Shown: positions 1 to 57,818 of the stretch, piece by piece
Position numbering within the stretch: position 1 is the stretch's first letter
Layout of the letters: each line of letters opens with the position of its first letter
Made by a program: the position numbers and the translations under genes
Notes under the pieces: model-generated
What the model was told of the DNA's origin: nothing
What the model saw: only the letters and a program-made list of their open reading frames with translations
Databases searched by the model: none
DNA from: a virus
IMG/VR virus record: IMGVR_UViG_3300032893_000051
Span: 1 to 57,818 of that record
DNA length: 57,818 nucleotides
Reading direction: 5' to 3' (one strand)

Positions 1-127
1 CGATCCGCTTAGATCCGTGAAGGTCGCGAAAAAACGATTGTTCACGGTGTTGTCGTTCAGCTTAACGACCGTGTACATGGAAACCGGCTGCGTAGAGGTA
101 AAGAAATGCGTCGGATTACCAGCAGTG
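1..127. repeat. Terminal direct repeat, left copy (assembly overlap)
   Basis: Bases 1-127 are identical to 57692-57818. One coding frame runs through the joined ends without interruption, so the repeat marks circular closure of the contig. The length 127 is a common assembler k-mer, which argues for an assembly artefact rather than a packaging repeat. Confidence 0.95.
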
Positions 128-459
128 GTGAAATAAAATCCGGACACCGGCGACTTGAATCTGACTATTCCCTTGCCACCTAGTTGGTTCGAGAAATACG
201 ACGGATATAGCGAAGAATTTGACTGTGCTCCATTATTACCGCCCGGGGACTTGTCGTTCCAGAACGAGAAGGTAGACCCGCTCGACGGGTTGCCCATGGT
301 CGTTGGATCGTTTCCGTCCTCGTACAGGGATCCGGTTGATATCCCATTGCAGCTGGTGATTACCAGACTTGAAGGCGGTGGTGGTGTCTCTAGCACCAGG
401 CCGGCGAGCGCCAGAGCGCTGGCAATCGAGAACAAATAAACTAGGTACGCGTATCTCAT
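1..459 (-). CDS. Secreted LamG-like fibre/adhesin protein, N-terminal part
   Basis: This is the first 153 codons of a 273-residue protein whose remainder lies at 57329-57691; on the circle the gene is intact. It starts with a Sec signal peptide (MRYAYLVYLFSIASALALAG), followed by a beta-rich region whose pattern (phrases like FSFWNDKSPGG and RFATFTDLSGS-like strands) resembles a concanavalin/LamG sandwich that would bind glycans. The ATG at 459 overlaps the stop of the preceding gene as ATGA. It lies in the distal fibre group of the late operon. A signal peptide on a phage fibre-like protein is unusual. The LamG assignment comes from pattern only. Confidence 0.75.
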   Translation of the reverse strand, partial: MRYAYLVYLFSIASALALAGLVLETPPPPSSLVITSCNGISTGSLYEDGNDPTTMGNPSSGSTFSFWNDKSPGGNNGAQSNSSLYPSYFSNQLGGKGIVRFKSPVSGFYFTTAGNPTHFFTSTQPVSMYTVVKLNDNTVNNRFFATFTDLSGS

Positions 460-2144
460 TCAGAGAACCCCTGCGATGCATAGCAATGAAAATTTGAAGA
501 TGTTGATTGCTGAACGAGCACGTGGATGTCGTCGTACAGCCCGGCGGCGGATAGCGTTGGTGCGCCGACCGAGCCCCAGTCGCACTTCGGTATCGACAGC
601 GTAGCGGAGCTGGCCACCTTCACCTTCACCACATATGCTCCTCCCGCCACCGCCCCGGAAAGTGTGAGCGTGCAAGCATCGGAGGCGGTCAGGTCGACCT
701 CGGCCGTGGCGGAGTTCAGGGAGTTAAAGTTCACCGTGCCTGACGTCGTGCAGGTCACTGCACTTCCAGGCCACGCAGGGGCCATGTTGTAAACGTTGGT
801 CCCGTCGTTGTAGTCCACCGGAGCAAAATAGAGTCCGGTAACCGGAATTGAAGAGGTGCCCCACTGAGCGGTGAATGCCGTGGAGCTGGTCGGGAACATG
901 TTGAACATGATCTCGGGGGTGGCCGAGCTCATCGGAGTCAGAGCGAACCAAATTCCAGTGGGAAGATTCCCAGAGCTCCAGTTCCCAGCTGCGTACCAGT
1001 CTAGGAACGCAGTGGATCCCGGATGCAAAATGCTGGTTCCGTCGTATCCCGATGCGGCTATTATTCCCAGATTGTCGAACTGCTGCGGATAGGCTGGACT
1101 AGCGAAGCTTCCCCTTGAGGCAGACAAGGCGATGTACGCGCCTCCGAACTGACCGTTTTGCTCGTTCGCGGCTTCGATGTTAAGTCCCACTACCGCAGTC
1201 GGACTGGAAGTGTCCGCTGCAATGTATAGGTTAGAGACCGGCACTCCGAAAATGCCTTTCTGCACCGCTAGCCCTGCGGCGATCTGATCCCCAAGGTTGA
1301 TTGTGGAGTTGACGTAGACGTTACCCGGTCCCTGAATGGAGGTGCCCGAGTTCGACGAGCCGATGTCCCCGGAGCTGTTCGTAGACCAAAGCAGATTCGC
1401 TCCGGACGCGCTCGAGAGAGTCACGGCTCCGGTAAAGGAAGGATTCGCCGTGGGGGCCTTGTTGTTGAAGGTCGTCCAATCGGCCGAACTCAAAAGACCC
1501 GGCTGTGATCCTGACGCCGTCTGAACGTTGACCGTGGTTCCGGATCCGACGACAGCCCCTGTTCCCCCTCCGATACTCACACCGGTAGTGGAGGTACTTA
1601 GGTTACCTAACGTTAGTGCGCTCTGCTTCGAGTTGAAAGTATTCCAGTCCGCCGAGGATAAATATCCGGCCTGAGATGCGCCGGCCTGCTTCACCTGAAT
1701 CGAGGTTCCTGATCCGATTACGGCGCCGGTCCCACCGGAAATAGTCAGAACTGAGCTGGTCGCCTCGGTTAGGTTTCCGGTAGTGATCGCCCCCTGTTTG
1801 TTATTGAACGTAGTCCAGTCCGCAGCGCTGAGAAGTCCTGGCTGAGATCCGGAGGCGGTTTGGATGTTTACCGCAGTTCCCGATCCTATTACCGCACCGG
1901 TGCCTCCGGTGACCGACACACCGGTTGTCCCGGAAGTGAGGTTCCCGAGCGTTAGAGCGGGCTCTTTATTATTGAAGGTGTTCCAATCCGTGGCGGACAG
2001 ATACCCGTTACTGGCGGTGGTCGCCAGGCCAATGGACATCACCCCATTCGACAGGTTTAGAGGGCTCTGGGCCGTGATCCTCTGGGTGTTCTGTGCGGCT
2101 ATGGCCAGCGCTGGAATCAGAATAGAAAGAAGAAATATCCTCAT
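456..2144 (-). CDS. Secreted tail-fibre-like repeat protein
   Basis: A 562-residue protein with an N-terminal signal peptide (MRIFLLSILIPALAIAA). Residues about 25-230 hold four repeats of roughly 47 residues, each ending in a variant of LSxxDWxxFNxK and containing GGTGAVIGSGT-type glycine turns; this repeat type is typical of trimeric phage fibre shafts and bacterial surface fibres. The C-terminal half is a non-repeated beta-rich region, probably the receptor-binding end. The start has an AGGAG site eight bases upstream. It lies between two other signal-peptide fibre proteins. Export rather than direct virion assembly is inferred from the leader. Confidence 0.75.
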   Translation of the reverse strand: MRIFLLSILIPALAIAAQNTQRITAQSPLNLSNGVMSIGLATTASNGYLSATDWNTFNNKEPALTLGNLTSGTTGVSVTGGTGAVIGSGTAVNIQTASGSQPGLLSAADWTTFNNKQGAITTGNLTEATSSVLTISGGTGAVIGSGTSIQVKQAGASQAGYLSSADWNTFNSKQSALTLGNLSTSTTGVSIGGGTGAVVGSGTTVNVQTASGSQPGLLSSADWTTFNNKAPTANPSFTGAVTLSSASGANLLWSTNSSGDIGSSNSGTSIQGPGNVYVNSTINLGDQIAAGLAVQKGIFGVPVSNLYIAADTSSPTAVVGLNIEAANEQNGQFGGAYIALSASRGSFASPAYPQQFDNLGIIAASGYDGTSILHPGSTAFLDWYAAGNWSSGNLPTGIWFALTPMSSATPEIMFNMFPTSSTAFTAQWGTSSIPVTGLYFAPVDYNDGTNVYNMAPAWPGSAVTCTTSGTVNFNSLNSATAEVDLTASDACTLTLSGAVAGGAYVVKVKVASSATLSIPKCDWGSVGAPTLSAAGLYDDIHVLVQQSTSSNFHCYASQGFSE

Positions 2145-2152
2145 TTTATCTC

Positions 2153-3166
2153 CTAGTGACTAGAGCTCCTCTGTCCTTTGCATTCGAAGGTAAAAGCAAT
2201 ATCGGCCTGTCCAGGAACAGAGGTGTTCCACATATCAAATTCAACTGAGGCCGTCGGGGTTCCGGTTACGAATACCGAGCAAATAGTTGAAAGGTTGTCC
2301 ACGGCGTTGCACGTGCACTGAGCCTGATCCTGGTAGCTCGTATTGAAGGTGATGACAAACTGCCCGGTCGACACACGCGTGCAGCCGTATCCCTCTCCCT
2401 GAAGTCCCGTGTCCGGAGACGTGTAGCACGTAGTTCCGCTCGAGGCTGCGTGGTTAACGCCACCTCTGATTATCTGCAATCCGCTGGTGGAGGGAGTCGC
2501 CGAAACCACCGCCGGAAAGCAGGAGTTGCTGGAGGGCAGGCACACCTCCAGGGTGTTGTTTGAGAAGTCCTGCAAATCCGTACCCGTGTTGTTGTATCCG
2601 ATCTTTAACGGAGTATTCAGGACTAGGTCTACGATTGAATCGTCGGTGTTCTTGAAAAGCGCCGGCCTAAGCGCAGAAGAGTCATCTCCGATGACTATTG
2701 CTCCGTGGGAATAAGAGCTATCGTTGCAGATCAGAGCGGCTCGGCCATTGTTGTTTACGGTGCCTAGCTCTATGCAGTTGCTCGGAGACTGTATGTAGGC
2801 ATCTCCAGAGGAGGTGCCCCACGTCGGAAAAGTCGCGCCAACCGATCCTAGTATCACTCCGGAGGCTCCGCTTATGACTATGTCGCCGGAGTCCGCGCCG
2901 GGGTGTTGGTTCACCAGAATGGAGTTAGCCGCGCAGGTAATGTTCGTGGTGCTGTTTCCCACCAGCACGCAGTTGGTAGTGAAGCTGGCTTGGCCAGTTC
3001 CACCGTTGGCGACGTTCAGCACTCCAGTCACCGCAGCTGACTGGGACACATCTATGGCGCCCCATCCCGGAAGGGATCCGGAGCTGGGCATCCGGTAGAC
3101 ATTGTACGCAACCCTGCCAAAAGCGATCGAAGGAAGAAGTATAAGAAGTAGGAATAAATTTTTCAT
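2153..3166 (-). CDS. Secreted fibre-like protein
   Basis: A 337-residue protein beginning with a clear signal peptide (MKNLFLLLILLPSIAFG). Residues about 50-85 carry NVANGGTGQASFTTN, a phrase common in phage tail-fibre proteins (GGTGxxS/T element). The rest is Ser/Thr/Gly-rich and beta-predicted, with paired cysteines near the end (CTCNAVDNLSTIC). The ATG overlaps the stop of the upstream adaptor-like gene as ATGA, so both are translated together. Its role as a host-recognition fibre is inferred from position and repeat style. Confidence 0.7.
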   Translation of the reverse strand: MKNLFLLLILLPSIAFGRVAYNVYRMPSSGSLPGWGAIDVSQSAAVTGVLNVANGGTGQASFTTNCVLVGNSTTNITCAANSILVNQHPGADSGDIVISGASGVILGSVGATFPTWGTSSGDAYIQSPSNCIELGTVNNNGRAALICNDSSYSHGAIVIGDDSSALRPALFKNTDDSIVDLVLNTPLKIGYNNTGTDLQDFSNNTLEVCLPSSNSCFPAVVSATPSTSGLQIIRGGVNHAASSGTTCYTSPDTGLQGEGYGCTRVSTGQFVITFNTSYQDQAQCTCNAVDNLSTICSVFVTGTPTASVEFDMWNTSVPGQADIAFTFECKGQRSSSH

Positions 3167-3651
3167 GTGCTCACTTGCCAGTATACACCGGCTCCGTTTG
3201 AGTGAAGTCGAATCGTTTCTCCGTTGGCTCCCAAAGTAATAGAACTGCCGGCAGACTGGTTTTCTATCTTGTCGGATCCAGTAGTCAGGGCGATCGTGAC
3301 GGCGTTCGCGTTCGTGTAGTTGATGTTTTTTATGATGAAGTCCACATCCAGGTTGGAAGCTGAGTCCGGAAGTGTCACGGTCAGCGGCGCTCCAGATGGA
3401 TTCGCGAAGATGATCGGTACTCCGACCTGGGCCGTGTAGTTTCCCGTTACGGTGACCGAGGTCGGGTTTTGGTTAGACGCGAAGTCCAGCCACTGAATCC
3501 AACGATCCACAAGGTTGAAAAGGTAGTTCTCGTACTGCGAAGGGGGCATCTGCCCGACTTGCCATCCCGAGGTCGACTGGCCACCAGAGGGTTGTATGCA
3601 ATTCGACTGAGAGGGGTTCCAGTTAAGATAGTTTGATGGTTTTGAAGGCAT
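3163..3651 (-). CDS. Baseplate-proximal fibre adaptor-like protein
   Basis: A 162-residue protein without signal peptide, directly after the DUF2612 baseplate protein. The N-terminal 60 residues (MPSKPSNYLNWNPSQ, then QMPPSQYENYLFNLVDRWIQWLD) look like the stem that many small myoviruses use to fix a fibre to the baseplate; the C-terminal 100 residues are a beta-rich domain of the TVTLPDSASN type seen in fibre proteins. It is the only cytoplasmic-looking protein of the distal fibre set, so it may be the true virion attachment. Function is inferred from context. Confidence 0.55.
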   Translation of the reverse strand: MPSKPSNYLNWNPSQSNCIQPSGGQSTSGWQVGQMPPSQYENYLFNLVDRWIQWLDFASNQNPTSVTVTGNYTAQVGVPIIFANPSGAPLTVTLPDSASNLDVDFIIKNINYTNANAVTIALTTGSDKIENQSAGSSITLGANGETIRLHSNGAGVYWQVST

Positions 3652-3660
3652 CCCTCTCTC

Positions 3661-4290
3661 CTACGCTGCTGCGTTATTAAATACTATACCAGCGAACACT
3701 CCACCCACGAACGACGGATTCGTCGCGTCAGAGAACCCGCCGCCGGTCCCATTTGGTAAATTCCCGTTTAGGTCCGACATCCTGAAAGCATTCGACGGAT
3801 CTCCCACCGCCACGAATCCCAATCCAATTCCCCCGCCCATGGATCCCTGAATCAGCGCCGAGGCCTGCTGGTACAGGCTTGGATCTAGCGTCGCTCCTCC
3901 TACCTCGAAGTCCATTTCCGCAGGGAACATCTCGAAGGCCAATAGAAGGGTGGGATTGAACAAATTCTGAACCAGGGTGACGAGCTCCTGGATCGTAGTC
4001 TGGGAAAAGTTCTCTGAAATCTGTGCTCTCAGAAAAACATAGTACTCCGCGTCCGAGAGGCCGTCGCGCGCGCGGCCGACGATTTGTCCGATGTTGTCCA
4101 GCTGCTGGCCGGAGGCGCCGTTGTTAAAAAGCTGGGTCAGCGCCACCATGTTGTAGGCGGCGTTCTCCAGGTCCTGAATCTGATCGACTAGGGCAGCCAG
4201 AAGTCCGTTGAAAAGAGGCAGGCCCTGGTACTGCTCCATGAGCTGGGCCTCGGCTTGCTCGACGTGATTTGGAATATAGGTGACGAGCAT
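3661..4290 (-). CDS. DUF2612-type baseplate protein (P2 gpI-like position)
   Basis: A 209-residue protein. Residues 1-90 (EQYQGLPLFNGLLAALVDQI, then QLDNIGQIVGRARDGLSDAEY) match the DUF2612 pattern of tail proteins that follow the J-like wedge in Mu/Pam3-type phages and link wedge to fibre. The C-terminal third is glycine-rich. Its first base is shared with the last base of the wedge gene, so the two are translationally coupled. Confidence 0.75.
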   Translation of the reverse strand: MLVTYIPNHVEQAEAQLMEQYQGLPLFNGLLAALVDQIQDLENAAYNMVALTQLFNNGASGQQLDNIGQIVGRARDGLSDAEYYVFLRAQISENFSQTTIQELVTLVQNLFNPTLLLAFEMFPAEMDFEVGGATLDPSLYQQASALIQGSMGGGIGLGFVAVGDPSNAFRMSDLNGNLPNGTGGGFSDATNPSFVGGVFAGIVFNNAAA

Positions 4291-7046
4291 TACACGTAAC
4301 TAATCTGGACGTTGAACGACTCGAACTGTGCCTGCTGCTCGGGGAGCAGAGGAACGTTCGTCGCGTATCCGGTCCAGAACTGTCCTCCTGTGGTGTTTTC
4401 CGTCGCTTCCTGGGACATTGTGATCGATCCGCCTCCGGCCGACACGACAACTGTGTTCGGTGGGATGCCCTGACCGACGATGAACATTCCGGGTACGACG
4501 CCCGCAGTGGAGACCACGCTCGACATCGTCGTGCTTCCCTCGGTCAGGTCTCCGTTGCTGGTGAAAAGAGCCGCCTCCGAGAAAATCATCGAATAGGCCA
4601 AAATTCCGGGAACTGAGTTAAAAGCTCCGATCAGTCCGTTCGTTCCAAGGGCGACCACGGTGCCGCCGATGGGCGTGGCGTTTCCTATTTCTACTATGTC
4701 GTTTTGTATGGTCTGCACACTACCCGGATTAAACATAGGATTTGGGTTCTGAATCCCATTCTTTATTAGGTCGGTGACCATGACCACTATCACGAAGAAA
4801 GCAACCGAGGTCGGTCGGCTGAACGAAATAATGTACTCGTTTCCGGCAGAGTCGGTGACGACTATCGCGTAGACGAAGGTGAAGGAGAATGTCCCTGAGC
4901 TGGTAGCCGCCTGGCTAAGAGTGACGCTGGATGCCGCCACGGATTTTACGGTGGTGCCAGGGGGAATGCCAGTTCCCGAAACCGACATCCCCACGAAGAT
5001 CCCCGCCGTGCTCGAAATCGACGTAATCGACTGGCCGCTGGAGACGATCGTCCCTGTTTGAATAACGCTGTTGCCGTAGGTCTGGATCCCACCCGGCTTC
5101 GAGTTGTAGATCGCCTGGGCAATCGCCGTCGGATCTCCACCCTCGACGACAATCTCCACAGAGTGCGGAGGGCGACCGTACGCGGGCGTGATCGTAATCG
5201 GGTTGGGGACGGAGTCCTCAAGCGAGTTCGAGGAGACTTGGATCAGCGCCTGGCTCTGGCCTCCGGTGCTTCCGTTGAAATCGATGTTAAATCCATTCGC
5301 GAAAGATCCGGTAACCAGTACGGTATACCCGGAAATCGCGTTGATCGCGGCCTGCACGGTGGCTGCGGTGGCCGTGTAGGGAATGGATCCGGTGGTGAAC
5401 GTGAATCCGTTAGATCCGAACTGTAAAGAGAAGGATCCTGACGCCGGCACCGCAGAAAAGTCCACAGTCTGCATAGCGGCGTTTGTCAGGTTCTGGAATC
5501 CAATTGCGGCGGTGACTCCCGGAACTTCCTCGACCTTGTCCACTATGGACTGGAGAGGGCCGTTGGCGTTTGCCTGAAGTAAATTGCTCCTTCGGACCAT
5601 GGCCTGGGTGTCGGTCTCTATGTTCGTACCTGGGATCACATCCAGAGAGTTGTTCACCGCAGTCCATCCCGAAACGGGCGTGTCGATCACGTTCAGGGTG
5701 TTCGCCGGAGCTATAATGGGCCCGGTCTGAGTGCAGGTTGCCGATCCCACGGCCTCCGCGGGAGCGCCAACCACCACATTCTGGGCAAGCACGTTGGTGA
5801 CGAGGCTTCCGTTCTGAAGCGTGTTCGCCACCAGCACCGGAAGGTTCTGCGGCTGATTTCCTGAAGAGGGGTTTTGACCGAATGGAGAGTTCGCTCCGTA
5901 CGAGATCTGAAACCTCAGCGTGAAGGCCACCGCCACAACGTCGGTATAAGGATACACGGAAAAGGTGATAGGCAAGCTGGGAGTCGTCGCCGTGGCGTTC
6001 GCGGACATCGTGACCGTGGTTCCTGAGATCGACAGAACGTAGGTGCCGGCCGGAATTCCCGTTCCCGTGATGTACTGGTTCGGGGCTATCCCGATAATGT
6101 CCTGGATGTTCGTCAGCAGCGGGGATCCGTTGGTGATGTTCCCGGTAGTGCCCCCACCAGCGAAGCTCGAGTCCGCGAGGTTGTTTAAAACGGCCTGTAA
6201 AGAGTTCGTGATGGTGATGACCGCGAGCGTGGTGTTGTTGGCAACTGTCACGATCGGGATGCAAGTGACCCCGACCCACTGGACCACGTAGTACCCGGCG
6301 GATCCGGTGACAACCACGCTGCCATATCCACTCAGGGCACGGATGGCCGACTGGATGGCACCTGCCGTGGGGTAAACCCCCGCGGTCGATATGTTCGCCG
6401 TCTGCAGCGGGATTCCTATCTGCGTGAGGACGAGTGCAAAGTGCGACCCTCCAGTTGGGGTCGTGCTGAACTGAATCTGGGTGTACTGAGAGAAGGTGTT
6501 GTAGGGGAGAGAAGGGATGTTCAGAACGGTCCCGAAACTATCCTCGATCGTGAAGGTGGCAGCACCCTGGTTTGCCTCGTTGCTGAACAGAAATTCCTGT
6601 ACGGCGCTCAGAGCGGCGGCGATCGTCACCTGGGAGTCCAGGGAAAACTGAGACGAGGGACTTCCCTGAACGGAAATCAATTTACCCGCGGGGATGACGG
6701 TTCCGGCAGTCCCAAGAAGAACGAGTCCCGGAACTCCGTTCGTCGTCGGAGCTGTAACCGACGCAGTGGCTGCGAGCCGGCGTAGGTTGTTTAAAGCGAG
6801 GATATTGTCTACGGAGGTGCCCTCTGCGCCGGAGGGAATTCCGGAGTCGTACACCCCCTCCAAAAGCTGCCAGATCAGGGCTTCCCGCGCGGAGAAGACC
6901 CCCGTCAGCTGTCCGAACACGGACTCGGGAAGCAGGTTGATGTTCACCCCGAAGACGTCCTGCAGCGCCGCGTTTATTTCCGTGATGATCTGGCTCTGCT
7001 GCTTCACCACGAAACCGGCTGGTGTTACTCCGAATTGCTGTGCCAC
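4290..7046 (-). CDS. Baseplate J-like wedge protein with inserted repeat modules
   Basis: A 918-residue protein, about twice the usual length for J-like wedge proteins. The J framework is visible at the N-terminus (about 1-125, including GLVLLGTAGTVIPAGKLISV), in the middle (about 450-525, IPGTNIETDTQAMVRRSNLL) and near the C-terminus. Three copies of a module of about 60 residues built round GTGIPxGTxV are inserted at about 302-362, 663-724 and 832-890, and a second module type (PYTATAATVQAAINAISGY) occurs at about 185-275 and 527-608. The insertions account for the extra length and probably decorate the wedge surface. Confidence 0.85.
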   Translation of the reverse strand: MAQQFGVTPAGFVVKQQSQIITEINAALQDVFGVNINLLPESVFGQLTGVFSAREALIWQLLEGVYDSGIPSGAEGTSVDNILALNNLRRLAATASVTAPTTNGVPGLVLLGTAGTVIPAGKLISVQGSPSSQFSLDSQVTIAAALSAVQEFLFSNEANQGAATFTIEDSFGTVLNIPSLPYNTFSQYTQIQFSTTPTGGSHFALVLTQIGIPLQTANISTAGVYPTAGAIQSAIRALSGYGSVVVTGSAGYYVVQWVGVTCIPIVTVANNTTLAVITITNSLQAVLNNLADSSFAGGGTTGNITNGSPLLTNIQDIIGIAPNQYITGTGIPAGTYVLSISGTTVTMSANATATTPSLPITFSVYPYTDVVAVAFTLRFQISYGANSPFGQNPSSGNQPQNLPVLVANTLQNGSLVTNVLAQNVVVGAPAEAVGSATCTQTGPIIAPANTLNVIDTPVSGWTAVNNSLDVIPGTNIETDTQAMVRRSNLLQANANGPLQSIVDKVEEVPGVTAAIGFQNLTNAAMQTVDFSAVPASGSFSLQFGSNGFTFTTGSIPYTATAATVQAAINAISGYTVLVTGSFANGFNIDFNGSTGGQSQALIQVSSNSLEDSVPNPITITPAYGRPPHSVEIVVEGGDPTAIAQAIYNSKPGGIQTYGNSVIQTGTIVSSGQSITSISSTAGIFVGMSVSGTGIPPGTTVKSVAASSVTLSQAATSSGTFSFTFVYAIVVTDSAGNEYIISFSRPTSVAFFVIVVMVTDLIKNGIQNPNPMFNPGSVQTIQNDIVEIGNATPIGGTVVALGTNGLIGAFNSVPGILAYSMIFSEAALFTSNGDLTEGSTTMSSVVSTAGVVPGMFIVGQGIPPNTVVVSAGGGSITMSQEATENTTGGQFWTGYATNVPLLPEQQAQFESFNVQISYV

Positions 7047-7430
7047 TTATCCTCCGGTGGAAATCAATCCCTGATAGTTTACCGTACCGCTTGTCGTAAG
7101 GGCCGAAAACGAAATGTTTAGCGTCCGGTTCACGAAGTCGACCCTGAAAGAATAGGAGTTCAGAAGAGTGACTCCAGGCGTCGAGAGAATCTGGCTCGCG
7201 AACAACGAGTCTATTACTGACTGATTGGGGTTCTTCACCAGGATCTGCTGAAAGTACGGAAGTCCGATCGTGTTGTCCAGAAACCACTCTCCGAGAAAAA
7301 TCCGAATCCTCTGCACGATGTGCTGCTGTATCGCGTCGAGCTGCGTCGGCGTGATTACTAGATCCCCGTTCTGCACAAGCAGATCGTTGAAAGTGGGACT
7401 AATAGGATTCAAATCGAGGGAGATGTCCAT
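7047..7430 (-). CDS. Baseplate wedge protein, gp25/W-like
   Basis: A 127-residue protein with the gp25-like core (QLDAIQQHIVQRIRIFLGEW, then GLPYFQQILVKNPN), which in T4 and P2-type tails nucleates sheath assembly on the baseplate. The order spike, gp25-like, J-like is the standard wedge order and supports the call. It ends one base before the J-like gene. Confidence 0.8.
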   Translation of the reverse strand: MDISLDLNPISPTFNDLLVQNGDLVITPTQLDAIQQHIVQRIRIFLGEWFLDNTIGLPYFQQILVKNPNQSVIDSLFASQILSTPGVTLLNSYSFRVDFVNRTLNISFSALTTSGTVNYQGLISTGG

Positions 7431-8221
7431 CAGCTTCCTTCTATGGTCTTTAGCTCAGTTTGAATTAATGTGGCCTCCACCGCAACTGCTGTCGCTTCGG
7501 CAATAATTGCAGGAAGCGCGGCGGCAAGCGTGGCGAAAGCTGCAGCCACCGTCGGATACGAGGTCAAGAAACTGATATCCGTGGAGGTGACCGTGGCCGC
7601 CGTCTCCACCAGAGTCGCAAACTCCGCCACCGTAGTTGCGAGGCTAGAGAGTTGACCCGCAGTCTGGTCCGCAAGGTTCACCAACTCCACTAGTCCGTTC
7701 GTAAATTTAAAGGTGCCCGGTTTCTGAAGGTAAATCTCCGCTTGGCCATTGTGCAGGACCATGTCGTCCGGGTTCGACGGGTTCGGCACCTGCTGGAGTG
7801 CGGTCCTGATTCCCGGAATAAATACCGGATCCGAAAGGTCGTGGTGTCGGGTGTCCTGCGGATCCAGGACGTTTGGACTTACTGGGTTCATGGTTGCTGC
7901 GAAGAACTGGTCTAGGGATTCCTCGCAGAACAAAGCGATTCCGACGTCACCAACCTGAATGGGCATCTTTATCCAGTAGTCGTTTCCAGAGGGGTATGCC
8001 ACCAGGACGTTTTGAATCTGCGGGTAGGCGACTACGGATCCGTCAACCACGCTTGTGTCCTTGATCAATGGTTGAAGATCCACTATCCCCGAGGATCGTA
8101 TTCTTGTTACCTGCGCGGGAATCCAGGTGTGCGTGTTTTGTAGGGCTATTTCTATCCCAAGCCGGATCACATCATCGAAGGGAAGCGTCTGGGCTCCGGG
8201 AGAAATAAATGGATTACTCAT
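7430..8221 (-). CDS. Tail spike/needle protein, gp138-like
   Basis: A 263-residue protein whose residues about 25-145 match the gp138 N-terminal OB-type domain (TWIPAQVTRIRSSGIVDLQP, DYWIKMPIQVGDVGIALFCE), the membrane-piercing spike of small myoviruses. The C-terminal 80 residues are Ala/Thr-rich and strongly helical, unlike the usual beta-helix tip, so the tip may be a helical bundle. It sits between hub and gp25-like genes, with short overlaps on both sides. Confidence 0.8.
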   Translation of the reverse strand: MSNPFISPGAQTLPFDDVIRLGIEIALQNTHTWIPAQVTRIRSSGIVDLQPLIKDTSVVDGSVVAYPQIQNVLVAYPSGNDYWIKMPIQVGDVGIALFCEESLDQFFAATMNPVSPNVLDPQDTRHHDLSDPVFIPGIRTALQQVPNPSNPDDMVLHNGQAEIYLQKPGTFKFTNGLVELVNLADQTAGQLSSLATTVAEFATLVETAATVTSTDISFLTSYPTVAAAFATLAAALPAIIAEATAVAVEATLIQTELKTIEGS

Positions 8222-9297
8222 GCGATGGTGCTCCCAATGGACTGGTTGCCTATGACGGGAGTCAGAGCCTCAACCTGAATTCCCTCTCCGGCTACTTGCC
8301 ATTTTTCGCCATGGGTGTCCCCCTCGAAGTGAGCTCGCCTCACGCAGAAGGTACTGCCGTTGATCATCTCTGAGAATATCTGAACATAGGACTGCGGGAT
8401 GATATAAGGATTGAGTAGGCTAACAAAATTGCAGTTGTACAACGGCCCCACCGGTGGATCGGGCGGCTGCATCGTGATCACAGATGGTACTCCGATGAGT
8501 CCTGTATACCCCAAAGTCTGACCGCTGATTGACACCCCGTTTTGGTTCGAAAGCAAAATAGCCTGCGTGTTCACCGGCTGACTAATGGGGTTTATGTTCA
8601 GAACACCATTGGTAACGTTCCATTGCAGGCCAAAGGGAGTCGTGTATTTATTGAGGGAATTAAAGATTGATCCGTCGCAAACCTCTCCCTTATTAGAAGT
8701 TCTGCTTGGTACCCCTGAGATCGTTCCGATCTGAATGTCCCCGCTAGATGCTTTTACTAGAGCATTAGCGAGACTTAGAATAATGGAGAGCAGACTGGTT
8801 CCGGCCGGAAAGCTCTGGTTGAAGACCGCAAATGTGATTGGCACCTCCGCCTCACCACACTCTATTTTCGTAACGATGTCCGATTCTCTTCTCTCGAAGG
8901 TAATAGCATTCGCAATAGTACTGATATTCCCTATGAATATGGTCTGTACCAAAGGAGTCGATCCGGGAAGTCCCGTGTATCCAGCTCTAAATTTCACTTG
9001 CACCAAAGATGGAGATACTTGTGTTAGAGCCCGTCTTGATTCCTTGCTCTGATTGTAAATCTCGAACTTCGCCTTGTTCGCAGTCCCCGACGATACCTTG
9101 TCGATATCGAATACGATCCTGGCCCCCGACGGAGGCACGTCCGCCACCGGACCAGTGGTCTGCATGTTGTTTTTATTGACGACTCCGAGTGCCTGATCGG
9201 AGGAGGAATAGACGAGACCTTGCTGTCCAGGTACCCCAATCGTAAGGCTCCAGGACCGATTGAATAGGTATCGTCCCTGGCTGGTAGCGAGAGCCAT
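8218..9297 (-). CDS. Baseplate hub protein (gp27-like position)
   Basis: A 359-residue protein lying between the plug and spike genes. It begins with RYLFNRSWSLTIGVPGQQG and has the alternating beta pattern of hub proteins (ARIVFDIDKVSSGTANKAKF, then TPLVQTIFIGNISTIANAIT), similar to the tube-like domains that receive the spike. The identity rests mainly on gene order plus this strand pattern. It overlaps the spike gene by four bases and the plug gene by one. Confidence 0.7.
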   Translation of the reverse strand: MALATSQGRYLFNRSWSLTIGVPGQQGLVYSSSDQALGVVNKNNMQTTGPVADVPPSGARIVFDIDKVSSGTANKAKFEIYNQSKESRRALTQVSPSLVQVKFRAGYTGLPGSTPLVQTIFIGNISTIANAITFERRESDIVTKIECGEAEVPITFAVFNQSFPAGTSLLSIILSLANALVKASSGDIQIGTISGVPSRTSNKGEVCDGSIFNSLNKYTTPFGLQWNVTNGVLNINPISQPVNTQAILLSNQNGVSISGQTLGYTGLIGVPSVITMQPPDPPVGPLYNCNFVSLLNPYIIPQSYVQIFSEMINGSTFCVRRAHFEGDTHGEKWQVAGEGIQVEALTPVIGNQSIGSTIA

Positions 9298-9623
9298 TAT
9301 GCACTCTCATCCAGATAGTAAAGGGTGTGATCTATTTGGAACGAGTTCAGAGTGGGCTGCTGGCCTTTTCCCGAGTTGTCCAAAGAATAGAAAAATCCGT
9401 TTGGAAGGCCCGTCACGACATACTGCCCGTTCACGTTCTGCTGTATCAGAATAGGGAGCCCTACCACCAGAGGGTTATTAGCCGAGTCCCCGATGTCCAA
9501 AATCCACCTGTTTGTCCGGGTGTTGAATCGCATCGTGAGCGTGTACAAATTTCCCGAGAGAGTGATCTGAAACTGATACCAGGGGAGGTTCGACTGAAGC
9601 GGTACCTGAAATAAAGTGGCCAC
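9297..9623 (-). CDS. Baseplate plug protein, Pam3 gp18-like (DUF6983)
   Basis: A 108-residue protein with the pattern F-x-V-P-L followed by YQFQITLSGNLYTLTMRFN, NRWILDIGD and NPLVVGLPILI. This matches the small plug domain described for cyanophage Pam3, which closes the central baseplate channel. Its place between the Dit-like protein and the hub is the expected one. Confidence 0.75.
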   Translation of the reverse strand: MATLFQVPLQSNLPWYQFQITLSGNLYTLTMRFNTRTNRWILDIGDSANNPLVVGLPILIQQNVNGQYVVTGLPNGFFYSLDNSGKGQQPTLNSFQIDHTLYYLDESA

Positions 9624-10319
9624 TTATCCTCCTCCCACTGCTTTTGCAACGGAATGGGCCTTTGTGGTTCCTGCAACGTCTCCACTTTGAAAAACTGATC
9701 CACTTGGCAAAAGAGACTGGCTCCCCGAATTCGCCTGCCCGGCCGACAGAGCTGGGTTTTGGAAAATGGACACGTTCACAGTTTGAGGGCTGACGAGAAG
9801 GAGCTGAACTAGCGATAGCTGAAAGTACAGAATCCCAGTCGTGTCTTTATCTCGGGGAACAGACAGGCTTTTGATCCACATGCTCTCGTAGGTCTGCAGA
9901 GACGTGTACACCGTGAACGGCTGCCGAGATGCCTGAAGCTCTAAAAGCTGTCCAAAGGCGGCCACAGACGGCTTTTTAGATCCCGACAGAGCGCCGATCA
10001 GCGCGGATCCCACTCCAGCTCCGACAATCCCCAATGGACCGGGAGCCGCAGACGCCAGGGTCGTCACCGCGAGGGCACCGAGCACCTGGGTCGAAAGGCC
10101 TATCGGAGTGTCGGAAATTATACCCACGAGCTCCAGTTCAAAGGGCTTCACGATGATGTGGTCAGTGATGCTCGATCCGTTCTCTAGTTCGAACAACGTC
10201 GGCGGAGAGTCTCGTTTGTGCGTTTGAGACACGCAGCAGTCGACGGAAATTACAGTCGAGCCCTGAATGAGCTGAACTCGTTGTGGCTGGGACAGGCCTG
10301 AAAAACTAAAGTCCGGCAT
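9624..10319 (-). CDS. Dit-like baseplate protein
   Basis: A 231-residue protein directly downstream of the tape measure. It opens with QRVQLIQGSTVISVDCCVSQ and SITDHIIVKPFELELVGII, a pattern of Dit-like N-terminal domains in small myoviruses, has a hydrophobic Gly/Ala stretch at about 85-115 that could lie in the tail channel, and then a second beta region (TVYTSLQTYESMWIKSLSVP). The function, joining tube and hub, is inferred from order and pattern. Confidence 0.6.
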   Translation of the reverse strand: MPDFSFSGLSQPQRVQLIQGSTVISVDCCVSQTHKRDSPPTLFELENGSSITDHIIVKPFELELVGIISDTPIGLSTQVLGALAVTTLASAAPGPLGIVGAGVGSALIGALSGSKKPSVAAFGQLLELQASRQPFTVYTSLQTYESMWIKSLSVPRDKDTTGILYFQLSLVQLLLVSPQTVNVSIFQNPALSAGQANSGSQSLLPSGSVFQSGDVAGTTKAHSVAKAVGGG

Positions 10320-11710
10320 CAGTCAGACCCCTTTCCGCTGCCGGCAGAAAGAAGTCCGGCGGTCACCTTCCTGGAAAACACATCCATCGCTTGCTTCTGG
10401 ATTTTCTCGATGTGCTCCTTCAGCTCGTGGGCTGTTCCTGCAGGGGCGGTGATGTTGAAAATGGGGTTGTAGTTGTTGTTCACGCTCGCCGACTTATTGG
10501 TCTCCTGATTGATCGGGAAACCAGTGGGAGTCGGATAGAGCGGCACGCCGTTTAGCCCGGGGGTGGGTCCTCCGAAAAACTTCTTGTACGCCGCCGCTCC
10601 GAAAGCCAATGGACTGAAGCTGGTTAAGAATTTCTTCGGGAGAATCGTCTCCCCGCCCTGCAAAAGCTTGTAGGTGTCGTGGAGCACCAACAATCCCGAT
10701 GCGAGAGTGGCGATCGTAACCACCAGCGGAGACATCGCGGCATCGAGCGCGGCGAACACAGCGACTCCGGTCTTCGCAGTGCCTACTAATCCTGCTAGTA
10801 CAGTTCCTGCAAAGGCGATTTTTCCCAAGGAACCCTCTCCTAATCCGAAGATGTCGCCAAATCCAGAAAACTTCTTTTTAAGATCTGTAAAAAGAGTAGT
10901 GACGAATCCGTACACATACCCGAGGCCGTAGAGAAACTTATCCAGAAACGCCTTTATGTTCAGGTTAATAAGGTCCTTGTTGGCGTTGTAGAACTTCAGG
11001 AAGTCATTCACCATGTCGCGGATCGAAGGGCTGATGTCCGTGACGATGGTGGCGCCGATCTTCTGGAGGAATAGGATGATGTTTTGAAACGAGTGCTCGA
11101 CCACCTCGAGGGATTTGACCTCTTTCTCCGTAAGGATGAGTCCGAATCGCTGGGCTTGCTGGCCTCTATTTGTAATGGCCTTGGAGCCCTGCGCCAGAAA
11201 TCCCGCTAGCCGGACGCTTCCCCTACCCAAAAGCTCCTGGCTGACCGCCGCTCGTTGAATAGGATCCCGAATTCCCCTCAGCCTATCGGATAGGGCCAAT
11301 AATACGTCCTGTGAGGTCCTGAAGCTTTGGATCTGTCCGGGGGAGAACCCAGCTAGGGCAAATGCTTTCTGTGCCTCCTGGGAGCCAGTACGCGCCTGAA
11401 ACAGGGTCAGAGAAACGTGCTGGAGAGCCTTCGACATCTCCTCGGTCGAGACGCCGTTCTGTGACGCAGCGTAGTTAAGCTTTTGGAACTGGTCTACCGT
11501 CAGCCCTGCGGCCTCTGCGGCTATGGACAGCTGCTCCCCTACGTGGCCAAAACGCTCCGCGAGCTCGTACAGGCTGCGGGCGACCTCAATACCGGAGATG
11601 ACGTCGAGGCGTTTCTTTATCCCCTCAAGCTGCCCCTCCAGCCGCTCCAGCTTGTCGTGCTCGACGTTGAACCCGATCTTGGTAAGCAGTGTTCGAAAGG
11701 TTTCAGGCAC
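10319..11710 (-). CDS. Tail tape-measure protein
   Basis: A 463-residue protein, short for the family and therefore implying a tail of roughly 70 nm. The first 230 residues are helical (LERLEGQLEGIKKRLDVISG, GLTVDQFQKLNYAASQNGVS), a hydrophobic Gly/Ala stretch lies at about 285-345, and the C-terminal 35 residues are helical again. The ATG lies 8 bases inside the end of the frameshifted chaperone frame, the usual arrangement for tape measures. Confidence 0.85.
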   Translation of the reverse strand: MPETFRTLLTKIGFNVEHDKLERLEGQLEGIKKRLDVISGIEVARSLYELAERFGHVGEQLSIAAEAAGLTVDQFQKLNYAASQNGVSTEEMSKALQHVSLTLFQARTGSQEAQKAFALAGFSPGQIQSFRTSQDVLLALSDRLRGIRDPIQRAAVSQELLGRGSVRLAGFLAQGSKAITNRGQQAQRFGLILTEKEVKSLEVVEHSFQNIILFLQKIGATIVTDISPSIRDMVNDFLKFYNANKDLINLNIKAFLDKFLYGLGYVYGFVTTLFTDLKKKFSGFGDIFGLGEGSLGKIAFAGTVLAGLVGTAKTGVAVFAALDAAMSPLVVTIATLASGLLVLHDTYKLLQGGETILPKKFLTSFSPLAFGAAAYKKFFGGPTPGLNGVPLYPTPTGFPINQETNKSASVNNNYNPIFNITAPAGTAHELKEHIEKIQKQAMDVFSRKVTAGLLSAGSGKGSD

Positions 11711-11854
11711 CAGGTCTCCTTACTGCTTCGGCTTTTAGGTCCGCGTCGATGTCCAGAGCATCGTGCGCGTCAGCCAGGTCATCGATAGACCAATAATTCT
11801 CTACATTCACCAGTGTATCAAGGCCCGCGAGAACCGGCCTCCATATTCTCCAGT

Positions 11855-12295
11855 CTACTGAGGAGTCGAGGTTGACGGAGCTGGCGGGGTAGCTGGTGCG
11901 AGGGCGGTGAGTCCTTTGAAAAAATTTCCGTACTGCACCTCCAGGGCAGCGTAGAGGACTTTGAACATGAGATCCAGTTTGCCTTCGTAGTGGGACAAAA
12001 AGTCCACTTTCTTCCCGTCGCAAAGCACCCTATCCCCAGACGTCAGCGACTCGATCAGCGAGATGGCTTCGTCGTCGAAATGCTGCCCTAAAATCCCTAC
12101 CGCCCGGCCTAGAATCGTGAGATCAATCTCCCGGCCTAGGAAATTACCTCCGCCCTTTACCCCTGACAGCCCCAGCGTGAGGGGCTCTCCAATTATTTTC
12201 GTTAGCTTGCCGAGAACCTTCAGCGATTCCCTGGCTCCGAACTGGCTGAACTCGTAGGTGTGCCCTTCTATTTCCCTAGTGACTTGCTGCCTCAT
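11855..12295 (-). CDS. Tail assembly chaperone (unshifted form)
   Basis: A 146-residue protein between the tube and the tape measure. The start MRQQVTREIEGHTYEFSQFG and the helical middle (LIESLTSGDRVLCDG) fit the T4-like/Mu-like tail chaperone pattern. The last 16 residues after the slippery site are a low-complexity Ala/Pro/Ser/Thr tail, as expected for the termination product of a frameshifting gene. The ATG follows an AGGAG-type site (TAGGAGTCAAA). Confidence 0.8.
   Translation of the reverse strand: MRQQVTREIEGHTYEFSQFGARESLKVLGKLTKIIGEPLTLGLSGVKGGGNFLGREIDLTILGRAVGILGQHFDDEAISLIESLTSGDRVLCDGKKVDFLSHYEGKLDLMFKVLYAALEVQYGNFFKGLTALAPATPPAPSTSTPQ
11918..11927 (-). promoter_or_regulatory. 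Programmed -1 ribosomal frameshift site AAATTTTTTC
   Basis: On the minus strand the codons GGA AAT TTT TTC contain two in-frame slippery heptamers, A AAT TTT and T TTT TTC. Both allow tRNA re-pairing one base back, after which the frame stays open for 71 codons with the second-chaperone signature. I did not identify a definite downstream stimulatory structure. Confidence 0.8.
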
Positions 12296-12303
12296 TTTGA
12301 CTC

Positions 12304-12729
12304 CTAGTTACCGCCGATGTTGGCGATTAGGAGCTGGTCTGTCTCAATCACCCACTGTCGGCCGACTACTTCCTTCGCAAACTCCGTGTTCGCGAACTTT
12401 TGAATCCAGGCGGTGACGGCGGACATAAGGGTGCGGCCGGAGGCGTCTCGGAGAAGCAAGGGGAACTCCCCGGCCCCGGACAGTTCGTCGGCGTTGGCGA
12501 ATGCCGACAGATCATCGTTTGAGGGAGAAGTCTGCAAAAGAGTCAGAGTCACCTTTCCGGACTGATCGGCGGATTTCGCGCGGGCACCTTCTCCGTCGGA
12601 TCCCACCTTCAGGTGAAAGGCCTGGTCGTTTCTTTCCGCTAGGATGAAGGTGCCGTCCATGAAGCCGGTCATGGTCTTGGCTCCAAGGCTTAGGGTGACT
12701 TGCTTAGGATTATAAGTGAGTACGGACAT
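12304..12729 (-). CDS. Tail tube protein (DUF3277-like)
   Basis: A 141-residue protein with the DUF3277 pattern (TYNPKQVTLSLGAKTMTGFM, then KSADQSGKVTLTLLQTSPSN and VVGRQWVIETDQLLIANIGG). This family forms the inner tube of small contractile tails. It follows the sheath gene by 10 bases with an AAGGAG site, the expected order. Confidence 0.85.
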   Translation of the reverse strand: MSVLTYNPKQVTLSLGAKTMTGFMDGTFILAERNDQAFHLKVGSDGEGARAKSADQSGKVTLTLLQTSPSNDDLSAFANADELSGAGEFPLLLRDASGRTLMSAVTAWIQKFANTEFAKEVVGRQWVIETDQLLIANIGGN

Positions 12730-12739
12730 TTTTTTCTCC

Positions 12740-14281
12740 TTAGACGGTTACGACACCCACGATCTGAATGAAGTGAAACGCTCCAGCGAGACGGCAGCTA
12801 AAGCTAACGTCCGGTAGCAATCGCAAGGCCCGATCGTTCGGCGGAATCTGGTTTACCGTAGGCGCCGAGACCACGATCGGACTCTGGCCATCGATCAAGC
12901 CGTTCACCACACCCTGCTGGAGGGTCTGCCGAACTGCGTTCACGATAAGTGAAATACCCTGGTCCGTGTAGGGGACCTTGGGGGTGTTCACTAGGATCGA
13001 AAAAACATTCGCCTGCATCGTGCTCTGCAGCCAGTCGATTCCGACAGTGACGTCGATAAACTGTCCCCCAGAGGTGAATCCCTCCTCGGTGATGTTCACG
13101 CCGCCGACGGTCTCGTAGATGTTGCAGTTCTTTCCGGGCTCCCCAGGAATCCCAATGCACGTCGTTCGCTGCGTGGGAGTGAGGTTGTCCGGAGTTATGC
13201 CGACGAGGGTCTTGAATTTCCAGGTAGAGGCACCGGGGATCTGCGGGAGCTGCCCGCCCATCCATGCCGCCGCGGCTGCATCGTTCGGAGTGCCAGAGTA
13301 GAGCAGGAACGTCCGCTTGTAGGATTTCCCCTTCAGCACGGAGGCAACGTCCGTGTTCGAGGAAGTTAGAACGTCCTGGTCGTTCGTGTCCGCGCCGAAC
13401 AGCTTCACCTGCGTCTCGATGTACGCGGCGACCTGTTCGATGTCCCAGGCGTGCTGCGAGCAAAGCAGTACTCCGTACCACAAATCGTTCTGCAGCTGGC
13501 ACTGCTGGATGTCCGACACCATCGTGTGATTCGGGGTCACCAGTGCGTGGGTGAGATCCGTGTCCACGTTCGTGTAGACCTGGCCTTCACCGGGCTGCGC
13601 GGCCGTCAAAGTGAGCAGCGCGGATCCGCCGGTGCCGGTCACCAAGCCAGTTACTGGAGGAGTGGCGAACACCACGTCGATGTCGCTCAAAAGTCCGTTG
13701 AGGATGTCCTGCTGGGCGTTTCCAGAGGTCGCCTGATACGAAACCAACTCACCGTTCAGGGTGAACTCGTACAGGTGCGACGTGTTCAGAGTGTTCACCT
13801 GGAGCGTGTCGACCTGCGCGACGCTGGCAGAGACTCGTCCGACGTAGAAAATCGGTGGTTGGAGCGACTGCTCGAGCAGTTCGGAGGCCTCGATATACTC
13901 CTGGTCCGTCGTCTGGAAACCATCGCTCACCATGCCCAGAAGGCTCGTGTACGCGCGGATCCAGTCCGTGAAGGTCAGCGACACCGTGCCGGATCCGGTG
14001 GCGGGATTCGACAGGGTGAGTTTGTTCCCCTGGATCGCCAAAACCGTCGTGTCCGGAGGGATGTTCGTGCCGGTGATCTGCTGAAACTGTGAAATTCCCG
14101 TGGTGGAGACCAGCCCAGTAACGACGTTGCTGCCGTTCGTGGTCGTCCCCATGGTGGTTGCGGATGCAGCAAACCGGTTCGAGGTTCCGAAGATCGCCGG
14201 AATCGAAAAACTTGCCTGCTGTACGGCTTGGGTCTCCTGCGTGATTACTACCTGTACGATATCGCTAATGGGTGCTGACAT
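12740..14281 (-). CDS. Contractile tail sheath protein (DUF3383-like)
   Basis: A 513-residue protein with the DUF3383 framework: N-terminal SDIVQVVITQETQAVQQASF, a central DLTHALVTPNHTMVSDIQQC and LLCSQHAWDIEQVAAYIETQ, and a C-terminal ISLIVNAVRQTLQQGVVNGL, with SCRLAGAFHFIQIVGVVTV at the end, the strand that interlocks sheath subunits. Residues about 45-104 form an inserted module with GTNIPPDTTV that resembles the three modules inserted in the baseplate J-like protein. This gene defines the phage as a myovirus. Confidence 0.9.
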   Translation of the reverse strand: MSAPISDIVQVVITQETQAVQQASFSIPAIFGTSNRFAASATTMGTTTNGSNVVTGLVSTTGISQFQQITGTNIPPDTTVLAIQGNKLTLSNPATGSGTVSLTFTDWIRAYTSLLGMVSDGFQTTDQEYIEASELLEQSLQPPIFYVGRVSASVAQVDTLQVNTLNTSHLYEFTLNGELVSYQATSGNAQQDILNGLLSDIDVVFATPPVTGLVTGTGGSALLTLTAAQPGEGQVYTNVDTDLTHALVTPNHTMVSDIQQCQLQNDLWYGVLLCSQHAWDIEQVAAYIETQVKLFGADTNDQDVLTSSNTDVASVLKGKSYKRTFLLYSGTPNDAAAAAWMGGQLPQIPGASTWKFKTLVGITPDNLTPTQRTTCIGIPGEPGKNCNIYETVGGVNITEEGFTSGGQFIDVTVGIDWLQSTMQANVFSILVNTPKVPYTDQGISLIVNAVRQTLQQGVVNGLIDGQSPIVVSAPTVNQIPPNDRALRLLPDVSFSCRLAGAFHFIQIVGVVTV

Positions 14282-14289
14282 TTACCCCC

Positions 14290-14838
14290 CTAGGGTGCCG
14301 TGAACTCATCGTTCACAATTCCGTTATTCGTATCAATCGTCCCGGAGATGTGGGCCGTGTCGATCTCGCCTTGGTCTTCGGTGATGAAGCTGCCGATGCC
14401 AAAGTCCGTATCCATGTGAGATCTGCCTTCATATCCAGTATTAAGCAATTGGCTTAAGTCCGCAACCGTTCCGATTAGCCACACGCTGATATTAGCATTG
14501 AGAAGCAGCTCCTGCGTGTCGAAAGTGTCGAGAGAGGCCTGCCACAGGGCCATGAAGTTGTAGGCCGTCTCCTGGTCCTGGGCGTAGCAGTGGAACGATA
14601 CGGTCATCTTTCTCGGGCCGGAGTGGTTCTGAATCTCTCCCCCGCCGGAGTAGAACGTCGCATCATCCGCGTACCTAGCTCCGGGAGTAATGATTTTGAA
14701 CGAGAAGTACGGCAGCGCGGGACGCGGCGCATTCTGATACGTCGGCTCCTCAAGCACGCAGACTAGACCTGTGACCTTCGTGATGATGTTCGCGAAGGCC
14801 TTTCGGACGGCGTTGTAGTCTATGGGGAACTGGGTCAC
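14290..14838 (-). CDS. Neck/tail-completion protein
   Basis: A 182-residue protein. I chose the GTG at 14838 because it overlaps the upstream stop as GTGA; an upstream start would overlap the previous gene by 91 bases. The pattern (FPIDYNAVRKAFANIITKVT, then ALPYFSFKIITPGARYADD and MTVSFHCYAQDQETAYNFMA) fits the neck proteins that precede the sheath in this phage type (LIC_12616-like). Tail completion is inferred from position. Confidence 0.65.
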   Translation of the reverse strand: MTQFPIDYNAVRKAFANIITKVTGLVCVLEEPTYQNAPRPALPYFSFKIITPGARYADDATFYSGGGEIQNHSGPRKMTVSFHCYAQDQETAYNFMALWQASLDTFDTQELLLNANISVWLIGTVADLSQLLNTGYEGRSHMDTDFGIGSFITEDQGEIDTAHISGTIDTNNGIVNDEFTAP

Positions 14839-15269
14839 TGGAGGTTCTCCGCGCTGACTCGAGAGTCGATGGAGTCCGGACCCACGTCGATTCGGACGAT
14901 GCGGCACTTGACGTACGAGCCCCACTGCTCCACGTCCTGCACCTGAAACTTTATCTGGTTGTAGTTCGCATCCGGACGAAGCACTACGTCGTTCGGGAGT
15001 AGCGTCATCGGGCCGCCGTACTCGAGACCATTTTGGGTCTTAAAATTCGCGTTGTTCAGGAACAGCCAATACTGCTCCTTGAACCGGTCGTGCTCGGGAA
15101 CCATCTCGAGCTGCCGGCCGTTTAGGGGCTGGACGTTGGCCTTTATTTCAAACTTGTGGATGTTAAAGTTCAGTGGTTTTCCGTCCTTGTACACGACGGC
15201 GCCTTTCCGGGACACGACCAGCGTCTCGTCCTTCTTCAAAATCTGCGAGCTGCCGAACAGCTTAATCAT
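14835..15269 (-). CDS. Head-closure/neck structural protein
   Basis: A 144-residue beta-rich protein (IKLFGSSQILKKDETLVVSR, RFKEQYWLFLNNANF, ILPNDVV-like strands) lying between the gp10-like protein and the neck protein. Coupled on both sides by overlaps of four bases. No family is recognised with certainty; the role in head closure is inferred from place. Confidence 0.55.
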   Translation of the reverse strand: MIKLFGSSQILKKDETLVVSRKGAVVYKDGKPLNFNIHKFEIKANVQPLNGRQLEMVPEHDRFKEQYWLFLNNANFKTQNGLEYGGPMTLLPNDVVLRPDANYNQIKFQVQDVEQWGSYVKCRIVRIDVGPDSIDSRVSAENLQ

Positions 15270-15739
15270 TTAGTCACCTTGAACGTGACCGATCGAAGAA
15301 GTAGCTCGGACGCCATCAGCGTTCGGTTAGCGTTGGCCGGGTATTCCCTCGCCTTCGCCTTTTTAGTGGATGGAGCATTCGGAGGAGGGATGTTCGACTT
15401 AATCTTGTTCTGAACCATCACCTGCGCGCGGAATCCTATTACTGACAGCGACTTGGTAACCGTGGACTTGCCGTCCATGATTTTTTTGAGCTCTTCCTTC
15501 TTTATCTTTTCGATGTCTGCGGCCTTCTGCGTGAAGGTCGATCGGAAAAACGATCGTTCGGGGATCTCGCTCGTCCCGAATTCGTTCCACCAAGCCACTT
15601 CGGAAACCAAAGGCGCGTCCGGGCCAGGGTAACGGCCAGCATCCTCGTGGATACCCACCGTCACGTAGGCCCGGTCTGCGTCAGCCAGACGCTTAGCCAG
15701 TGTGGCGAAGGCCTTGGGATTTGAGTCCTTCACACTCAT
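15266..15739 (-). CDS. HK97 gp10-like neck protein
   Basis: A 157-residue protein. The ATG at 15739 overlaps the upstream stop as ATGA and is preferred over starts inside the upstream gene. The pattern AYVTVGIHEDAG, then SEVAWWNEFGTSEIPERSFF and MVQNKIKSNIPPPNAPSTKK is typical of gp10-like minor tail/neck proteins (the N-E-F-G-T motif followed by P-x-R-x-F and the end of a helix with P-P-N-A). It joins head connector and tail. Confidence 0.75.
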   Translation of the reverse strand: MSVKDSNPKAFATLAKRLADADRAYVTVGIHEDAGRYPGPDAPLVSEVAWWNEFGTSEIPERSFFRSTFTQKAADIEKIKKEELKKIMDGKSTVTKSLSVIGFRAQVMVQNKIKSNIPPPNAPSTKKAKAREYPANANRTLMASELLLRSVTFKVTK

Positions 15740-16218
15740 ATCACCTCGTCCGCGGCGTTGAACCACGGGCCCTGATCCCCCCACAGCGCCCAGATCGACG
15801 TCGTCCATGGCGCAATCAAATCGTTCTCCATCATGTGCTTCGTGAAGTCCGGCAGAATGATGTTCGGGTTGTTTAGGTTGTTGATCTCGTCCGACACGAA
15901 TATTCCGCCCGCGTACGGAGTAGCGGACTCGGTGGCGAGGCGCTGGATGATGGCGCGTTTCATCAAATCCATGTTCTTTATACGATCCGTGAAATCGATC
16001 CTGACTCCCCCGACGGCCTCGTTCACCATGCGGGAGAACTTGGCCATGATCGCCTCGAGGCAGCGGATGGCGGTGTTCAGCACGAAATTATTGTACTGGG
16101 CTAGAAAGTAGTTGATTTCCTCGTCCTGTAGAAGGGGATCGGTCTGGTCGGTGTCGCCAATCTCAAATCGGACGGCGTCCTTGGCGCTGTTCGCCGGGTT
16201 CCCGCTGTATGACCACAT
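15736..16218 (-). CDS. Head-tail connector (gp6/gp15-like adaptor)
   Basis: A 160-residue helical protein. NSAKDAVRFEIGDTDQTDPL followed by DEEINYFLAQ and LNTAIRCLEAIMAKFSRMV is a well-known signature of phage adaptor proteins that bind below the portal. It lies after the zinc-finger gene and before the gp10-like gene, the expected place. Confidence 0.8.
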   Translation of the reverse strand: MWSYSGNPANSAKDAVRFEIGDTDQTDPLLQDEEINYFLAQYNNFVLNTAIRCLEAIMAKFSRMVNEAVGGVRIDFTDRIKNMDLMKRAIIQRLATESATPYAGGIFVSDEINNLNNPNIILPDFTKHMMENDLIAPWTTSIWALWGDQGPWFNAADEVI

Positions 16219-16227
16219 CAGACCCTC

Positions 16228-16524
16228 CTATTCGTGGGAGCGTCGCTTGTGGACCGAGAGAGCGCGCTTGCTCCCGAATTTCTTTCCGCAGCAGGAAAAC
16301 GGTCCCGGCTTCAGCGGCTTGGGACCATCGTTAGGCTTCTCTTCGTAGGGAATTTCCTTCATCCAACCGATGTTAATGCAGGACTGAAGCGCCACTGGAT
16401 GCCACGGCGACACATCCCAGATCTTCGTACCGGCCCTGACGATCTGACCTTTTACGTTCAGATCGCGCAGGGCCAGGTAAAGTTTCTTATGGATGCTGGA
16501 GGACGTTGTAGCCGAATGCTCCAA
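16228..16524 (-). CDS. Small C2H2-zinc-finger-like protein in the head cluster
   Basis: A 98-residue protein. Residues about 1-55 hold LYLALRDLNVKGQIVRAGTK and WDVSPWHPVALQSCINIGW, a short beta-domain of unknown function. The C-terminus has FSCCGKKFGSKRALSVHKRR followed by SHE, which aligns with a classical zinc finger (C..C, F, L, H...H) except that the two residues between the cysteines are missing. The ATG lies 38 bases inside the capsid gene end. The protein may bind nucleic acid or stabilise the connector; this is not known. Confidence 0.65.
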   Translation of the reverse strand: MEHSATTSSSIHKKLYLALRDLNVKGQIVRAGTKIWDVSPWHPVALQSCINIGWMKEIPYEEKPNDGPKPLKPGPFSCCGKKFGSKRALSVHKRRSHE

Positions 16525-17488
16525 GGTTCGCTCCTACCAGCTTCATGTCGAAGGACATTTCGCCCTCTACGCGGTCCGCCTTCAGCTGCTCCATGCGGAA
16601 CACCATGATGCGGTTGCCCTGGGCGCCGGCTCCGAACAGACCCTGCCAGGAGAAGATATACCCTCCCGTGGGTTGCAAGATGCTGGGCGCGGGGTTCGCG
16701 TACACCAGAAGGAACGTATTCTGGGTCAGGTACGAGTACGTTCCCGTGTTGGGCGGAACGGTTTCCGGGGCCGTGTTGCTGATGACCGAGGAGACCAGGA
16801 ACTTCTCCACTCCGAAGAGCGAAGCCAAGAGCTCCTCCGACACCACGCCACGCTGGGTATACTTGATGCGGTCTAGCACGGTCGGGTTGTTCCGAAGTGC
16901 GAAGAACACATCATTGGATACCACCAGCGTGTTCGGCAGGAAGCCGGTCTGGCTTTTGATTTCCTGCTTCAGGAAGTCGATGTCGGCCATGGGATTCGAG
17001 GTCGTCGAGTCCCAGTATCCGTCACCGTTGACGTTCGGCTGGAAGTCCGTCGGGCTTCCCGACACCAGATACCCCTGCCAGATGCCCGTCTGCATGTACT
17101 TCTTCACGAACTGGATCTCGCGTCGAAGTAGCAGCTGCTGGGTCACGAATAACGTCGCATCCCGATCGAGATCGAGAGGCTGGTCGGCGTTCGCGCGGGT
17201 CTGATCGTCGACGTCCTTGTGGACCGCCCAGACGTCGGCGAAGTACGTCGGGGTGTTGTCCAGATCGAACCCTGAACCCGCGGACTCCGTTGCCGGAGCG
17301 CGGACCTGGGCTTGGGTCTGGAACCAGTACCCCTGATCGTAAATGAAGTACCGGTCGGACTGCTTCAAAACGGGCACGATCGGGAAGACCTTGTCCGCTA
17401 TGAAGTCCTGGGCCCGCTGGATATAAGCAATGGAGATGTTCGTCAGGGGCCGGTTGACGTGAACATCAGACCTAGTAGGTTGCGGCAT
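16487..17488 (-). CDS. Major capsid protein
   Basis: A 333-residue protein with the pattern of HK97-fold capsid proteins found in small myoviruses (NISIAYIQRAQDFIADKVFP, then FALRNNPTVLDRIKYTQRGV, SEELLASLFGVEKFLVSSVI). It lies between the decoration protein and the connector genes and has no long N-terminal delta domain, in keeping with the separate scaffold-like gene upstream. The start is preceded by an AGGGGGA region. Confidence 0.85.
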   Translation of the reverse strand: MPQPTRSDVHVNRPLTNISIAYIQRAQDFIADKVFPIVPVLKQSDRYFIYDQGYWFQTQAQVRAPATESAGSGFDLDNTPTYFADVWAVHKDVDDQTRANADQPLDLDRDATLFVTQQLLLRREIQFVKKYMQTGIWQGYLVSGSPTDFQPNVNGDGYWDSTTSNPMADIDFLKQEIKSQTGFLPNTLVVSNDVFFALRNNPTVLDRIKYTQRGVVSEELLASLFGVEKFLVSSVISNTAPETVPPNTGTYSYLTQNTFLLVYANPAPSILQPTGGYIFSWQGLFGAGAQGNRIMVFRMEQLKADRVEGEMSFDMKLVGANLGAFGYNVLQHP

Positions 17489-17501
17489 TTAGGTTTCCCC
17501 C

Positions 17502-17900
17502 TTATTTCTTACCAAGGTTTACGAGCAGCACCGGGAGGATGTCCCCAGCGACGCCGGCGTCGAGTGCGATACCGACCTGGTAGTTACCAGTGGTCGCAGT
17601 GATCAGACCGCCGGACGGCGTCGACATCAGCGTGTCGCCGATGGCTACCGTTCCGTTGACCTTGCACTTCGACACGCCCTCGGTGAAAATCTGCCCTGCC
17701 TCAGCAAGCTGAGGATTGTTCTGCAGGATTCCGACGATCGGCTCGCCCGTCGATCCCGGAGGAGCGCAGGCCACTGGGGTATTAATCCCAGAGCCGGTCG
17801 CGGCTACGGCGATGACTGGCGTAAACAGGTACGTCGACTCGGACGACATGTCCTGGTTAGCCGGCAGAGACCACGAAAATACAGGAATTTCCCAAGCCAT
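17502..17900 (-). CDS. Capsid decoration protein (DUF2190-like)
   Basis: A 132-residue protein with a Gly/Ala-rich beta pattern (VAIGDTLMSTPSGGLITATT, GVAGDILPVLLVNLG) as in DUF2190 and related head-decoration or head-fibre bases. Gene order scaffold, decoration, capsid is standard. It follows the scaffold-like gene by two bases on the upstream side. Confidence 0.65.
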   Translation of the reverse strand: MAWEIPVFSWSLPANQDMSSESTYLFTPVIAVAATGSGINTPVACAPPGSTGEPIVGILQNNPQLAEAGQIFTEGVSKCKVNGTVAIGDTLMSTPSGGLITATTGNYQVGIALDAGVAGDILPVLLVNLGKK

Positions 17901-17902
17901 TG

Positions 17903-19273
17903 TTAGCCCCTCCTCTGAGACGGATGACCCGAGAGGTACTGATTGTACATCTGCTTACCTTCGGGAGTGTCTAGGAACCGCTCGACTGCGGCTTCCTTGC
18001 TCAACTTCTCGCCGCTCTTTTGGACCTGGGCCATCGCGGCACTTTCGATCTTCGCGTACCAGTCTCCGGCGACGCCCTCTCGATCGGAGCCGACCTCTGA
18101 GAACAGAGAGCCTTTCGCGATCTGCTCGTCGGCCGCGAGAATCATCTTCTCGACCTTCTCGAACTGATCGGGGGCTTTCTCGGACAAAACCTGCATTGTC
18201 TCCACAAGGTCCTCGACCTTCACTCCCAGACCTTTCAGGTGGGAGTACTTCTGGATGAGTTCCTTGCGGTACGCCGTTTTCTTCACCAGGGCCAGCTCGC
18301 GGGCTAGATTCTGGTTGCTCTTGAAGACTTCCTCCACGGCCGCACGCGTTTCCTTCGGCACGTTGGCCAGGAGAGACTTCATGACGCTAGACTTGCAAAC
18401 GTCATCTCCGTCCATATCGTCGGCCTCCTTCTTTTTCGAAACCATGTCTTCCGGCTCCGGGTTGTGCATGTTGCCGGACTGGATTTCGCCCTGTCCGGGT
18501 TCGTCACGCACGACCTTGCCTTTATCCCCGTAGTTGCCTTCCATGTCCTTCTGAGTCGGCTGCTGCGTGGGATACTTTCGGTAGCCAAGCTTGTGCATGT
18601 GCTCCTTGTACGCCCCGAAAGCTTTCCCGAGAGCCTCCATGTGGTGCTCTTCGGAGATAGGCTCCGGGGACTGGGTCGCAGACCCCATTTTTTTGTCCAT
18701 GTCTTCTCCTTGGTATTGTTCCGTAGCGTGCTGCATCTGCAAGCCCGCAGCACTCAGCACTTCGTGAAGAAGCACCGGCGAAAGAGAGTCTTTAAACGGG
18801 GTCAGAATCCGGACCACCGCCTTTAGGGCGGACTGGGCGCGCTCGTCGACCGGACCCACGTCATTCAAATCTTTTTCGACATCCATCTTGTCCGCCCTTT
18901 CCTTCAGGGCAGGGTATTTTCTGTATACCGCCGCCTGTACCTTTTTCTTTTCCTCGGGAGTTCCGTGCTGAGCGACACGGGCCAGCGCGTTTCTGGCGTG
19001 TGCCAGGTCGTGAATCGGATATTTCCTCTCAGCGGGCAGAGCGAAGTTGTGCTCGGCGATGTGCTTTCGGCCCTCGGCCGTCAGGTCATCCTTTCGGACG
19101 GTGGAGTACTTGCGAATCACTTCCTCCACTTTCGCGTCCACTGGCTTGAGCATCTCCTTGATGTCCTCTTCCCTCATTGCGGCGCCGGATTTGAGCACAA
19201 GGAATTTCCTTCGGTTGGCTCCCCGGGGAACCAAGCTAATTTCTCGTGCGTCGAGGTTGCTTAGTTTCTTCAC
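17903..19273 (-). CDS. Scaffold-like capsid assembly protein with DUF6582-type segment
   Basis: A 456-residue charged, helical protein. The N-terminus (NLDAREISLVPRGANRRKFL) is the sequence usually found at the C-terminal end of phage prohead proteases of the XkdF type, so protease and scaffold appear to have been re-cut here. Residues about 60-130 (LTAEGRKHIAEHNFALPAER, then HDLAHARNALARVAQHG) fit DUF6582. The last 170 residues are a helical region like scaffold proteins (KVEDLVETMQVLSEKAP, KEAAVERFLDTPEGKQMYNQ). It should guide assembly of the shell and be removed or cleaved during maturation. Confidence 0.7.
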   Translation of the reverse strand: MKKLSNLDAREISLVPRGANRRKFLVLKSGAAMREEDIKEMLKPVDAKVEEVIRKYSTVRKDDLTAEGRKHIAEHNFALPAERKYPIHDLAHARNALARVAQHGTPEEKKKVQAAVYRKYPALKERADKMDVEKDLNDVGPVDERAQSALKAVVRILTPFKDSLSPVLLHEVLSAAGLQMQHATEQYQGEDMDKKMGSATQSPEPISEEHHMEALGKAFGAYKEHMHKLGYRKYPTQQPTQKDMEGNYGDKGKVVRDEPGQGEIQSGNMHNPEPEDMVSKKKEADDMDGDDVCKSSVMKSLLANVPKETRAAVEEVFKSNQNLARELALVKKTAYRKELIQKYSHLKGLGVKVEDLVETMQVLSEKAPDQFEKVEKMILAADEQIAKGSLFSEVGSDREGVAGDWYAKIESAAMAQVQKSGEKLSKEAAVERFLDTPEGKQMYNQYLSGHPSQRRG

Positions 19274-19377
19274 CTTCGACCTCTAAAATTTTTTGAGATG
19301 TTTACGTCTTACCGACCGTAAGAATCATCAGATGCTTCTAGGTTGACAGAACTAAATGACCTGCACAACCGAAAAAT
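19274..19377. other. Short intergenic region before the scaffold gene
   Basis: About 100 bases separate the 936-residue protein from the scaffold-like gene, one of the few gaps in the late operon. It has an AT-rich stretch (AAAATTTTTT) and a CTAG near 19340. An internal promoter for the scaffold-capsid genes is possible, but I see no convincing -35/-10 pair. Confidence 0.3.
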
Positions 19378-22188
19378 TTACGACCTGACACCAAGTCCCC
19401 CCACCGACACGCCCTGGTACTCCCCGTCCAACACTTTTCGCCACTCTTTCGGGTCCAGGATCTTGATCGCTATGACCCAGGAACCTTGCTTCACGGTTTG
19501 GGGTCCGTAGGGCCCCTCGTTCCACTCCAGGTCCTGCGGCACTATGTAGGATTCGACGGGCACCGCCTCTATTTCTTCCTCGTGGTTTTTCCCAACCATT
19601 CGGGAGCTTATCAGGTAGTTGTGCGCCGCTTCCTCGATATCCTCGGGGGTCATCCAATCGTCCTGTTCGTCGAGCTCCTCGGGGGCTAACACTACGCAGT
19701 AAATGATCTGCTTTTTTATGTCGGCCTTCTTGATCGGACAGATCTTCCGCACCCACTTCGTCAGCTCTGGGTATCGGTTGTAGATCGCGTTCTTTACGAT
19801 CTCCTCGTCGGTGGTTCCGGAGGATTGCCGAAGCGACTCCATGGCTTTTTCGAGGGTCTCCATCGGATAGGCCATTCGATCCGGCACAGCGTAGTTCTCG
19901 TTGCCGATGAGTTCAGCGGGTTTCGCATCCAGCATAGGCTGGGACTCCTGCGCTTCCTCTGAGAGAAACCGGTGGAAATCCCCCTGGAACTTCTCAAAGT
20001 CCGGCACCAGCTCCTCGGTCGACGGGTGCACGCCCTCGCCCTGTTCCTCGAGCAGAAATCGGATGAAGTTTTCTCCAAAGTTCGACAGCGCCTGGTCTAG
20101 ATCTCCGATCTCGTGCTTTTCTATTTCGCTGCCGGCCCCGGGCTGCTGTCCGGCGACTATCACTTTGTCATCGGAGTGCTCCTGCTGCCGAGAGACTAAA
20201 GAGCCCTGGCTCGGGTATCCGTGAACGCGATTACCCCGTCCGGAGCTCGTGGCGTCGCTCCAGGTGTAGCCGAGAGCGTCCATCGCCAGTAGTGCGTCTG
20301 CAGGGAGCATGTCATATTGGGCAATCCCGATTCTCGGCTCCGAATCGTTCGACGTGGAAGCATCGGGGACCGCCACTCCAGTGAACCGCTGGCGAAAGCT
20401 CGGCTGCCCCTCTATCTTCTGGACATCCTCGTTTGTTTCATGACCGGTGAGGACGAGCCGTGGGAACTCCTTCGTCCAGTCGGGGTAGTTGTAGATGTCG
20501 TTCGGGCCCTCATAGGTGAATTGCCCTCCTGGCATGAGCACGCGCTGAATCTCCGACAGTAGAGCCTTCTGGTCCTGTTTTTCCAGATCCTGTAGCCCAT
20601 CGCGGAGTCGCACATTTCGGACGCTCCTGTCTGGTAAAGGAATTCCGGTTGTAAGATCGTGAACCACGGTGCCGTAGTCGTAGGGGTAGACGTCAAATCC
20701 CACGTAGCCGGGCATCCGCGCCTGCCCGCTCATCAAATCTATATTCAGCCCCACCGGCCAGTTGGATGTGGATTCTTCTTCGTTTTCGAGAGTGTCCTTG
20801 TTAATTTCCGGGTTATGCTCGATCGCCAACGCATCGCTGGTGTCTACTGTTTCGATTCGCTTTTTCCGATAGTAGTCTGGGTCGTCCTCGAGGTGACTTA
20901 TGGCAAGCTCCTTCGCCTCCTCGCCAACGCTCGTCGTGTGCTCCATTTCCCAGTCGATTCCTGAGACGATTTGCTCCATGCCGTACAAATCCGACGCATC
21001 CTGGTTGTCGCCGGCCACGTAGTTCTTCAGACACTCGCCGTACTTTTCCGCCACGGAAAAAAGCCCCAGTCCCCCAAATTCCTTCAGCACTTCAGCTTCC
21101 AGATTGTTCACGCTCGGGGGCTCTACCTGAGAACTACGGCTCCGGTCAGTCGAGGTAGGCGGAGTCCCCTGCGGCTCGACCTTTCGCTGAAACGGCTGCT
21201 TTTTCTCGTCCTGTGGAGGGGAGGGAACGTGGACGTCCGAGCCCCCTGGCTGAGCTTTGGAGATCTCTGGAAAGTTCCTTCTGAGATGGTCCTTTAGGCC
21301 CGGGTGCGTTTCCATTATCGACATCGTCTCCTCCGGAGTAAAAACTCTCGCCGGCAGCTGCTTTTTCCCAGTCTTTATGGCTTTGTGCATGCGGTGGTGC
21401 CCGTCAATCAGTAGGTATCGAATCCCCTCCTGCGTGGGAATCGAGGCAATGAAAACGGGGTTTTTGGACTTCGATCCCATCGCCGCCTGCTCGTCGACGT
21501 GTATCTTGTCACTCCACGCGGGATCCACGGGGACCTTGGCGTTGTGCTTTTTGCCGGCAAGGTCTCGCGCCTTGTCGATGTCGAAAATCATCGACCCTAT
21601 GACGAACTTCTCCGCGTCCGAGCCGTCACGGACAGTCCCACCGAGGACGTCGGGCAGCGAGCGGTAGATGTTCTCTGGGGTGACGTCCGGGGCAACGCCC
21701 TCGACTGGCTCCGGATCGGATTTTCCGACTTCTCCTGTGGCTTCACCCGTATTCCTACCGACACGCACCGCACGGTCATCCCATAGCTCCTTCATGTGGT
21801 GATCCTTGACGTTGGTGACTTCCAGCCTGGGAAGCCCCTGCGCCTCGAGCCAGTCCTGGATTTTCTTTACGTTGCCTTTTTTCCCAGCGCGCGCGGTGAA
21901 AACCTTTACGTTCTCGCCCTTCGACAGCCAGTCCTTCACCCGGTTGACCATGGGTCCAACGGCTTGGCCGATGTGGTCGTCGCCTTTGTACCCATCGTAA
22001 TGGGCTAGCGTTCCGTCCAGATCGACTCCGATCCAGGAGTCCATTTTCTTCTTCTTGGTTTCTACCTTCTCTGGAAGGTCCATCCCGCGGCTCGCGCGGT
22101 CGTATTCCCGAACGGTCTTTTTGGGGATATCCCCGCGGGCCTCGGCTGCGTGAAAGAATCGACGCTGTGCTTCCGAAACGTACGGCAT
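19378..22188 (-). CDS. 936-residue multidomain head protein: HAD, ParB-like, DUF5661, methyltransferase-like, XkdF
   Basis: I chose the ATG at 22188 (MPYVSEAQRRFFHAAEARGD, a widespread phage N-terminal motif) because it has a GGAGG site and forms TAATG with the upstream stop. Domains by residue: HAD-like phosphatase at about 49-145 (VDLDGTL, FTARAG, ELWDDRAV); ParB/sulfiredoxin-like at about 190-295 (LLIDGHHRMHKA); DUF5661-like at about 365-445 (ELAISHLEDDPDYY); SAM-methyltransferase-like at about 475-600 (LNIDLMSG, GFDVYPY, EIQRVLMPGGQF); XkdF-type prohead-protease domain at about 810-936 (PEELDEQDDWMTPEDIEEAA). The C-terminal domain fits the position before the scaffold gene; the joined enzyme domains are most unusual and may be carried into the capsid or released by processing. 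Confidence 0.75.
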   Translation of the reverse strand: MPYVSEAQRRFFHAAEARGDIPKKTVREYDRASRGMDLPEKVETKKKKMDSWIGVDLDGTLAHYDGYKGDDHIGQAVGPMVNRVKDWLSKGENVKVFTARAGKKGNVKKIQDWLEAQGLPRLEVTNVKDHHMKELWDDRAVRVGRNTGEATGEVGKSDPEPVEGVAPDVTPENIYRSLPDVLGGTVRDGSDAEKFVIGSMIFDIDKARDLAGKKHNAKVPVDPAWSDKIHVDEQAAMGSKSKNPVFIASIPTQEGIRYLLIDGHHRMHKAIKTGKKQLPARVFTPEETMSIMETHPGLKDHLRRNFPEISKAQPGGSDVHVPSPPQDEKKQPFQRKVEPQGTPPTSTDRSRSSQVEPPSVNNLEAEVLKEFGGLGLFSVAEKYGECLKNYVAGDNQDASDLYGMEQIVSGIDWEMEHTTSVGEEAKELAISHLEDDPDYYRKKRIETVDTSDALAIEHNPEINKDTLENEEESTSNWPVGLNIDLMSGQARMPGYVGFDVYPYDYGTVVHDLTTGIPLPDRSVRNVRLRDGLQDLEKQDQKALLSEIQRVLMPGGQFTYEGPNDIYNYPDWTKEFPRLVLTGHETNEDVQKIEGQPSFRQRFTGVAVPDASTSNDSEPRIGIAQYDMLPADALLAMDALGYTWSDATSSGRGNRVHGYPSQGSLVSRQQEHSDDKVIVAGQQPGAGSEIEKHEIGDLDQALSNFGENFIRFLLEEQGEGVHPSTEELVPDFEKFQGDFHRFLSEEAQESQPMLDAKPAELIGNENYAVPDRMAYPMETLEKAMESLRQSSGTTDEEIVKNAIYNRYPELTKWVRKICPIKKADIKKQIIYCVVLAPEELDEQDDWMTPEDIEEAAHNYLISSRMVGKNHEEEIEAVPVESYIVPQDLEWNEGPYGPQTVKQGSWVIAIKILDPKEWRKVLDGEYQGVSVGGLGVRS

Positions 22189-23066
22189 TAAGCCTCCGAA
22201 ATCTCGATGGTCAGTATGCACTCGCAGTTAGGGTGAAGCGGAGGGCCATCCACTCCGGCCGAGAACTGGTCGTGCAGTCCGACGGATTCACCATCAAGCT
22301 CCGTGCACTCTGGGCACGGGTTGCCGTCCACCTGCCAGACCTTCTGAGAGCCTTGCCCAATCAGCCCCTCGGCTGCGGCAGCCTGCCAAACTAATTGCTG
22401 CCCCTGATTCTGAACGGCCTGCGTCTCGGTCTTCGCTATCATCTTAGCACGGTAGTCGAGCAGCCTGTCATGGTACTGGTCCACAAGCTTATCTATCCTA
22501 GTTCTGGGCAGCCCCTGCGACTCTAGGGTCGATTGGTAGTTGATCAGCGCTGTGGCCTGCTGTGGGTAGAGTCCGATCATGGGCTTGATCAGCCGAGCCA
22601 TCGTGGGCACTGGAATCGACTCACGGAGCTGTTTCTCCACAGCCTGCTGGATGACTTTCCGGGCATCGGTGCTGATGTCGGTGACGAGCCTTCCCGTTCT
22701 GCGGTCAACGTAGTCCTGTATTCTCCGGTTCTTTAGGTCAAATCTCAAATTCTTATCTGCCTGTGCCGGCAGCGGGGCTAGATCGGAAAACTCTCCCATG
22801 GACCTAGCCATATGCGCGCGGTATTGGTCCAACTCGTCGGGCAGCTCGCTCCAGGGAACGAGTGAGTAAATTGAGTTGTAGTTTCCCGACAACCACGCGT
22901 CCGACAAAGTTTTCTCGCTGATCTTTTTCTTGAAGGACTTTATCCCAGACAAAAAGTCCACGCGCGCGGCCTGGGACATCGTATTCGTCAGCGCCCGCAC
23001 CCGAGCGGTAGTCCTACGGTACGTTTTTCTGGGAGCCGCCTTCTGAACTGTGGAGAAGATGATCAC
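22188..23066 (-). CDS. Phage head morphogenesis protein (Mu gpF-like)
   Basis: A 292-residue protein whose C-terminus has the family signature: MIAKTETQAVQNQGQQLVWQ, then CPECTELDGE and LHPNCECILTIEI, the paired cysteines of the Mu F-like minor head domain. The N-terminal part is helical. It follows the portal and Cys-rich genes and is expected to be a minor head protein next to the portal. Coupled upstream by ATGA. Confidence 0.85.
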   Translation of the reverse strand: MIIFSTVQKAAPRKTYRRTTARVRALTNTMSQAARVDFLSGIKSFKKKISEKTLSDAWLSGNYNSIYSLVPWSELPDELDQYRAHMARSMGEFSDLAPLPAQADKNLRFDLKNRRIQDYVDRRTGRLVTDISTDARKVIQQAVEKQLRESIPVPTMARLIKPMIGLYPQQATALINYQSTLESQGLPRTRIDKLVDQYHDRLLDYRAKMIAKTETQAVQNQGQQLVWQAAAAEGLIGQGSQKVWQVDGNPCPECTELDGESVGLHDQFSAGVDGPPLHPNCECILTIEISEA

Positions 23067-23278
23067 GGCTTGAACTGCTCCATGTCCAGGAAGTCCTTAT
23101 GTATCCCGCACATGTCCGGATCCTCGCAGCAGGAGTTCAGTACGCGATCGCACCGCAGGCAGACCTTCACGATGTGGAAGCGGCACTCCGGCATGTCCGG
23201 CCTGTGCCACTTGGACTCCTTGCAGCCCTCTCGTACACATTGGGTAATCTGATGATGTTGCTCCATCAAAGTACGCAT
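23063..23278 (-). CDS. Small Cys/His-rich protein between portal and head morphogenesis genes
   Basis: About 71 residues if started at the ATG at 23278, six bases after the portal stop; an in-frame start at 23326 would overlap the portal gene by 43 bases. Eight cysteines and several histidines (ECRFHIVKVCLRCDRVLNSC, then CEDPDMCGIHKD) suggest a zinc-binding module. Function unknown. The stop overlaps the next start as ATGA. Confidence 0.6.
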   Translation of the reverse strand: MRTLMEQHHQITQCVREGCKESKWHRPDMPECRFHIVKVCLRCDRVLNSCCEDPDMCGIHKDFLDMEQFKP

Positions 23279-23283
23279 ACGCC

Positions 23284-24960
23284 CTAGTAGTTGAAGTTGA
23301 TCCGCTTCCGGTCTCTTTCGGCCCATTCGGTTTCCCTTCCGTTGTTTCGGTAGGTATCCCGCTCTGTGTTGGCCTGCGGATTGGTTTTGAAGTTCGTGGA
23401 CGGGTTCTGAGGAGCCACGTCCGTCTGAGTAATCGGGTTATTGTTACCCAGGGCGTTCGCCTCTGTATAGACCGCAGACGTCGCAGGCTTTTGGTTCACC
23501 GGCGTGGTGTCCGCAGGGAGGGTTAGCCCCGTCGGCGTCTGCACGGGCACGCCTGGGATCTCCACCACTTTCTGCGGGATCTCGGGTTCTTTCAGCTCGA
23601 CCTGCATCGACTCCATGCTCATCGGATCCGAGGGCTCGGGCATGTTGCCAACCTTCATCAGGTACTTCTCTAGGTCGAGATTTGGGAACAGCGGGAATCC
23701 GGAGATCGCTAGGTTTTTGATGTACTCGCCGAGTTCCTTGAGATCCACGGACATCAGATCGCCGTGGGTAATTTTGGGGTAGTCGGAAATGGCAAAGTCG
23801 TTTAGGGCGAACAGTCTGGGAATCGCATAGTTGTTGAAAATGTCGGCGATGATGTCCAGCTGTCCGCCTATTGCGGTGGAGAACAGGTTCGTCTTCGACG
23901 AGGCGAGCGCGTAGCTTCCGACCTTGTCCTGTCCCATGAGCATAAAGTCCGCCACCATCGTCATCGCGATTCTCTGGTCGTAGCGGTTTATTATTTTGTC
24001 CGTGTCGAACTGGCGCTGGCCGCCGGTGGAGAGGAGTTTTAGTTCGAACAGTTCCTTTCCGACAGTGTCGTATGCCTTCGGAAAGATGACGCCTTCCTGT
24101 GCGTCTCGTCGGATGTTGATGACGATATCCCGAATGGACGCTAGCAAGTTCTTCTGCGACTGGCTGGCTCCCTCGGTCAGCAGCTCGGGCGGTACGAGTG
24201 CCACTGGAAGACCGGCGAGATCGCGCTCCACTCCGATCGCCTCGATGTTCTCTATGTTCTTCTTCATGTACCAGGGGCGGTACGCGTTTCTCAGAAGTGA
24301 TTTACCTTCGGGGTTATTCTTTTCGGTGGTGGTCCGAAAGAGGAGCATTTTTTCGATGGGGATGGTGACGTGGTAGTAGTGAGGCGGGGCGAGCTGCTCG
24401 ACGCCTTGGATACCGCCGTGATCGTCAAATTGCCATCGATAAATTGTATCTTGTGACCGAATCGGAAACTTGCGCCATCCGATCCTTCCGTCACTGTACT
24501 TCGATCGCATGGTCGGATCGAAAACGTCACCGCACCGCCTTTTGTAAATGATCTCGTGGACCGAGTATCCGTACCCCAGCATTGAGAGAATCGCGTCGAT
24601 GGTGTCCACCCAGGTGTCGGACATGTCGTTCATGCAGGTCTCGACGAACTCGGCCGCCTCCTCGTCATTGGGGTGGGCCGACGCCGGGGTAACCCGCCAC
24701 GGTACTCGACGACAGAGCATCTTGATCGCGAAGATGATGCCGCCGACCGTGGGGTCGTTGTTCAGCATCTCCTTGAAGACCTGAACGCCCTTCCATCCGG
24801 TCAGCTCGAGAAGGAATTCCTCGAAGATAAATCCGGAGAACCTGCGCAGACCGGTCGCCCCGACCTCGCGCATGTCGACAACTTTTGTCTCCGCTCCAGT
24901 AAGCATCTGGCCGATCGTGGCCTTGCGAACTGGCTCCTTGGGTCCGGATTTCTTAGCCAT
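23284..24960 (-). CDS. Portal protein (DUF935, Mu gp29-like)
   Basis: A 558-residue protein with the DUF935 pattern: FKEMLNNDPTVGGIIFAIKM, then LSMLGYGYSVHEIIYKRRCG, GKSLLRNAYRPWYMKKNIEN and NRYDQRIAMTMVADFMLMGQ. It forms the dodecameric channel at the capsid vertex and binds the terminase. The C-terminal 100 residues are Pro/Thr/Asn-rich and probably disordered. The ATG forms TAATG with the upstream stop. Confidence 0.9.
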   Translation of the reverse strand: MAKKSGPKEPVRKATIGQMLTGAETKVVDMREVGATGLRRFSGFIFEEFLLELTGWKGVQVFKEMLNNDPTVGGIIFAIKMLCRRVPWRVTPASAHPNDEEAAEFVETCMNDMSDTWVDTIDAILSMLGYGYSVHEIIYKRRCGDVFDPTMRSKYSDGRIGWRKFPIRSQDTIYRWQFDDHGGIQGVEQLAPPHYYHVTIPIEKMLLFRTTTEKNNPEGKSLLRNAYRPWYMKKNIENIEAIGVERDLAGLPVALVPPELLTEGASQSQKNLLASIRDIVINIRRDAQEGVIFPKAYDTVGKELFELKLLSTGGQRQFDTDKIINRYDQRIAMTMVADFMLMGQDKVGSYALASSKTNLFSTAIGGQLDIIADIFNNYAIPRLFALNDFAISDYPKITHGDLMSVDLKELGEYIKNLAISGFPLFPNLDLEKYLMKVGNMPEPSDPMSMESMQVELKEPEIPQKVVEIPGVPVQTPTGLTLPADTTPVNQKPATSAVYTEANALGNNNPITQTDVAPQNPSTNFKTNPQANTERDTYRNNGRETEWAERDRKRINFNY

Positions 24961-25256
24961 TACGCGCCTTCGGTCATGTAGAGAGTTCCGCCGCCTGAGG
25001 CCTGAATCACGGCCACCTTCTGTCCGCCGGCGATCCCGACGTAGGTGGGCACGTTAGCCGGAAGGTACATCGACGTGTTTGCGACCGCCGTCGGGCTTGC
25101 CCCCACCGCAATGAAGCACGCGACCGTGGCGGTGAGAAGAACCGCCGTCGTGGTATCAGCGACCGCACTGCTCTGAGTGCTGCTTCCGCCGATGGCAACC
25201 GATTGGCTGGTTCCGGGATATATTCCGGGAACTGCTTTCGAGATGGCTGAGCTCAT
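24960..25256 (-). CDS. Small virion protein upstream of portal
   Basis: A 98-residue Ala/Ser/Thr/Val-rich protein with a hydrophobic middle (TTTAVLLTATVACFIAVGAS) followed by a beta hairpin (KVAVIQASGGGTLYMTE). It has no signal peptide. It looks like a small head or fibre-base protein of the type that stacks in trimers, but I do not recognise a family. Coupled to the portal by TAATG. Confidence 0.5.
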   Translation of the reverse strand: MSSAISKAVPGIYPGTSQSVAIGGSSTQSSAVADTTTAVLLTATVACFIAVGASPTAVANTSMYLPANVPTYVGIAGGQKVAVIQASGGGTLYMTEGA

Positions 25257-25264
25257 TTATCCCC

Positions 25265-25828
25265 CTAGTTCGAAATTGAAATCGCCCCAATTAAAGTGAC
25301 GGCAGGCGGCACCCCTATCTGGGTGAAGTCCCACTGCGAGTTCAGCGCAGTGGCCGCGTCGTTTATGGCCATGACTGTCGACGTATATGTTGCTGAGTAT
25401 GTTATCACATTCTGCACCCAAGTCAGGAGCGGTTGGATGTAGGCCACTCTGTTAGTAAGGCTATTCTGCTGGGCCAGGTAGTAAATAATAAAAAGTCGGA
25501 ACTGAGTTTCCAGAGAGTAAAACTCCTGGACGTACTGCTCTAGCGCTAGGCTGAAGTTCGTCAGGTTCTCTTTCTTGGCGTCGGCGAGCGACGGAACCGG
25601 AAGCCCGAAGGTGTCCGATCCGGCATTATACGCATCCCCGATGTTGAAGCTTTGTCCTCCCACTGTCGTGTCCACGCAATAGTCGTACTGCGGAGCGTAA
25701 ACACTCTGAACGTCGGTTAGACTGGCCATGATGCTTTGGACCACAAGTCCATTTAAAACCAGCGCCCACAGATCGACAGCCGTTGGATCGCTGTTCTGGT
25801 CCACTATGGTTCCCTTAGGTACTGCCAT
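25265..25828 (-). CDS. Virion-associated protein of unknown function
   Basis: A 187-residue protein. The ATG at 25828 forms TGATG with the stop of the upstream gene and has a GGAG site; longer frames only add an Arg/Trp-rich shadow of the glycine-rich gene. The sequence is mostly helical (NLTNFSLALEQYVQEFYSLE) with a beta start. No family recognised. It is the only one of this group without signal peptide besides the next small gene. Confidence 0.55.
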   Translation of the reverse strand: MAVPKGTIVDQNSDPTAVDLWALVLNGLVVQSIMASLTDVQSVYAPQYDYCVDTTVGGQSFNIGDAYNAGSDTFGLPVPSLADAKKENLTNFSLALEQYVQEFYSLETQFRLFIIYYLAQQNSLTNRVAYIQPLLTWVQNVITYSATYTSTVMAINDAATALNSQWDFTQIGVPPAVTLIGAISISN

Positions 25829-26745
25829 CACTCCACCCACTTTATTAGAATTCTGCCTCCAGAGCCCTGCGCCCCGTTGGCTCCGTTGCCTCCTGTAGTC
25901 CCAGTCGTTGCCAAAGCCCCTCCACCACCGCCTCCGCCACCGCCGCCTCCGCCACATCCAGCATTTACCGTTGGTGTCGATCCAGCGTTTCCGCCTCCGT
26001 TTCCAGCAGTGCCTCCGAGTGCTCCTGGACCACCGTTCTGACAGTTCACGTCTCCGCCGGTGGGTGCGCCTCCACCTCCACCACCACCACCCGATGTTCC
26101 TGTGGGACTGTCGCCTCCAGCGCCTCCGCTTCCAGCCGTTCCGAAAGGGGATATTCCAGCTGGACTCATCCCATTAATTCCGTCGTTGTGCCTAGTTCCT
26201 CCAGTGCCACCGTCTCCGCCAAATACGCTGAATGTTCCTCCGCCGCACAGTGGCGTGCAGCTATTGTTTGTTCCGCCAGCTCCTGCCGTGGCAAGTGCCC
26301 CTCCGTTTCCCCCGTCTCCACCGTTCGCTCCAGGAAAGGAGAGTAATGCGTCAAAAGTAGATGTGCCTCCGTTGCCGCCATTGACGGCGTTAGCGCCAGT
26401 ACCAGACGGGGCTGTTCCACCTCCTCCACCAGTTCCTGCAGATCCTCCCCCGCCTATGGTGATTACATACGTAGTCCCTGGCGTTACCGATATGGTGTAC
26501 GTCCCAGTCACGGCAGATCCACCCGCGGATCCGCCACCACCGCCCGCTCCCTGGTTCGTAGTACTGCCGCCGGCTCCTCCGCCTCCTCCTCCACCACCTC
26601 CCGATCCGCCTCTGCCCTCAACCGTCACCGTGGTCACTCCTGCCGGAGCGGTCCAGTTCCCAGAGGCTACGAAGACTTGAGTGACAACCCTTGGCTCGCC
26701 TGCCAGGGCCGGTAGGGTAGCCAGTAAAATAAAAAGTCTCAGCAT
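25828..26745 (-). CDS. Secreted glycine-rich fibre-like protein
   Basis: A 305-residue protein with a signal peptide (MLRLFILLATLPALAG) followed by VFVASGNWTAPAGVTTVTVE, a domain opening common in phage tail fibres, and then about 220 residues of Gly/Ala/Ser/Thr sequence with long glycine runs, like the polyglycine-II bundles of phage adhesin tips. The ATG at 26745 forms TGATG with the upstream stop. A glycine-rich adhesin with a leader suggests export to the host surface. Confidence 0.7.
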   Translation of the reverse strand: MLRLFILLATLPALAGEPRVVTQVFVASGNWTAPAGVTTVTVEGRGGSGGGGGGGGGAGGSTTNQGAGGGGGSAGGSAVTGTYTISVTPGTTYVITIGGGGSAGTGGGGGTAPSGTGANAVNGGNGGTSTFDALLSFPGANGGDGGNGGALATAGAGGTNNSCTPLCGGGTFSVFGGDGGTGGTRHNDGINGMSPAGISPFGTAGSGGAGGDSPTGTSGGGGGGGGAPTGGDVNCQNGGPGALGGTAGNGGGNAGSTPTVNAGCGGGGGGGGGGGGALATTGTTGGNGANGAQGSGGRILIKWVE

Positions 26746-27191
26746 CAGTCCATCCACCAGTTAGTTCCGTCCGAGGACACCCAAGTAACGCTGCCGTACG
26801 GAGTCGTGTACTTTTTGCTCGCGGCCAAACCCTCCAGCGTCTCAGAAGCGTGCTGCACGAAAGTGATGTTGGGCGCTCCGGATATGTCCTTCACGATGAA
26901 GGTTCTGCCAGTAGTTGCCGCGGGCATGGTGATATTTATTGCGGACGTCGTGTTTACGAAAATAGCGTAGTCCGTGGTCGTGGTGTCGACAGTGAGGCTT
27001 CCGGTGATCGTTCTGGTTGTGACACTCCAACCGCCGTTCGCCTGGTTCACACCGGTTCCGCCGCTCACGCCGATGATCGCGGGCACGAAGATGTACGCTG
27101 CTGGGCCGGGATTCCAAATGATGGGCGGGTTAGGCGGAGTGAGTCCCGCGAGCGCCACGCTGGAGAGCAATGAGAGAAGAAGCATCCTCAT
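26745..27191 (-). CDS. Secreted fibre-like protein, small
   Basis: A 148-residue protein with a signal peptide (MRMLLLSLLSSVALAG) and a beta domain (NITMPAATTGRTFIVKDISG, then YTTPYGSVTWVSSDGTNWW) of the kind that ends many phage fibre proteins. The ATG overlaps the upstream stop as ATGA. Probably part of the same exported fibre complex as its neighbours. Confidence 0.65.
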   Translation of the reverse strand: MRMLLLSLLSSVALAGLTPPNPPIIWNPGPAAYIFVPAIIGVSGGTGVNQANGGWSVTTRTITGSLTVDTTTTDYAIFVNTTSAINITMPAATTGRTFIVKDISGAPNITFVQHASETLEGLAASKKYTTPYGSVTWVSSDGTNWWMD

Positions 27192-28705
27192 TTGTAAAAC
27201 GTCATGTTGACGCTCCCGGTGGTGATGTTCGCGGTCTTCGCCTGGAACCCTAGGCAGTTGCCGGACGGGATCATGAAGTCCTTACCGCCGCCTCCGGCGC
27301 TGACGATGATCGCGTTGGATGAAGTGGACAGGGCTCCGCACGTGGCGGCGTAGGCAAGGTAATAGTCCGAACCGGAGGAATCGAAGATGTCTATCTCATT
27401 TATCGCGGCGCTGGTGGAGCTGATGATCGTGGTGAACGAGCTCGTCGACAGATTCGCCGAGGAATAGCTTTGAGTGAAAGTCGATAGAACTCCTCTCCCG
27501 CTTCCGGCGTTAGCCGTTACAGCTCCAGAAATCGGCTGCGTCACCCCGCTTCCATCCACCCGCAGGGCGCCAGCGGTCGTCAGGGACAGCGGATTCGTCT
27601 TCGCAGTGACGTACGTGGGCGCGGACGTAGTGACTGCGCCCTGAACAATCGGCCCCGACTGCCCTGAGGTCGTGCTCCCCTGCGCTAGTAGAATCCCGTT
27701 CACGCTCGTGTCCAGCGCCAGCGCCGACGTGTTGAGGTTCGTTCCAGCATTTGCCGTGACCGTCCATGATCCCCCCTGATTGGCAGTCACGGTCCCGGAG
27801 ACAACCCACGGGGAAGTCGACTGCGTCACTCCTATTGTCGATGGAAAATTTGAGACAGCTACGGAGTCGGTGCCGCTATTCAGGGTCCACGTGCGGCCCG
27901 TCGTCCATGCTCCCGATTGAACCGCAGCCACTGAATCCGTCGCATTGCTCAGAGTCCACGTCCTGCCCGTCGTCCACGAACCCCCCTGGAATGAGGTAAT
28001 TTGGTCCGATGTAGTCAGGGCACGGATTTGCGTCGGGTCCACATAGCTCGACCCATTGGAGATCTGCACCGCTAGTGGGTTCGTCGAGGATGGGGCCGAT
28101 CCCAAGACTTGGGTAATGTTTATCGATTGCGTGGCAGGAAAGTTGGATACCAAAGCAGAGACAGAATCCGAGCCACTTGAGAGAGTCCATGTTCTCCCCG
28201 TGCTTCCCGAGATTGGTTGAGTCGTCGTTCCGGTCGGGTCGATCCGGAGCGGATTCGAAGGAGTACCTAGTAATACTGTACCATCGGTCAACTCAACGGG
28301 CCATCCGTTGGCGAGCGTGTTCGGCGTTCCCTGATTGGCTGTGAAGGCCCCAGGGAAGGACGACACAGCCACCAGCAGGTTTCCGGAGCCGTCCAGACTC
28401 AGGCCGGTCAGAGTGCCAGATTGATTCCCTGCGATGTAGGTTCCGCTGTTCGGCACGGCGCTTCCGGTTGGTCCAACGCTGGCGTTGCTGCCACTACCAC
28501 CACCGGTCGTAATGAGCTCGCCGCTCGCGTCCACGGCCACGGGGAGGAAGGTGTCTCCGTACAGCCCCATCATCGGGTAGCCAAGGCTCTGGAGTAATTT
28601 CCCATCCCCGGGATCGATGCCTATCTGCCCCTGGTCCCCGCGGTAGACAGTGTAGGACCCAAAACACAGAGCCGGGAAAAGTAACGCGAGAATGATTCGC
28701 TTCAT
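27188..28705 (-). CDS. Secreted fibre-like repeat protein
   Basis: A 505-residue protein beginning MKRIILALLFPALCFG, a clear signal peptide. The middle has three copies of GRTWTLxxxxDSVxA and several NQGGSWTV-like strands, a repeat style of beta-structured shaft proteins; the C-terminal 120 residues are non-repetitive (NEIDIFDSSGSDYYLAYAA). The ATG at 28705 overlaps the terminase stop as ATGA. Its place between terminase and portal is unusual for a fibre gene. Confidence 0.7.
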   Translation of the reverse strand: MKRIILALLFPALCFGSYTVYRGDQGQIGIDPGDGKLLQSLGYPMMGLYGDTFLPVAVDASGELITTGGGSGSNASVGPTGSAVPNSGTYIAGNQSGTLTGLSLDGSGNLLVAVSSFPGAFTANQGTPNTLANGWPVELTDGTVLLGTPSNPLRIDPTGTTTQPISGSTGRTWTLSSGSDSVSALVSNFPATQSINITQVLGSAPSSTNPLAVQISNGSSYVDPTQIRALTTSDQITSFQGGSWTTGRTWTLSNATDSVAAVQSGAWTTGRTWTLNSGTDSVAVSNFPSTIGVTQSTSPWVVSGTVTANQGGSWTVTANAGTNLNTSALALDTSVNGILLAQGSTTSGQSGPIVQGAVTTSAPTYVTAKTNPLSLTTAGALRVDGSGVTQPISGAVTANAGSGRGVLSTFTQSYSSANLSTSSFTTIISSTSAAINEIDIFDSSGSDYYLAYAATCGALSTSSNAIIVSAGGGGKDFMIPSGNCLGFQAKTANITTGSVNMTFYK

Positions 28706-30075
28706 CGTATCCACTTACTCGCTCCAGTGAGGCTGACGGGCTTCCAGTTAGTGGGCATTCCGGTTGACAGCTCGGAGATTGCCTGGGTCGATGCGTCCAC
28801 CTGATCGTCGTTCTTCCCGTTTGGAAATTCTGCCCATTCCTGTACGTAGTCTCCTATCCATGGTGCCAGGGATGGATCCGGAATCCAAACGTTTCCTGAC
28901 TCTATCTGCGGGGATACAGCCTGGGCGCGGAGTTCCTTTGACCCTTTGGGGCGTATGGGGACAATGCCGGCGATTTCGCGTTTGAGGGTGTCGATCAGGG
29001 CCGCGCCGTTTGCCGCTTCCTCCACGCACTTCTTACCGGCGTTCGGGTATCTGGCAGACAAAGTACGAAAGGCGCCTATGGTGTCCGTGAAAGAAAGACG
29101 CGCGCGTATCTGGTCGATCAGGTACTTATCGGCGCCAACCTTCCCCCACACCTGCCCCACGACGTAGTCGGTCGATGCGCCTTCCTTGAAGGTAAGGTCC
29201 CACGACGAAATCATCAGGTCCATTTGCGGGAGAGTCTTGTAGTACTTCCACCAGTGCCGCTTGACGATATTCCCTTCCTGCGGGCTCGGGCGTTGCTGGT
29301 AGAGAGCCTCGAAGTCCTGGCTTCCGATCGTCTTCTTGGTTTGCAGAAGAGTGTCGATGTCGAATCGCTCTGGCCACAGAGCCTTTCCCTCTTCGTCGAT
29401 CGCGGGCATCGAGAGGATTTCCCAGTCGTTCCCTTGCGTGTCGATCAAGTGCGCCGGCAGATCCTTGTCGGACCAGCGAGTTTGAATCAGCACGATCTTT
29501 CCGCCTGGCGCGAGTCGCGTGTAGAGCACAGAGCCGAACCAGTCTTTTATTTCCTTCAGAATCGGCTCGGAGTTCGCTTCCTGACGGTTCTTATGTATAT
29601 CGTCGATAATAATCAGATTCGCTCCGCGGGACGTAAGCGGACCTTTCGCTCCGACTGCGTAGTACGCGCCGCCTTGCTTGGTGTTGAATCGGTGAGCGGC
29701 GAGCGACTCGGGATTTAATTCTAGCTCTGGGAAGATCGCTTTGTAGTCCGGCGTGGTCATCAGCGCGCGGGTTTTCCGTCCAAAATCGGATGCTACTTCC
29801 TGCGAATACGTCGTGGATATCACTTCGTGGCTCGGGTGCCGGCCCATGTACCACGAGGGAAGTAGGGCATTCACCATTCTGGACTTCCCGTGCCGAGGAG
29901 GCGCGTAGATCATCAGCCGCATAATATCCCCGCGTTCTAGCGCCTCGATTCTGCGGACCATGCGGACGATATGGTTGGGAGTCTGGTAGTCGTCGTCCAT
30001 AACAGCAGCGTAGGAAAGTAAATCGTTCCGCGCCCATTGCTGTACGGCTATTTGTATTTCACTACGATGCTGCAT
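28702..30075 (-). CDS. terL: Terminase large subunit
   Basis: A 457-residue protein with an ATPase domain (Walker A YAPPRHGKSRM at about 56-66; Walker B LIIIDDIHK) and a C-terminal RNase-H-like nuclease (MISSWDLTFKEGASTDYVVG, CVEEAANGAALIDTLKREI, KNDDQVDASTQAISEL). It packages DNA through the portal. It follows the small subunit, separated only by a small zinc-ribbon gene with which it overlaps by 28 bases. Confidence 0.92.
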   Translation of the reverse strand: MQHRSEIQIAVQQWARNDLLSYAAVMDDDYQTPNHIVRMVRRIEALERGDIMRLMIYAPPRHGKSRMVNALLPSWYMGRHPSHEVISTTYSQEVASDFGRKTRALMTTPDYKAIFPELELNPESLAAHRFNTKQGGAYYAVGAKGPLTSRGANLIIIDDIHKNRQEANSEPILKEIKDWFGSVLYTRLAPGGKIVLIQTRWSDKDLPAHLIDTQGNDWEILSMPAIDEEGKALWPERFDIDTLLQTKKTIGSQDFEALYQQRPSPQEGNIVKRHWWKYYKTLPQMDLMISSWDLTFKEGASTDYVVGQVWGKVGADKYLIDQIRARLSFTDTIGAFRTLSARYPNAGKKCVEEAANGAALIDTLKREIAGIVPIRPKGSKELRAQAVSPQIESGNVWIPDPSLAPWIGDYVQEWAEFPNGKNDDQVDASTQAISELSTGMPTNWKPVSLTGASKWIR

Positions 30076-30155
30076 CGGCCGCAGATATAGCAGGAGATTT
30101 TCTCAACCAGTTTCGTGCACCCACACCGTGGGCACTTGCCTTTAGCCTTCGCCAT
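30048..30155 (-). CDS. 35-residue zinc-ribbon protein between terminase subunits
   Basis: A reading frame of 35 codons starting ATG at 30155 behind GGGGAAGGAAG. The product has two cysteine knuckles (KCPRCGCTK and SCYICGRC), a compact zinc ribbon. It overlaps the small-terminase end by 14 bases and the large-terminase start by 28, so it is translated as part of the packaging unit. Such ribbons between the terminase subunits may bind DNA; the exact role is unknown. Confidence 0.6.
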   Translation of the reverse strand: MAKAKGKCPRCGCTKLVEKISCYICGRCSIVVKYK

Positions 30156-30537
30156 CTTCCTTCCCCTTGATGAAGTTCTCGGCCGCGCGCCTGGCTTTGT
30201 CGGGCGTCCACTGCGGCAGAAGGTTCAGGCTCCCCGAGACATCCACTGCCTGCCTGGGTTTGCCCACAATTCGGTCGAGCAACGCGTTATAATGTTTCTC
30301 CGACCCCTGGAGACCCTTGATGGCCATCGAAGCAAGCATAACCCGAAGGACGCTGGATTTAGGGTCGTTCTGGATCGCCTTCAAGTCGTCGATGCTCCCC
30401 TCCAGCATCAGGGTAGCGATGTTCGAAAGTTCCTGTGTGGTGAGTATTCTTATTCTTTTAAATTCCTCGTCCACTTTCGGGCGGCCGCCGGGATTCCCGC
30501 TCTGGCCCGGCTTAAACTGCGTATCTTCCTTCGGCAT
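30142..30537 (-). CDS. terS: Terminase small subunit-like protein (DUF5681)
   Basis: A 131-residue protein starting with FKPGQSGNPGGRPK, the signature of DUF5681 proteins, which lie directly before terL in many phages. The rest is helical (ILTTQELSNIATLMLEG, VMLASMAIKGLQGSEKHYNA) and could form the DNA-recognising ring. A site AGGAGG lies upstream. It is the first gene of the late operon. Confidence 0.7.
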   Translation of the reverse strand: MPKEDTQFKPGQSGNPGGRPKVDEEFKRIRILTTQELSNIATLMLEGSIDDLKAIQNDPKSSVLRVMLASMAIKGLQGSEKHYNALLDRIVGKPRQAVDVSGSLNLLPQWTPDKARRAAENFIKGKEDGEG

Positions 30538-30737
30538 CCAGTATTGCCTCCTGTATTCAGGTTATGCACCATCTAGAAAAAAAGAAAGAAAGTTTACTAT
30601 GCGGCGCCTTCCACAACCCAAGGTTGTCATATCGAGTCTAAAATAAACCAGCTACCATGAGGGTAAGAAGTCGGCCGGCTGGGCGCAGAGGGTGCTAGGG
30701 AATTTGCCCGCCGGTCGGCTTCGGGCAAGGAGGACTG
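30538..30737. promoter_or_regulatory. Divergent region between late operon and phosphatase gene
   Basis: About 200 bases without a gene between terS (minus) and the phosphatase gene (plus). It contains TCTAGAAAAAAAG at 30572-30584, related to the A-tract/CTAGA motif seen at early promoters, and a GC-rich hairpin at about 30673-30718 (GCCGG...GGGC with GCCC...CCGG) in the plus-strand leader. It must hold the late promoter on the minus strand, but I cannot point to a certain -35/-10. Confidence 0.4.
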
Positions 30738-31163
30738 ATGACCATCTACCAGGTGGAAGAAGGCCTCTACCGCGGCGGCCCGCCAACCGTCGAATCCTAC
30801 AGACTACTGTCCCAAATGAGCACCATACTGAATCTCCGATCCTGGCCCCCAGCGGTTCGGAAGGAGTACGATTTGTTCCGCCGGCCCCGCGTTCGCATTC
30901 TCACTGACCCCTGGATGCCGTTCATGCCGCCGTCCCATCGCTGCACGGACGCAGCAATCGCCCTTATTGAGAACAAGGATCTTCGGCCCATTTATGTGCA
31001 CTGCCTGAATGGTCTGGACCGCACCGGCTACATCATCGCGGCCTACAGGGTTAAGAAGTGCGGCTGGTCGATTCGCGAGGCGGTCACAGAAATGCGCAGC
31101 GTCGGATTCTCCTGGGCCTATGGATTCTGGATTTGGCAGCTTCAGGACTATTGTCTGAGATAA
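30738..31163 (+). CDS. Tyrosine/dual-specificity phosphatase-like protein
   Basis: A 141-residue protein with the PTP loop HCLNGLDRTG at residues 88-97, that is C(x)5R with Cys89 and Arg95, and a likely general acid Asp57 in DPWMPF. Its size fits the small DSP/PTP fold (start YQVEEGLYRGGPP is typical of atypical DSPs). It would remove phosphate from protein or lipid/RNA substrates in the host cell. AAGGAGG lies five bases before the ATG. First plus-strand gene beside the late operon. Confidence 0.85.
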   Translation: MTIYQVEEGLYRGGPPTVESYRLLSQMSTILNLRSWPPAVRKEYDLFRRPRVRILTDPWMPFMPPSHRCTDAAIALIENKDLRPIYVHCLNGLDRTGYIIAAYRVKKCGWSIREAVTEMRSVGFSWAYGFWIWQLQDYCLR

Positions 31164-31205
31164 AAACCCGGCGCGCGTTTGTCCTCGCCAGGCAACGGCG
31201 CCGGG
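31162..31205 (-). terminator. Rho-independent terminator of the protease operon
   Basis: On the minus strand an 8-bp perfect stem (CCCGGCGC at 31198-31205 side with its complement at 31167-31174) is followed by TTTTT at 31162-31166. It lies 27 bases after the stop of the papain-like gene and would stop that transcript before it runs antisense into the phosphatase gene. Confidence 0.65.
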
Positions 31206-31231
31206 CCTATCTCTGGAGGCAGCCAGAGAAT

Positions 31232-32158
31232 TCAGTCAACCATGAGTCCGAAGAATTCGAGGATTACAAATCCCGCGACTAGGCAGACCATCACTAGGAA
31301 GATGTAGAACGGCCAACTGTGGTCATCTCCGGTTGCGGAGATTTCTTCCTTGTCCACGTTGAAAATCAAAGCATCCGACGCAACACTGTTGCATTTCACA
31401 CCATTTTTGTCGGTGGCCTTGGTCCAGATGTAGCCTTTTTCTCCCCACTCCGTGCCCCAGGAGTTTTTCACGTGGAACAATCCCACGCCGTTCGGCAGGT
31501 TGCCCTCTGCGTTAAACTTGCATTGTCCCTCACAATCATATCCGGTCAGTAAAACCATGTGGTTCACCTGACCTGGAGTGCAGGCCTTGTACACTCCGCC
31601 CTGATACAGCTCCCAGTGCATGTCCGCATAAACGTCGACAGACACGGGGTGGTGCAGCACGCCGACGGAGTAGGCGATATCGCGGAAGCTGGGGCCGTTC
31701 ATTTCTCCCAGCATCGAATAACTCTCTGCGGAGGCGACGGGTTTGAGATGCCGGCAGGTCGAGGTCTGTCCAGTGTACGGCCACTGATTGTACGTCGGAG
31801 GTCCTTTCGGATTTATGAACCACTCCGCCGCGTCGAAATCCCCTCCACTGCATCCGTCCGCAGTTTCGTAGTCGCAGTCGATCAGATAGTTGAACGACAG
31901 CCGCCCCGGATCCCGTCCGGAGTTTAACAGCGTGTCTCGGAGGTTTCCGGTTAGTGAGAAGTCGTAGCAGTCCCCGCATTCCCCCTGGTTCTCCACGGGC
32001 GAGGCTTTCAGGTCGTACTTATTCGGGATGACGGAGGTTTCCGCGAGAAACGAAATGTGCGGCATCGCCTCGAGCATCTTGTGGGTTTTTCGCTTCAGGC
32101 CTTTGGGATGCAGCGCATAGGCGTTCGTCGCAATCAGAAGGATGAGAATCAGTCGCAT
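31232..32158 (-). CDS. Membrane-anchored papain-like cysteine protease (C1A)
   Basis: A 308-residue protein with a signal peptide (MRLILILLIATNAYA), almost no propeptide, and all C1A landmarks: Gln58 in NQGECGDCYDFS, catalytic Cys64, GCSGGDFDAAEWF, His200 in VNHMVLLTGYD and Asn232 in KNSWGTEWGEKGY. Residues 282-305 form a C-terminal membrane segment (FYIFLVMVCLVAGFVILEFF), so the enzyme would sit on the periplasmic side of the inner membrane. It forms a two-gene unit with a 47-residue protein and has its own terminator. Papain-like enzymes are rare in phages; the target could be host envelope proteins, competing phage, or the phage's own secreted fibres. Confidence 0.85.
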   Translation of the reverse strand: MRLILILLIATNAYALHPKGLKRKTHKMLEAMPHISFLAETSVIPNKYDLKASPVENQGECGDCYDFSLTGNLRDTLLNSGRDPGRLSFNYLIDCDYETADGCSGGDFDAAEWFINPKGPPTYNQWPYTGQTSTCRHLKPVASAESYSMLGEMNGPSFRDIAYSVGVLHHPVSVDVYADMHWELYQGGVYKACTPGQVNHMVLLTGYDCEGQCKFNAEGNLPNGVGLFHVKNSWGTEWGEKGYIWTKATDKNGVKCNSVASDALIFNVDKEEISATGDDHSWPFYIFLVMVCLVAGFVILEFFGLMVD

Positions 32159-32167
32159 AGGAACTCC

Positions 32168-32311
32168 CTATTTCTTGAATGCCTTTACGTGGTCGATGAA
32201 GTCCTGGGCCGTCTGTGCGGGACTCGAGCTGCCGGTGATCAGTTTGATGATGTCCGGCAAAACCTTCCCCAGCTCCGCCAAAATGAACATAAGCCATTGT
32301 TCCCATGTCAT
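32168..32311 (-). CDS. 47-residue small protein upstream of papain-like protease
   Basis: A frame of 47 codons from ATG 32311 behind GGGGAGG. The product (MTWEQWLMFILAELGKVLPD, then IIKLITGSSSPAQTAQDFID) has an amphipathic helix and a helical C-terminus. It ends nine bases before the protease start, so it is co-translated. It might chaperone or inhibit the protease, or be a holin-like peptide; neither is shown. Confidence 0.6.
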   Translation of the reverse strand: MTWEQWLMFILAELGKVLPDIIKLITGSSSPAQTAQDFIDHVKAFKK

Positions 32312-32340
32312 AGCTCATCCTCCCCATGTAGAATAATAGC

Positions 32341-32556
32341 ATGGGTGACCTCGACTTTAAGCAGTTCGTGGAGTGGGCGTTCATGGCGATCCTTTCTGGA
32401 GCGATAGGACTCAGCGCCAGATCTCTAGATCGAATTACCAAAAGTGTGGAGCATCTGAACGAGAAAATGGCCGTGATTCTTGAACGCATCTCCTGGCACC
32501 AGAAGGAGATCGAGGACCACTCAAAGCGCATCTCCAAACTCGAATCTGACGACTAG
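32341..32556 (+). CDS. Holin-like/XhlA-like membrane and coiled-coil protein
   Basis: A 71-residue protein with one membrane segment (about 11-28, WAFMAILSGAIGLSARSL) followed by a coiled coil (HLNEKMAVILERISWHQKEI). This layout resembles XhlA-type and other small phage lysis proteins. It opens the plus-strand lysis segment that includes the M15 endolysin. The start lies 30 bases from the divergent minus-strand gene. Confidence 0.55.
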   Translation: MGDLDFKQFVEWAFMAILSGAIGLSARSLDRITKSVEHLNEKMAVILERISWHQKEIEDHSKRISKLESDD

Positions 32557-32611
32557 CCCTATCGACAAAGTCAAGACTTCTCCTGTATCCTGAACCTCTC
32601 AGGAGGAAAAC

Positions 32612-32884
32612 ATGCCAACGGAATCAGTGAACGTTTTGGTGAACCAGGACACGTACGCGGTGGGTTTGGCTTTGGCGAAGTTCGCCGCCGACGTGAAGGC
32701 GGCATTCAAGGCCGGCGGATCCGTCGCGGAAGTTACGGCCATTGCCACGGCGGCGGTGACGGATCTCCTTCCGCAAGTCCAGAACCTTTCTCAACTGGTG
32801 CCTGAAGCCCAGGCGAACCTTTCGGCCGAGGTGAATACGGCCGCATTAGTGGGTCAGGCGATTTACATGGCTCTGGCGTCGTAG
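32612..32884 (+). CDS. Small helical protein of unknown function
   Basis: A 90-residue Ala/Val-rich helical protein (NVLVNQDTYAVGLALAKFAA) behind AGGAGG. No signal peptide and no clear membrane segment. I do not recognise a family. It lies between the holin-like gene and the glycosyltransferase. Confidence 0.6.
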   Translation: MPTESVNVLVNQDTYAVGLALAKFAADVKAAFKAGGSVAEVTAIATAAVTDLLPQVQNLSQLVPEAQANLSAEVNTAALVGQAIYMALAS

Positions 32885-32977
32885 AGTCTCCCCGCGCAGG
32901 AGGGGCGTCGTGGCAGCGGTAACGCCGGTCATTGGTCCCGAAATGCTGCTAGGCGACCGGGACCCCAAAAGGAACAT

Positions 32978-33946
32978 ATGGAACGGCATTTAGTCGACCA
33001 AATACGGCACAAGGAACTTTCAGGGGACAACACCCTGCACGTCATCGGTGTGATCTCAAATCCCATTCGCTACCACTCTAGATACCGGTTGTTCCGGCAG
33101 TGGTACGAAGAGATGCAGAACACTCCAAACGTGAAGGTCTACGTAGTCGAGGTAGCCTACGGAGATCGGCAGTTCGAGTGCACGGACAGGGGGAACGTCT
33201 GCCACCTTCAGCTTCGGGCGACGCAGGAGATTTGGCTGAAGGAGGGAATGATCAATCTCGGTGTGGAAGAACTGCTTCCGAAAGATTGGAAGTACGTATC
33301 CTGGCAGGACGCCGACATCCACTTCTGCGATCCAAACTGGGCGCAGGAGGCTCTGCATCAGCTGCAGTTTTTCAAGGTGATCCAACCCTGGCGCGATTGT
33401 CTGGACCTAGGGTTTCACGGCACGGTTCTACAGCACTTCCAGAGTTTCTGCTATGTGCACAGACTTGGTGTGGAGAAACAAAAGCATCCCACCGATCCAT
33501 ATAAATACGCCCACTCCGGATTCGCGTGGTGCGCGCGCCGAGACTGGTGGGAGGCGATCGACAAGCTGATTGACTTCGCGATTTTGGGAAGTGCCGATCA
33601 CCACATGGCGTTTGGACTAGTCGGCGAGGAGAAGGACACCATACACGCCAAGGCCCACGAGAATTTCCACAAGCTGATCTACGAATGGTCGTTCCGGGCG
33701 TACCGCGCGTGCCAGGGACGAGTTGGATTCTGTCCCGGACGGATCGAACACCAGTTCCACGGACCGAAGGCCAAGCGCCGGTACCGCGAGCGGTGGCAGA
33801 TTCCGATTCGACATAACTACGATCCGGTGAAAGACTTAACCTACGATGCCCAGGGTCTCCCGAAACTCATCGGTAAGCCAGCACTGCTTCAGGATTGCCA
33901 CGAATACCTTGTGGCTCGTAACGAAGATAACCTCGAAGATTGGTAA
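32978..33946 (+). CDS. GT-A-type glycosyltransferase-like protein
   Basis: A 322-residue protein whose N-terminal half has a Rossmann-like nucleotide-sugar region and the DxD-type WQDADIHF at about 108-115, followed by FHGTVLQHFQS and SGFAWCARRDWWEAIDKLI, a pattern of phage and bacterial GT-A enzymes. C-terminal His-rich motifs (GRIEHQFHGP) may hold the acceptor. Upstream at 32934-32964 lies a GGTCCC/GGGACC hairpin in the leader. The substrate, host glycan or DNA, is unknown. Confidence 0.65.
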   Translation: MERHLVDQIRHKELSGDNTLHVIGVISNPIRYHSRYRLFRQWYEEMQNTPNVKVYVVEVAYGDRQFECTDRGNVCHLQLRATQEIWLKEGMINLGVEELLPKDWKYVSWQDADIHFCDPNWAQEALHQLQFFKVIQPWRDCLDLGFHGTVLQHFQSFCYVHRLGVEKQKHPTDPYKYAHSGFAWCARRDWWEAIDKLIDFAILGSADHHMAFGLVGEEKDTIHAKAHENFHKLIYEWSFRAYRACQGRVGFCPGRIEHQFHGPKAKRRYRERWQIPIRHNYDPVKDLTYDAQGLPKLIGKPALLQDCHEYLVARNEDNLEDW

Positions 33947-33956
33947 GGAGAAAACG

Positions 33957-34157
33957 ATGCCCGAACCAGTAACCGAAATCCTCATGTACCGACACCGCGG
34001 ATACAAAAACTCCATGAACGGAGTTGTGGTCCAAGTTTTCGGTAACGACCCAGCGCCCACGGATCCGGATCCAACGATCAACTACACGCTCCTGTGGGAC
34101 CACGACGTTGTGACTACTACTACCGTGAAGCCGCACCAGGACCAGCCCGCGGCTTGA
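33957..34157 (+). CDS. 66-residue small protein
   Basis: The start at 33957 has TAAGGAG eight bases upstream; a longer frame would overlap the glycosyltransferase gene. The product (PEPVTEILMYRHRGYKNSMN, then GVVVQVFGNDPAP) is a short beta-rich protein of unknown function. It ends one base before the M15 peptidase gene and is probably co-translated with it. Confidence 0.6.
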   Translation: MPEPVTEILMYRHRGYKNSMNGVVVQVFGNDPAPTDPDPTINYTLLWDHDVVTTTTVKPHQDQPAA

Positions 34158-34158
34158 T

Positions 34159-34566
34159 ATGGTCAAGACGTACAAGAAGGGCTCCGGAACCCCGCTGTCT
34201 GAGCACTTCACTACTGCTAGCTTCGACTGCCACTGCACGCGAGCGAGCTGCGCAGAAACACTGGTGGACGAGAGCCTTCCGCCGGCTTTGGAACTTCTGT
34301 GGAAAATCGCAGGACCTTTCGAAGTTAATTCTGGATACCGATGCATGGAGCACAATGCGGAGGTTGGTGGAAAACAGGACTCCCAGCACATGTTCGGGAA
34401 AGCCGCCGACTGCCAATCTCTGAAGGGCTACTCCGGCCCGGCAATGGCCAGGTACGCGGAGCAGGTGCCTAGGTTTTCGGCCGGGGGAGTGGGGGTGTAC
34501 AAGGATTTCTGCCATGTTGACACTAGGGGTTATAGAGCCAGGTGGTCCGCCCCTCTAAGCTGCTGA
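34159..34566 (+). CDS. Endolysin, M15 peptidase (D-Ala-D-Ala carboxypeptidase-like)
   Basis: A 135-residue protein with the Peptidase_M15_3 signature: SGYRCMEHNAEVGGKQDSQH (His77), GKAADC (Asp84) and FCHVDTR (His119), the three zinc ligands. It has no signal peptide, so it needs a holin to reach the cell wall. It cuts peptidoglycan stem peptides at lysis. The location among small membrane and exported proteins supports a lysis cassette. Confidence 0.85.
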   Translation: MVKTYKKGSGTPLSEHFTTASFDCHCTRASCAETLVDESLPPALELLWKIAGPFEVNSGYRCMEHNAEVGGKQDSQHMFGKAADCQSLKGYSGPAMARYAEQVPRFSAGGVGVYKDFCHVDTRGYRARWSAPLSC

Positions 34567-34623
34567 TTTTTATCTATAAATAGCCACGATATTTCTTTCA
34601 CAATCTTTCGCTAAAATCTAAGT

Positions 34624-35184
34624 ATGAAGTACGTTGCTTGGATTTTATTACTGACCGGCTGCGGGAAGTGGCTGCCCGTGGCCAATGTTTCCTCCCCCTC
34701 GCCGACTCCCTCGGCGGAGTTGGTATCGCCCAGCGAGTCCAGAGTCGTCCCGAAGTCGACGCCTACCCCGACTCCGAAACCTACAGCGACGCCGACGCCA
34801 AATCCCTGGCAGGACTGTCAGACCTACGGGACCCAGCAGAGCTACACGCCGAACAACCGGGACTTCCAAGTACAGATCATGCCCCTGAAGTGCAACTTTC
34901 CGCCGACAAACATTGGCTCGTCCTACTCAAAGATTTCCTCTGACGAGTACGACGTGGAGGTAGAGTCCTTACTCAGCGGTGTTCCGACCCAGTGTCAAAA
35001 TATATTGAACGTCGCTCCGGAGGGCGCGTCGGATCTGCTCTGCAAGCTCAATTTTTCTGGAGCCAGCGCAGACGTCGGGAACCTGGTTACCGTCTCATAC
35101 ACCATCTCTGCCTCGTATTCCCTGGCCGGCCAAACCACGCAAATATCTTCCTCGAGCTGGACGACGCTAACGCTTTCCTACTAG
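34624..35184 (+). CDS. Outer-membrane-type lipoprotein with Pro/Thr linker
   Basis: A 186-residue protein with a lipoprotein signal (LLLTG then Cys13) and a Pro/Thr/Ser linker (about 22-60, repeated TPTPTPKPT type), followed by a beta domain with cysteines at about 66, 90, 123 and 142. A lipobox points to a Gram-negative envelope. It could be an outer-membrane spanin or a superinfection-exclusion lipoprotein; the linker length and folded domain favour a surface function. No partner inner spanin was recognised. Confidence 0.7.
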   Translation: MKYVAWILLLTGCGKWLPVANVSSPSPTPSAELVSPSESRVVPKSTPTPTPKPTATPTPNPWQDCQTYGTQQSYTPNNRDFQVQIMPLKCNFPPTNIGSSYSKISSDEYDVEVESLLSGVPTQCQNILNVAPEGASDLLCKLNFSGASADVGNLVTVSYTISASYSLAGQTTQISSSSWTTLTLSY

Positions 35185-35219
35185 GCCTTCTGGTATACTG
35201 AAAGTCCAGGAGGTCGAAA

Positions 35220-35975
35220 ATGAGGGTGCTAATCCTAATTCTAGTCCTCTTCTCGCTTTCGCTTCGTGCGGACGACACCTCCGATCCCATTGGCGACGAT
35301 TACTCGAAACCCACTCAGGACATCCATTTCCACATTCTCCCCCGGAAATACGCCACGGAAATCGAGTCGGAGATCCGTCAGGCTCCGAACCAGCAGCTGC
35401 GCACGGCCCAGTACACGGATCAAGCTCTCTCTCAGCTGATGAAAGTTGCCGTCGCCCGGCTGCGTGCGGAGAACTTCAAGGACGAAGCCTACCAAATCGA
35501 GAGCATCTACCGGATCCAGTACGATGGTTTTCTGACCAAGATGGTTGCCGGGAACATCGCTGCGGGTAGGGACATTGGCGACCACAAACCACTGATCGCC
35601 TGGCTCGCAAACGTAATGGCTACTCTGGAGCGAACGTTGGGATTTGGCACCTGCAAGGCCTTGCATCTCACGGACATAGACGTTTTTAATTACGCGATTC
35701 CGATCGTTTTCCACCCCTGTACCTTCCCGATGGACGCGGTGACCGTCGATCGGCAAACGGAGTACCGCGAGCATTTCGCGGATTCTCCCAGGTACGGCGG
35801 TGGATTGATTCCGGTTGTGGTTTTCTGGGTTGCCGACATCGTGTGTTCCGCCGCCACGTTCGGGGGCGGATGGTTCTTCATCTGCACTCCCATCTCGGAT
35901 CTTGCCGAGTGGGCTATGCAAAAGTGGATCGCACCTAAGCTTTCAGACGACATATTCACGAAATCCTGCGGTTGA
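35220..35975 (+). CDS. Exported protein of unknown function
   Basis: A 251-residue protein with a signal peptide (MRVLILILVLFSLSLRA), a helical middle (TDQALSQLMKVAVARLRAEN), several cysteines (CKALHLTD, HPCTFPMD, VCSAATFGGGWFFICTP) and a hydrophobic segment at about 198-222. It should be periplasmic or membrane-associated. No family is recognised. It follows the lipoprotein gene by 35 bases with an AGGAGG site, so the two may work together in the envelope. Confidence 0.7.
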   Translation: MRVLILILVLFSLSLRADDTSDPIGDDYSKPTQDIHFHILPRKYATEIESEIRQAPNQQLRTAQYTDQALSQLMKVAVARLRAENFKDEAYQIESIYRIQYDGFLTKMVAGNIAAGRDIGDHKPLIAWLANVMATLERTLGFGTCKALHLTDIDVFNYAIPIVFHPCTFPMDAVTVDRQTEYREHFADSPRYGGGLIPVVVFWVADIVCSAATFGGGWFFICTPISDLAEWAMQKWIAPKLSDDIFTKSCG

Positions 35976-35996
35976 TCTCCTAAGAAGGAGTGAAGC

Positions 35997-36722
35997 TTGA
36001 AGGGTGAAAACTACCTGATCGTGTCCGATCTACAGATTCCTTTCGAGGCCAGCGGTGCGCTTGAATTTTGCCGCTCTCTGAAGGAGCAGTACAAAATCCC
36101 CGACGAGAACTGCCTCTGCGTTGGGGATGAAGTGGATCAGTATTTCGGGTCGATGTACCTGCACGATCCGGACGCCACCCACACGCCGAGCTCCGAGATC
36201 TATCTGTCGATAAAAAGAATGCGGGAGTGGTACAAGGCCTTCCCCAAGATGAAGGTCTGCGAGTCGAACCACGGGCAAAGGTGGGCGAAGAAGGCCTCTG
36301 CTGCAGGAATACCATCGATCATGATGAGGCTGTACCAGGAGGTACTACAGGCTCCTTCCGGCTGGATGTGGGCGAGAAAGTGGCAGGTGAACGCTTCCGC
36401 ACAGCCGTTCATGGTAATGCACGGGATGGGGTATTCGGGGCAGAGCGCCTTCAGGCAAATGGCGGTGAACAACGGCATGTCCACCGTACACGGCCACCTT
36501 CACGCTAACGCAGGGATCGCGTACGTGAAAACAGAGGGAGCGGACCTCTGGGGTATGAATTGTGGGAGTCTAATTGATGTGAATGCATATGCCTTCCATT
36601 ACGCTAAAGACCATAAGTTCAAGCCTTTCGTTGGAACCGGTCTGGTTCTGGAGGGCGGTCGACTACCTGTGCTGATTCCGCTAACAGGGCGTCCATCACT
36701 ATCTTCGTCACCTCTCCCGTGA
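35997..36722 (+). CDS. Calcineurin-like metallophosphoesterase
   Basis: A 241-residue protein with phosphoesterase motifs in order: SDLQIPF (motif I with Gln for His), VGDEVDQYFG, ESNHGQR, VMHGMGYSG and TVHGHLHA. It would cleave phosphoester bonds of nucleotides or nucleic acid using two metal ions. The start is TTG at 35997, chosen for the AGAAGGAG site eight bases upstream. The last 104 bases overlap a convergent minus-strand gene. Confidence 0.8.
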   Translation: MKGENYLIVSDLQIPFEASGALEFCRSLKEQYKIPDENCLCVGDEVDQYFGSMYLHDPDATHTPSSEIYLSIKRMREWYKAFPKMKVCESNHGQRWAKKASAAGIPSIMMRLYQEVLQAPSGWMWARKWQVNASAQPFMVMHGMGYSGQSAFRQMAVNNGMSTVHGHLHANAGIAYVKTEGADLWGMNCGSLIDVNAYAFHYAKDHKFKPFVGTGLVLEGGRLPVLIPLTGRPSLSSSPLP

Positions 36723-36837
36723 TGTTCCTACAGTTTCGCTCGGCCCTCTGCCGTAGTTGGTTGGCCAGAGCCGCCGGCAGCCAAACTTCGGGCTTGTAGC
36801 ACTTTTTACCGCTCATTTTCTTGGGGTCTCTGGGCAT
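36619..36837 (-). CDS. Arc/ribbon-helix-helix-like regulator
   Basis: A 72-residue basic protein (CYKPEVWLPAALANQLRQRA, then RNITGEVTKIVMDALLAES) fitting a ribbon-helix-helix DNA-binding fold. The start at 36837 has AAGGAG at eight bases. It is the last gene of the minus-strand replication/accessory operon and overlaps the phosphoesterase gene end to end. Confidence 0.6.
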   Translation of the reverse strand: MPRDPKKMSGKKCYKPEVWLPAALANQLRQRAERNCRNITGEVTKIVMDALLAESAQVVDRPPEPDRFQRKA

Positions 36838-36994
36838 CCAAGCTCCTTAACCTTTTTTTCGTCCAGCCGAGCACTCCAAGTATCAGCTTCGTGCTTAAGC
36901 CCCTGCGTCTCAACTCGGCCACAAGCGCTCTTTCGTAGAGTATCCTGTCCGATTTCGTGGGCAAGAGGAGTCGCGTCGCTTTCAGACTGGTCAT
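36806..36994 (-). CDS. 62-residue basic small protein
   Basis: The ATG at 36994 overlaps the upstream stop as ATGA. The product is basic and helical (SDRILYERALVAELRRRGLS, then LGWTKKRLRSLD), and a helix-turn-helix is possible (LSTKLILGVLGWTKKRLRSL). Function unknown; it overlaps the next gene by 32 bases. Confidence 0.55.
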   Translation of the reverse strand: MTSLKATRLLLPTKSDRILYERALVAELRRRGLSTKLILGVLGWTKKRLRSLDAQRPQENER

Positions 36995-37257
36995 CGGTTG
37001 CAGGTATAGTGCATTATTAAAGCCACCGCGATTCCGGAAAGGTATCCGAGCCAGTCCCTCATTCCGGATCCGGCCACCTCCGGAGTCTCCTCGCGAGGAT
37101 CGAGCAGCCACTCCTTCAGCCCCGACAGCACCGCCACGGACCCCGTGATCCAGTAGACGTGATGCGGGAAGCAGGAGAAGGCCATGAAAACCATCATCGC
37201 CCCGAAGCAGAAATGCGCGTTGTCCGCGAGATTGTAGAACGCTCTGTCGTCAATCAC
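36991..37257 (-). CDS. Small membrane protein
   Basis: An 88-residue protein with hydrophobic segments at about 14-30, 34-46 and 68-82 (AHFCFGAMMVFMAFSCF, WITGSVAVLSGL, LGYLSGIAVALIMHY), so two or three membrane passes. I do not recognise a family. It overlaps the zinc-ribbon gene upstream by eight bases and the next gene by four. Confidence 0.6.
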   Translation of the reverse strand: MIDDRAFYNLADNAHFCFGAMMVFMAFSCFPHHVYWITGSVAVLSGLKEWLLDPREETPEVAGSGMRDWLGYLSGIAVALIMHYTCNR

Positions 37258-37447
37258 CGGTCGGCCCTCTGAACTTTCTTCCGTCGCCTATGGAGGCGGT
37301 GTACTGTCCCTGCCCATATCCCGCCCACTTTCTGCATTCATCGCACAGCCGAAAGGACGGGTTCCTAGGGATTTTCTTTTCGCACCGGAGACATGTTTGC
37401 TCGGGCGGCTTTGCGTCGGGCGAGACGCCTCTGATGGGAATTCCCAC
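37250..37447 (-). CDS. 65-residue zinc-ribbon protein
   Basis: Two cysteine knuckles, TCLRCEKK and LCDECRKW, separated by 14 residues make a zinc ribbon. The rest is Gly/Pro-rich. Function unknown; one of several such small ribbons scattered through this genome. Confidence 0.6.
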   Translation of the reverse strand: MGIPIRGVSPDAKPPEQTCLRCEKKIPRNPSFRLCDECRKWAGYGQGQYTASIGDGRKFRGPTGD

Positions 37448-37531
37448 TGGGTCCTCCTGTCGGCGGATGTTTGATCAAATGATATTCTCTGGAAGTCATT
37501 TTTTCCCCAAACTCTCTCCGATATTTCGTCC

Positions 37532-37789
37532 TCACTTTTTAGACTCTTTCGGAGCTTTCGGTTTCTGACAGGCCTGCAGCTGCTGGTTCAGGTTCGCGAT
37601 TTGGTACACGAGGGCGGTGATTGCCTCCTCGGGAGTCGCGCCCTTCACGTATTCGATGGCTCCGGTCTGCGGGTCAAAGGTCGCCAGCTCGCGAAGACCC
37701 GTGATGTGAATCGGCTCGGGTTTTTTCGGCGCGTCAGCCGCCGATGCCAACGCTGCGGCCGTCATAATTACTACCAGTAGGTTTCTCAT
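37532..37789 (-). CDS. Small exported coiled-coil protein
   Basis: An 85-residue protein with a signal peptide (MRNLLVVIMTAAALASAADA) and a short helix (ALVYQIANLNQQLQACQ). It may be periplasmic. It overlaps the end of the upstream small gene by 56 bases in another frame. No family recognised. Confidence 0.6.
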   Translation of the reverse strand: MRNLLVVIMTAAALASAADAPKKPEPIHITGLRELATFDPQTGAIEYVKGATPEEAITALVYQIANLNQQLQACQKPKAPKESKK

Positions 37790-37925
37790 TTTTCCTCCTA
37801 AGTGCTTTGATGATTTTTTCGTAAACTAGAGTCGCATTAAGCAGGCTTCCGTTGTCGATCTCCTGCTTTACTTTCGACAAATCATCCCAGTTCACCACGA
37901 TCAGTTCCCACTTTATTTCGCTCAC
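37734..37925 (-). CDS. 63-residue small protein
   Basis: Starts with GTG at 37925 behind a strong AAAGGAGGAG site. The first 45 residues (IKWELIVVNWDDLSKVKQEI) look like a folded small domain; the last 18 overlap the next gene and are Gly-rich. Function unknown. Confidence 0.5.
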   Translation of the reverse strand: MSEIKWELIVVNWDDLSKVKQEIDNGSLLNATLVYEKIIKALRRKNEKPTGSNYDGRSVGIGG

Positions 37926-37935
37926 TTCTCCTCCT

Positions 37936-38430
37936 TTATTTAGGACTTAATCTTGAAAATCTATAATCTATCGGAGCGAAAAGCCTTACCGGATCTGGAC
38001 CGAAGTTTCTAAATCTAGCAGAAATCGTATTGAAATTAAGGTCTAGAAAGAGACACCAGTCGATAAGATGCCTTTTTTCTCCCAGATAAGTAATAAATCT
38101 TGCGTCTCTTCTTCCTCTAGCCTGTTCTCTCGCAGTCGCCCACCTGCAGTTTCGAGGAGAGTAATTTCCGTCGGCATTTATTCTATCAAGGGAATGCTTA
38201 GCAGACGGCGGTTGCCCCATATCGTCTCGGAAGTTTTCAAATCTCTCCCAACGTTTGCACACCTTAATTCCTCTACCACCATAATAACGGAAATGAACGT
38301 GCCCTTTTAGCCTGCATCTCTTGTGCATTCCAGACCAAATATTATAGAGTCTCGTTTTCGTCTCTCCGTGTGTTTTCTTACCGGGTCGTCTCAATCGTCC
38401 TCCGCTAAGTTCCAGAATAAATGCCCACAC
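37936..38430 (-). CDS. HNH homing-endonuclease-like protein
   Basis: Up to 164 residues with TRLYNIWSGMHKRCRLKGHV, YYGGRGIKVCKRW and SLDRINADGNYSPRNCRWAT, the pattern of free-standing phage HNH endonucleases with a C-terminal DNA-binding tail. The AT content is visibly higher than in neighbouring genes, suggesting recent entry. The first 30 residues overlap a membrane protein gene and may not be translated; the start is uncertain. Confidence 0.75.
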   Translation of the reverse strand: MWAFILELSGGRLRRPGKKTHGETKTRLYNIWSGMHKRCRLKGHVHFRYYGGRGIKVCKRWERFENFRDDMGQPPSAKHSLDRINADGNYSPRNCRWATAREQARGRRDARFITYLGEKRHLIDWCLFLDLNFNTISARFRNFGPDPVRLFAPIDYRFSRLSPK

Positions 38431-38597
38431 ACGAATCCGGCCAAGAACAAAGTGAAGGGCAGCCTCACGGTGACCGCGTGGACCACGGAGCTAATCGTAG
38501 AATTAGCGCCCCACAATCCAATTGCCACAGCATCGTAGATGATCAGTCCGACTAGGCAGGCCGCTAAAATGAGTCCGGTTAGAAGCTGCTTGTTCAT
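38391..38597 (-). CDS. Small membrane protein
   Basis: A 68-residue protein with two hydrophobic segments (LLTGLILAACLVGLIIYDAV, then LPFTLFLAGFVCGHLFW). The ATG overlaps the stop of the upstream metallo-hydrolase gene as ATGA. No family is recognised. Confidence 0.6.
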   Translation of the reverse strand: MNKQLLTGLILAACLVGLIIYDAVAIGLWGANSTISSVVHAVTVRLPFTLFLAGFVCGHLFWNLAEDD

Positions 38598-39796
38598 AAA
38601 TACTTGGAGTAAAACTCTATCGACGATAGATCATACCGGTTAGGCTCCCTCCAGTAGCGAAAACGCCTGGTACCAAGAGCCTGCTCGAAAGTGATCTCTC
38701 CCTTGTACCACTGCAGAAATACAGACTTATCAAATAAGAACTTCGTATATGGTTTCTTCGGCGGCCCATGGAGCGATATTGTATGCGTCTCTCCGTCTAT
38801 TATTATCCCGTTCACTACAAAGCGGTGATTCACACTGTGAGCTATTTTCTCTATCCTAGACTCGAGTCTGCTGATTGGAAGGCTTCTCGGTTCGTATTCT
38901 TCAAAGGGCATAGGTTTCACCCCAGCAAATGAATCCTTGACGATCTTTAGGTATTGCGACTCGAGGGTGACTTCCTGACCTCTGGAGTTCACCGTGCGCC
39001 GGATGGATCCGTCCTTCAGGTAGTATCCACCGGTGATGAGCCGAATCGCTCCCGACAGGTTCCAGGGCGTAGCGAGGCTCTTGTTCAGACGAGATGCCAT
39101 GCCGTCGACGTGGTAAATGTTTCCGCCGATCGGAATCGCCACGGTCGGGCGCATGATCTCCATGAACTCGCAGCTCTGCTTCAGAGTCTGGTGAGTCAAT
39201 CGGAGAGTCTCCTCATTTTTTTCCTTGTCCGTCAGAGAGTCCAAAAGGTGCGGGTAGTAGTGGACGAAGGCGTAGCCTAAGAGCGCAACGTCCACCCTAC
39301 CCACTTTCTCTTTAAGGGGTGCCAGTTGATCCTTATCGAGAAAACAATCATTTCCGAAATAAACCGTGAAATCCTTTCCCTTTATGAAGCACGCAGAGTC
39401 CACCGAGTTAAACGGATGCTTCACGAACAGAATCCGAAGTCCACTCGGCAGCCGCCTCCACTCCCCGGGCGCCATTTCCGTAAGCCCCTTGTACCGGGAA
39501 ATCCTCGACGACAGATCCGGGCGACCGGACATCACCGTCACCGAGCAGGGAACGCGTCTCAGGATTTGATCGCAGCAGTGGTCAGCATGCCAGTGTGAAA
39601 CGATACACTCCCGCACGCTCGGAAGGCACGGCTCCCCGTCCACCTGTGGGGGTATCACTTTCCACCAGGGAGCATAAGGCTCCACTCCCCACATTGGATC
39701 GAGAAGCACGTGCACTCCGTCCACTCGCGCGAGAACGGAAGAGTGTCCGAGGAGGAACACGCCGTCCTGTTTCTCGCGGAGAAAGTCAGTGAGCAT
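38594..39796 (-). CDS. Metallo-beta-lactamase-fold hydrolase
   Basis: A 400-residue protein with the HxHxDH signature SHWHADHCCDQIL, an N-terminal GHSSVLARVDGVHVLLDPMW as in the UlaG/NAPE-PLD-like branch, and a later YFGNDC region that could provide the metal aspartate. The C-terminal 150 residues are an extra domain (RFVVNGIIIDGETHTISLHG). The gene overlaps an LpxA-like acyltransferase gene by 11 bases and belongs to a glycan gene set. The substrate, perhaps a glycan- or lipid-linked ester or amide, is not known. Confidence 0.75.
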   Translation of the reverse strand: MLTDFLREKQDGVFLLGHSSVLARVDGVHVLLDPMWGVEPYAPWWKVIPPQVDGEPCLPSVRECIVSHWHADHCCDQILRRVPCSVTVMSGRPDLSSRISRYKGLTEMAPGEWRRLPSGLRILFVKHPFNSVDSACFIKGKDFTVYFGNDCFLDKDQLAPLKEKVGRVDVALLGYAFVHYYPHLLDSLTDKEKNEETLRLTHQTLKQSCEFMEIMRPTVAIPIGGNIYHVDGMASRLNKSLATPWNLSGAIRLITGGYYLKDGSIRRTVNSRGQEVTLESQYLKIVKDSFAGVKPMPFEEYEPRSLPISRLESRIEKIAHSVNHRFVVNGIIIDGETHTISLHGPPKKPYTKFLFDKSVFLQWYKGEITFEQALGTRRFRYWREPNRYDLSSIEFYSKYL

Positions 39797-40430
39797 CGCA
39801 GACCTCGTGCAGCTTGCTCTCCCATCGCTCCATCTCCACTTCGAAATGTTTCTGGGTGACGTTCGCCCTTTGCAGCCCGATAGTGTTCTCCTTCACGTAC
39901 CTGGCCGGGTTCCCGTACCACATTTGCCCGGGCTTGACCTGGGCGGTTTTTGTGATAACCGCTCCCATTCCGACCATCGCGTAGGATCCGATCAGACTTC
40001 TCTGGTGCAGCACGCAGCCCAATCCGAGGTTCGCCCCTTTCATGATGAAGCTCTCTCCGCCGATGAGGCAGTTGCAGGAGACATTGCAACAGTCCTCAAG
40101 GACGGAGTCGTGCGAGAGGTGTGATCCCCTCAGCATTACGCAGTGGTCGCCCATGCGGGTGATGCCCTTGGTGCCACTCTGTATCGTCGTAAACTCTCTG
40201 ATTACGTTGTCGCTGCCGATCTGTACTCCGTGCATGGAATGGAAGAATCCATACTTCTCCCCCGGAAGTCCGATGCAGGAGTGCGCCTCGATTCTGTTTC
40301 TACTGCCTATAGTCACGTTCGCGCCGATGACTACGTTTGGCCCGATATAGTTGTCTGTTCCGATGTAGACGCTGTCTCTGTCGAGAAAAACTACTGAGTG
40401 GTGAATGTGGTTCACGTTACGTGCCTCCAA
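39786..40430 (-). CDS. LpxA-like hexapeptide acyltransferase
   Basis: A 214-residue left-handed beta-helix protein: repeated hexapeptides (YIGTDNYIGPNVVIGANVTI), then VQIGSDNVIREFTTIQSGTK, which resembles the LpxA active-site region with its REF/YxTI motif, and SYAMVGMGAVITKTAQVKPG. It probably transfers an acyl group to a sugar nucleotide, or a sugar, and could modify lipid A or O-antigen precursors. It lacks the C-terminal helical domain length of true LpxA (about 260 residues). Confidence 0.75.
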   Translation of the reverse strand: MEARNVNHIHHSVVFLDRDSVYIGTDNYIGPNVVIGANVTIGSRNRIEAHSCIGLPGEKYGFFHSMHGVQIGSDNVIREFTTIQSGTKGITRMGDHCVMLRGSHLSHDSVLEDCCNVSCNCLIGGESFIMKGANLGLGCVLHQRSLIGSYAMVGMGAVITKTAQVKPGQMWYGNPARYVKENTIGLQRANVTQKHFEVEMERWESKLHEVCDAH

Positions 40431-40699
40431 ACTCTTTTTTTCAAATCTCTATCGTCGGCATTGGTCTTTGCCGTTCCGCAGAATAAGTGAGCTGGATTAA
40501 TACAGGGCGGATTATCGCCCTTATGCAGGACCCACTGCCCCTTGGGTATTTCTCCGAAAAAAAGCTCGTAGCTAAATCGGTGCGCACGACGCAATTTACC
40601 GCTGATATTAATAAGTCCGTAATCATCGCGGTCTCGATACGGAATCCATTCCCAACAACCAGACTTAGTGATTTCTATAGAGAGCACGTTCTTCCTCAT
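40412..40699 (-). CDS. HNH_3-type homing endonuclease
   Basis: A 95-residue protein with GCWEWIPYRDRDDYGLINIS, RAHRFSYELFFGEIPKG and NPPCINPAHLFCGTAKTNAD, the classic HNH_3 pattern (H, N, H). It is wedged between glycosyltransferase and LpxA-like genes, overlapping both, and carries AT-rich DNA, so it looks like an inserted selfish gene. Confidence 0.85.
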   Translation of the reverse strand: MRKNVLSIEITKSGCWEWIPYRDRDDYGLINISGKLRRAHRFSYELFFGEIPKGQWVLHKGDNPPCINPAHLFCGTAKTNADDRDLKKRVWRHVT

Positions 40700-41418
40700 A
40701 TTGGATCCCGAGCAGGCGGTAGATCTGGCTTTGGAAATCCAGCTGCGGCATCTTGACCAAATACTTTGGCATTAAATTCCAATGCTTGATCCTTCATTTT
40801 TCGATATTCTTTATCTTCAGCATCGTGCCCGATGTGCTCTGACCTCACTCCCGGAATGTAGAAAGAATTGAAACCGGCGCGATTGACCCTCTCGTTTAGC
40901 GAGGAATCCTCTAGCCCATAAACTCCATAGTTCTCATTAAAGAAACCGACCACGTCTATTACCTTTCGTGGTAACAAAGTTACGCCGAATATTCTGTTCA
41001 GAGTTTCGTTCAGCCAGTGCGCCTTCAGTCCGAATCTCACCGTGATCGGTGGCGTGCCCGAGTGCCCCCAGTCGAATCCCGCCAGCCCGCAGTTCGGCAC
41101 TATTTTCATTAGCGCCAGCGCGTGCCCGAGCCAGCCTTCAGGTAGCAGGATGTCGTTCGGGAAAAGGCAGATCACCTCGCCAGTGCACCTAAGGTAGAGT
41201 TGGTTAAAGCTATGCCCAACCCCCTCGTTTCTGGAATTCAGTCGGTGGTAGAGAGGTTTGATCTTCGCGATGAAGTTCACTATCCGCTTGTCCTTCGATC
41301 CCTGATCTGCCACGAGTAGCTCCCAGTCGTCGTGGCCCGGATTTCTCAGGTTGTGCGCGACGGTCTTCGAGGTGATTTCGTAGCGGTTCATTGTGAGTAG
41401 TAAAAGGGAGACTTTCAT
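40696..41418 (-). CDS. Family 2 glycosyltransferase
   Basis: A 240-residue GT-A protein: VSLLLLTMNRYEITSKTV and WELLVADQGSKDKRIV for nucleotide binding, ICLFPNDILLPEGWLGHALA around the metal site, and GLEDSSLNERVNRAGFNSFY for the acceptor/catalytic base region (ED motif). Coupled to the GT-B gene by ATGA. It probably builds a glycan together with its neighbours. Confidence 0.85.
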   Translation of the reverse strand: MKVSLLLLTMNRYEITSKTVAHNLRNPGHDDWELLVADQGSKDKRIVNFIAKIKPLYHRLNSRNEGVGHSFNQLYLRCTGEVICLFPNDILLPEGWLGHALALMKIVPNCGLAGFDWGHSGTPPITVRFGLKAHWLNETLNRIFGVTLLPRKVIDVVGFFNENYGVYGLEDSSLNERVNRAGFNSFYIPGVRSEHIGHDAEDKEYRKMKDQALEFNAKVFGQDAAAGFPKPDLPPARDPI

Positions 41419-42425
41419 CCGAGCATCTCCTGAATCAGACTAAATCTCTTTCCATTTACGTATCGGACGTCGTTCTTGGAGAACTCTTCCCACGCCGTCA
41501 TGGCGGCATGTTCTGCGGCTTTTGGATTCGACATAAAGAAGGACATCGTCTCCTGAAAGGAGCAGTTACTTGACGGATCGTAGTTATTATGTCCGATGTT
41601 TAGCCACTCCTCCCAGTTTGGACATACGCAGGGGGCTCCAGCGTAGGCGGCCTCGATCTGGGCGATGTTTGACTTCGAACGGTTGAAATCCGTGTCGGCG
41701 AGCGGAGTTACTACCACCTGTGGCTTCAGCGTAGCCAAAGCTACAAAGTACGCAATCGGATCACACGATGGCGCCTTGATTGCCCGGTCGCCGAGTTTGT
41801 CGGAGAGCTGCCAGGCACATGGATCCGCGCCCATGAACACCCACCTAAATTCCGGATATTTTTCTGCCAAGGACAGAATGTCCGGAACCACCGTCGATAC
41901 GTCCCGGTTGTGGGTGGCAGTGCCTCTCCATAGAACGAAACGATTTCGCGGGCCGTTCTGTCGTCTTTTGTTTAGCAGAGGGTCGTAGGCATTTCGCACG
42001 ACCTCCACTCTGCCTTTGGAAAGTTTCCGCAGCTCTTCGCCCAGGCGATTCGTAGAGGCCCACACCATGTCCGCCCTCTGGATCATGGACGTGAGGTTCT
42101 TTACCACTTGTGGATTTCGGTAGAAGTCATAGTTCGGATTATCGGAGGTAATGTTTAGAACGTCGTCGTCCCAGTCTATGATTGTCGGAATGCCGAGTGC
42201 CTTCGCCCAGGTCAGGGCTTGGTCCATTTGCCCGGTGACGGGACGAAGCATGTAGACGACGTCCGCGCAGGCGACGTTCTGCCAGGTGGGCTGATTTGGG
42301 TGAATGACGTACTTCACTTCCACGTCGGCGTCGCGCTCCAGCCAGCGGAACGGACCGATACTTCGATACCAGCTCACTCCGTCGTTAGAATTCGTCGAGA
42401 TAGAAAGTATCTTTATTTTTTTCAT
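41415..42425 (-). CDS. GT-B-type glycosyltransferase (GT4-like)
   Basis: A 336-residue protein with an N-terminal acceptor domain (SISTNSNDGVSWYRSIGPFR, PTIIDWDDDVLNI) and a C-terminal nucleotide-sugar domain (RFVLWRGTATHNRDVSTVVP, FNRSKSNIAQIEAAYAGAPC) as in glycosyltransferases of phage and cell-surface glycan loci. It is coupled by ATGA to the zinc-ribbon gene upstream and by overlap to the GT2 gene. Confidence 0.8.
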   Translation of the reverse strand: MKKIKILSISTNSNDGVSWYRSIGPFRWLERDADVEVKYVIHPNQPTWQNVACADVVYMLRPVTGQMDQALTWAKALGIPTIIDWDDDVLNITSDNPNYDFYRNPQVVKNLTSMIQRADMVWASTNRLGEELRKLSKGRVEVVRNAYDPLLNKRRQNGPRNRFVLWRGTATHNRDVSTVVPDILSLAEKYPEFRWVFMGADPCAWQLSDKLGDRAIKAPSCDPIAYFVALATLKPQVVVTPLADTDFNRSKSNIAQIEAAYAGAPCVCPNWEEWLNIGHNNYDPSSNCSFQETMSFFMSNPKAAEHAAMTAWEEFSKNDVRYVNGKRFSLIQEMLG

Positions 42426-42607
42426 TGCGGCCCCTGCTTTGGTGGAGGGGTGGGAATTTTATTCGCGCATTCCTGAGTACAAGCAACTTGACTGCCTCCG
42501 TCGCGCGACAGGCGAATGAGCCATCCCTCCGGTTTTTTGTAGTTGAATCCCTTCTGGACTGCGGGCTGCTCCTTGTTGCAGAAGTCGCACCGAAAATATA
42601 TCCCCAT
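42422..42607 (-). CDS. 61-residue zinc-ribbon protein
   Basis: Two cysteine pairs (RCDFCNK and ACTQECANK) form a ribbon, followed by a Pro-rich tail. It has a GGGAGGGAAAAT site upstream and overlaps the next gene as ATGA. Function unknown. Confidence 0.6.
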   Translation of the reverse strand: MGIYFRCDFCNKEQPAVQKGFNYKKPEGWLIRLSRDGGSQVACTQECANKIPTPPPKQGPQ

Positions 42608-42861
42608 TTTCCCTCCCCATTTTGTCGGGCCCGGCGAACTCTGTGAGGTGTCCGCCGGACCCGTCGGCTCATCGCAGACCTACCCCGGGGGAAGTGGTTT
42701 TTATTCACTCCGGGGGATAGGTGGCTCTGCTCCCCGAATTCCGTGCGGGCCTTTTCTTTACGTATTAGCCCTGTCCACCGCACGAAAAGCAAAACCGAGC
42801 CGGGGGGTCCACGCCATGAACGTTACGGAATCCCCCGGCTGTCCTTGTCGTCGTCAGAGAA
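42608..42861 (-). ncRNA. Structured non-coding region with three hairpins
   Basis: No gene fits here. On either strand three hairpins stand in a row: 42627-42662 (10-bp stem with one mismatch), 42683-42716 (CCCCGG/CCGGGG plus AGTG/CACT) and 42798-42840 (9-bp stem). The last is followed by Ts on the minus strand. The first two could be part of a leader RNA for the glycan genes or a small RNA; this is inference. Confidence 0.4.
42786..42840 (-). terminator. Rho-independent-like terminator after the replication/recombination segment
   Basis: On the minus strand the 9-bp stem AGCCGGGGG/CCCCCGGCT (42832-42840 with 42798-42806, loop of 25) is followed by GGTTTTGCTTTT. It lies 22 bases after the stop of the upstream gene, so it separates the replication/recombination genes from the glycan genes, although the long loop may make it leaky. 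Confidence 0.55.
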
Positions 42862-43194
42862 CTAATTTATTTTCGTCTCCCCATTCGTTCTTTCGTCGCC
42901 AAGCTGCGCCTTTATGTACTGAGTAAACTTCTGTCTCACCCCACAGATCACCGCCTCTTCCATCTTCGCTATGTCAGAGTCCTTAGCGAGATCGAGGATC
43001 GTTTTCACTGTGAGGCCAATCAGGGCATCGAAAAAAATGTTGTAGGCCACGATCTTATAGTCGTTAGAAGTCGACGGCAGACGAGGAATAATGCCCCTCA
43101 ATCTTCCCCGAAAAGTTTCCCCTAGATCTGCTGCGCACCGCAGGGCCTCGGCGTTCACGTGGTCCTGCCAACTGACTTCAATGTGTGACTTCAT
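42862..43194 (-). CDS. Helical protein of unknown function
   Basis: A 110-residue protein (AEALRCAADLGETFRGRLRG, then FFDALIGLTVKTILDLAKDS) with a hydrophobic middle but no clear signal. It is the last gene before the terminator. No family recognised. Confidence 0.6.
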   Translation of the reverse strand: MKSHIEVSWQDHVNAEALRCAADLGETFRGRLRGIIPRLPSTSNDYKIVAYNIFFDALIGLTVKTILDLAKDSDIAKMEEAVICGVRQKFTQYIKAQLGDERTNGETKIN

Positions 43195-43384
43195 CGACGC
43201 ACTCCATTCCGGGGTTTTTTATTCCAGCCGCCTCAATCCACTTCTTCGAGACAAAATCAAGAACGACAGCGAAGGCCTCGACGCTCAGCTTGTGTTTGAT
43301 GCCGACATCCGCCAAATCTTCGATAATTTCTCTCATCGTGTCCTCAGAAAGAAAAAACTCTTCGTGCTTAAACTCCTCGCTCAC
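43178..43384 (-). CDS. 68-residue small protein
   Basis: GTG at 43384 overlaps the upstream stop as GTGA, so I prefer it to the longer frame. The product is acidic and helical (SEDTMREIIEDLADVGIKHK). Function unknown. Confidence 0.55.
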   Translation of the reverse strand: MSEEFKHEEFFLSEDTMREIIEDLADVGIKHKLSVEAFAVVLDFVSKKWIEAAGIKNPGMECVDEVTH

Positions 43385-43830
43385 TCGACTGCTCCGTCTG
43401 TGCAAAGTTTTCTGTACCGCTCTTCCCACGGGCCCTTGGAGTCGTTCTTTATCGACAGCGCCACCAGATCCTCGAACGTATATTTCGTCACGTCGTTAAC
43501 TCTGAAAGAGTCGTAGAAATATTTCCTCTGGCACTCCGCGAACCGCAGCTGAAATCGGAAGTTCACCGGGTGGTAAATGATCGTCTCCGCCGTCCGCTGC
43601 TCCTCGACCCAGGCGTGTGACCAGGTGAGATCGTTCAGATGGCAGATGCCGTGCACCACTCTCATGTACGGTAGCGCCTCGGGAGCCCACGCGAAAACCG
43701 TCGCTATGAACTGCGTCACGTCGTCAAACGCCGTTCCGGTTGGATTGTAGGCGAGGGGGGATGAGCCGACACTGGCCACCTCCTCCCAATTCAATACTCC
43801 AACCCTTTCTCTCCAAAGACTCCCGTACAT
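43381..43830 (-). CDS. Hypothetical protein overlapping an HNH gene
   Basis: Up to 149 residues. Two His/Trp-rich stretches (YMRVVHGICHLNDLTWSHAW and ETIIYHPVNFRFQLRFAE) suggest a folded domain. The first 36 codons overlap the end of the HNH gene, so a start near the MRVVHG codon (about 43665) is possible. Function unknown. Confidence 0.55.
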   Translation of the reverse strand: MYGSLWRERVGVLNWEEVASVGSSPLAYNPTGTAFDDVTQFIATVFAWAPEALPYMRVVHGICHLNDLTWSHAWVEEQRTAETIIYHPVNFRFQLRFAECQRKYFYDSFRVNDVTKYTFEDLVALSIKNDSKGPWEERYRKLCTDGAVE

Positions 43831-44029
43831 TCGGATACCTTCCTAGGAATTCTCGCCAGCCCCGGGCGTGCTGCTCGGTGTGGCAGCTGCGGCAGAGTCG
43901 GAGGAGGTTCCACTCGTCCCAGCTACCGCCGGCGCCGCGGGACTTGATGTGGGCGCGGTCCGTTTCTCCTGCTGCGCCACACGCGTCGCAATTCGGTTTT
44001 TCTTGATCACGTCCTTGATGTTTTCGCAT
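43724..44029 (-). CDS. HNH endonuclease, overlapped on both sides
   Basis: A 101-residue protein: NCDACGAAGETDRAHIKSRG, SWDEWNLLRLCRSCHTEQHA, the zinc-bound HNH core, plus REFLGRYPNVRESLERKGW. Of its 306 bases, 187 are shared with the end of the upstream gene and 107 with the start of the downstream gene in other frames. It may cut DNA at packaging or act as a homing enzyme. Confidence 0.75.
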   Translation of the reverse strand: MRKHQGRDQEKPNCDACGAAGETDRAHIKSRGAGGSWDEWNLLRLCRSCHTEQHARGWREFLGRYPNVRESLERKGWSIELGGGGQCRLIPPRLQSNRNGV

Positions 44030-44289
44030 GCCTGAGCAAGTACCGGATTTAGCAATTCGTCAATCCTATTATCGTCGACAACGTGGGCCACCGCGATCCC
44101 GACTGAGGCTCCGAGGAAAGTCTCCGCCTGAGAAATTACCGTCGCCAGAATGTTGCTGAAGGGAATTTTTCGCTGGATTCCCAGCTGCACCGTGGACCAC
44201 GAGTATTTCCACATTTCGTCGATTCGGATCTTCAAAGCTCGCTCGAATGCCTCAAGAAATGCTATGTCTTCTTTCGAAAGCTCCCTCAT
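43843..44289 (-). CDS. Hypothetical protein with overprinted Ala/Ser/Thr/Pro tail
   Basis: A 148-residue protein. Residues 1-90 look folded (EAFERALKIRIDEMWKYSWS, then SQAETFLGASVGIAVAHVVD). The last 60 residues are low complexity (TSSPAAPAVAGTSGTSSDSA) and lie wholly over the HNH gene in another frame, so the tail was probably created when the HNH gene inserted. Coupled upstream by ATGA to a 26-residue membrane peptide. Confidence 0.6.
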   Translation of the reverse strand: MRELSKEDIAFLEAFERALKIRIDEMWKYSWSTVQLGIQRKIPFSNILATVISQAETFLGASVGIAVAHVVDDNRIDELLNPVLAQACENIKDVIKKNRIATRVAQQEKRTAPTSSPAAPAVAGTSGTSSDSAAAATPSSTPGAGENS

Positions 44290-44366
44290 ACTCCCCTCAT
44301 CGTTAAAGCCATGGCGACGAAAAATAAAAAGAAGGCCACCGCGATCGTGAAATCATGAAAGTTCAC
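44286..44366 (-). CDS. 26-residue single-pass membrane microprotein
   Basis: GTG at 44366 overlaps the recT-like stop as GTGA and the stop overlaps the next ATG as ATGA, so the frame is coupled at both ends. The product is almost one membrane helix (FTIAVAFFLFFVAMALTMRG). Tight coupling in a gap otherwise empty supports that it is real. It might be a membrane effector or regulator. Confidence 0.55.
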   Translation of the reverse strand: MNFHDFTIAVAFFLFFVAMALTMRGV

Positions 44367-45085
44367 CCGGCCTCCTCCAGGTATTTGGAGTTCAGATCGT
44401 CCGCAACGGACTGAGCGGTGTTCTCTCCCTGGACTAGCTCGTTTCCGTTTTCCTGGACCAGGACGTTGTGATCGTACTCAGCTATTCCAATTCCCAGGAG
44501 CATGTCTGGGAACATATCTTTTAACGCCCAGCTCCGAGCCCTAAGCTGAAGCATGCGCTTCGTGTAAGTTTTCCATGGCCCAGATTTTCCCCATAAACCG
44601 GCCTGGGTTGCGTCGTCGACCGTAAATGACCTCACGGTATCCGTTTTCACTTTGACGCGGCGGAGAAGGCAAGCGGCGCCAAAAATGGGGGCTTTCAGGT
44701 TCTTGTTCTCAATCGAAATGCGGTTGTAATCCGGATCAAACCACCACTCGTCAAAGTCCTCGACCTGGCCGCTGCGCATCGCAAGTCCTTTTGGCGCGTC
44801 GCCCCACAAATTGAAAGAGCCATTGATGATGGCTAATAGCCGCAGGCACGCAACGTCGGGGAGGTTGAGCTGTCTGAGAATTTGCATCCCGACAATCACT
44901 TGCGGTACGGTCTTGTACTGCTGGGGTAGTGATCCAGACTTAAGCATAAGATCCGCAGTACGCCAGAGCTCGGTTGCGGTCTTGGGGACCATGAGCCCGT
45001 GGTCGAGGGCGATGTCGGTTTTCACGATGTCTGTTTTTTGTGTGTCGGACTTTGTTTCTTGGCTTGGAATCTCGGACATACCCAA
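44363..45085 (-). CDS. recT: RecT-like single-strand annealing protein
   Basis: A 240-residue protein with the RecT core (QVIVGMQILRQLNLPDVACL, then GPWKTYTKRMLQLRARSWAL and MFPDMLLGIGIAEY). It anneals single strands during recombination-dependent replication and is paired with the RecE-like exonuclease upstream. The start at 45085 has an AAGG site; an ATG six bases on is an alternative. Confidence 0.85.
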   Translation of the reverse strand: MGMSEIPSQETKSDTQKTDIVKTDIALDHGLMVPKTATELWRTADLMLKSGSLPQQYKTVPQVIVGMQILRQLNLPDVACLRLLAIINGSFNLWGDAPKGLAMRSGQVEDFDEWWFDPDYNRISIENKNLKAPIFGAACLLRRVKVKTDTVRSFTVDDATQAGLWGKSGPWKTYTKRMLQLRARSWALKDMFPDMLLGIGIAEYDHNVLVQENGNELVQGENTAQSVADDLNSKYLEEAG

Positions 45086-45148
45086 CCTTCCCCCACTTGC
45101 GAGTGAGACCGATTTACGCTCAACTGATTTCGTTTGTCGATAAAAATT

Positions 45149-45162
45149 TCTAGTTTTTTTTC
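45149..45162 (-). promoter_or_regulatory. A-tract/CTAGA motif upstream of recT
   Basis: On the minus strand GAAAAAAAACTAGA, followed by AATTTTT, 64 bases before the RecT-like start. The same 14 bases occur at 48886-48899 on the plus strand and with one mismatch at 52177-52190. A shared promoter element or operator is likely. Confidence 0.5.
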
Positions 45163-45379
45163 AGTGGTAGGTGTTCTTACTGCGAAGAGCGTCCTGCACT
45201 TTCACCAGCTCGGGAAAGTCCATCAGGTATTTCAGTTCCCGCTTGGTGGGCTTTCGGGCGATTCCATCGGCGGTGACGATTCCGAACTGGGCGCAGTGCA
45301 CGCAGATGATTGTGTCGCGGTCTCGGAGATCGAGCTTGCTGGCTGCTGGGTTGTCCTCTGAGCAGTGGGGGCAGAGCAT
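45161..45379 (-). CDS. 72-residue zinc-ribbon protein overlapping recE
   Basis: ATG at 45379; knuckles LCPHCSED and ICVHCAQF make a zinc ribbon, followed by a helical end (ELKYLMDFPELVKVQDALRS). It shares 148 bases with the recE-like gene in another frame. The pattern looks more protein-like than the overlapping recE tail. Confidence 0.6.
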   Translation of the reverse strand: MLCPHCSEDNPAASKLDLRDRDTIICVHCAQFGIVTADGIARKPTKRELKYLMDFPELVKVQDALRSKNTYH

Positions 45380-46221
45380 ATTGGCTCCGGGTAGTCGGGG
45401 TACTGAACCCACCCCGGTATTTCCACTGGTACTGCTTTTACAGGGTAACACGGCCAGTCGTCCTCCCTCAGACATTTCGCATAGAGTTTCGTCAAAGGTC
45501 CGCGGTGACTTTCCCCGACATCCAAACAGCCAGAATCCATAGGGAAAACTGTGATTCCGTGCGGCGGCTCCTTCTCGATCGCCACGAAGAAGAATCGGTC
45601 GCTCCTGTAGGCCCCAGAAACTTTCCCGCAGTGAGCGTAGTGCGCGGCGGAGAGAATATAAAAATACCCGTGCTCGTCGAAAATATGCCGAATGAACTGC
45701 CGTGGCCGAGCGTCGATAGTGGTCTTGAAGTCGACGCAGTATCCGGTTTCGGAAATGAAATCCGGCCGGCATTTGAGTTTCAGTCCGGTCTCCGGATCGT
45801 CGACCTGAAGCGATGTCTCTCGCACTCCGTTCTTGATCAGGTTTTTCAGCAGTCGGTGCGCCTGCACGGCTCGCACCATGCCGATCAGTGTGTCCGCCTC
45901 CGCGTGAGTCATCACGATGCACTCCTTCGGCAGGTCTTTTTTCCATTGCTCTTTTTTCTCCTTGGCTTCCTTGCTGCGGCTCGATTCTTTTCCGTCCCGG
46001 GTGAATCCCACGAAGTCCGGCTCCACTCGGAGCAGGTCCATGAATCGCTCTCCGTTCTGCATGGCTAGGTGGAATAGGCGTCCAAACCTAAGCGCCGGCG
46101 TCTCTCGCTCGGCGTGCGATTTGAAATGGGCCGGAGACCGGTGCAGCAGTTTCAGGCCACTGGCGCGTAGGCCCTCGAGCTTTTCATATTCTTCAAAGCT
46201 AAGTCCGTGCTGCAGATTCAT
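45232..46221 (-). CDS. recE: RecE-like exonuclease (PD-(D/E)XK)
   Basis: A 329-residue protein. LRFGRLFHLAMQNGERFM (His51), RETSLQV (Glu136), CRPDF (Asp154) and VDFKTT (Asp164, Lys166) make the catalytic set of RecE/lambda-exo-type nucleases. It resects DNA ends for RecT. The last 49 residues are a Ser/Thr/Pro-rich tail (PSSESSPPMESPESPPSGN) that overlaps the zinc-ribbon gene and is probably a read-through artefact of a lost stop. Confidence 0.85.
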   Translation of the reverse strand: MNLQHGLSFEEYEKLEGLRASGLKLLHRSPAHFKSHAERETPALRFGRLFHLAMQNGERFMDLLRVEPDFVGFTRDGKESSRSKEAKEKKEQWKKDLPKECIVMTHAEADTLIGMVRAVQAHRLLKNLIKNGVRETSLQVDDPETGLKLKCRPDFISETGYCVDFKTTIDARPRQFIRHIFDEHGYFYILSAAHYAHCGKVSGAYRSDRFFFVAIEKEPPHGITVFPMDSGCLDVGESHRGPLTKLYAKCLREDDWPCYPVKAVPVEIPGWVQYPDYPEPICSAPTAQRTTQQPASSISETATQSSACTAPSSESSPPMESPESPPSGN

Positions 46222-46573
46222 GTTGATCTTTCGTCCGCGCTAGTCCAATCCGCCGCTTCGGCAGCAGATCGTCGAGCATGCTCTTCGTGGCTCGATCCAC
46301 GTCGAACCGGCCCTTGTTGAAGCTCAGATACTGAATAATTCTGGGATCGATCCTTCCGTGTGGAGAGCGGTAGTACCCCATAAGTCCGAAGGTGTCCTCC
46401 TCGGGCAGAGGGGTCATGAGCACGATTTTGTCCATCTTCGCGTTTATGAAAACGACGACGTCCCCCGGCTTCGCTTCGTCCCACTTCAGTCCCTTCGTCT
46501 TCGCCTGCTTTATCAGCGACGGTTGTCTGCCGCGCATATCCGTGTCCGGAATCACATGCATCACTCTAGCCAC
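46199..46573 (-). CDS. IS66 TnpB (Orf2)-like accessory protein, without transposase
   Basis: A 124-residue protein. TDMRGRQPSLIKQAKTKGL (residues 11-29), GDVVVFINAKMDKIVLM (37-53) and NKGRF (86-90) follow the order of IS66 TnpB: TDMR, then a F-I-N strand with K/R, then G-R-F. The upstream gene looks like TnpA, and the pair overlaps by eight bases as in IS66 elements, but no TnpC transposase follows. The phage may use the pair for replication or regulation. The resemblance is by eye and remote. Confidence 0.5.
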   Translation of the reverse strand: MARVMHVIPDTDMRGRQPSLIKQAKTKGLKWDEAKPGDVVVFINAKMDKIVLMTPLPEEDTFGLMGYYRSPHGRIDPRIIQYLSFNKGRFDVDRATKSMLDDLLPKRRIGLARTKDQHESAART

Positions 46574-46880
46574 GTAGCACCTCCGCGAGCTCCGAAATGA
46601 ATCTCGCCATTTCCCTGCCGCTTCCGCTGAAGCTGATTTGGCCTCGGTCCTCTGGAATCGGCAGTGAGAAAGCTGTCTTTACGATCGGCTTCGCAGGCTG
46701 TCTAGATTTTTTTATAGTTTTCTTTTTTCCGTGGGTCTGGTGGTGCTTCCAGCTGGAAAAGCTCCCTGAGCTGATCCCCTCGGCTCTGCACGCGGCTGCA
46801 GCGCTTTCGCCTTTCGCGATTCGGTCCACTACCGCTTGGTAATTATTTTTCTGCTTCGGCATACTACCTCCTTGGTTCAA
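46566..46880 (-). CDS. IS66 TnpA-like helix-turn-helix protein
   Basis: A 104-residue protein: helix-turn-helix VVDRIAKGESAAAACRAEGI and SSGSFSSWKHHQTHG, a basic linker (KKKTIKKSRQPAK) and a C-terminal strand-helix (GQISFSGSGREMARFISELA), the layout of IS66 TnpA. A start at the second methionine (MPKQKNNYQ, 46862) is possible. It is followed with overlap by the TnpB-like gene. Confidence 0.55.
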   Translation of the reverse strand: MNQGGSMPKQKNNYQAVVDRIAKGESAAAACRAEGISSGSFSSWKHHQTHGKKKTIKKSRQPAKPIVKTAFSLPIPEDRGQISFSGSGREMARFISELAEVLRG

Positions 46881-46883
46881 AGT

Positions 46884-47897
46884 TCATAGACTACTCTCGT
46901 ATCGCTGGCTTTCCCGATATGTTTTCATGACGATCCGCTTTGCCCACTTCGGAACGCGCTCGGTGTCCATCGGCTCGCCGTAGGGGATGTGGCGCATGAC
47001 GTAGTACAGGTCCGAGTATTTTTTTCTTTCCATGTCGAAACTGTGCACGCCGACAAAACCTTTTGCGTCGGAAGCTGTCCTTGATTTGACGACGTGAAAA
47101 TAAGTTTCCCACTTGTCCATGTTGCTGTCGTCCTTCGGAATCCTCGGAGCCATTACGATTATGTTCTGCGGAAGGTAAATCAGCTGAGAAGATCCCGAGA
47201 ACTCGTCCATTTCCGGAATCGGCGCCTGACTGGTCGACGAGCGCTTTCGAAACTGTCCGAGGAGAAGAATCGGTCGCCCGGCGTTTTCCGCCGCTCTGGA
47301 AATCAAGGCAATCGCTTCGCTCTGCTGGTCCAAGCGATCCAGCCCGGGCATCGCGTGGAAATGATCGACGATAAACAGATTGAACTCTGAGCAGGACGGT
47401 CCCTCAATTATCTTCGATACATCGGCCGCGGAGAGTTTTCCTTTGCGGTACAGAAACCGGACATCGGCCAGCGCAAGGACGTGTCTCAGGTGACTGGCAC
47501 CGTCCATTTCAAATTCCCTGAGCTGGTCTCCGTAGCGCCCAGCGACCCACTCTGCGTATCGGAGCGGCCGACCTTTCAGCGGGTGCGATTCACACTTCCA
47601 CATCTGCTCGACGATTAATTTCCACTGAATTCGCTTTTCAATCTCTCCCTCGTCGTGGTCGAGAGCGAAGTAAAGAACCGACTTGGCCTTTCGAGTCTGC
47701 TCGAGCAGGATGTGGGTGGCGAATTCAGTTTTCCCTCCTCCGCTTCGCGCTCCGATGAGAGTTACGTCCCCCGGGCCCATTCCCAGAATTGCGTCGTCGA
47801 GGAAGCTGATTCCGAAATCACATCGAAGCTGCTCGGCGAGAATTCTCTGCGACTCCTCGAAAATCTCTCTGCCCGAAATTGGATGCGTCCCAATCAT
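46884..47897 (-). CDS. DnaB/RecA-fold replicative ATPase
   Basis: A 337-residue protein with Walker A GARSGGGKT (49-57), Walker B LFIVDHFHAMP (about 178-188) and a sensor region (RPILLLGQFRKRS). It lacks the N-terminal DnaB primase-binding domain, as in phage-type helicases that act with an initiator. It overlaps the initiator gene by four bases. Confidence 0.8.
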   Translation of the reverse strand: MIGTHPISGREIFEESQRILAEQLRCDFGISFLDDAILGMGPGDVTLIGARSGGGKTEFATHILLEQTRKAKSVLYFALDHDEGEIEKRIQWKLIVEQMWKCESHPLKGRPLRYAEWVAGRYGDQLREFEMDGASHLRHVLALADVRFLYRKGKLSAADVSKIIEGPSCSEFNLFIVDHFHAMPGLDRLDQQSEAIALISRAAENAGRPILLLGQFRKRSSTSQAPIPEMDEFSGSSQLIYLPQNIIVMAPRIPKDDSNMDKWETYFHVVKSRTASDAKGFVGVHSFDMERKKYSDLYYVMRHIPYGEPMDTERVPKWAKRIVMKTYRESQRYESSL

Positions 47898-48637
47898 GAT
47901 TCATTCGCCCAGAGAGCGTCGTGGTCGATGGGCACGCGACTTGCACCCGGTTTGTTTGAAGGCAAAGTTTTCCGGTAATCCTCCCAGCCCCTGCTAAGCC
48001 AGCTCATGATAAATCGCGTCCAGCCCGAATGGTTCTTCGGAGACTTCCGCCGGTTCGCATTTAGCCACACCGCCATTTTTGAAAGTTCTTTGTCGATCCA
48101 CTCCGCGTCCGGGTAGATCAATTTTGCCTCCTCCCAACCCCCGTTCAATTGGCTCCTGACCCAGTCCCGAGAAAAGATTTCAGGGAGGGTGGCCGGCGGA
48201 GCGCTGGCGCGACGCGCCTTGGTTTTGGGTGGGTCGGGAATTCTCACCTCGGTGCCTTCTCCTCTCTTCTCTTCTATTCTCTTCTCTTCTATTCTAAGGG
48301 GTTTTATCGTAACGCGGCAAAGCTGCAATTTCGCCAACTTAACGATCAAGTTGGCTAGTGCTTTCGCATGTATTCCACTCACTTTCGATAAAGTTGCGAT
48401 CGAGTTGCAACTAAGTTGCGATCTACTTCGTGAGTAGTTCGCTAAGATTACACACCACAAATAACCACCTTGCGGTCCCAATGATCGGATTCTTGGATCG
48501 ATGTACCAACAAGTATCCATCTTAAACCAGTGCCTCGGACGCCCTGTGTCAGGGTTCCATTTTTCGAAGCTCGGAATCTCAATATCGAAGGTCGAATTTT
48601 TCAGCATTTCGATCGTAACTTCCCCCACGGCTTCCAT
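47894..48637 (-). CDS. Replication initiator/replisome organiser
   Basis: A 247-residue protein with an N-terminal winged-helix-like domain (RSQLSCNSIATLSKVSGIHA, AKALANLIVKLAKLQL), a charged linker with RIEEK repeats (RIEEKRIEEKRGEG) and a C-terminal domain (WIDKELSKMAVWLNANRR) like DnaD/phage O-type organisers. It should bind the origin and load the DnaB-like ATPase coded next. The gene itself contains direct repeats that could be its binding sites. Confidence 0.7.
   Translation of the reverse strand: MEAVGEVTIEMLKNSTFDIEIPSFEKWNPDTGRPRHWFKMDTCWYIDPRIRSLGPQGGYLWCVILANYSRSRSQLSCNSIATLSKVSGIHAKALANLIVKLAKLQLCRVTIKPLRIEEKRIEEKRGEGTEVRIPDPPKTKARRASAPPATLPEIFSRDWVRSQLNGGWEEAKLIYPDAEWIDKELSKMAVWLNANRRKSPKNHSGWTRFIMSWLSRGWEDYRKTLPSNKPGASRVPIDHDALWANES
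48263..48423. other. Candidate replication origin inside the initiator gene
   Basis: Within the gene lie a perfect 15-bp tandem repeat (TCTCTTCTCTTCTAT at 48263-48277 and 48278-48292), an 8-bp inverted repeat (GCCAACTT/AAGTTGGC at 48333-48340 and 48348-48355), and three tandem 11-mers at 48391-48423 of which the outer two are identical (AAGTTGCGATC) and the middle is GAGTTGCAACT. An origin inside the initiator gene is known from lambda O. This one is inferred from repeats alone. Confidence 0.5.
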
Positions 48638-48944
48638 TCAGTTTTCCTCATAAGATGTGGCCTAAAAGATGCGTAAACCGAGCGTCGGCCTAGGTGTTGG
48701 CCCGGGGAGCTGCAACCCCCCGGGCGATATCATTTTTCGGATTGGTGTAGGGTTAGGGCCCCTACAGGCAAGATCAAAAAAAACCAATGAGTGCCCTCAG
48801 GCATCACCTGTATTTTACCCATTCTCCCCATCTTCACCAATCCTTGGTCCTTGCAGGGACCGCTTAAATAATTAGCCTGACTCAAGAAAAAAAACTAGAT
48901 TTTTTTTCACCGTCATTAGATTGTACCACGAGGTTACTTTTTGT
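48638..48944. promoter_or_regulatory. Divergent regulatory region between initiator and glycosyltransferase genes
   Basis: About 300 bases without gene. Hairpins lie at 48700-48725 (GCCCGGGG/CCCCGGGC, 8 bp), 48747-48765 (GTAGGG/CCCTAC) and 48846-48861 (GGTCC/GGACC). At 48886-48908 stands the near-palindrome GAAAAAAAACTAGATTTTTT(TTC), the fullest copy of the recurring motif. It should hold the promoters of the minus-strand replication operon and of the plus-strand gene. Confidence 0.5.
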
Positions 48945-49679
48945 ATGAACATTTTGACTGGCAGTCGACAGCGTCTTTCTCTTCCTTTACTTCGATGGTG
49001 TCCGAGCCCGATCGTTTTCGTCGAGCCGCAGGAGATCAAATACTACCTTGAGGCACATCCCGGTATTTTTTTTCACGAGCTTTCAAAAAACGACGGTGGG
49101 TTCAGTTACCTAATGAATCAGATGATTAACTACACGCTTGACCGAGGAGAAAGATATTTTCTCTTTACCGACGATGACGTGACCGATCTGCGAATTCGAA
49201 AAGGACTTACCGAAAAATTCTCCCGCGTGCCGGATAGTCTCTGGACCGATCGGTTGAAAGACTTTGCCGAAGCCAATGACCTCGCGCAGCTCGCCGTGAG
49301 TTTCGCTGGTCAGAGCTGGGCAGCGAAGAAGGAAATTCAGTACGGAGTCGGGGCCTGGGGAGTGCACCTGACCGACGCCAAGGCAGTGCGAGCCGTCGGA
49401 GGATACGACGAGTCCCTACCTTGTTTCGGGGACTGGGATATTTCCGCGAGACTGCTCCAGGCCGGCTACCTAACAGCCAGGACCAATCTGGTGACCTTCG
49501 TGCATAAAATGAAAAGCCACGAGGGAGGCGCCTGCGACGTGTACAAAAAAAAGCGTCTCGTCGAGGAGGCAGCCCACCGGGTGGCCGCGAAGTTCCCCGG
49601 CTGCGCCACCGTGAAGTGGGTGGAGTCCCACGGCCTGCACGAGGTGCGTTTTAACTGGAAAAAGCTCTCTTCTAAGTAA
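48945..49679 (+). CDS. DDD glycosyltransferase, TET/JBP-associated (TAGT)-like
   Basis: A 244-residue GT-A protein beginning MNILTGSRQRLSLPLL, with VFVEPQEIKYYLEAHPG, NDGGFSYLMNQMINY, the metal motif LFTDDDV (Asp76-78), and a conserved GGYDESLPCFGDWDISARLL (152-171). The pattern V-E-P-x-E-x-x-Y, G-x-x-x-x-x-N and DDD resembles glycosyltransferases found beside phage TET/JBP dioxygenases. It may sugar-modify an oxidised base. I chose the ATG at 48945 (GAGG upstream); a TTG 24 bases earlier is possible. Alternative: a glycan-building enzyme. Confidence 0.65.
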   Translation: MNILTGSRQRLSLPLLRWCPSPIVFVEPQEIKYYLEAHPGIFFHELSKNDGGFSYLMNQMINYTLDRGERYFLFTDDDVTDLRIRKGLTEKFSRVPDSLWTDRLKDFAEANDLAQLAVSFAGQSWAAKKEIQYGVGAWGVHLTDAKAVRAVGGYDESLPCFGDWDISARLLQAGYLTARTNLVTFVHKMKSHEGGACDVYKKKRLVEEAAHRVAAKFPGCATVKWVESHGLHEVRFNWKKLSSK

Positions 49680-49702
49680 GCGAATCCCCTAATCTCATTC
49701 AG

Positions 49703-49745
49703 CTAGATTATTGTCCGACAATGTCCTACAATATAGTCAGATGGA
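49703..49745 (+). promoter_or_regulatory. Promoter/operator candidate of the small plus-strand operon
   Basis: CTAGATTATTGTCCGACAAT contains the inverted repeat ATTGTC-C-GACAAT (49710-49722). TACAATATAGT follows (49727-49737) and could hold the -10. The site lies 20-40 bases before the ATG at 49754, next to an AGGT/GGAGG site. A repressor binding here would block early expression. Confidence 0.45.
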
Positions 49746-49753
49746 GGTTAGCT

Positions 49754-49909
49754 ATGACTCAGGAAGAAAAGGTCCAGAAACTGATTCACCTTACGAAGAA
49801 ACTGATCCTGGCCCTGGACGAGATGAAGCTCTACATCCGCAAGCCCGGCGCTCTGATTATCGACGCAATAGAGGAGGCCAAGCATCTTCAGAAGGAGCTG
49901 GAAAAATGA
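49754..49909 (+). CDS. 51-residue helical protein
   Basis: ATG at 49754 with a GGAGG site; the product is a charged helix pair (EEKVQKLIHLTKKLILALDE, then IIDAIEEAKHLQKELEK). Its stop overlaps the next ATG as ATGA. Function unknown. Confidence 0.55.
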   Translation: MTQEEKVQKLIHLTKKLILALDEMKLYIRKPGALIIDAIEEAKHLQKELEK

Positions 49910-50163
49910 CTAGGCTGGAGGCTTTTCAGTCCCTCTTCGATCACCCTATGTACCGGAATAAGTGCAAGCAGCTCTCGGAACTGGACCTGCAGTTCTGCCG
50001 GGACTATTTGAACCACCGAAAGGAAATGAACGTGGATCTGTTTGCTTTCGAAGTAAATCGGATGTGCCTAGACACAGATAAGTCTAAGAATCATTTTCTG
50101 ATTTGGGAGCTGCTGTCGTCGGCAAATTCTATTATTGTGATGAAAGAAAGAGGTAAGAGATGA
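49906..50163 (+). CDS. 85-residue helical protein
   Basis: ATG at 49906 is coupled to the upstream stop as ATGA. The product (LFDHPMYRNKCKQLSELDLQ, NRMCLDTDKSKNHFLIW) is helical and charged, with no recognised family. Its stop overlaps the next start as ATGA. Confidence 0.55.
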   Translation: MTRLEAFQSLFDHPMYRNKCKQLSELDLQFCRDYLNHRKEMNVDLFAFEVNRMCLDTDKSKNHFLIWELLSSANSIIVMKERGKR

Positions 50164-50369
50164 AAAGAGGACGCCCAATAACCGGCTGTGCGCGCGTGAG
50201 ACTAGATGTACGTGTGGACTCCGATATCCGAGAAAAAATTGCCGGCCTCGCCGCGAGTCTGGGATTGGACGTATCGAACTGCGTGCGAATGCTCCTGGCC
50301 ACCCACCCTACACTCTCCGGCGCTCCCGCTCCATCTTCTCCTTCCGGCAGCGAGCGAGCTCCTCGGTAG
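50160..50369 (+). CDS. Ribbon-helix-helix-like regulator
   Basis: A 69-residue protein: ARVRLDVRVDSDIREKIAGL, then LDVSNCVRMLLA, a strand-helix-helix like Arc/CopG. The last 20 residues overlap the convergent dioxygenase gene and are low complexity. It may repress early promoters such as the one upstream of this operon. Confidence 0.55.
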   Translation: MKRGRPITGCARVRLDVRVDSDIREKIAGLAASLGLDVSNCVRMLLATHPTLSGAPAPSSPSGSERAPR

Positions 50370-51159
50370 GCGAGCCGCACTTTTGCATCGCACGCAGAGC
50401 GTAGTAGACGATCGAGTATCGGTATCCGTTCTTATTCATAGGCTTCACCGGAGTTACTCCGTGGATGAAGCTTTGTCCGTCGAATAAAAAGTACGTGTGA
50501 TCGTCCAGGAGCCACTTGGCGTTGAACTCCGGAATGCTGAGATTTCCACCCTCAACCAGGTTCTTAAAAACAGCCATGCAACTCATCACTCCGTGCAGGT
50601 TTCCACGATCGAGGTGATATTTCAGGGGATTGTTTTTATTGACGATACCTGAGGTAAATCTGGTGCCGGGAATGATCCATTCAGACCGAACTTTTCGAAG
50701 CGCCGCCCAGTGCGCTGCGGCTGTTTCAGGAGCCCACTTTTCGTAGTAGTGATCTAGCACCTGCCCGAACGCACAAATTTCTTCGTGCACTGCCGGCTGC
50801 TCCTCACAGCAGCTAGAAACTCCGCAGAAGTTCGCCGAGGGATTATACGGAACGCGCGGACGAAATCCAAAGGTCCTGCTTTCTCCTAGCTGCCTGGCTC
50901 GCGCTGCCTGACTCATTTTTCGATCACCTACGCGATCCATATCCGAACTGCGAACCTCCTGGTTGTAGTTGAGGTTTTGAACTGCGCGCAGAACTGAATA
51001 GAAATATGAAAGGAACCGTCCGTAGATGATCACCGGCTTTCCGTCGAGGCAATACACTCCCGGTTCCGAGTAAACTATTTCTGTATCTGACTCAGCTGGA
51101 GACTTCTTAAGCCACTCCTTGGGAGTTATTTCTCGTCGGACTAGATCAATTCTTTGCAT
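50308..51159 (-). CDS. TET/JBP-like 2-oxoglutarate/Fe(II) dioxygenase
   Basis: A 283-residue protein with the double-stranded beta-helix iron motifs: His182 and Asp184 in YHLDRGN, GGNLSIPEFNAKWLL, FDGQSFIHGVTPV with His233, and Arg247 in GYRYSIVYYALR for 2-oxoglutarate. The set HxD, E/G-G-x-L-x-x-P-E, HGVTP and R-Y-S is typical of TET/JBP enzymes that hydroxylate 5-methylcytosine or thymine in DNA. It overlaps the ParB-like gene by 14 bases, so they are translated together. The substrate base is not determined by sequence. Confidence 0.75.
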   Translation of the reverse strand: MQRIDLVRREITPKEWLKKSPAESDTEIVYSEPGVYCLDGKPVIIYGRFLSYFYSVLRAVQNLNYNQEVRSSDMDRVGDRKMSQAARARQLGESRTFGFRPRVPYNPSANFCGVSSCCEEQPAVHEEICAFGQVLDHYYEKWAPETAAAHWAALRKVRSEWIIPGTRFTSGIVNKNNPLKYHLDRGNLHGVMSCMAVFKNLVEGGNLSIPEFNAKWLLDDHTYFLFDGQSFIHGVTPVKPMNKNGYRYSIVYYALRAMQKCGSPTEELARCRKEKMERERRRV

Positions 51160-51811
51160 TCAGCTTTTTCCAAATCGCCTGGGAGTAATCCTCTACCTCG
51201 TATTTCTTCAGCAGCTCGTCGAGGATGGCTATTACCTTTTCGTACTGTTCCTTGGGATAATAGAGGACAATCTGCTTCACGGCGGCGTTCTTGTATGCCT
51301 CGAAGGAAACATTTTCCTTGGCTTCCCCGTCCTTCTTTTCTGGCTCGGGCGGCAGAAGAGCTAGCCTAATTTCGGGCATGTTGATCTCCGGAAAGTTGAA
51401 ACGATCCAGAGCATCCACTTTTAGTTTCGCTCGTTTCATAAAATCCAGGAGTCCGTCGTTGGTCATCGTCCCGTACTGGGAGGTCCCCTGGGCAACGCGC
51501 TCCAGAGCTTCCTCTTCATTTGCAGCTTCCACTGGTGTGCAGAGAAGTTTCGGGATGCCGATTCCTTCCTCCCGAAGTCGCTTCAGCATTTTCCCCCGCT
51601 GATGTCCGTCGCAGAAATACCACTTCTTGGACTTTGGGTGCTGCCAAACATGCGGGCTGAAGGCGAAGCCGGTCTCCATCACCTCTTTTTTCATTCTCTG
51701 GTAGTTTTCTTCGGTGAGTATTTTTAGCTTTCCCTGGAGATCACTAATCTCATCGACATCGAGAAGGACTTGTTTTCCATAGGCCAATCGGACTTCGGTT
51801 TGCTTTTTCAT
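51146..51811 (-). CDS. ParB/sulfiredoxin-like domain protein
   Basis: A 221-residue protein with LQGKLKILTEENYQRMKKEV, VWQHPKSKKWYFCDGHQRGK (DGHQR, 68-72) and TSQYGTMTNDGLLDFMKRA, the pattern of phage ParB-like proteins that lie beside DNA-modifying enzymes. The C-terminal helix may bind its partner. It forms an operon with the dioxygenase and could guide it to DNA or act as an NTP-dependent clamp or nuclease. Confidence 0.75.
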   Translation of the reverse strand: MKKQTEVRLAYGKQVLLDVDEISDLQGKLKILTEENYQRMKKEVMETGFAFSPHVWQHPKSKKWYFCDGHQRGKMLKRLREEGIGIPKLLCTPVEAANEEEALERVAQGTSQYGTMTNDGLLDFMKRAKLKVDALDRFNFPEINMPEIRLALLPPEPEKKDGEAKENVSFEAYKNAAVKQIVLYYPKEQYEKVIAILDELLKKYEVEDYSQAIWKKLNAKN

Positions 51812-51851
51812 GGTGGCAGAATACCCGAGCCTGACGGGAATTCAAGGCAAG

Positions 51852-51887
51852 GAAAAATCTAGACAAACATCTAGACTCGGACTAGAC
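51852..51887. promoter_or_regulatory. Three CTAGAC operator-like repeats
   Basis: GAAAAATCTAGAC is followed by two more CTAGAC, at 51859, 51871 and 51882 (spacing 12 and 11 bases, about one helix turn). The cluster lies between the divergent ParB-like gene (minus) and the plus-strand gene at 51926, so it may control both. Confidence 0.5.
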
Positions 51888-51925
51888 ATGAGGCGCTGCG
51901 GCGATGAAAAATGGAGGGACTGCCA

Positions 51926-52177
51926 ATGCTAGATCCTATCTGCGAATTGGTGGGACACCAGGTGTCCAAACGTCTCCACTGGACCGGCAACTATAAAACG
52001 AACGGCCAGTGGTGGTCCATAAACGAGCGCCGATGCAAAAGATGCCGCCAGGCGATCGACAGGAGGAAAATACTCGGCCGATTCACGAACGCGACTCAGG
52101 AGCAAATTAGCGATGCGATGGAAGAGAGCGACGAAAAATCCAGGCGTTTAGGCGAAGACCACTTCGAACATATCTAG
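51926..52177 (+). CDS. 83-residue protein with Cys pair
   Basis: ATG at 51926 with GGAGGG upstream. The product has a Cys/His start (ICELVGHQVSKRLHWTGNYK), RRCKRCRQAI and an acidic helical end. A small DNA-binding or zinc-binding protein is possible. Family not recognised. Confidence 0.6.
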   Translation: MLDPICELVGHQVSKRLHWTGNYKTNGQWWSINERRCKRCRQAIDRRKILGRFTNATQEQISDAMEESDEKSRRLGEDHFEHI

Positions 52178-52191
52178 AAAAAAACCTAGAC
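52173..52191 (+). promoter_or_regulatory. Paired CTAGA motif before the repeat tract
   Basis: TCTAGAAAAAAACCTAGAC: two CTAGA 12 bases apart with an A-tract between. GAAAAAAACCTAGA differs from the copy at 48886 by one base. It begins the 560-base gene-free region. Confidence 0.5.
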
Positions 52192-52700
52192 TTATTTACC
52201 ACACTCCACTATAACGCAGCTCGACATGACGTGGACTGTAGGTAAGCGCAACGGCCCGAAGCGACATGGCAGCATCGGATGGTCTGGTAGTCGAGTGACA
52301 TAGAACGACCTAAAGAGGTTAGAAGTGGAAGGGCAGTAGGGGTAACGGAGTAAAGGGGAAGGAATGGGCATCGAGTGACCAGGCAGTAGGGGAGGGTAAA
52401 AGAACTGCACTGATAAGGTACTGACAAGAATTGGCCTGATAAGAATTGTTCTGGCAGGAAAGACTCGCAAAGTAGCGTAACGGAGTGATTGAAACTGGTT
52501 AGCATTGAAGCGAAGCGGTTTGTTTCGGCAGAAGGGGAGCGGCTAAAAGTGAATTGAAGTGGACTGTCTCGGCAGACTCGGATCGGATCGGCGAGAACAG
52601 AACCGAAGCGGACTAAACAGGATGGAAATGGAAGGATAGGGCAGTGACGGATAGGCGTGAAATGGACTGATGGAATGGAAGGGAATGGAATGCAAAAGGC
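52192..52700. repeat. Gene-free purine-rich tract of degenerate pentamers
   Basis: About 500 bases with no credible gene. The plus strand is G/A-rich with short words repeated at roughly five-base spacing, such as GGAATGGAAGGGAATGGAAT at 52672-52691 and CGGATCGGATCGG at 52579-52591, and words of the type GAAGTGGACT/GAAGCGGACT. The two frames of about 95 codons on the minus strand are only open because the strand is T/C-rich. The function is unknown: a non-coding RNA, packaging site or origin are possibilities. Confidence 0.55.
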
Positions 52701-52702
52701 AA

Positions 52703-52725
52703 CCTGTAAGGAATTCTTACAAGGT
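52703..52725. promoter_or_regulatory. Inverted repeat before the early operon
   Basis: TGTAAG-GAATT-CTTACA (52705-52721) is a perfect 6-bp inverted repeat, 18 bases before the GTG at 52739. It may be an operator or a small leader hairpin that sets expression of the early plus-strand operon. Confidence 0.4.
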
Positions 52726-52738
52726 CGAGGAGTGAAGT

Positions 52739-53221
52739 GTGACCAAGAATTATACCGCGCTACCTGGTAGCGCTTTTTCCGACGACGATGCGCAGATAAT
52801 TGGTAGGTTCTTAGATAGGAAATTTCCTGACGGGCAGTTCACCGCGAAGGATGTCCTCGAGGCAGCTCGACCGCGATCCAGCGAGATTCATCGATTTGTT
52901 TTTTCGACGTCACCTCAGGACGCGGCGGAACGCTACTATTTGCTTCGTGCACGCAAACTAATTTCATGCTTGGTGGTCCACGTAGACGATGTACCCACGA
53001 AGAAGTACGTCTCCAGAGTTTTCGTCGAATCGTCAGCCAAAAAAATGTTCATGGATGTAGATCGCGCGCGAAGATCCGAGGATATCTGGAGTCAAGTGAT
53101 GGACCAGGCGATGCGCGACGCAATCAGGTTTCGAGACAGGTACAGTCGGCTCAAAAAAATTGGGCCGATTATTAAGGCAATAAACCGGGTTGAGGCGAAA
53201 TTGAAGGAGAAAAGCAGATGA
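52739..53221 (+). CDS. Hypothetical early protein
   Basis: A 160-residue protein starting with GTG at 52739 (CGAGGAG upstream). It opens with FSDDDAQIIGRFLDRKF, a helical N-terminus typical of small phage early proteins, and ends in a basic helix (RFRDRYSRLKKIGPIIKAIN). It overlaps the next gene by four bases. Family not recognised. Confidence 0.6.
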   Translation: MTKNYTALPGSAFSDDDAQIIGRFLDRKFPDGQFTAKDVLEAARPRSSEIHRFVFSTSPQDAAERYYLLRARKLISCLVVHVDDVPTKKYVSRVFVESSAKKMFMDVDRARRSEDIWSQVMDQAMRDAIRFRDRYSRLKKIGPIIKAINRVEAKLKEKSR

Positions 53222-53841
53222 AGAAAGTGGAAAATGCCAAAACAAAAAAGGAAGTGGTGAGGATTCCACCAATAGAGCTGAAGACCGCGCGGATCACACT
53301 GGTGGGAGTAACCCCACTTCTGGTACATCGGAAGTCCGAGAAGATGGAGAAGTACCTCGCCGAGCGCGATCAGAACGCCCCGAAGAATAAGCCAGCGCCG
53401 AGAAGTCCACACCAGGAATATCTGGACTCTATGTATAAGATTCCAGGAAAGAAGAATGTCTATGGAATTCCTGCAAGCGGAGTGAAGCTCTGTGCAGTTT
53501 CAGCGTGCCGATTTATCGGCGGCATTAAAATGACCACTGCTTTAGGCGCCTTCCACGTCGTGGGAGACATCGGTGGACTAATCCCTATCGAGGGAGGAAA
53601 GCCGACCATGGACGAAAGAATCGTACAGATAGGTAAGTTCGGTAGCAAAACTCCTCAACTACGGTACAGAGGACGCTGGGACAAGTGGCACCTGAATGTG
53701 ACCATTCGATATAACAGCGCGGTTATTAGTCCGGAACAATTAGTTCACCTCTATGAAAATGCAGGATTTGGCGTCGGACTCTGCGAGCATCGCCCAGAGA
53801 AAAAAGGGAATCTAGGAATGTTCTCTGTCAAGCGAGGCTAG
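53218..53841 (+). CDS. Conserved phage early protein, RAMP-like fold possible
   Basis: A 207-residue protein with ARITLVGVTPLLVHRKSEKM, YGIPASGVKLCAVSACRFIG, LRYRGRWDKWHLNVTIRYNS and GVGLCEHRPEKKGNLGMFSV. This pattern (T-P-L-x-x-H, then G-x-x-A-x-x-x-K, then a C-terminal G-x-F/G-M-F strand) is widely found in phages next to replication genes. The ferredoxin-like strand order could match a RAMP or single-strand-binding fold; this is only a suggestion. Confidence 0.55.
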   Translation: MKKVENAKTKKEVVRIPPIELKTARITLVGVTPLLVHRKSEKMEKYLAERDQNAPKNKPAPRSPHQEYLDSMYKIPGKKNVYGIPASGVKLCAVSACRFIGGIKMTTALGAFHVVGDIGGLIPIEGGKPTMDERIVQIGKFGSKTPQLRYRGRWDKWHLNVTIRYNSAVISPEQLVHLYENAGFGVGLCEHRPEKKGNLGMFSVKRG

Positions 53842-53916
53842 GCATCAGAGGATCGGAAGGGGTATTTATCGGCACCAATTTGCCAGAGTTGTAAGACCCA
53901 GGTATAGAAGAAAGTC

Positions 53917-54135
53917 ATGAAAAACATCGAGACAATATCTCTTCCGACCAAGCGTAAGAAGAAGGGCGTGCAATGCAATCTGGACCAGGAGCTGCTTTCG
54001 GCGGCTCGGGTAGAAATGCGGAAGGAGAAAATCTCCATCACCGCGTGTCTGGAGTGGGGGCTGAAGGTTTACCTGCTCAGGTGCAACCCGCGGAAGGCGA
54101 AGGAAATAGGGATTCGTCTAGAGGCTGGAGGATAA
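53917..54135 (+). CDS. Small basic regulator (ribbon-helix-helix-like)
   Basis: A 72-residue protein: KKKGVQCNLDQELLSAARVE, then ITACLEWGLKVYLLRCNPRK, a strand plus two helices as in ribbon-helix-helix regulators. Preceded by a 75-base gap. It lies at the start of a tight small-gene operon. Confidence 0.55.
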   Translation: MKNIETISLPTKRKKKGVQCNLDQELLSAARVEMRKEKISITACLEWGLKVYLLRCNPRKAKEIGIRLEAGG

Positions 54136-54153
54136 GATATTTGGAGGTAAAAA

Positions 54154-54237
54154 GTGGACATAGAAAAACTAACAATTGGTGAAGCGAGAGAGTTAAGCGC
54201 GATGCTGGACGTGCGCGGAAAACGAAAAAAGAATTAA
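54154..54237 (+). CDS. 27-residue small protein with frameshift-prone end
   Basis: GTG at 54154 behind GGAGG; the product is VDIEKLTIGEARELSAMLD then VRGKRKKN. The phrase LTIGEAxxL is common in short phage proteins. The end contains CGA AAA AAG AAT TAA, in which A AAA AAG is a classic -1 slippery heptamer, one codon before the stop. A -1 shift would add about 31 residues. Confidence 0.5.
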   Translation: MDIEKLTIGEARELSAMLDVRGKRKKN

Positions 54238-54337
54238 TGGGATACCCCATAGAGTGGACCGCATTAGATGCTTGGGCAATGCAGTGGTTCCGCTCCAAGC
54301 GAGGGAAGCATTCAAAAGATTGATAGGGCTAAAATGA
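54197..54337 (+). pseudogene. C-terminal remnant of a cytosine-C5 DNA methyltransferase
   Basis: In one frame, open from 54197, the DNA reads NGIPHRVDRIRCLGNAVVP and then LQAREAFKRLIGLK, which is the C-terminal signature (motif X region, GNAVVP) of C5-cytosine methyltransferases. No start codon with a ribosome site precedes it and a stop lies upstream, and motifs I, IV and VI are absent here. The stop (54335-54337) overlaps the next ATG as ATGA, so this was once the upstream gene of the operon. Confidence 0.65.
54237..54323 (+). CDS. 28-codon frame with MGYPxEWT motif (uncertain)
   Basis: ATG at 54237 overlaps the previous stop as TAATG. The product MGYPIEWTALDAWAMQWFRS then KRGKHSKD recalls the MGxPxGWT ends of some phage C5 methyltransferases, yet it shares its bases with the GNAVVP frame, so one likeness must be accidental. 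It could be reached by a -1 shift at 54225-54231. I give it low confidence. Confidence 0.3.
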   Translation: MGYPIEWTALDAWAMQWFRSKRGKHSKD

Positions 54338-54606
54338 TTTCCAAGTCTGAAATGAAGCGCGTGGCGATGCAGAACCCCGAGCGAATGGCGGAGGAATATT
54401 GGAAGCTGAAAAAAGAGAATGAGAGGTTGAGGGAGGCTTTGAGTTTTTACGCCAAAGCGAAGATTCTCTTCGCTTCCTTTGACGGAGAAATGCCTTTAGC
54501 GAAAGATGCTGCTAAGGGACTAGCTTTCTCGGGCTTTGAAACAACCGAAACCCACGTGAAGGACGACGGAGCAATTGCCCGCGCCGCGCTGGAGGACGAG
54601 AAGTGA
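54334..54606 (+). CDS. 90-residue helical protein
   Basis: ATG at 54334; the product has a coiled coil (EYWKLKKENERLREALSFYA) and an acidic end. A similar start (ISKSxxKR) appears in the 99-residue protein at 55692, so the two may be distant relatives. Function unknown. Confidence 0.55.
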   Translation: MISKSEMKRVAMQNPERMAEEYWKLKKENERLREALSFYAKAKILFASFDGEMPLAKDAAKGLAFSGFETTETHVKDDGAIARAALEDEK

Positions 54607-54977
54607 AGGAGTTAAAGAAGGGGCAGAAAGTCGCTGTTTACGGCAGTTTCAAGAACGGTCGCATAGTAGTCACCGTCGAGTCAGAGACTCCCAACGAAGA
54701 CGGACTATGGAAAGTTCGCTTCGATAGTGGTTTTGATTCTGTTTCTGTTTTTGCCTCTGTGCATCCGAAGCAATGCCGACTGCTGAAAAAAAAGCCATCC
54801 ACGAAATATATAACCGGCTGGGTTTGTTATTACGTGGAAAGACCTCCGCAGGCTGCCGCCACAGGAGCCCTGCGTCCGTACGATGACCTGCGGCTGTCCC
54901 TGGCCGAGCCTCCCCAGGATCAGAAACATCGCTGGCAGGAAATACAGATTCGCAGACAAAACGGGAGCCCGATATGA
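54603..54977 (+). CDS. Hypothetical protein with SH3-like start
   Basis: GTG at 54603 overlaps the upstream stop as GTGA. Residues 5-60 (KKGQKVAVYGSFKNGRIVVT, then FASVHPKQCRLLKKK) look like a small SH3-type barrel. The last 40 residues are less ordered. Its stop overlaps the next ATG as ATGA. Confidence 0.55.
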   Translation: MKELKKGQKVAVYGSFKNGRIVVTVESETPNEDGLWKVRFDSGFDSVSVFASVHPKQCRLLKKKPSTKYITGWVCYYVERPPQAAATGALRPYDDLRLSLAEPPQDQKHRWQEIQIRRQNGSPI

Positions 54978-55225
54978 CCGATTTAGTAAATCATCCACCT
55001 CACTACAACACTGGCAAGATCGAGGTCATCGAATTCATTGAGGACCAGAAACTTAATTTCAACCGAGGAACGGCATGCAAATACATCGCGAGGGCGGGGA
55101 AGAAGGATCCGACGAAGGAAGTGCAGGATCTGGAGAAAGCTCGCTGGTACCTGAGCAGGGAGATCGAGCTGCTGAAGGCGAGCGAGGAACAAAGGACCCC
55201 TTGCCGTCCAAACGAAATGCGCTGA
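54974..55225 (+). CDS. DUF3310-type protein
   Basis: An 83-residue protein with VNHPPHYNTGKIEVIEFIED, GTACKYIARAGKKDPTKEVQ and DLEKARWYLSREIELL, the DUF3310 signature (phage SaV-like, possibly nucleotide-binding). It is common in early regions of lytic phages. The end overlaps the next gene. Confidence 0.85.
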   Translation: MTDLVNHPPHYNTGKIEVIEFIEDQKLNFNRGTACKYIARAGKKDPTKEVQDLEKARWYLSREIELLKASEEQRTPCRPNEMR

Positions 55226-55695
55226 AGCCCCGGGACAACTGGATCCAGGGAAAGCAGTTCGAGGACACCTTCGAGAGGATCGCGCGGCACTCGGGGATTC
55301 TGCCCATCCGCAACCACCTCACCGGACGATATACCGGGCGCAGAGTGCAGCTATTCAGATCGAACCTCGACTTTACACTTCACACCCGGGACGGTCGGAC
55401 AGCCTATGTTGACTGCAAAACGTTTCAGTCCGGGTTCTTCACCAGCTCCGACATCAGCGAGGTGCAGCTGGAGCGCGCCGTGCTCTACAACGATTGGGGC
55501 GTGCCGGCCGGGTTCGTGGTCTATCTGGGAGACCAAACGCGCGACGTGGCTTTTTTCCCAGGGTACTTCCTCAAGAAAGCCGGGAAGCGGAAGCGATTCG
55601 ACGCCGAAAACTGCCCCTGCTACCTCGGAAAACTAGAGCGCATGGAGCTGAGATTTCTCTTCGAGAAGAAGTTTCTGGAACTGGAGGATTTGTGA
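55201..55695 (+). CDS. PD-(D/E)XK nuclease, RecU/Holliday-resolvase-like
   Basis: About 164 residues if started at the TTG at 55201 with AAAGGA upstream; an ATG at 55075 would overlap the previous gene by 150 bases. GKQFEDTFERIARHSGILPI, SNLDFTLHTRDGRTAYVDCK (D...DxK) and SEVQLERAVLYNDWGVPAGF form the catalytic core, which resembles RecU-type resolvases. It would resolve branched DNA before packaging. Confidence 0.75.
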   Translation: MPSKRNALKPRDNWIQGKQFEDTFERIARHSGILPIRNHLTGRYTGRRVQLFRSNLDFTLHTRDGRTAYVDCKTFQSGFFTSSDISEVQLERAVLYNDWGVPAGFVVYLGDQTRDVAFFPGYFLKKAGKRKRFDAENCPCYLGKLERMELRFLFEKKFLELEDL

Positions 55696-55991
55696 TTTCG
55701 AAGTCTCAAATAAAAAGGATTCTCAGTACAAATCAGGCCACTCTGGGTAAGGCCTACGAGAAATTAAAAGAAGAGGTCGATAGACTGAAATGCTTTAATC
55801 GGGAGCTGAGGCGAAGTATGGATAATATCGAAGCGAAAAATAAGGCTCTTCATAGCGCACTTTGGGAGCTAATGAACGAGGCTAGAGGTTTCCTGTCACA
55901 AGCAAATCCGGTCGATCACGGGAATACGAACATGGCTGTTTTTCAGGGAAAAATTGATAAGGCGGCCCTTGTTTTAGGAGAGGATTTATGA
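55692..55991 (+). CDS. 99-residue coiled-coil protein
   Basis: GTG at 55692 overlaps the upstream stop as GTGA. A long coiled coil (KLKEEVDRLKCFNRELRRSM) follows ISKSQIKRILSTNQATLGKA. Function unknown; the stop overlaps the next start. Confidence 0.55.
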   Translation: MISKSQIKRILSTNQATLGKAYEKLKEEVDRLKCFNRELRRSMDNIEAKNKALHSALWELMNEARGFLSQANPVDHGNTNMAVFQGKIDKAALVLGEDL

Positions 55992-56299
55992 AGCTGCAAG
56001 TCTACCCAGCCATCGCCTGTCTACCCGCAGACTCCGACTTCGAGTCCGAGGAGCAGAGAAAGGGCTACCTATCCTTTCTCCAGTGGTGCAAGGAGAAAAA
56101 ACTGCCGAACGACGTCACGCCCATAGATCTGTGGTTTATCCAGAAGGACCATGAATCCGCCGAGTGGTTCATCAACATGGTCGGGAACATGATCTCCAAC
56201 CTGTCTCATCAGCTGGGGGAGCAGCAGTGCCTGCTGAGGAAGCTGCAGGCTGAAGTAGAGACTCTGAAAACACGGACAGTCTCTGAAACCACAGCTTAA
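55988..56299 (+). CDS. 103-residue protein, last of early operon
   Basis: ATG at 55988 overlaps the upstream stop as ATGA. The product is helical with a terminal coiled coil (LSHQLGEQQCLLRKLQAEVE). No family recognised. It ends 28 bases from the convergent end of the late operon; I see no clear T-run terminator there. Confidence 0.55.
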   Translation: MKLQVYPAIACLPADSDFESEEQRKGYLSFLQWCKEKKLPNDVTPIDLWFIQKDHESAEWFINMVGNMISNLSHQLGEQQCLLRKLQAEVETLKTRTVSETTA

Positions 56300-56327
56300 C
56301 GCGCTGCCCTTGTCCTAGGCGCGGCGC

Positions 56328-57320
56328 TCAGCTGAACGGCCCTACCGATGGCGGGGAAATCTGGAGCTGATACGGCATATTGCAGAGAACCAGCCCGCTG
56401 GGGAACGTCAGCGCAATTGAGAACGGCGCCGGGTTCCCCATCATGAGGTTTCCGGTCTGTGCCGCGGACAACGCGCAGGTGAACTTTCCCGCGGGGGCGG
56501 AGGTCACGTTTATCGGCACCGAGGGATCCGTGGTCTGAACCACGAGGACAGAGTTGTCCACGTTCAAAAAGCTCAGCGCGATGTTCGTTACGCCCGTCAG
56601 GTCGAACGGCTCCTGGTTTATCCCGTTCTGGATTCGGATGGCCAATACCCGATCTTCGCCGATAATGATCTCGTCCTGCACGTCGTTCGGGCCGGGGATA
56701 ATGTCCGCGTCGAGCTGTCCGACCAGCGGATAGAAGGTCGGGGCCGTTGCCGTCGCTCCGGATCCGGTGACGAACACCTGGGACTGAAAGGAGTAGTCCT
56801 CGTCCAGCACCGTGTGGCCTGAGTCCTGCCAGATTAAAAGCTGCGCGGTCACGAACTCGTTCGCGGGATACAGGAAAGTATTGTACCCATACAGCCCGTT
56901 CTGGATCTCCGCGAGGGGGATCGGAGACCCGATCGGCACATTGCTATCGTTGTACATCGTGGCCGTCGGGAACACGCTCGGGTTCGCATCGAAGGTCTGG
57001 ATATACAGCGGAATCGGAGTCCCCACCTGTGGCTGCGCTCCCACCGCGTACTGGTCAAGCGCGCATCCCTCCGTCGGATCGATCGTCGTGTAGCCAGAGT
57101 CCTCGTAGACGATGTACTGGATCGTGAGGAAGTAGGTGGGCGGCACGGAGAGAGATAGGTTGGAGTACAAACCGTTGGAGATGTGGGTGAGGTTGATCGG
57201 TGCACCGCCTACGAGGACGTTATTCGCGTCCCTGACCCAGGCGCGGACATATTTGTTCGTGGCTCCGTCGAATAGCTGAATCTGCGCGGGAACCTTATCC
57301 CCAATTTGAAGGCTCTGCAT
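56328..57320 (-). CDS. Tandem Ig-like baseplate/fibre protein
   Basis: A 330-residue beta-rich protein, no signal peptide. Residues about 4-92 and 96-180 are two copies of one domain (each with I/V-G-x-x-x-P, a NGLY turn and E/Q-D-S-G-x-T). The C-terminal domain (about 215-325, DRVLAIRIQNGINQEPFDLT) resembles BppU-type N-domains of phage baseplates. It is the last gene of the late operon on the circle and probably a host-binding or baseplate appendage. Confidence 0.65.
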   Translation of the reverse strand: MQSLQIGDKVPAQIQLFDGATNKYVRAWVRDANNVLVGGAPINLTHISNGLYSNLSLSVPPTYFLTIQYIVYEDSGYTTIDPTEGCALDQYAVGAQPQVGTPIPLYIQTFDANPSVFPTATMYNDSNVPIGSPIPLAEIQNGLYGYNTFLYPANEFVTAQLLIWQDSGHTVLDEDYSFQSQVFVTGSGATATAPTFYPLVGQLDADIIPGPNDVQDEIIIGEDRVLAIRIQNGINQEPFDLTGVTNIALSFLNVDNSVLVVQTTDPSVPINVTSAPAGKFTCALSAAQTGNLMMGNPAPFSIALTFPSGLVLCNMPYQLQISPPSVGPFS

Positions 57321-57328
57321 TTTTCCCC

Positions 57329-57818
57329 CTATGGCAGCCCGTAGAAGCTGCTAGTCCAGTTGTCCATCGCCGTCAATTCCATGGCCGAGAGCTTTTTATT
57401 CCAGACGCAGAAGAACGCCATGTCGAATGAGTTTCCGGTGTCTCCATTGTCTCCGTCGTATCCAATCGCGGTGAGCGTGTCCCCATGTCCTTGGTTCGCA
57501 TTGGTTGGGGATTGCAGGACTTTGTCGTAGTACAGCGCATAGTCAGAGAGCGACGTGCCAAGCCCGTCGAAAGTGAACGCGTATCGGTGGAAACTGACCG
57601 TCCCAGGCGTCACTGAGGACACAAATGGGTTTGCCGGAAACTGCGTGAGGTACCAGCCGTTCGTCGCGTTCACTCCGAAAACGGCGTTCGCCGATCCGCT
57701 TAGATCCGTGAAGGTCGCGAAAAAACGATTGTTCACGGTGTTGTCGTTCAGCTTAACGACCGTGTACATGGAAACCGGCTGCGTAGAGGTAAAGAAATGC
57801 GTCGGATTACCAGCAGTG
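57329..57818 (-). CDS. Secreted LamG-like fibre/adhesin protein, C-terminal part
   Basis: This holds the last 120 codons (57329-57691) of the protein that starts at 459, plus the terminal repeat. The sequence (FHRYAFTFDGLGTSLSDYAL, then SFDMAFFCVWNKKLSAMELT) is the typical end of a LamG-like sandwich, with the closing strand and short helix. The gene ends eight bases before the start of the tandem Ig-like gene. Confidence 0.75.
   Translation of the reverse strand, partial: TAGNPTHFFTSTQPVSMYTVVKLNDNTVNNRFFATFTDLSGSANAVFGVNATNGWYLTQFPANPFVSSVTPGTVSFHRYAFTFDGLGTSLSDYALYYDKVLQSPTNANQGHGDTLTAIGYDGDNGDTGNSFDMAFFCVWNKKLSAMELTAMDNWTSSFYGLP
57692..57818. repeat. Terminal direct repeat, right copy (assembly overlap)
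   Basis: Identical to bases 1-127. It shows that the contig is closed and that the true genome length is 57,691 nt. Confidence 0.95.

Follow-up and report, generated by a model that had tools for sequence, protein, structure and literature searches.

An XkdF-type capsid-maturation protease with N-terminal enzyme-like modules in a metagenomic phage, and a proposal for protease-borne cargo

Background

In phage T4, gp21 processes internal proteins with capsid-targeting peptides, which are then injected (PMC9026906), and in phage P1 the prohead protease cleaves DarA, which is anchored within the head (PMC12810830); phage SPN3US is a further precedent for this kind of mechanism (PMC10052503). Polyvalent proteins have been described with metallopeptidase processing, and XkdF is absent from the main text of that paper (PMC5512222). 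For the Pseudomonas phage KPP23, virion mass spectrometry is available (PMC4031330); the small XkdF, MuF and scaffold proteins are all missing from the listed virion proteins, a result that is silent on cargo.

Here we describe a 936-residue protein encoded in the head operon of a virus (IMG/VR record IMGVR_UViG_3300032893_000051, positions 1 to 57,818; this whole stretch of 57,818 nucleotides is referred to as the window). All features of the window given below are on the minus strand.

Sequence analysis and collection of relatives

The fusion ORF was examined by reading frame, SD sequence, codon pattern and domain searches. An AF2 model was used for residues 150-936 (787 residues), with the HAD domain left out. 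Querying viral contigs with the full-length 936-aa protein gave no relative; relatives were gathered via portal, capsid-protein and XkdF-profile searches and from named phages, and are given by locus number (L) where needed.

Head operon of the window

Profile searches identified a Mu-type portal protein (23284-24960), a MuF head-morphogenesis protein (22188-23066), a scaffold-type protein of 456 aa (17903-19273), a cement/decoration protein (17502-17900) and an E-type major capsid protein (phrog_1005; 16487-17488), whose N-arm MPQPTRSDVHVNRPLTNISIAYIQ (17417-17488) was recognized by sequence comparison. The fusion ORF (19378-22188) lies between the MuF and scaffold genes; the order portal-MuF-XkdF-scaffold-cement-capsid is nearly constant among relatives. 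The MuF domain is outside the fusion chain, in its own gene, which sets the protein apart from MuF toxins. A small cysteine-rich ORF (87 aa; 23063-23326) lies between the portal and MuF genes, and a protein of 508 aa that contains repeats of the GRTWTLSSGSDSV type (27188-28714) is encoded near the head genes.

Properties of the fusion protein

The bounds of the ORF are exact, with an ATG at 22188, an end at 19378 and no internal stop. The ATG is preceded by TTCGGAGGCTTA, a good ribosome-binding site, and overlaps the TAA stop of the MuF gene; the codon-position GC pattern is uniform over the full frame of 936 codons. The order of modules is SEAQRR start, HAD, ParB-like, capsid-arm-like linker, DUF5661, methyltransferase, YDML element, DUF6582-like and XkdF, and the long linkers were modelled by AF2 at low confidence. 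In joining two or more modules of disparate activity within a single head-operon polypeptide, the protein shares a trait of polyvalent proteins.

The N-terminal segment MPYVSEAQRRFFHAAEARGDI (residues 1-48; 22045-22188) is shared with L020 only (phmmer 5e-7). The HAD phosphatase-like domain that follows (about residues 49-150; 21739-22044) matches phrog_1238 (3e-8) and phrog_415 (1.5e-7) and has all four catalytic motifs of HAD hydrolases intact (DLDGT, TAR, K, DD); phmmer against the PDB gave no match for this module. The module is absent from every other member of the set of relatives; it also opens gp273 of Tunturiibacter phage Tunturi_5 (E 4e-20), and its homologs are often small separate genes near replication or nucleotide-metabolism genes. 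Tunturi_5 is a cultivated soil phage, and its gp273 (L187:7803-12272; 1489 aa, with HAD, NUDIX, three ART-PolyVal and GNAT domains) is annotated as MutT/NUDIX hydrolase only.

The ParB/Srx-like domain (residues 184-304; 21277-21639) carries a DGHHR motif, matches phrog_17560 (2.5e-6) and TIGR00180 (0.003), and was modelled with an AF2 pLDDT of mostly 74-94; homologous modules are present in L014, L036 and L062. The DUF5661-like domain (residues 404-442; 20863-20979; E 7.5e-6) is helical in the AF2 model, and its score of 26.6 bits is just under the gathering cut-off of 27. A class-I SAM methyltransferase-fold domain (about residues 473-607; 20368-20772) was assigned by profile and fold: the Methyltransf_11 score is below cut-off in the window (20.2 vs 21.2 bits) and above it in many relatives, and the AF2 model (150-936) resembles SAM methyltransferases (Z 9.8). 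When the whole 787-residue model, with the ParB-like and DUF5661 domains as parts of it, was compared by Foldseek (PDB) and VIA-align, the matches listed were of methyltransferase type only. Motif I of the methyltransferase reads DLMSG in the window and DLGSG in relatives; activity of the window domain is doubtful because of this glycine substitution, and SAM binding may have been lost.

Sequence comparison revealed a conserved 70-residue element, EPRIGIAQYDMLPADALLAMDALGY..SDATSSGRGNRVHGYPSQG (residues 630-700; 20089-20301), which 11 proteins of the set share in strongly conserved form (EPRIGIAQYDMLPADALLAMDALGY...SGRGNRVHGYPSQG); one of them (L038) has no methyltransferase. A DUF6582-like helical segment (about residues 765-812; 19753-19896) was detected by phmmer (0.0012 here, 6e-6 in L013), and occurs also in the scaffold protein.

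The first-pass annotation had read the protein as a join of HAD, ParB-like, DUF5661, methyltransferase-like and XkdF domains, which was borne out by segment-wise profile searches; all five were recovered, two of them just below cut-off. The wording of four extra enzymatic modules was too strong: three have an enzyme-type fold, whereas DUF5661 is helical and we know of no enzymatic role for it. Nor has a protease gene been replaced, as had been supposed, since the protease is present as the C-terminal domain of the 936-aa chain.

Protease domain and displaced strand

The XkdF (Peptidase_S78_2) protease domain (residues 819-933; 19390-19734) matches PF14550 with E 2.3e-29 and 102.4 bits, against a gathering score of 24. 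Residues H856, H869, E879 and S928 are kept and are invariant or nearly so; H869, E879 and S928 are those of the presumed active site, and across 86 relatives its His is conserved in 100% and its Ser in 98%. The fold of the family was compared on a model of L165 (Bacillus, class I), not on the window domain itself, and resembles that of T4 gp21 (5jbl; Z 9.1) and of the HCMV protease (Z 4.9); in the same model, the N-terminal EVSYV-type segment forms a confident strand.

This EVSxVxxxAN strand of the PBSX type is not in the XkdF chain of the window, and is found at the start of the next gene, whose scaffold-type product opens with EISLVPRGANRRKF and carries DUF6582; the segment EISLVPRGANRRKFLV (19196-19252) corresponds to positions 1-41 of phrog_3017. 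The strand stands before XkdF in the same chain in phrog_3017, and after XkdF in psiM2. The next ORF had been described as beginning with a sequence from the end of such proteases and the gene boundary as re-cut in this phage. The next ORF does start with LDAREISLVPRGANRRKF; the motif, however, is N-terminal in the Bacillus-type XkdF, not at its end, and the next gene starts with EVSLVxxGAN at 61 of 81 comparable loci, so that the split between strand and XkdF belongs to the clade and not to the window phage alone.

Relatives and their cargo

A total of 133 distinct XkdF proteins were collected, of which 38 belong to class I, 86 to class II, and nine to neither cleanly. Class I, in which one polypeptide unites strand, XkdF and scaffold, is found mainly in prophages of Firmicutes. 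In class II, XkdF is at the extreme C-terminus (15 residues or fewer after it) and the N-terminus is free, with an extension of 0-1546 aa of other modules; at least 150 aa precede XkdF in 68 proteins, at least 300 aa in 50, and at least 900 aa in 12. The fusion architecture is widespread in the lineage, and not a one-off replacement as first assumed.

The modules in front of XkdF stand in 32 different orders among the 58 complete class II proteins with at least 150 aa in front, and comprise uracil-DNA glycosylase (UDG; the commonest single cargo, 27/86), DNA ligase, LigD phosphoesterase, NTase, NUDIX, GNAT, D12 methylase, ParB of three kinds, histidine phosphatase, 2H phosphoesterase, ChaB and a metallo-beta-lactamase fold; the UDG, NUDIX and ligase modules gave strong scores. 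Within the set, cargo never occurs apart from the head-operon protease, and it is frequently exchanged at this fixed place; capsid proteins can be 60-81% identical to that of the window and yet be accompanied by quite different cargo. Similar joins are found on independent contigs (L013, L014, L016, L017, L062 and others).

A long type with NTase, methyltransferase, DNA ligase, UDG and LigD phosphoesterase in front of XkdF (L096:1363-6351, L087:2632-6351, L094, L113, L092 and L103) resembles a DNA-repair kit, and reaches 1662 aa with a D12 methylase. In one member (L052:1953-3401), a counter-defence enzyme is joined to the head protease: besides a ParB-like module, the XkdF gene encodes an Acb1 anti-CBASS domain (PF23474, E 2.4e-32). 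Two linker peptides recur, KGGPGSG(P/R) in L016, L020, L021, L036, L038, L066, L072 and L085, and RDExGRF in L018 and L073. XkdF proteases are labelled 'DNA methyltransferase' in L006:3878-4927 (Lactococcus phage 56701), in PAK_P1-like and rV5-like phages and in phrog_1530; the matched part is the protease domain, and the label is probably a spreading misannotation, which suggests that many XkdF genes so labelled are mislabelled.

Capsid-arm-like linkers

The linker QPGGSDVHVPSP behind the ParB-like domain (residues 313-324; 21217-21252) mimics the capsid N-arm, as found by sequence comparison: QPGGSDVHVP in the linker corresponds to QPTRSDVHVN in the major capsid protein of the window. Capsid proteins of the group begin with MPQPTRSDVHVNRPLTNIS, the window linker reads KAQPGGSDVHVPSPP, and the arm-like linkers of relatives read KGQPTSSDVHVNAPLG, KKAQPAGSDVHVNQPLG, KSQPTSSQVHVP and the like. 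With an HMM built from capsid N-arms alone, cargo linkers were among the top non-capsid matches, the window linker with a weak score. A strict motif was found in 19 of 79 cargo regions vs 3 of 2378 other ORFs (shuffle mean 0.12; Fisher 6e-27, a value that overstates independence because the proteins are related). The arm mimic cannot be the sole loading signal, for the strict pattern is absent in 60 of the 79 cargo regions; these include the ligase-UDG type, for which other loading routes, e.g. protease-scaffold contact, must exist.

Linker and capsid arm of the window are identical in 8 of 14 residues and in one codon; since the codons differ, the resemblance has been maintained in the amino-acid sequence, and a recent DNA copying of the capsid-gene start into the linker was rejected. 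Two scaffolds (L073, L122) also contain the arm peptide, as does an ORF upstream in L082; most scaffolds are without the motif. Shared by the capsid arm, 19 of 79 cargo linkers and two scaffolds, the peptide may be a signal for docking on the capsid or for processing. By eye, the L082 ORF resembled an ADP-ribosyltransferase; Pfam gave no match, and this assignment was dropped. In L023:2428-4323, the XkdF position is taken by a Mu-I-type protease/scaffold gene, which likewise encodes a close copy of the arm (SEPSGSSVHANGPLG).

Interpretation of the locus

The exchange of enzymes at one site among dozens of phages suggests loading into the head and delivery to the host. The reading we favour, with somewhat better than even confidence, is that the 936-aa protein is an XkdF capsid-maturation protease with enzyme cargo at its N-terminus, which would be packaged, processed and probably injected. 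The protein would enter the prohead via its protease/scaffold part; in the window phage, the capsid-arm-like linker may also attach to the shell in the manner of a capsid-targeting sequence, or may be a cleavage site. At maturation, the gp21-like protease domain would cut the scaffold and release the cargo modules. The HAD, ParB-like and methyltransferase modules would then accompany the DNA into the next host, where nucleotides, nucleic acid or defence signals could be their targets. That cargo is packaged within the protease chain, freed and injected is proposed by analogy to T4, SPN3US and P1 DarA; a search of open-licence papers for virion proteomics of any cargo-bearing member found none. 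In favour of this reading are the kept catalytic residues, the gp21-like family fold, the C-terminal position of XkdF, cargo of a kind suited to delivery (among it Acb1), its exchange at a fixed place in a nearly constant gene order, the capsid-arm-like linkers and the occurrence of the HAD module in the Tunturi_5 protein. Against it weigh the KPP23 virion list, the 60 of 79 cargo regions that lack the strict arm motif, the DLMSG substitution, the lack of the motif in most scaffolds and the restriction of the HAD module, within the set, to the window.

More tentatively, and at a little less than even confidence, a widespread delivery system may be envisaged, in which the protease is the carrier of swappable cassettes (anti-CBASS, base-excision and ligation repair, NTP-processing and protein-modifying enzymes) that would dock by arm mimicry, release themselves and be injected with the DNA.

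Within the favoured reading, the VHV motif might be a substrate site of the capsid protease only, and no docking signal. Its occurrence in the capsid N-arm as well as in cargo linkers, the near-copy in L023, a phage with a Mu-I-type protease, and the longer N-termini ahead of the motif in the capsid proteins of L052 and L053 would suit a cleavage site; in most capsid proteins, however, the motif is 2-3 residues from the N-terminus, where a cut removes almost nothing, and most scaffolds, which must be processed, are without it. That the L082 upstream ORF and the L073 and L122 scaffolds contain it also counts against a substrate site, which we regard as possible and on the unlikely side. Less probable still is that the enzymes are expressed late and work in the producing cell, e.g. 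in nucleotide or DNA modification during packaging, and that they are severed from the protease and stay out of the head; the fusion would merely coordinate expression or hold the enzymes near the packaging site. The separate small genes for HAD homologs by replication or nucleotide-metabolism genes, and the lack of XkdF peptides from KPP23 virions, agree with such a role, but the constant joining of cargo to the protease in the head operon of this set, the copying of the capsid arm in linkers, and Acb1 and ParB-type domains, which are useful at entry, argue against it.

The modules could also be a decaying propeptide, i.e. domains, once active, that have come to act as scaffold or spacer and are broken down and expelled in maturation. 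Propeptides of prohead proteases generally exit the head (PMC10052503), and the changed motif I (DLMSG) and the long low-confidence linkers of the AF2 model are in line with decay. The intact HAD motifs, the kept DGHHR of the ParB-like domain and the strong scores of UDG, NUDIX and ligase modules in relatives are not, and 32 module orders suit active use more than decay; we regard a propeptide as quite improbable. An artefact of assembly or gene calling, by which a missed stop or a chimeric contig had joined separate genes, has next to no probability: the window is one metagenomic contig, but its codon pattern is uniform and free of stops, and like joins with homologous junctions on the independent contigs named above contradict it.

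If the favoured reading is true, the N-termini of XkdF proteins would be a catalogue of the proteins that phages deliver at entry, and the NTase-methyltransferase-ligase-UDG-LigD phosphoesterase fusions, the most frequent of the long types, would amount to a repair kit packed into the virion. The family would also offer a genomic handle for new counter-defence domains, one member having an anti-CBASS enzyme, and the capsid-arm peptide would be a candidate tag to load proteins into phage heads.

Comparison with known systems

We infer that XkdF-tethered cargo is a variation on delivery by polyvalent proteins and T4 internal proteins; a description of cargo delivery borne by XkdF was not found in the open-licence papers searched. 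As in polyvalent proteins (Iyer et al. 2017, PMC5512222), many disparate enzyme domains are joined in a single head-operon protein, and the recurring ParB, GNAT, 2H and NUDIX types are shared with the fusion family; the window protein is tied to this kind through its HAD module, which starts the Tunturi_5 protein with ART-PolyVal, NUDIX and GNAT domains. Unlike in polyvalent proteins, there is no MPTase or ArdC-type hub domain (no Pfam match), which is common there and not obligatory, and the built-in protease is a capsid-maturation serine protease.

With the T4 internal proteins (PMC9026906), the locus has in common a protease of the gp21 type, a short recurring peptide that may be a packaging tag, and putative cargo for the next host; internal proteins and protease are separate genes in T4, whereas they form one chain here, with a tag that resembles the capsid N-arm. 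MuF-fused effectors and MuF polymorphic toxins (PMC5576092) likewise have a head protein that carries variable enzyme domains; here, in contrast, MuF is an intact separate gene, and it is the protease that bears the cargo, at its N-terminus.

The cultivated Pseudomonas siphophage KPP23 shares the gene order and the capsid N-arm (MKPTPGDVHVNRPL), and differs in its small XkdF of 236 aa without cargo modules. The PBSX-type XkdF (PF14550, phrog_3017) agrees with the window protein in its protease domain, its catalytic residues and its position within the head operon; EVSYV strand, XkdF and scaffold are one chain in the PBSX type, whereas in the window the gene that follows encodes strand and scaffold, and cargo stands at the N-terminus of the protease.

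Follow-up and report, generated by a model that had tools for sequence, protein, structure and literature searches.

Fibre-like proteins with predicted Sec signal peptides encoded in the late operon of a contractile-tailed phage and their possible action outside the cytoplasm

Textbook tailed phages assemble the entire virion, fibres included, in the cytoplasm. No published precedent for signal peptides on the fibres of tailed phages has been found in the open literature searched, a scope outside which most subscription papers fall. The closest described plan is that of the mosaic adhesive trimer (MAT) proteins of Bdellovibrio bacteriovorus, which are exported and in which a signal peptide and a conserved N-terminal end precede a fibre-like body, the C-terminal ends being diverse (PMC10769870). 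Members of the MAT superfamily have a conserved β-rich domain of about 130 residues following the signal peptide and a C-terminal S74 peptidase or a tip of solved fold (PMC10769870).

The phage phi1422 (NC_019525) is a cultured phage of B. bacteriovorus (PMC3391216). Its tail-fibre locus encodes an ordinary fibre, gp67, followed by gp68 (614 residues) with the signal peptide MKFMIAFIIALFSVTMATA and, further on, by gp75, which also bears a signal peptide; both gp68 and gp75 are annotated as hypothetical. Signal peptides are absent from the fibre genes of related myoviruses of non-predators (Vibrio, Pectobacterium and Aeromonas; CP-T1, ZF40 and Aeromonas phage 56) and from those of the Bdellovibrio phage phi1402.

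The stretch of DNA considered in the current analysis, referred to as the window, is the virus record IMGVR_UViG_3300032893_000051 of IMG/VR (57.8 kb). Profile matches have identified in it late genes for a Mu-type portal, a MuF-like protein, a sheath and a baseplate. The presence of the tail sheath gene (12740..14281, minus strand; phrog_205, 2.3e-92; DUF3383, 2.5e-33) identifies the phage as a contractile-tailed myovirus. The MuF gene is followed by a 947-residue ORF (19378-22221, minus strand) that looks by eye like a patchwork of parts resembling a phosphatase, a methyltransferase and a protease.

The original prediction of three successive fibre-like ORFs with Sec signal peptides between terL and the portal gene has been confirmed at its positions on the minus strand. 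The large terminase subunit gene, terL (28702..30075, minus strand; phrog_38, 1.9e-108), lies upstream of this cluster and the gene of the Mu-type portal protein (23284..24960, minus strand; phrog_113, 4e-84; PF06074, 1.7e-37) downstream of it. The first of the three, g508 (27188..28705, minus strand), encodes 505 residues from its ATG and has the predicted signal peptide MKRIILALLFPALCFG at 28705-28658. The second, g148 (26745..27191, minus strand), encodes a fibre-domain protein of 148 residues with the signal peptide MRMLLLSLLSSVALA at 27191-27147 and the mature N-terminus GLTPPNPPIIWNPG. The third, g309 (25828..26745, minus strand), encodes a glycine-rich fibre- or adhesin-like protein of 305 residues from the ATG at 26745, with the signal peptide MLRLFILLATLPALA at 26745-26701. 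The starts of g508, g148 and g309 overlap the respective upstream stops in ATGA, ATGA and TGATG, and the three genes are thus predicted to be translationally coupled to terL and to one another. The next start codons past the signal peptides are at codons 45, 36 and 37 respectively, well within the proteins. Two ORFs without signal peptides, which the original prediction did not mention, separate the three genes from the portal gene, namely g230 (25265..25828, minus strand), which likely begins at an ATG (25828) that overlaps the stop codon of g309, and the small ORF call g98 (24960..25256, minus strand; 98 residues).

The protein encoded by g508 comprises a shaft of SGTWTV/NFPA repeats followed by a C-terminal domain of about 103 residues with two conserved cysteines. 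Relatives of g508, all with signal peptides, have been identified in three other phages (L006, L007 and L116). The identity to the L116 protein is 41% over 471 residues, and the C-terminal domain is 79-81% identical in L006 and L116. L116 (IMGVR_UViG_3300035696_000005, 182 kb) contains two adjacent fibre genes with signal peptides, of which one is this relative of g508; the occurrence of such fibres in a large phage contig indicates that the trait spans genome-size classes. The g148 protein shares 50% identity over 113 residues with the middle of a second fibre with a signal peptide in L007, P0006, and g309 shares 56% with the start of the glycine-rich part of P0006, a match that is confined to 32 residues because the remainder is low-complexity glycine. 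P0006 is one protein with one signal peptide, and its equivalent in the window is the pair g148 and g309, each with a signal peptide of its own. The matches of the window proteins with signal peptides to curated fibre families in PHROG are weak or driven by composition, and several of the proteins have none; g309, for instance, matches the tail family phrog_863 at 3e-5, which is likely to be a composition-biased match. No match to g508 or g148 was found among 50,697 phage records.

Two further fibre-like genes with signal peptides, which the original prediction had missed, have been identified where the tail module ends, past the baseplate genes. They encode proteins of 562 residues (456..2144, minus strand; signal peptide at 2144-2097) and 337 residues (2153..3166, minus strand; signal peptide at 3166-3116). 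The latter has 12 cysteines in its mature part, an ATGA overlap with the upstream gene and a match to the tail fibre family phrog_31660 (E=0.024). The former contains DWNTFNNK repeats, a family common to many phage fibres that lack a signal peptide. Both genes directly follow the gene of a short fibre-like protein without a signal peptide (3163..3651, minus strand; 162 residues), whose N-terminus matches the tail fibre families phrog_2282 and phrog_20878 (1e-4 to 5e-4) and which is a candidate for a virion-proximal fibre or adaptor. The features expected of tail fibres, that is fibre-like repeats or composition and a position in the late structural operon next to terL and portal or baseplate genes, are present in the window proteins as judged from their sequences.

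Elsewhere in the window, signal peptides have been noted on other proteins. These include a papain-like C1 protease (31232-32158, minus strand; PF00112, 1.7e-35), whose signal peptide is clear and which also has a hydrophobic segment at its C-terminus, and two small proteins encoded side by side on the opposite strand (34624-35975, plus strand), one of which has a possible lipobox.

Signal peptides were assigned by a rule-based caller of our own, in place of SignalP, that considers the charge of the n-region, the h-region and the -3/-1 rule. By this caller all five fibre-like genes of the window are positive, with a positively charged n-region, a hydrophobic h-region, small residues at -3/-1 and a short length. 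The false-positive rate on shuffled N-termini is 1.4% and the background among ORFs of at least 150 residues, taken from their first start in control phage contigs, is 13 in 412. None of the 85 fibre-like ORFs picked by composition in the control contigs was positive. The tail fibres of tailed phages that share the DWNTFNNK repeat with the 562-residue window protein (IMG/VR L012-L091) differ from the window proteins in that 0 of 63 have a signal peptide and in a cysteine content that is about six-fold lower.

Besides the window, at least 13 phages of IMG/VR encode fibres with signal peptides. Eleven of these, each a distinct contig, belong to a family reached from the N-terminus of the L007 fibre P0006, and their mature proteins start with GLPPTTSK right behind a divergent signal peptide ending in alanine (once in glycine); the invariance of the motif partly reflects its use in the search. 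This family includes podovirus-like as well as myovirus-like phages, and the motif had no match in the 50,697 phage records. Identity within the family is 27% in the signal peptide regions and 63% from +1 to +35, while the residue at -1 is always alanine or glycine and that at -3 is always small. Divergent signal peptides next to conserved small -3/-1 residues and a conserved mature end are expected of cleaved signal peptides and not of a conserved anchor. A GLPPTTSK-family fibre whose signal peptide region is hidden by N is also encoded in L105 (PLEQ01000488.1), a phage contig that was binned with a MAG of Deltaproteobacteria from a bog.

The protein encoded directly upstream of the GLPPTTSK fibre gene has a single conserved domain of about 90 residues at its C-terminus in 10 of the 11 phages (L092, L093, L094, L097, L098, L099, L100, L102, L103 and L104) as well as in L105. 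The domain was found in none of the control contigs. The protein lacks a signal peptide in 7 of the 10 phages, and this suggests, as the simplest reading, a virion adaptor made in the cytoplasm and paired with the exported fibre. Against such a role, the domain was not found in the window or in phi1422, and the upstream protein has a signal peptide in the other three phages. In another reading, the conserved domain may provide flanks for the swapping of fibre cassettes. Several versions of the domain without a signal peptide contain a cysteine pair, and two versions with a signal peptide contain none.

The cysteine content of the window fibres with signal peptides is 1.25% as against 0.45% in the other late proteins of the window (p=4e-4), and the number of cysteines is even in 18 of 24 cysteine-containing fibres with signal peptides (p=0.011). 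These figures lean towards oxidised folding; they are rated as weak evidence because the same-locus controls are close (0.78% in the fibres with signal peptides and 0.60% in all same-locus ORFs, p=0.03) and because of the cysteine pair in several upstream domains without a signal peptide. Cysteine enrichment was also considered as a proof of export and is weakened by the same two observations. The AF2 models of the C-terminal domain of g508 (pLDDT 53) and of the g148 domain (pLDDT 48) are too poor for comparison of folds, and structures have therefore been compared by sequence alone. In this comparison, sequence searches of the PDB returned nothing meaningful among the solved structures, a set in which the tips of the Bdellovibrio fibres should be present.

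MATs and the phage fibres share a phage-fibre-like plan with a signal peptide, a conserved mature N-terminal end and diverse C-terminal ends. Unlike MATs, the window proteins are encoded by a phage within late virion operons. The likeness is one of overall plan; the comparison covered this plan and the C-terminal ends, and the phage family has a conserved GLPPTTSK end of its own. No match to the S74 domain (PF13884) was found in the window proteins, and the PDB searches linked none of them to the tips of Bdellovibrio fibres. MATs offer the closest plan, yet by these sequence comparisons the window proteins are no more than MAT-like. In phi1422 proteins with signal peptides occur in the tail-fibre locus as in the window, but there are two such genes beside the ordinary fibre gp67, and gp68 has no direct sequence match to the window proteins. 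One fibre with a signal peptide, in L104, aligns with gp68 (28% over 142 residues), and a homologue of gp68 with a signal peptide (41-43% identity) is encoded in L118, a phage contig whose source appears to be the genome of an isolate. The hint of a Bdellovibrio-like host that accompanied the original prediction gains from the signal peptides of gp68 and gp75 and from the homology of the L104 fibre to gp68. The fibres of phi1402, which lack signal peptides, indicate that the trait is not universal in Bdellovibrio phages, and such a host for the window stands as no more than a lead. A scan of genome contigs assigned no host to the window and returned as the only relative a phage contig inside a MAG, whose phylum is represented by 58 genomes in the set.

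The proposal that the fibres are exported is upheld by the recurrence of divergent signal peptides with conserved cleavage sites and by the signal peptides on both g148 and g309, and the window fibres are very probably exported. We lean slightly, with a probability of roughly 0.45, towards fibres that are exported, fold outside the cytoplasm and join particles at lysis. Five adhesive fibres would be made late, alongside the virion proteins, and would cross the inner membrane by the host Sec system, signal peptidase I presumably cutting the signal peptide. They would fold and probably trimerise in the periplasm, possibly with disulfides, and would act outside the cytoplasm, most likely as distal or accessory host-recognition fibres. 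As virions assemble in the cytoplasm, joining must come after lysis, and it may take place through adaptors made in the cytoplasm without a signal peptide. Joining the virion is considered about half as likely as export. Only tentatively do we extend the proposal to a tailed-phage group whose host-recognition fibres would use host Sec, mature in the periplasm and dock onto adaptors without signal peptides exclusively outside the cytoplasm. The main proposal draws on what the sequences show, namely signal peptide anatomy, recurrence, absence from control fibres, coupling to virion genes and the partner-like domain of the sister family.

Exported fibres might also never join virions. Like the Bdellovibrio MAT adhesins, they would then be secreted or exposed on the surface of the infected cell, and they would serve as decoys against superinfection or as adhesins that alter attachment to prey by the infected predator or by its remains. 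To this we give considerable weight without holding it probable. The signal peptide, conserved mature N-terminal end and diverse C-terminal ends copy the MAT plan (PMC10769870), one N-terminal motif occurs across phages of different tail type as would fit a host partner, and five different fibres are many for one virion. Several phages, moreover, encode a fibre-like gene lacking a signal peptide as well (phi1422, L006, L092, L094, L098 and L118). Joining the virion is favoured by the contigs G061, G065, G067 and G071, in which no fibre-like ORF was seen besides the genes with signal peptides. A role away from the virion fits less well with the place of the genes in the late operon, with their coupling to terL and to tail genes, with the conserved neighbour gene without a signal peptide in most GLPPTTSK phages, and with the lack of a sequence match to the solved MAT tips.

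Export itself would be mistaken if the hydrophobic N-termini were uncleaved helices for virion assembly or membrane tethering, on proteins that stay cytoplasmic or attached to the inner membrane. Cleavage is the prediction of a simple rule-based caller; such N-termini are however absent from control fibres, and they diverge in sequence around -3/-1 residues that are kept small and ahead of a conserved mature end, which makes this improbable. A smaller chance still is given to host-derived adhesin genes carried as phage cargo unrelated to infection: the resemblance to host MATs is offset by the search of host genomes, which found as a relative only the phage contig in a MAG, and by the location of the genes within the late operons of many phages with conserved neighbours. 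That the signal peptides arise from start choice, misassembly or chance hydrophobicity is scarcely credible. Most members come solely from metagenomic contigs, but the trait occurs in independent samples and in the cultured phi1422, the start codons allow no start free of a signal peptide, and shuffled N-termini are seldom positive.

Real export signals on the fibre genes of many different phages would point to a further route by which fibres are assembled, outside the cytoplasm and in addition to the cytoplasmic one, or to a class of secreted adhesins made by phages, and the trait can be tested in the cultured phage phi1422. Either outcome would inform the origin of MATs, the phage-like secreted fibres of predatory bacteria.

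What the first reader, a model, noticed from the sequence alone, without database searches (positions are those of the whole stretch)
31162..32311. Membrane-anchored, secreted papain-like protease unit with its own terminator
All C1A landmarks are present, together with a signal peptide, almost no propeptide and a C-terminal membrane helix. The gene is paired with a 47-residue protein, runs against its neighbours and ends in a stem plus T-run. A periplasmic-facing cysteine protease in a phage is very unusual; it may process the phage's secreted fibres, attack host envelope proteins or exclude other phages.
Basis: partly seen in the sequence, partly recalled or inferred. Interest (0 to 1): 0.7.

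Follow-up and report, generated by a model that had tools for sequence, protein, structure and literature searches.

The report
Exported papain-like protease of phages
This virus of bacteria carries a gene for a papain-like, protein-cutting enzyme that is built to be sent out through the host's inner membrane and stay anchored there; dozens of uncultured phages carry relatives, usually beside their cell-bursting genes, so it may be an undescribed helper in breaking open the cell.

Summary
ORF 31232-32158(-) is a 308-aa papain-family (C1A) protease (Pfam E 1.7e-35). Its AlphaFold model (pLDDT 88) superposes on pro-papain (Z 28.6). Gln58, Cys64, His200, Asn232 and the papain disulphide cysteines are in place. 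It has a signal peptide, a short pro-region and a C-terminal membrane helix. A 47-aa ORF lies 9 nt upstream and a strong minus-strand hairpin plus T-run lies downstream. The window is a closed myovirus genome.

Profile scans of IMG/VR gave 54 distinct relatives, 51 with export signals; none has a real PHROGs or NCBIfam match. Where an endolysin was found, it lies within 3 kb of the protease in 17 of 24 records (5.7 expected), across five endolysin families. A new helical secreted family (window 35220-35975) goes with the protease. By published criteria the window has no canonical spanin pair.

Best reading: an exported envelope protease of the lysis stage, perhaps doing a spanin's job (confidence 0.45). 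Serious rivals: an exported accessory protease, or a processor of the phage's signal-peptide-bearing fibre-like proteins. The 47-aa partner is not shown to be conserved. Function is untested.

The parts
31232..32158 (-). C1A (papain-like) protease gene, 308 aa
   Evidence: Pfam Peptidase_C1 1.7e-35; structure; 54 distinct viral C1A proteases incl. this one
32114..32158 (-). signal peptide, residues 1-15, likely cleavage after AYA
   Evidence: sequence; hydrophobic core. Heuristic, no SignalP available
32030..32113 (-). short pro-region, residues 16-43, with invariant Gly20
   Evidence: alignment A3; mature-like domain aligns from model residue 43
31967..31969 (-). codon of catalytic Cys64 (Gln58 31985-31987, His200 31559-31561, Asn232 31463-31465)
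   Evidence: alignments A2/A3
31247..31303 (-). C-terminal membrane helix, residues 286-304, after a flexible linker
   Evidence: hydrophobicity 2.65; AlphaFold helix 281-306, linker pLDDT <50; C-terminal helices also in L041, L060, L061
32168..32311 (-). 47-aa protein with hydrophobic/amphipathic N-terminus, same operon, stop 9 nt before protease start
   Evidence: no significant homologue
31162..31208 (-). intrinsic terminator (hairpin plus T-run) of the protease unit
   Evidence: fold z -4.2, z -4.9 with more flank
32341..32556 (+). 71-aa membrane helix plus coiled coil protein (XhlA-like), divergent from the protease unit, starts 30 bp from the 47-aa start
   Evidence: same family next to C1A in L018, L041, L057, L071, L083, L084, L093, L103
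32612..32884 (+). 90-aa helical small protein of a lysis-region family
   Evidence: weak match E 0.004 to a family found near C1A in many loci
34159..34566 (+). M15 endolysin
   Evidence: Peptidase_M15_3 1.9e-15, phrog_894 endolysin 3.8e-25
34624..35184 (+). Pro-rich lipoprotein, 186 aa; the only credible lipoprotein ORF of the window
   Evidence: lipobox scan in all frames
35220..35975 (+). secreted helical protein of unknown function; family associated with the C1A proteases
   Evidence: model pLDDT 72, no PDB match

Best explanation
A phage-encoded papain-like (C1A) cysteine endopeptidase is exported by the host Sec machinery, loses its signal peptide and short pro-region, folds with disulphides in the periplasm and stays on the inner membrane by a C-terminal helix (N-out, C-in). 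I think it works at the lysis stage: next to the endolysin and small membrane proteins it cuts envelope proteins, for example proteins that tie the outer membrane to peptidoglycan, and so completes the opening of the outer envelope, a job that spanins do in other phages. Shown by computation: fold, active-site residues, export signal, hydrophobic C-terminal helix, own transcription unit with terminator, recurrence in many phages, endolysin neighbourhood, no canonical spanin pair found in this genome. Inferred: activity, topology, substrate, timing, a Gram-negative host and the lysis role itself.
For: Fold and active site. Export: 51 of 54 distinct viral C1A proteases carry a signal-peptide-like or lipoprotein N-terminus, against 22.5% of 377 other ORFs of at least 200 aa in the same loci by a comparably permissive search. 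Lysis neighbourhood: of 24 records with a detected endolysin, 17 have it within 3 kb of the protease (5.7 expected, p 5e-7). With one closely related lineage collapsed it is 12 of 19 (4.1 expected, p 8e-5). Families: Amidase_2, M15_3, M15_4, GH24, DUF5675. Five of these lie 56 to 600 bp away: G012, G019, G036, G040, G041. In a sixth lineage (L016, L025, L026, L029, L046, L048) the amidase gene ends 11-45 bp before the protease gene. XhlA-like and other small lysis-region proteins recur beside it. L057 repeats the window's neighbourhood: 71-aa protein, small helical protein, C1A and a 322/349-aa protein. No canonical spanin pair in the closed window genome: one credible lipoprotein, no type II partner within 1 kb. 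About 13% of surveyed phages lack identifiable spanins and their mode of outer-membrane disruption is an open question; that survey names type I proteins with a C-terminal TMD as unconsidered candidates (PMC6139136). No integrase in the window and only in 5 of 46 records, so a lysogen function is unlikely for most. Some relatives sit beside further exported hydrolases: S1 trypsin-like in L013 and L019 and an HExxH protein directly downstream in L025, L026, L029, L048.
Against: The protease is often on the opposite strand from the small lysis-type genes (XhlA-like 3 same, 6 opposite; the other family 7 and 7), and in the window it has its own unit, so co-expression with lysis genes is not shown. 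Lysis regions also collect accessory genes. In 7 of 24 records the endolysin is more than 3 kb away, and in many records none was found. The 71-aa protein plus the 186-aa lipoprotein, 2 kb apart, could still be an unusual spanin. L024 fuses the protease to GDSL lipase and GH5 cellulase domains, which points to extracellular matter rather than lysis. Host unknown; no experiment.
Confidence: 0.45

Rival explanations
1. Accessory exported protease (moron-like cargo) that alters the infected cell's surface, for example by removing receptors to exclude other phages, or that digests extracellular matter; it sits in the lysis region because cargo genes accumulate there.
For: Own unit with terminator running against its neighbours; mixed orientation relative to lysis genes; a relative fused to GDSL lipase and cellulase domains; many relatives end in Pro-rich and Ig/PKD-type domains typical of surface proteins.
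Against: No integrase in the window and few in the family, so benefit in lysogens is unlikely for most; the recurrent closeness to endolysins of five families exceeds chance.
Confidence: 0.27
2. Processing enzyme for the phage's own exported proteins: it trims or releases fibre-like proteins that carry signal peptides, or its associated secreted helical partner.
For: The window encodes five fibre-like proteins with signal peptides; L061, in the same protease clade, has a signal-peptide-bearing homologue of one of them, whereas 1 of 85 fibre ORFs with the same repeat motif in protease-less phages has one (2 of 5 in protease loci, Fisher p 0.007); the partner family recurs with the protease and overlaps it by 4 bp in L038, L039 and L043 (coordinates).
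Against: Few cases; most protease loci show no such fibre within the DNA held; virion proteins are normally cytoplasmic; no cleavage site known.
Confidence: 0.15
3. Regulator of lysis: the anchored protease activates or inactivates another lysis protein (holin, antiholin or endolysin) by cutting it.
For: Membrane anchor and closeness to small membrane proteins.
Against: The endolysins involved belong to five families; no shared target is apparent and there is no direct evidence.
Confidence: 0.08
4. Misassembly or host gene picked up by the contig.
For: C1A proteases are rare in cultured phages.
Against: The contig closes on itself with a 127-base terminal overlap; composition matches neighbouring genes (GC 0.549, GC3 0.70); relatives lie on other phage contigs beside terminases, portals and endolysins.
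Confidence: 0.01

Closest known systems
Papain/cathepsin L-type peptidases (MEROPS C1A, Pfam PF00112)
   Same: Fold, Gln-Cys-His-Asn site, two conserved disulphide positions, signal peptide and prosegment.
   Different: Short pro-region of about 28 residues instead of roughly 100, C-terminal membrane helix, an insert with CxxxC before the catalytic Asn in the window's clade, carried by a phage.
Phage spanins (Rz/Rz1, u-spanins; PMC6139136)
   Same: Proposed place of work (periplasm between inner and outer membrane), lysis region, membrane tether.
   Different: Spanins are not enzymes and bridge both membranes; here an enzyme with a C-terminal anchor and no identified lipoprotein partner.
Disruptin-type outer-membrane disruptors (named with spanins as outer-membrane lysis proteins in PMC9239132; cationic-peptide nature from own knowledge)
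   Same: A non-spanin way to break the outer membrane.
   Different: Disruptins are small cationic peptides, not proteases.
C1-type proteins in Prevotella Lak phages, gut phage fragments and BFVD 'Peptidase_C1 [uncultured Caudovirales phage]'
   Same: Papain-type domain on phage genomes.
   Different: Only remote similarity (roughly 22-34% identity over part of the domain in tblastn); the gut ones (L006-L008) form a separate clade with long N-terminal extensions.
Viral cathepsins of baculoviruses and giant viruses
   Same: Same fold; BFVD hits. In baculoviruses a cathepsin helps break down the host at the end of infection (own knowledge).
   Different: Eukaryotic hosts; no common viral descent implied.

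Membership tests
Peptidase family C1A (papain) | Match to the curated family model above cut-off | tested here: met
   PF00112 123.6 bits, cut-off 20.7
Peptidase family C1A (papain) | Catalytic Cys, His, Asn and oxyanion-hole Gln in order | tested here: met
   C64, H200, N232, Q58
Peptidase family C1A (papain) | Papain fold | tested here: met
   Model pLDDT 88.3; Z 27.1, rmsd 1.5 over 201 residues to mature papain 1ppn
Peptidase family C1A (papain) | Inhibitory prosegment | tested here: inconclusive
   Only about 28 residues, with an invariant Gly; inhibition cannot be judged
Peptidase family C1A (papain) | Proteolytic activity | not testable with these tools
   Needs an enzyme assay
Exported type I membrane protein | Cleavable signal peptide and one C-terminal membrane helix | tested here: met
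   Sequence heuristics and model; localisation not shown
Phage spanins | Inner-membrane i-spanin plus outer-membrane lipoprotein o-spanin, or a lipoprotein with C-terminal TMD | tested here: not met
   The protease has no lipobox; no o-spanin candidate within 1 kb of the 71-aa protein. It may work like a spanin but is not one
Phage lysis cassette gene | Clustered with endolysin and small membrane genes | tested here: met
   17 of 24 within 3 kb, 5.7 expected; window endolysin 2.0 kb away
Phage lysis cassette gene | Late co-expression and lysis phenotype | not testable with these tools
   Needs transcription and mutant data; opposite strand in the window argues against simple co-transcription
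Anti-phage defence proteins (PADLOC) | Match to a known defence model | tested here: not met
   No match for protease, 47-aa protein, phosphatase or partner

The most novel reading that the evidence does not exclude
A new kind of phage lysis protein: an exported, membrane-anchored protease that opens the outer envelope by cutting envelope proteins, replacing spanins in spanin-less phages, with a dedicated helical secreted partner.
Probability: 0.3. Interest if true: 0.85.

Novelty: new variant of a known kind. Interest (0 to 1): 0.62.

Why it matters
About one in eight phages in a published survey has no identifiable spanin, and how they break the outer membrane is an open question (PMC6139136). 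A recurrent exported protease beside the endolysin gives a concrete, testable candidate for a proteolytic route. It also adds a family of phage-encoded exported proteases that current phage and bacterial family libraries (PHROGs, NCBIfam) do not name, with a conserved unknown partner.

Tried and rejected
Single-sequence scan of IMG/VR found nothing; only profile scans did. A genome-contig scan gave only remote bacterial/archaeal C1 proteins, so host origin and host identity stay unknown; 'relatives' cannot be drawn for a virus record. Terminase and capsid searches gave no close relative. The 47-aa ORF as a conserved partner: no homologue; E 1.9 to the small hydrophobic family, so not claimed. 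The simple terminator scan missed the hairpin, probably because of its bulges; folding found it. The helical partner has no PDB fold match (model only pLDDT 72, so a missing match says little). A standard promoter scan gave no more than chance. C-terminal anchor as a defining trait of the family: rejected; it appears in 4 rows of the tree and needs 3 changes there, so it is clade-specific at best. Lysogenic conversion: unlikely because integrases are rare, though some records are fragments. Literature searches found no phage lysis protease of this kind, within an open-access library only.

Full report
What is there. The window is a virus record of 57,818 bases whose ends share a 127-base direct overlap, the usual sign of a closed genome. 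Terminase, portal, major head protein, tail sheath, tape measure and baseplate genes make it a myovirus. No tyrosine integrase was found in it. On the minus strand, between the terminase side and a plus-strand lysis region, lie a 47-aa ORF (32168-32311) and, 9 nt after its stop, a 308-aa ORF (31232-32158). Both have credible ribosome-binding sites. The unit ends in a hairpin with a T-run at 31162-31208, folding at -29.3 kcal/mol, z -4.2 (with more flank, z -4.9).

The protease. It matches Peptidase_C1 at 1.7e-35. Q58, C64, H200 and N232 and the cysteines of two papain disulphides align with cathepsin L and ficin and are invariant or nearly so across 28 viral relatives. AlphaFold2 with those relatives as alignment gave pLDDT 88.3 and pTM 0.82. 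The nearest solved folds are papain-type proteases and cathepsins (VIA Z 28.6 to pro-papain 3tnx, and Z 27.1 with rmsd 1.5 over 201 residues to mature papain 1ppn). Residues 1-15 look like a signal peptide. About 28 residues follow before the mature-like start, including an invariant glycine, so 'almost no propeptide' should be 'short pro-region'. Residues 286-304 are a strong hydrophobic helix (2.65) after a flexible linker. Together this predicts an N-out, C-in protein with the enzyme in the periplasm; topology is inferred.

It is a family. The single sequence found no relative in IMG/VR, but two profile scans did. After removal of near-copies, 54 distinct viral C1A proteases remain, the window's included. 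51 of them have a signal-peptide-like or lipoprotein N-terminus, against 85 of 377 other long ORFs in the same loci under a comparably permissive search. The start codon was chosen to favour a signal, so the control matters more than the absolute figure. The window clade (window, L012, L013, L014, L057, L060, L061) is well supported (SH-aLRT 100). C-terminal membrane helices occur in the window, L060, L061 and L041 (L022 scores just over the line), so the anchor is not a family trait. Three relatives lack a visible signal peptide (L022, L052, L061). Among 50,697 phage records only remote C1 proteins were found, and PHROGs and NCBIfam have no real match.

Where it sits. Amidase_2, M15, GH24 lysozyme and DUF5675 genes were mapped in the records (window endolysin). 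In 17 of 24 records with such a gene the protease is within 3 kb, against 5.7 expected from record length (p 5e-7). Collapsing the closely related amidase lineage leaves 12 of 19 against 4.1 (p 8e-5). The endolysin families differ, so the link arose or persisted in several backgrounds. A 71-aa helix plus coiled-coil family (window 32341-32556) and a small helical family (window 32612-32884, weak) recur beside the protease, and a third small hydrophobic family lies near nine relatives. L057 repeats the window's neighbourhood. Caveats: late phage genes cluster in general, some records are fragments, Amidase_2 was searched in 36 and the others in 50 records, and the protease is often on the opposite strand from the small genes.

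A partner. The secreted helical protein 35220-35975 has relatives near the protease in 14 of 44 loci of the first set, some of them near-copies. An independent pattern scan for the partner family gave 12 contigs, 10 of which also hold a C1A protease; the other two are a partly held contig and a 14-kb fragment. In L038, L039 and L043 its start overlaps the protease stop by 4 bp (coordinates). Its model (pLDDT 72) has no PDB match.

How it most likely works. I favour an exported envelope protease acting at lysis. In the window the only credible lipoprotein is 34624-35184, and no i-spanin-like gene lies within 1 kb of it, so by the published criteria there is no canonical spanin pair. The survey behind those criteria found no spanin in about 13% of phages, asked whether another route exists, and listed type I proteins with a C-terminal TMD as unconsidered (PMC6139136). 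A protease cutting outer-membrane tethers would fit. Companion exported hydrolases in relatives (trypsin-like in L013 and L019; an HExxH protein in L025, L026, L029, L048) fit a protein-digesting role. None of this is proof; confidence 0.45.

Rivals. An accessory exported protease (exclusion, surface or matrix digestion) fits the separate unit, the mixed orientation and the C1A-GDSL-cellulase fusion in L024. Processing of exported phage proteins fits the five signal-peptide-bearing fibre-like proteins of the window and their rarity in protease-less phages with the same repeat (1 of 85 against 2 of 5), but numbers are tiny. Regulation of another lysis protein is possible.

Standing. The protease meets the testable features of family C1A and is not a spanin. 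What is new is the setting: a recurrent, exported, sometimes membrane-anchored papain-like protease in the lysis region of uncultured phages, with an unknown partner. I found no description of it in the library searched.

Noticed in passing
window 456-2144, 2153-3166, 25828-26745, 26745-27191, 27188-28714 (all -): Five fibre-like proteins with Sec-type signal peptides, odd for virion proteins; L061:71-3175 is a signal-bearing relative, while 84 of 85 similar ORFs in protease-less phages have none.
   Followed up: partly
window 30738-31163 (+): Dual-specificity/tyrosine phosphatase (Pfam PTP-NADK 1.8e-10) converging on the protease unit; its stop codon lies in the terminator's A/T run.
   Followed up: no
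window 35220-35975 (+): Member of an undescribed secreted helical family that goes with phage C1A proteases (14 loci; 4-bp overlap with the protease gene in L038/L039/L043).
   Followed up: yes
window 19378-22221 (-): 947-aa fusion ending in a Peptidase_S78_2 (XkdF-type) head protease with a weak methyltransferase-like middle.
   Followed up: no
L024:9983-12967: C1A protease fused to a GDSL lipase and a GH5 cellulase domain in one exported 994-aa protein.
   Followed up: partly
L013:7987-8862 and L019:8942-9799: Trypsin-like S1 proteases encoded next to the C1A protease on phage contigs.
   Followed up: partly
L025:5346-6176, L026:6337-7158, L029:11027-11833, L048:11063-11863: Exported protein with an HExxH motif, no Pfam match, 55-62 bp after the C1A gene.
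   Followed up: partly
L020:7405-7878, L049:5692-6174, L082:7421-7894, L096:2452-2958: Thioredoxin-like lipoprotein recurring beside the C1A protease (Pfam Thioredoxin in L049); might help disulphide formation.
   Followed up: no
window 1-127 and 57692-57818: 127-base identical ends, probably an assembly overlap of a circular or circularly permuted genome rather than a packaged repeat.
   Followed up: no

Follow-up and report, generated by a model that had tools for sequence, protein, structure and literature searches.

A divergent ParB, TET/JBP oxygenase and glycosyltransferase gene set with an inverted glycosyltransferase segment: a candidate DNA hypermodification module in a bacterial virus

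Introduction

Base J has been described in kinetoplastids and their relatives. For phages, Iyer and colleagues are said to have predicted in 2013 modules of ParB and TET with a glycosyltransferase (GT) or an amino acid:DNA transferase (ADDT), and a cytosine hypermodification system built from a C5-methyltransferase, TET and TAGT was reportedly described in phages by Burke 2021. The experimentally characterised phage TETs act on 5-methylcytosine (5mC) (Burke 2021, as cited in PMC12730594). Known ADDT-type pathways begin with 5hmdU, to which a 5hmdU DNA kinase adds a phosphate (PMC6449724). The authors who studied the ParB-TET-ADDT-kinase genes of actinophages call them a thymidine hypermodification system (PMC11955845), and a similar gene list is given for phage CaiB (PMC9302106). 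Modules of the ParB-TET-GT/ADDT kind are already annotated in phage isolates, actinophages included. A 2019 paper states that glycosylated 5-hydroxymethyluracil (5hmU) had yet to be described from a phage (PMC6449724), and a literature search confined largely to openly available papers found no later report.

Here we analyse a 57.8-kb sequence of a bacterial virus (IMG/VR record IMGVR_UViG_3300032893_000051, positions 1 to 57,818), which we call the window. An earlier note on this sequence had proposed that three of its genes serve to oxidise a DNA base and then glycosylate it, an idea upheld by family profiles, AlphaFold and Foldseek analysis and comparative gene neighbourhoods. The three genes are a genuine, distant and rearranged member of the known module kind.

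Results

Layout of the locus

The ParB, TET and GT reading frames are all present at the positions given in the earlier note (Table 1). The end of the ParB frame and the beginning of the TET frame share 14 bp (51146-51159), and the two genes are therefore coupled, as had been proposed. The GT, described as lying about 600 bases beyond the 3' end of TET, is separated from it by 628 bases (50308 vs 49679). It is opposite in orientation to TET, the three genes do not form one operon, and no sigma-70-like promoter was found upstream of the GT.

Table 1. Features of the candidate modification locus in the window
Feature	Coordinates	Strand	Remarks
ParB/Spo0J-type protein, 221 aa	51146..51811	-	Precedes TET in the gene pair
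TET/JBP-superfamily Fe(II)/2-oxoglutarate dioxygenase, 283 aa	50308..51159	-	PF12851, conserved residues, predicted fold
TAGT-like GT-A glycosyltransferase (GT), 244 aa	48945..49679	+	phrog_842; DDD 76-78, conserved D163, G194-G195
Small ORF behind GT, 85 aa	49906..50163	+	Homologous to L061:2161-2568, 42% identity (tblastn)
Small ORF, 69 aa, antisense overlap with the TET 3' end	50160..50369	+	tblastn match to L061

Neither of the two small ORFs has a Pfam match. The 69-aa ORF matches, by tblastn, the C-terminal part of the same frame of the nearest relative, L061 (IMG/VR contig IMGVR_UViG_3300042090_001969), that is also the counterpart of the 85-aa ORF. A frame at 49711-50163 was rejected as a mis-started version of the latter, since comparison with L061 places the conserved start at 49906. 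No nucleotide similarity of the window virus to catalogued phages was found.

Several other genes of the window deserve mention. A run of four genes on the minus strand (38594-42425) encodes a phrog_7162 glycosyltransferase, a GT2 glycosyltransferase, a hexapeptide acyltransferase and a metallo-beta-lactamase-fold protein; the run could decorate the DNA sugar or the virion, and neither of its glycosyltransferases has a homologue in the initial set of TET loci. At 31232-32158 (minus strand) this phage encodes a papain-family (C1) cysteine protease (PF00112, E=1.7e-35), a homologue of which is encoded by L061:6822-7643. A 947-aa protein (19378-22221, minus strand) carries a C-terminal XkdF-type prohead protease (PF14550) and is similar in its N-terminal part to phosphatase or polynucleotide-kinase PHROGs.

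The oxygenase belongs to the TET/JBP superfamily

The putative oxygenase matches Pfam Tet_JBP (E=2.3e-9, 37.2 bits, passing the gathering cut-off of 34.9), and the Pfam search matched no other domain in the protein, a J-binding domain included. The HxD motif (H182, D184), distal H233 and 2-oxoglutarate R247 singled out earlier were borne out, being invariant across 44 aligned sequences (the window and 43 IMG/VR relatives, 29-44% identical). The AlphaFold2 model has a mean pLDDT of 91.9. Foldseek searches of the PDB with this model returned TET-family structures (CcTET, NgTET1, TET2, CMD1) at all of ranks 1-26, with E values of 1e-11 to 2e-8, followed by FTO and AlkB-type demethylases. HrmJ, a small-molecule-type 2OG enzyme, appeared at rank 34 among the 50 matches listed. 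Placement with prolyl hydroxylases or peptide oxygenases, which the earlier note had named as evidence against its proposal, was found in none of these 50 matches, and so the TET assignment withstood the fold search. A profile search of PDB sequences with the TET family gave TET-family chains only, as weak matches, and single-sequence PDB searches, which gave only noise (GABA receptor, lipase chaperone), were set aside. Together the profile match, the conserved residues and the model place the protein in the TET/JBP oxygenase superfamily, with a predicted enzymatic activity.

ParB is an integral partner of TET

The ParB protein has an N-terminal ParB domain with a DGHQR motif. Alone it scores weakly (phrog_1033, E=0.0018), and as a single sequence it has no ParB match in Pfam. 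With the profile of its family, Spo0J/ParB/Noc structures are retrieved (best E=6.6e-10), along with one marginal match outside them (0.063), and the protein is homologous to the ParBs of its relatives (best E 2.7e-20). A search for further relatives with ParB alone gained one, L071, the closest ParB relative outside TET operons, in which the same N-terminal domain (38% identity to the window ParB) is joined in one protein with an N6/N4 DNA methyltransferase. L055/L056 encode an apparent fusion of a ParB-like domain to a shortened TET (L055:9698-10441) that is missing its N-terminus. Because the domain is found in the ParB-TET pair, in the L071 fusion and in the L055/L056 fusion, it appears to be an accessory of DNA-modifying enzymes in three arrangements. 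The earlier note is thereby refined: ParB is an integral partner in the ParB-TET family.

The glycosyltransferase is TAGT-like

The GT matches phrog_842 (beta-glucosyl-HMC-alpha-glucosyltransferase) with E=3.5e-8. Against PF20691 (TAGT) it scores 20.8 bits (E=4e-4) and does not reach the gathering cut-off of 27.5, and because of this score we label it TAGT-like only; its homologues in L055 (34.5 bits) and L067 (76.3) pass. The DDD motif, D163 and G194-G195 are invariant alignment columns. The model (pLDDT 79.4) has a GT-A fold, and its Foldseek matches in the PDB are GT-A enzymes (chondroitin polymerase, WrtF, SpsA). Thus, of the earlier description of a DDD glycosyltransferase resembling the family beside phage TET/JBP genes, the motif and the GT-A fold stood firm, whereas the likeness to TAGT proved distant and below the cut-off.

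An inverted GT segment

In L061 the ParB C-terminus, TET, GT and the following ORF are arranged in that order on one strand, and TET and GT overlap by 4 bp. Identity to the window is 47% for TET and 69% for GT, and the two loci are sisters on the TET tree (support 100/100) on a long branch. The ORF behind the L061 GT has a homologue behind the window GT, where it is split (tblastn). The window layout can be derived from that of L061 by one inversion of the segment carrying GT and ORF. Phase-variable inversion was considered and rejected: no convincing inverted repeats were found at the segment edges, and a one-time inversion is therefore assumed.

Having left the TET operon, the window GT might now serve another acceptor (a virion protein, a cell-surface glycan or a second sugar) while TET still modifies DNA. 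Its opposite orientation and distance from TET, its sub-threshold TAGT similarity and the two additional glycosyltransferases at 40696-42425 would suit such a change of role. We nevertheless consider it improbable, since the L061 homologue lies directly after TET with overlapping frames, phrog_842 is a DNA-glucosyltransferase family, and between window and L061 the GT is better conserved than TET itself. Decay or inactivity of the module following the rearrangement would agree with the split ORF and with the failure to find a promoter before the GT; however, the three main frames are intact and the catalytic residues are kept, and we give decay very little credence.

ParB-TET is joined to exchangeable finishing enzymes

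The neighbourhood census covered about 70 loci (57 from IMG/VR, L061, three from bacterial genome collections, and isolates). ParB and/or GT-type genes adjoin TET homologues in nearly all of the 57 IMG/VR relatives, and the association therefore goes beyond chance. ParB stands beside TET almost always, often in two copies, and its position upstream of TET in the window is the same as in the relatives; many loci lie directly before terminase. Partner labels among 69 loci, counted on records that are mostly fragments and with near-copies of one phage counted separately, were GT-A (39), FkbM-type methyltransferase (7), ADDT (6), P-loop kinase (5), a cluster without Pfam match (5), C5-methyltransferase (2) and other (1), with none seen in 4. 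On a maximum-likelihood TET tree these labels need 22 changes, and the ADDT loci L011 and L013 sit among GT and other loci; deep placements are uncertain because of the long branches. The pattern suggests that ParB-TET usually travels with one finishing enzyme, which has been exchanged repeatedly between lineages.

FkbM-type methyltransferases lie beside ParB-TET in L027, L008, L024, L044, L050 and L066, where the hydroxymethyl base may end up as a methyl ether. In L014 (1475-2368), L019 and L022 the finishing gene encodes about 300 aa, and the L014 member has no Pfam or PHROG match.

ADDT is the Pfam amino acid:DNA transferase (PF18724); for one member there is a further match, to aGPT-Pplase3, 'alpha-glutamyl/putrescinyl thymine pyrophosphorylase'. 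An additional search that started from the L011 ADDT gave 80 loci, with TET in 74, ParB in 65 and a kinase in 55. Where the flanks were long, TET and ParB were both present (26/26), as a rule together with a P-loop kinase. Most TETs linked to ADDT are more remote, scoring about 1e-31 against the TET profile. The window has no PF18724 match, while six positive controls matched in the same search. As to existing annotations, TET/JBP genes of phrog_6059 and of mycobacteriophage NC_ records are widely, and apparently wrongly, called queuine tRNA-ribosyltransferase, and the ADDT of phage Prince is annotated as a DNA glycosylase.

These linkages also bear on whether the oxygenase might act on RNA or protein instead of DNA, as the presence of the RNA-acting FTO among the related folds could suggest. 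The constant linkage to ParB, including the apparent fusion in L055/L056, and the linkage to amino acid:DNA transferases make this the least credible of the explanations weighed here.

Thymine is favoured as the substrate

The earlier note had seen no functional cytosine-C5 methyltransferase in the window. This was confirmed: PF00145 was not found in the 57.8-kb record, while control genomes matched. Of 67 viral or phage records, just two have PF00145 (L041 and L042, one near-identical module), none of the larger ones among them, and no C5-methyltransferase of the L041 type was found in the 80 ADDT loci. A search of the window and of 49 records found no thymidylate-synthase homologue; 5hmU would therefore have to arise on DNA, and a pre-replicative route through such an enzyme was rejected.

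The earlier note had left thymine and host-made 5mC side by side as substrates. Comparative evidence leans to thymine, because C5-methyltransferases are rare and because ADDT, with its known 5hmU chemistry, adjoins TET and ParB. For the window the argument runs through relatedness, since its own finishing gene is a GT and not an ADDT. The same module could instead oxidise 5mC, the substrate of the characterised phage TETs, provided by a C5-methyltransferase of the host or of an unsampled phage and yield glycosylated 5hmC; a host enzyme could supply 5mC to the window virus. Phages that combine C5-methyltransferase, TET and glycosyltransferases to make glycosylated cytosine are documented (PMC12730594), the T-even members of phrog_842/TAGT act on glucosylated 5hmC (PMC13216743), and the L041/L042 lineage carries a C5-methyltransferase between ParB and ParB-TET. 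Against this stand the scarcity of the methyltransferase, the patchiness expected of a host-dependent substrate and the pairing of close TET relatives with ADDT. We regard 5mC as the less likely substrate, though an appreciable alternative.

The ParB-C5MT-ParB-TET operon of L041 (1158-4253) and L042, the only C5-methyltransferase of the set, offers a natural setting in which to examine a version directed at 5mC. At the conserved positions of the alignment the L041 TET shows no residue of its own, and the sequence therefore does not separate thymine from 5mC substrates.

Discussion

Protein families, folds, conserved catalytic residues and conserved gene linkage support a module that, on balance, probably hypermodifies the phage's own DNA after replication through ParB, thymine oxidation by TET and capping by the GT. 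The ParB-type protein would bind DNA, possibly acting as a CTP-dependent clamp, and deliver or target the oxygenase. The TET/JBP enzyme would hydroxylate the 5-methyl group of a pyrimidine in DNA, most likely converting thymine to 5hmU. The TAGT-like GT would add a sugar to the 5hmU hydroxyl, giving glycosylated 5hmU, a phage analogue of base J, which may shield the phage DNA from host nucleases.

More tentatively, at slightly less than an even chance, we propose that ParB-TET-GT phages including the window virus make glycosylated 5hmU from thymine in replicated DNA, as a phage base J whose partner has been exchanged (sugar, amino acid, phosphate, methyl). If true, bacterial viruses, some of them cultivable, hold a counterpart of the thymine branch of TET/JBP enzymes, and the new point would be proof of glycosylated 5hmU in a phage. 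The comparison also suggests a ParB-TET platform of general use, with a constant oxygenase and an interchangeable decorating enzyme, which could help to predict novel DNA base modifications and which restriction systems these evade.

Within the known module kind, the window represents a divergent member whose GT segment is inverted. L061 shares ParB, TET and GT with it but is colinear. The actinophage ParB-TET/JBP-ADDT-kinase operons (Tonitrus, CaiB, LilMcDreamy, Prince), annotated as thymidine hypermodification, follow the same order of ParB, TET and finishing enzyme and lack a C5-methyltransferase in those tested. They finish with ADDT and kinase, whereas the window finishes with a glycosyltransferase; the window TET is 31% identical to the Tonitrus and LilMcDreamy TETs. 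Arthrobacter phage Lilmac1015 (genes 65-69) likewise clusters ParB, TET and GT without a C5-methyltransferase, but is colinear, has an extra glucosaminyl deacetylase, and its TET is about 23% identical to that of the window. The system reportedly described by Burke 2021 resembles the window in TET-family oxidation followed by a TAGT-like GT, and differs in having a C5-methyltransferase, for which the window has no PF00145 match. With the kinetoplastid base J pathway (JBP1/2, JGT) the window would share its chemistry, from thymine through 5hmU to glycosylated 5hmU, the oxidation here falling to a TET of 283 aa that matched the oxygenase domain alone.
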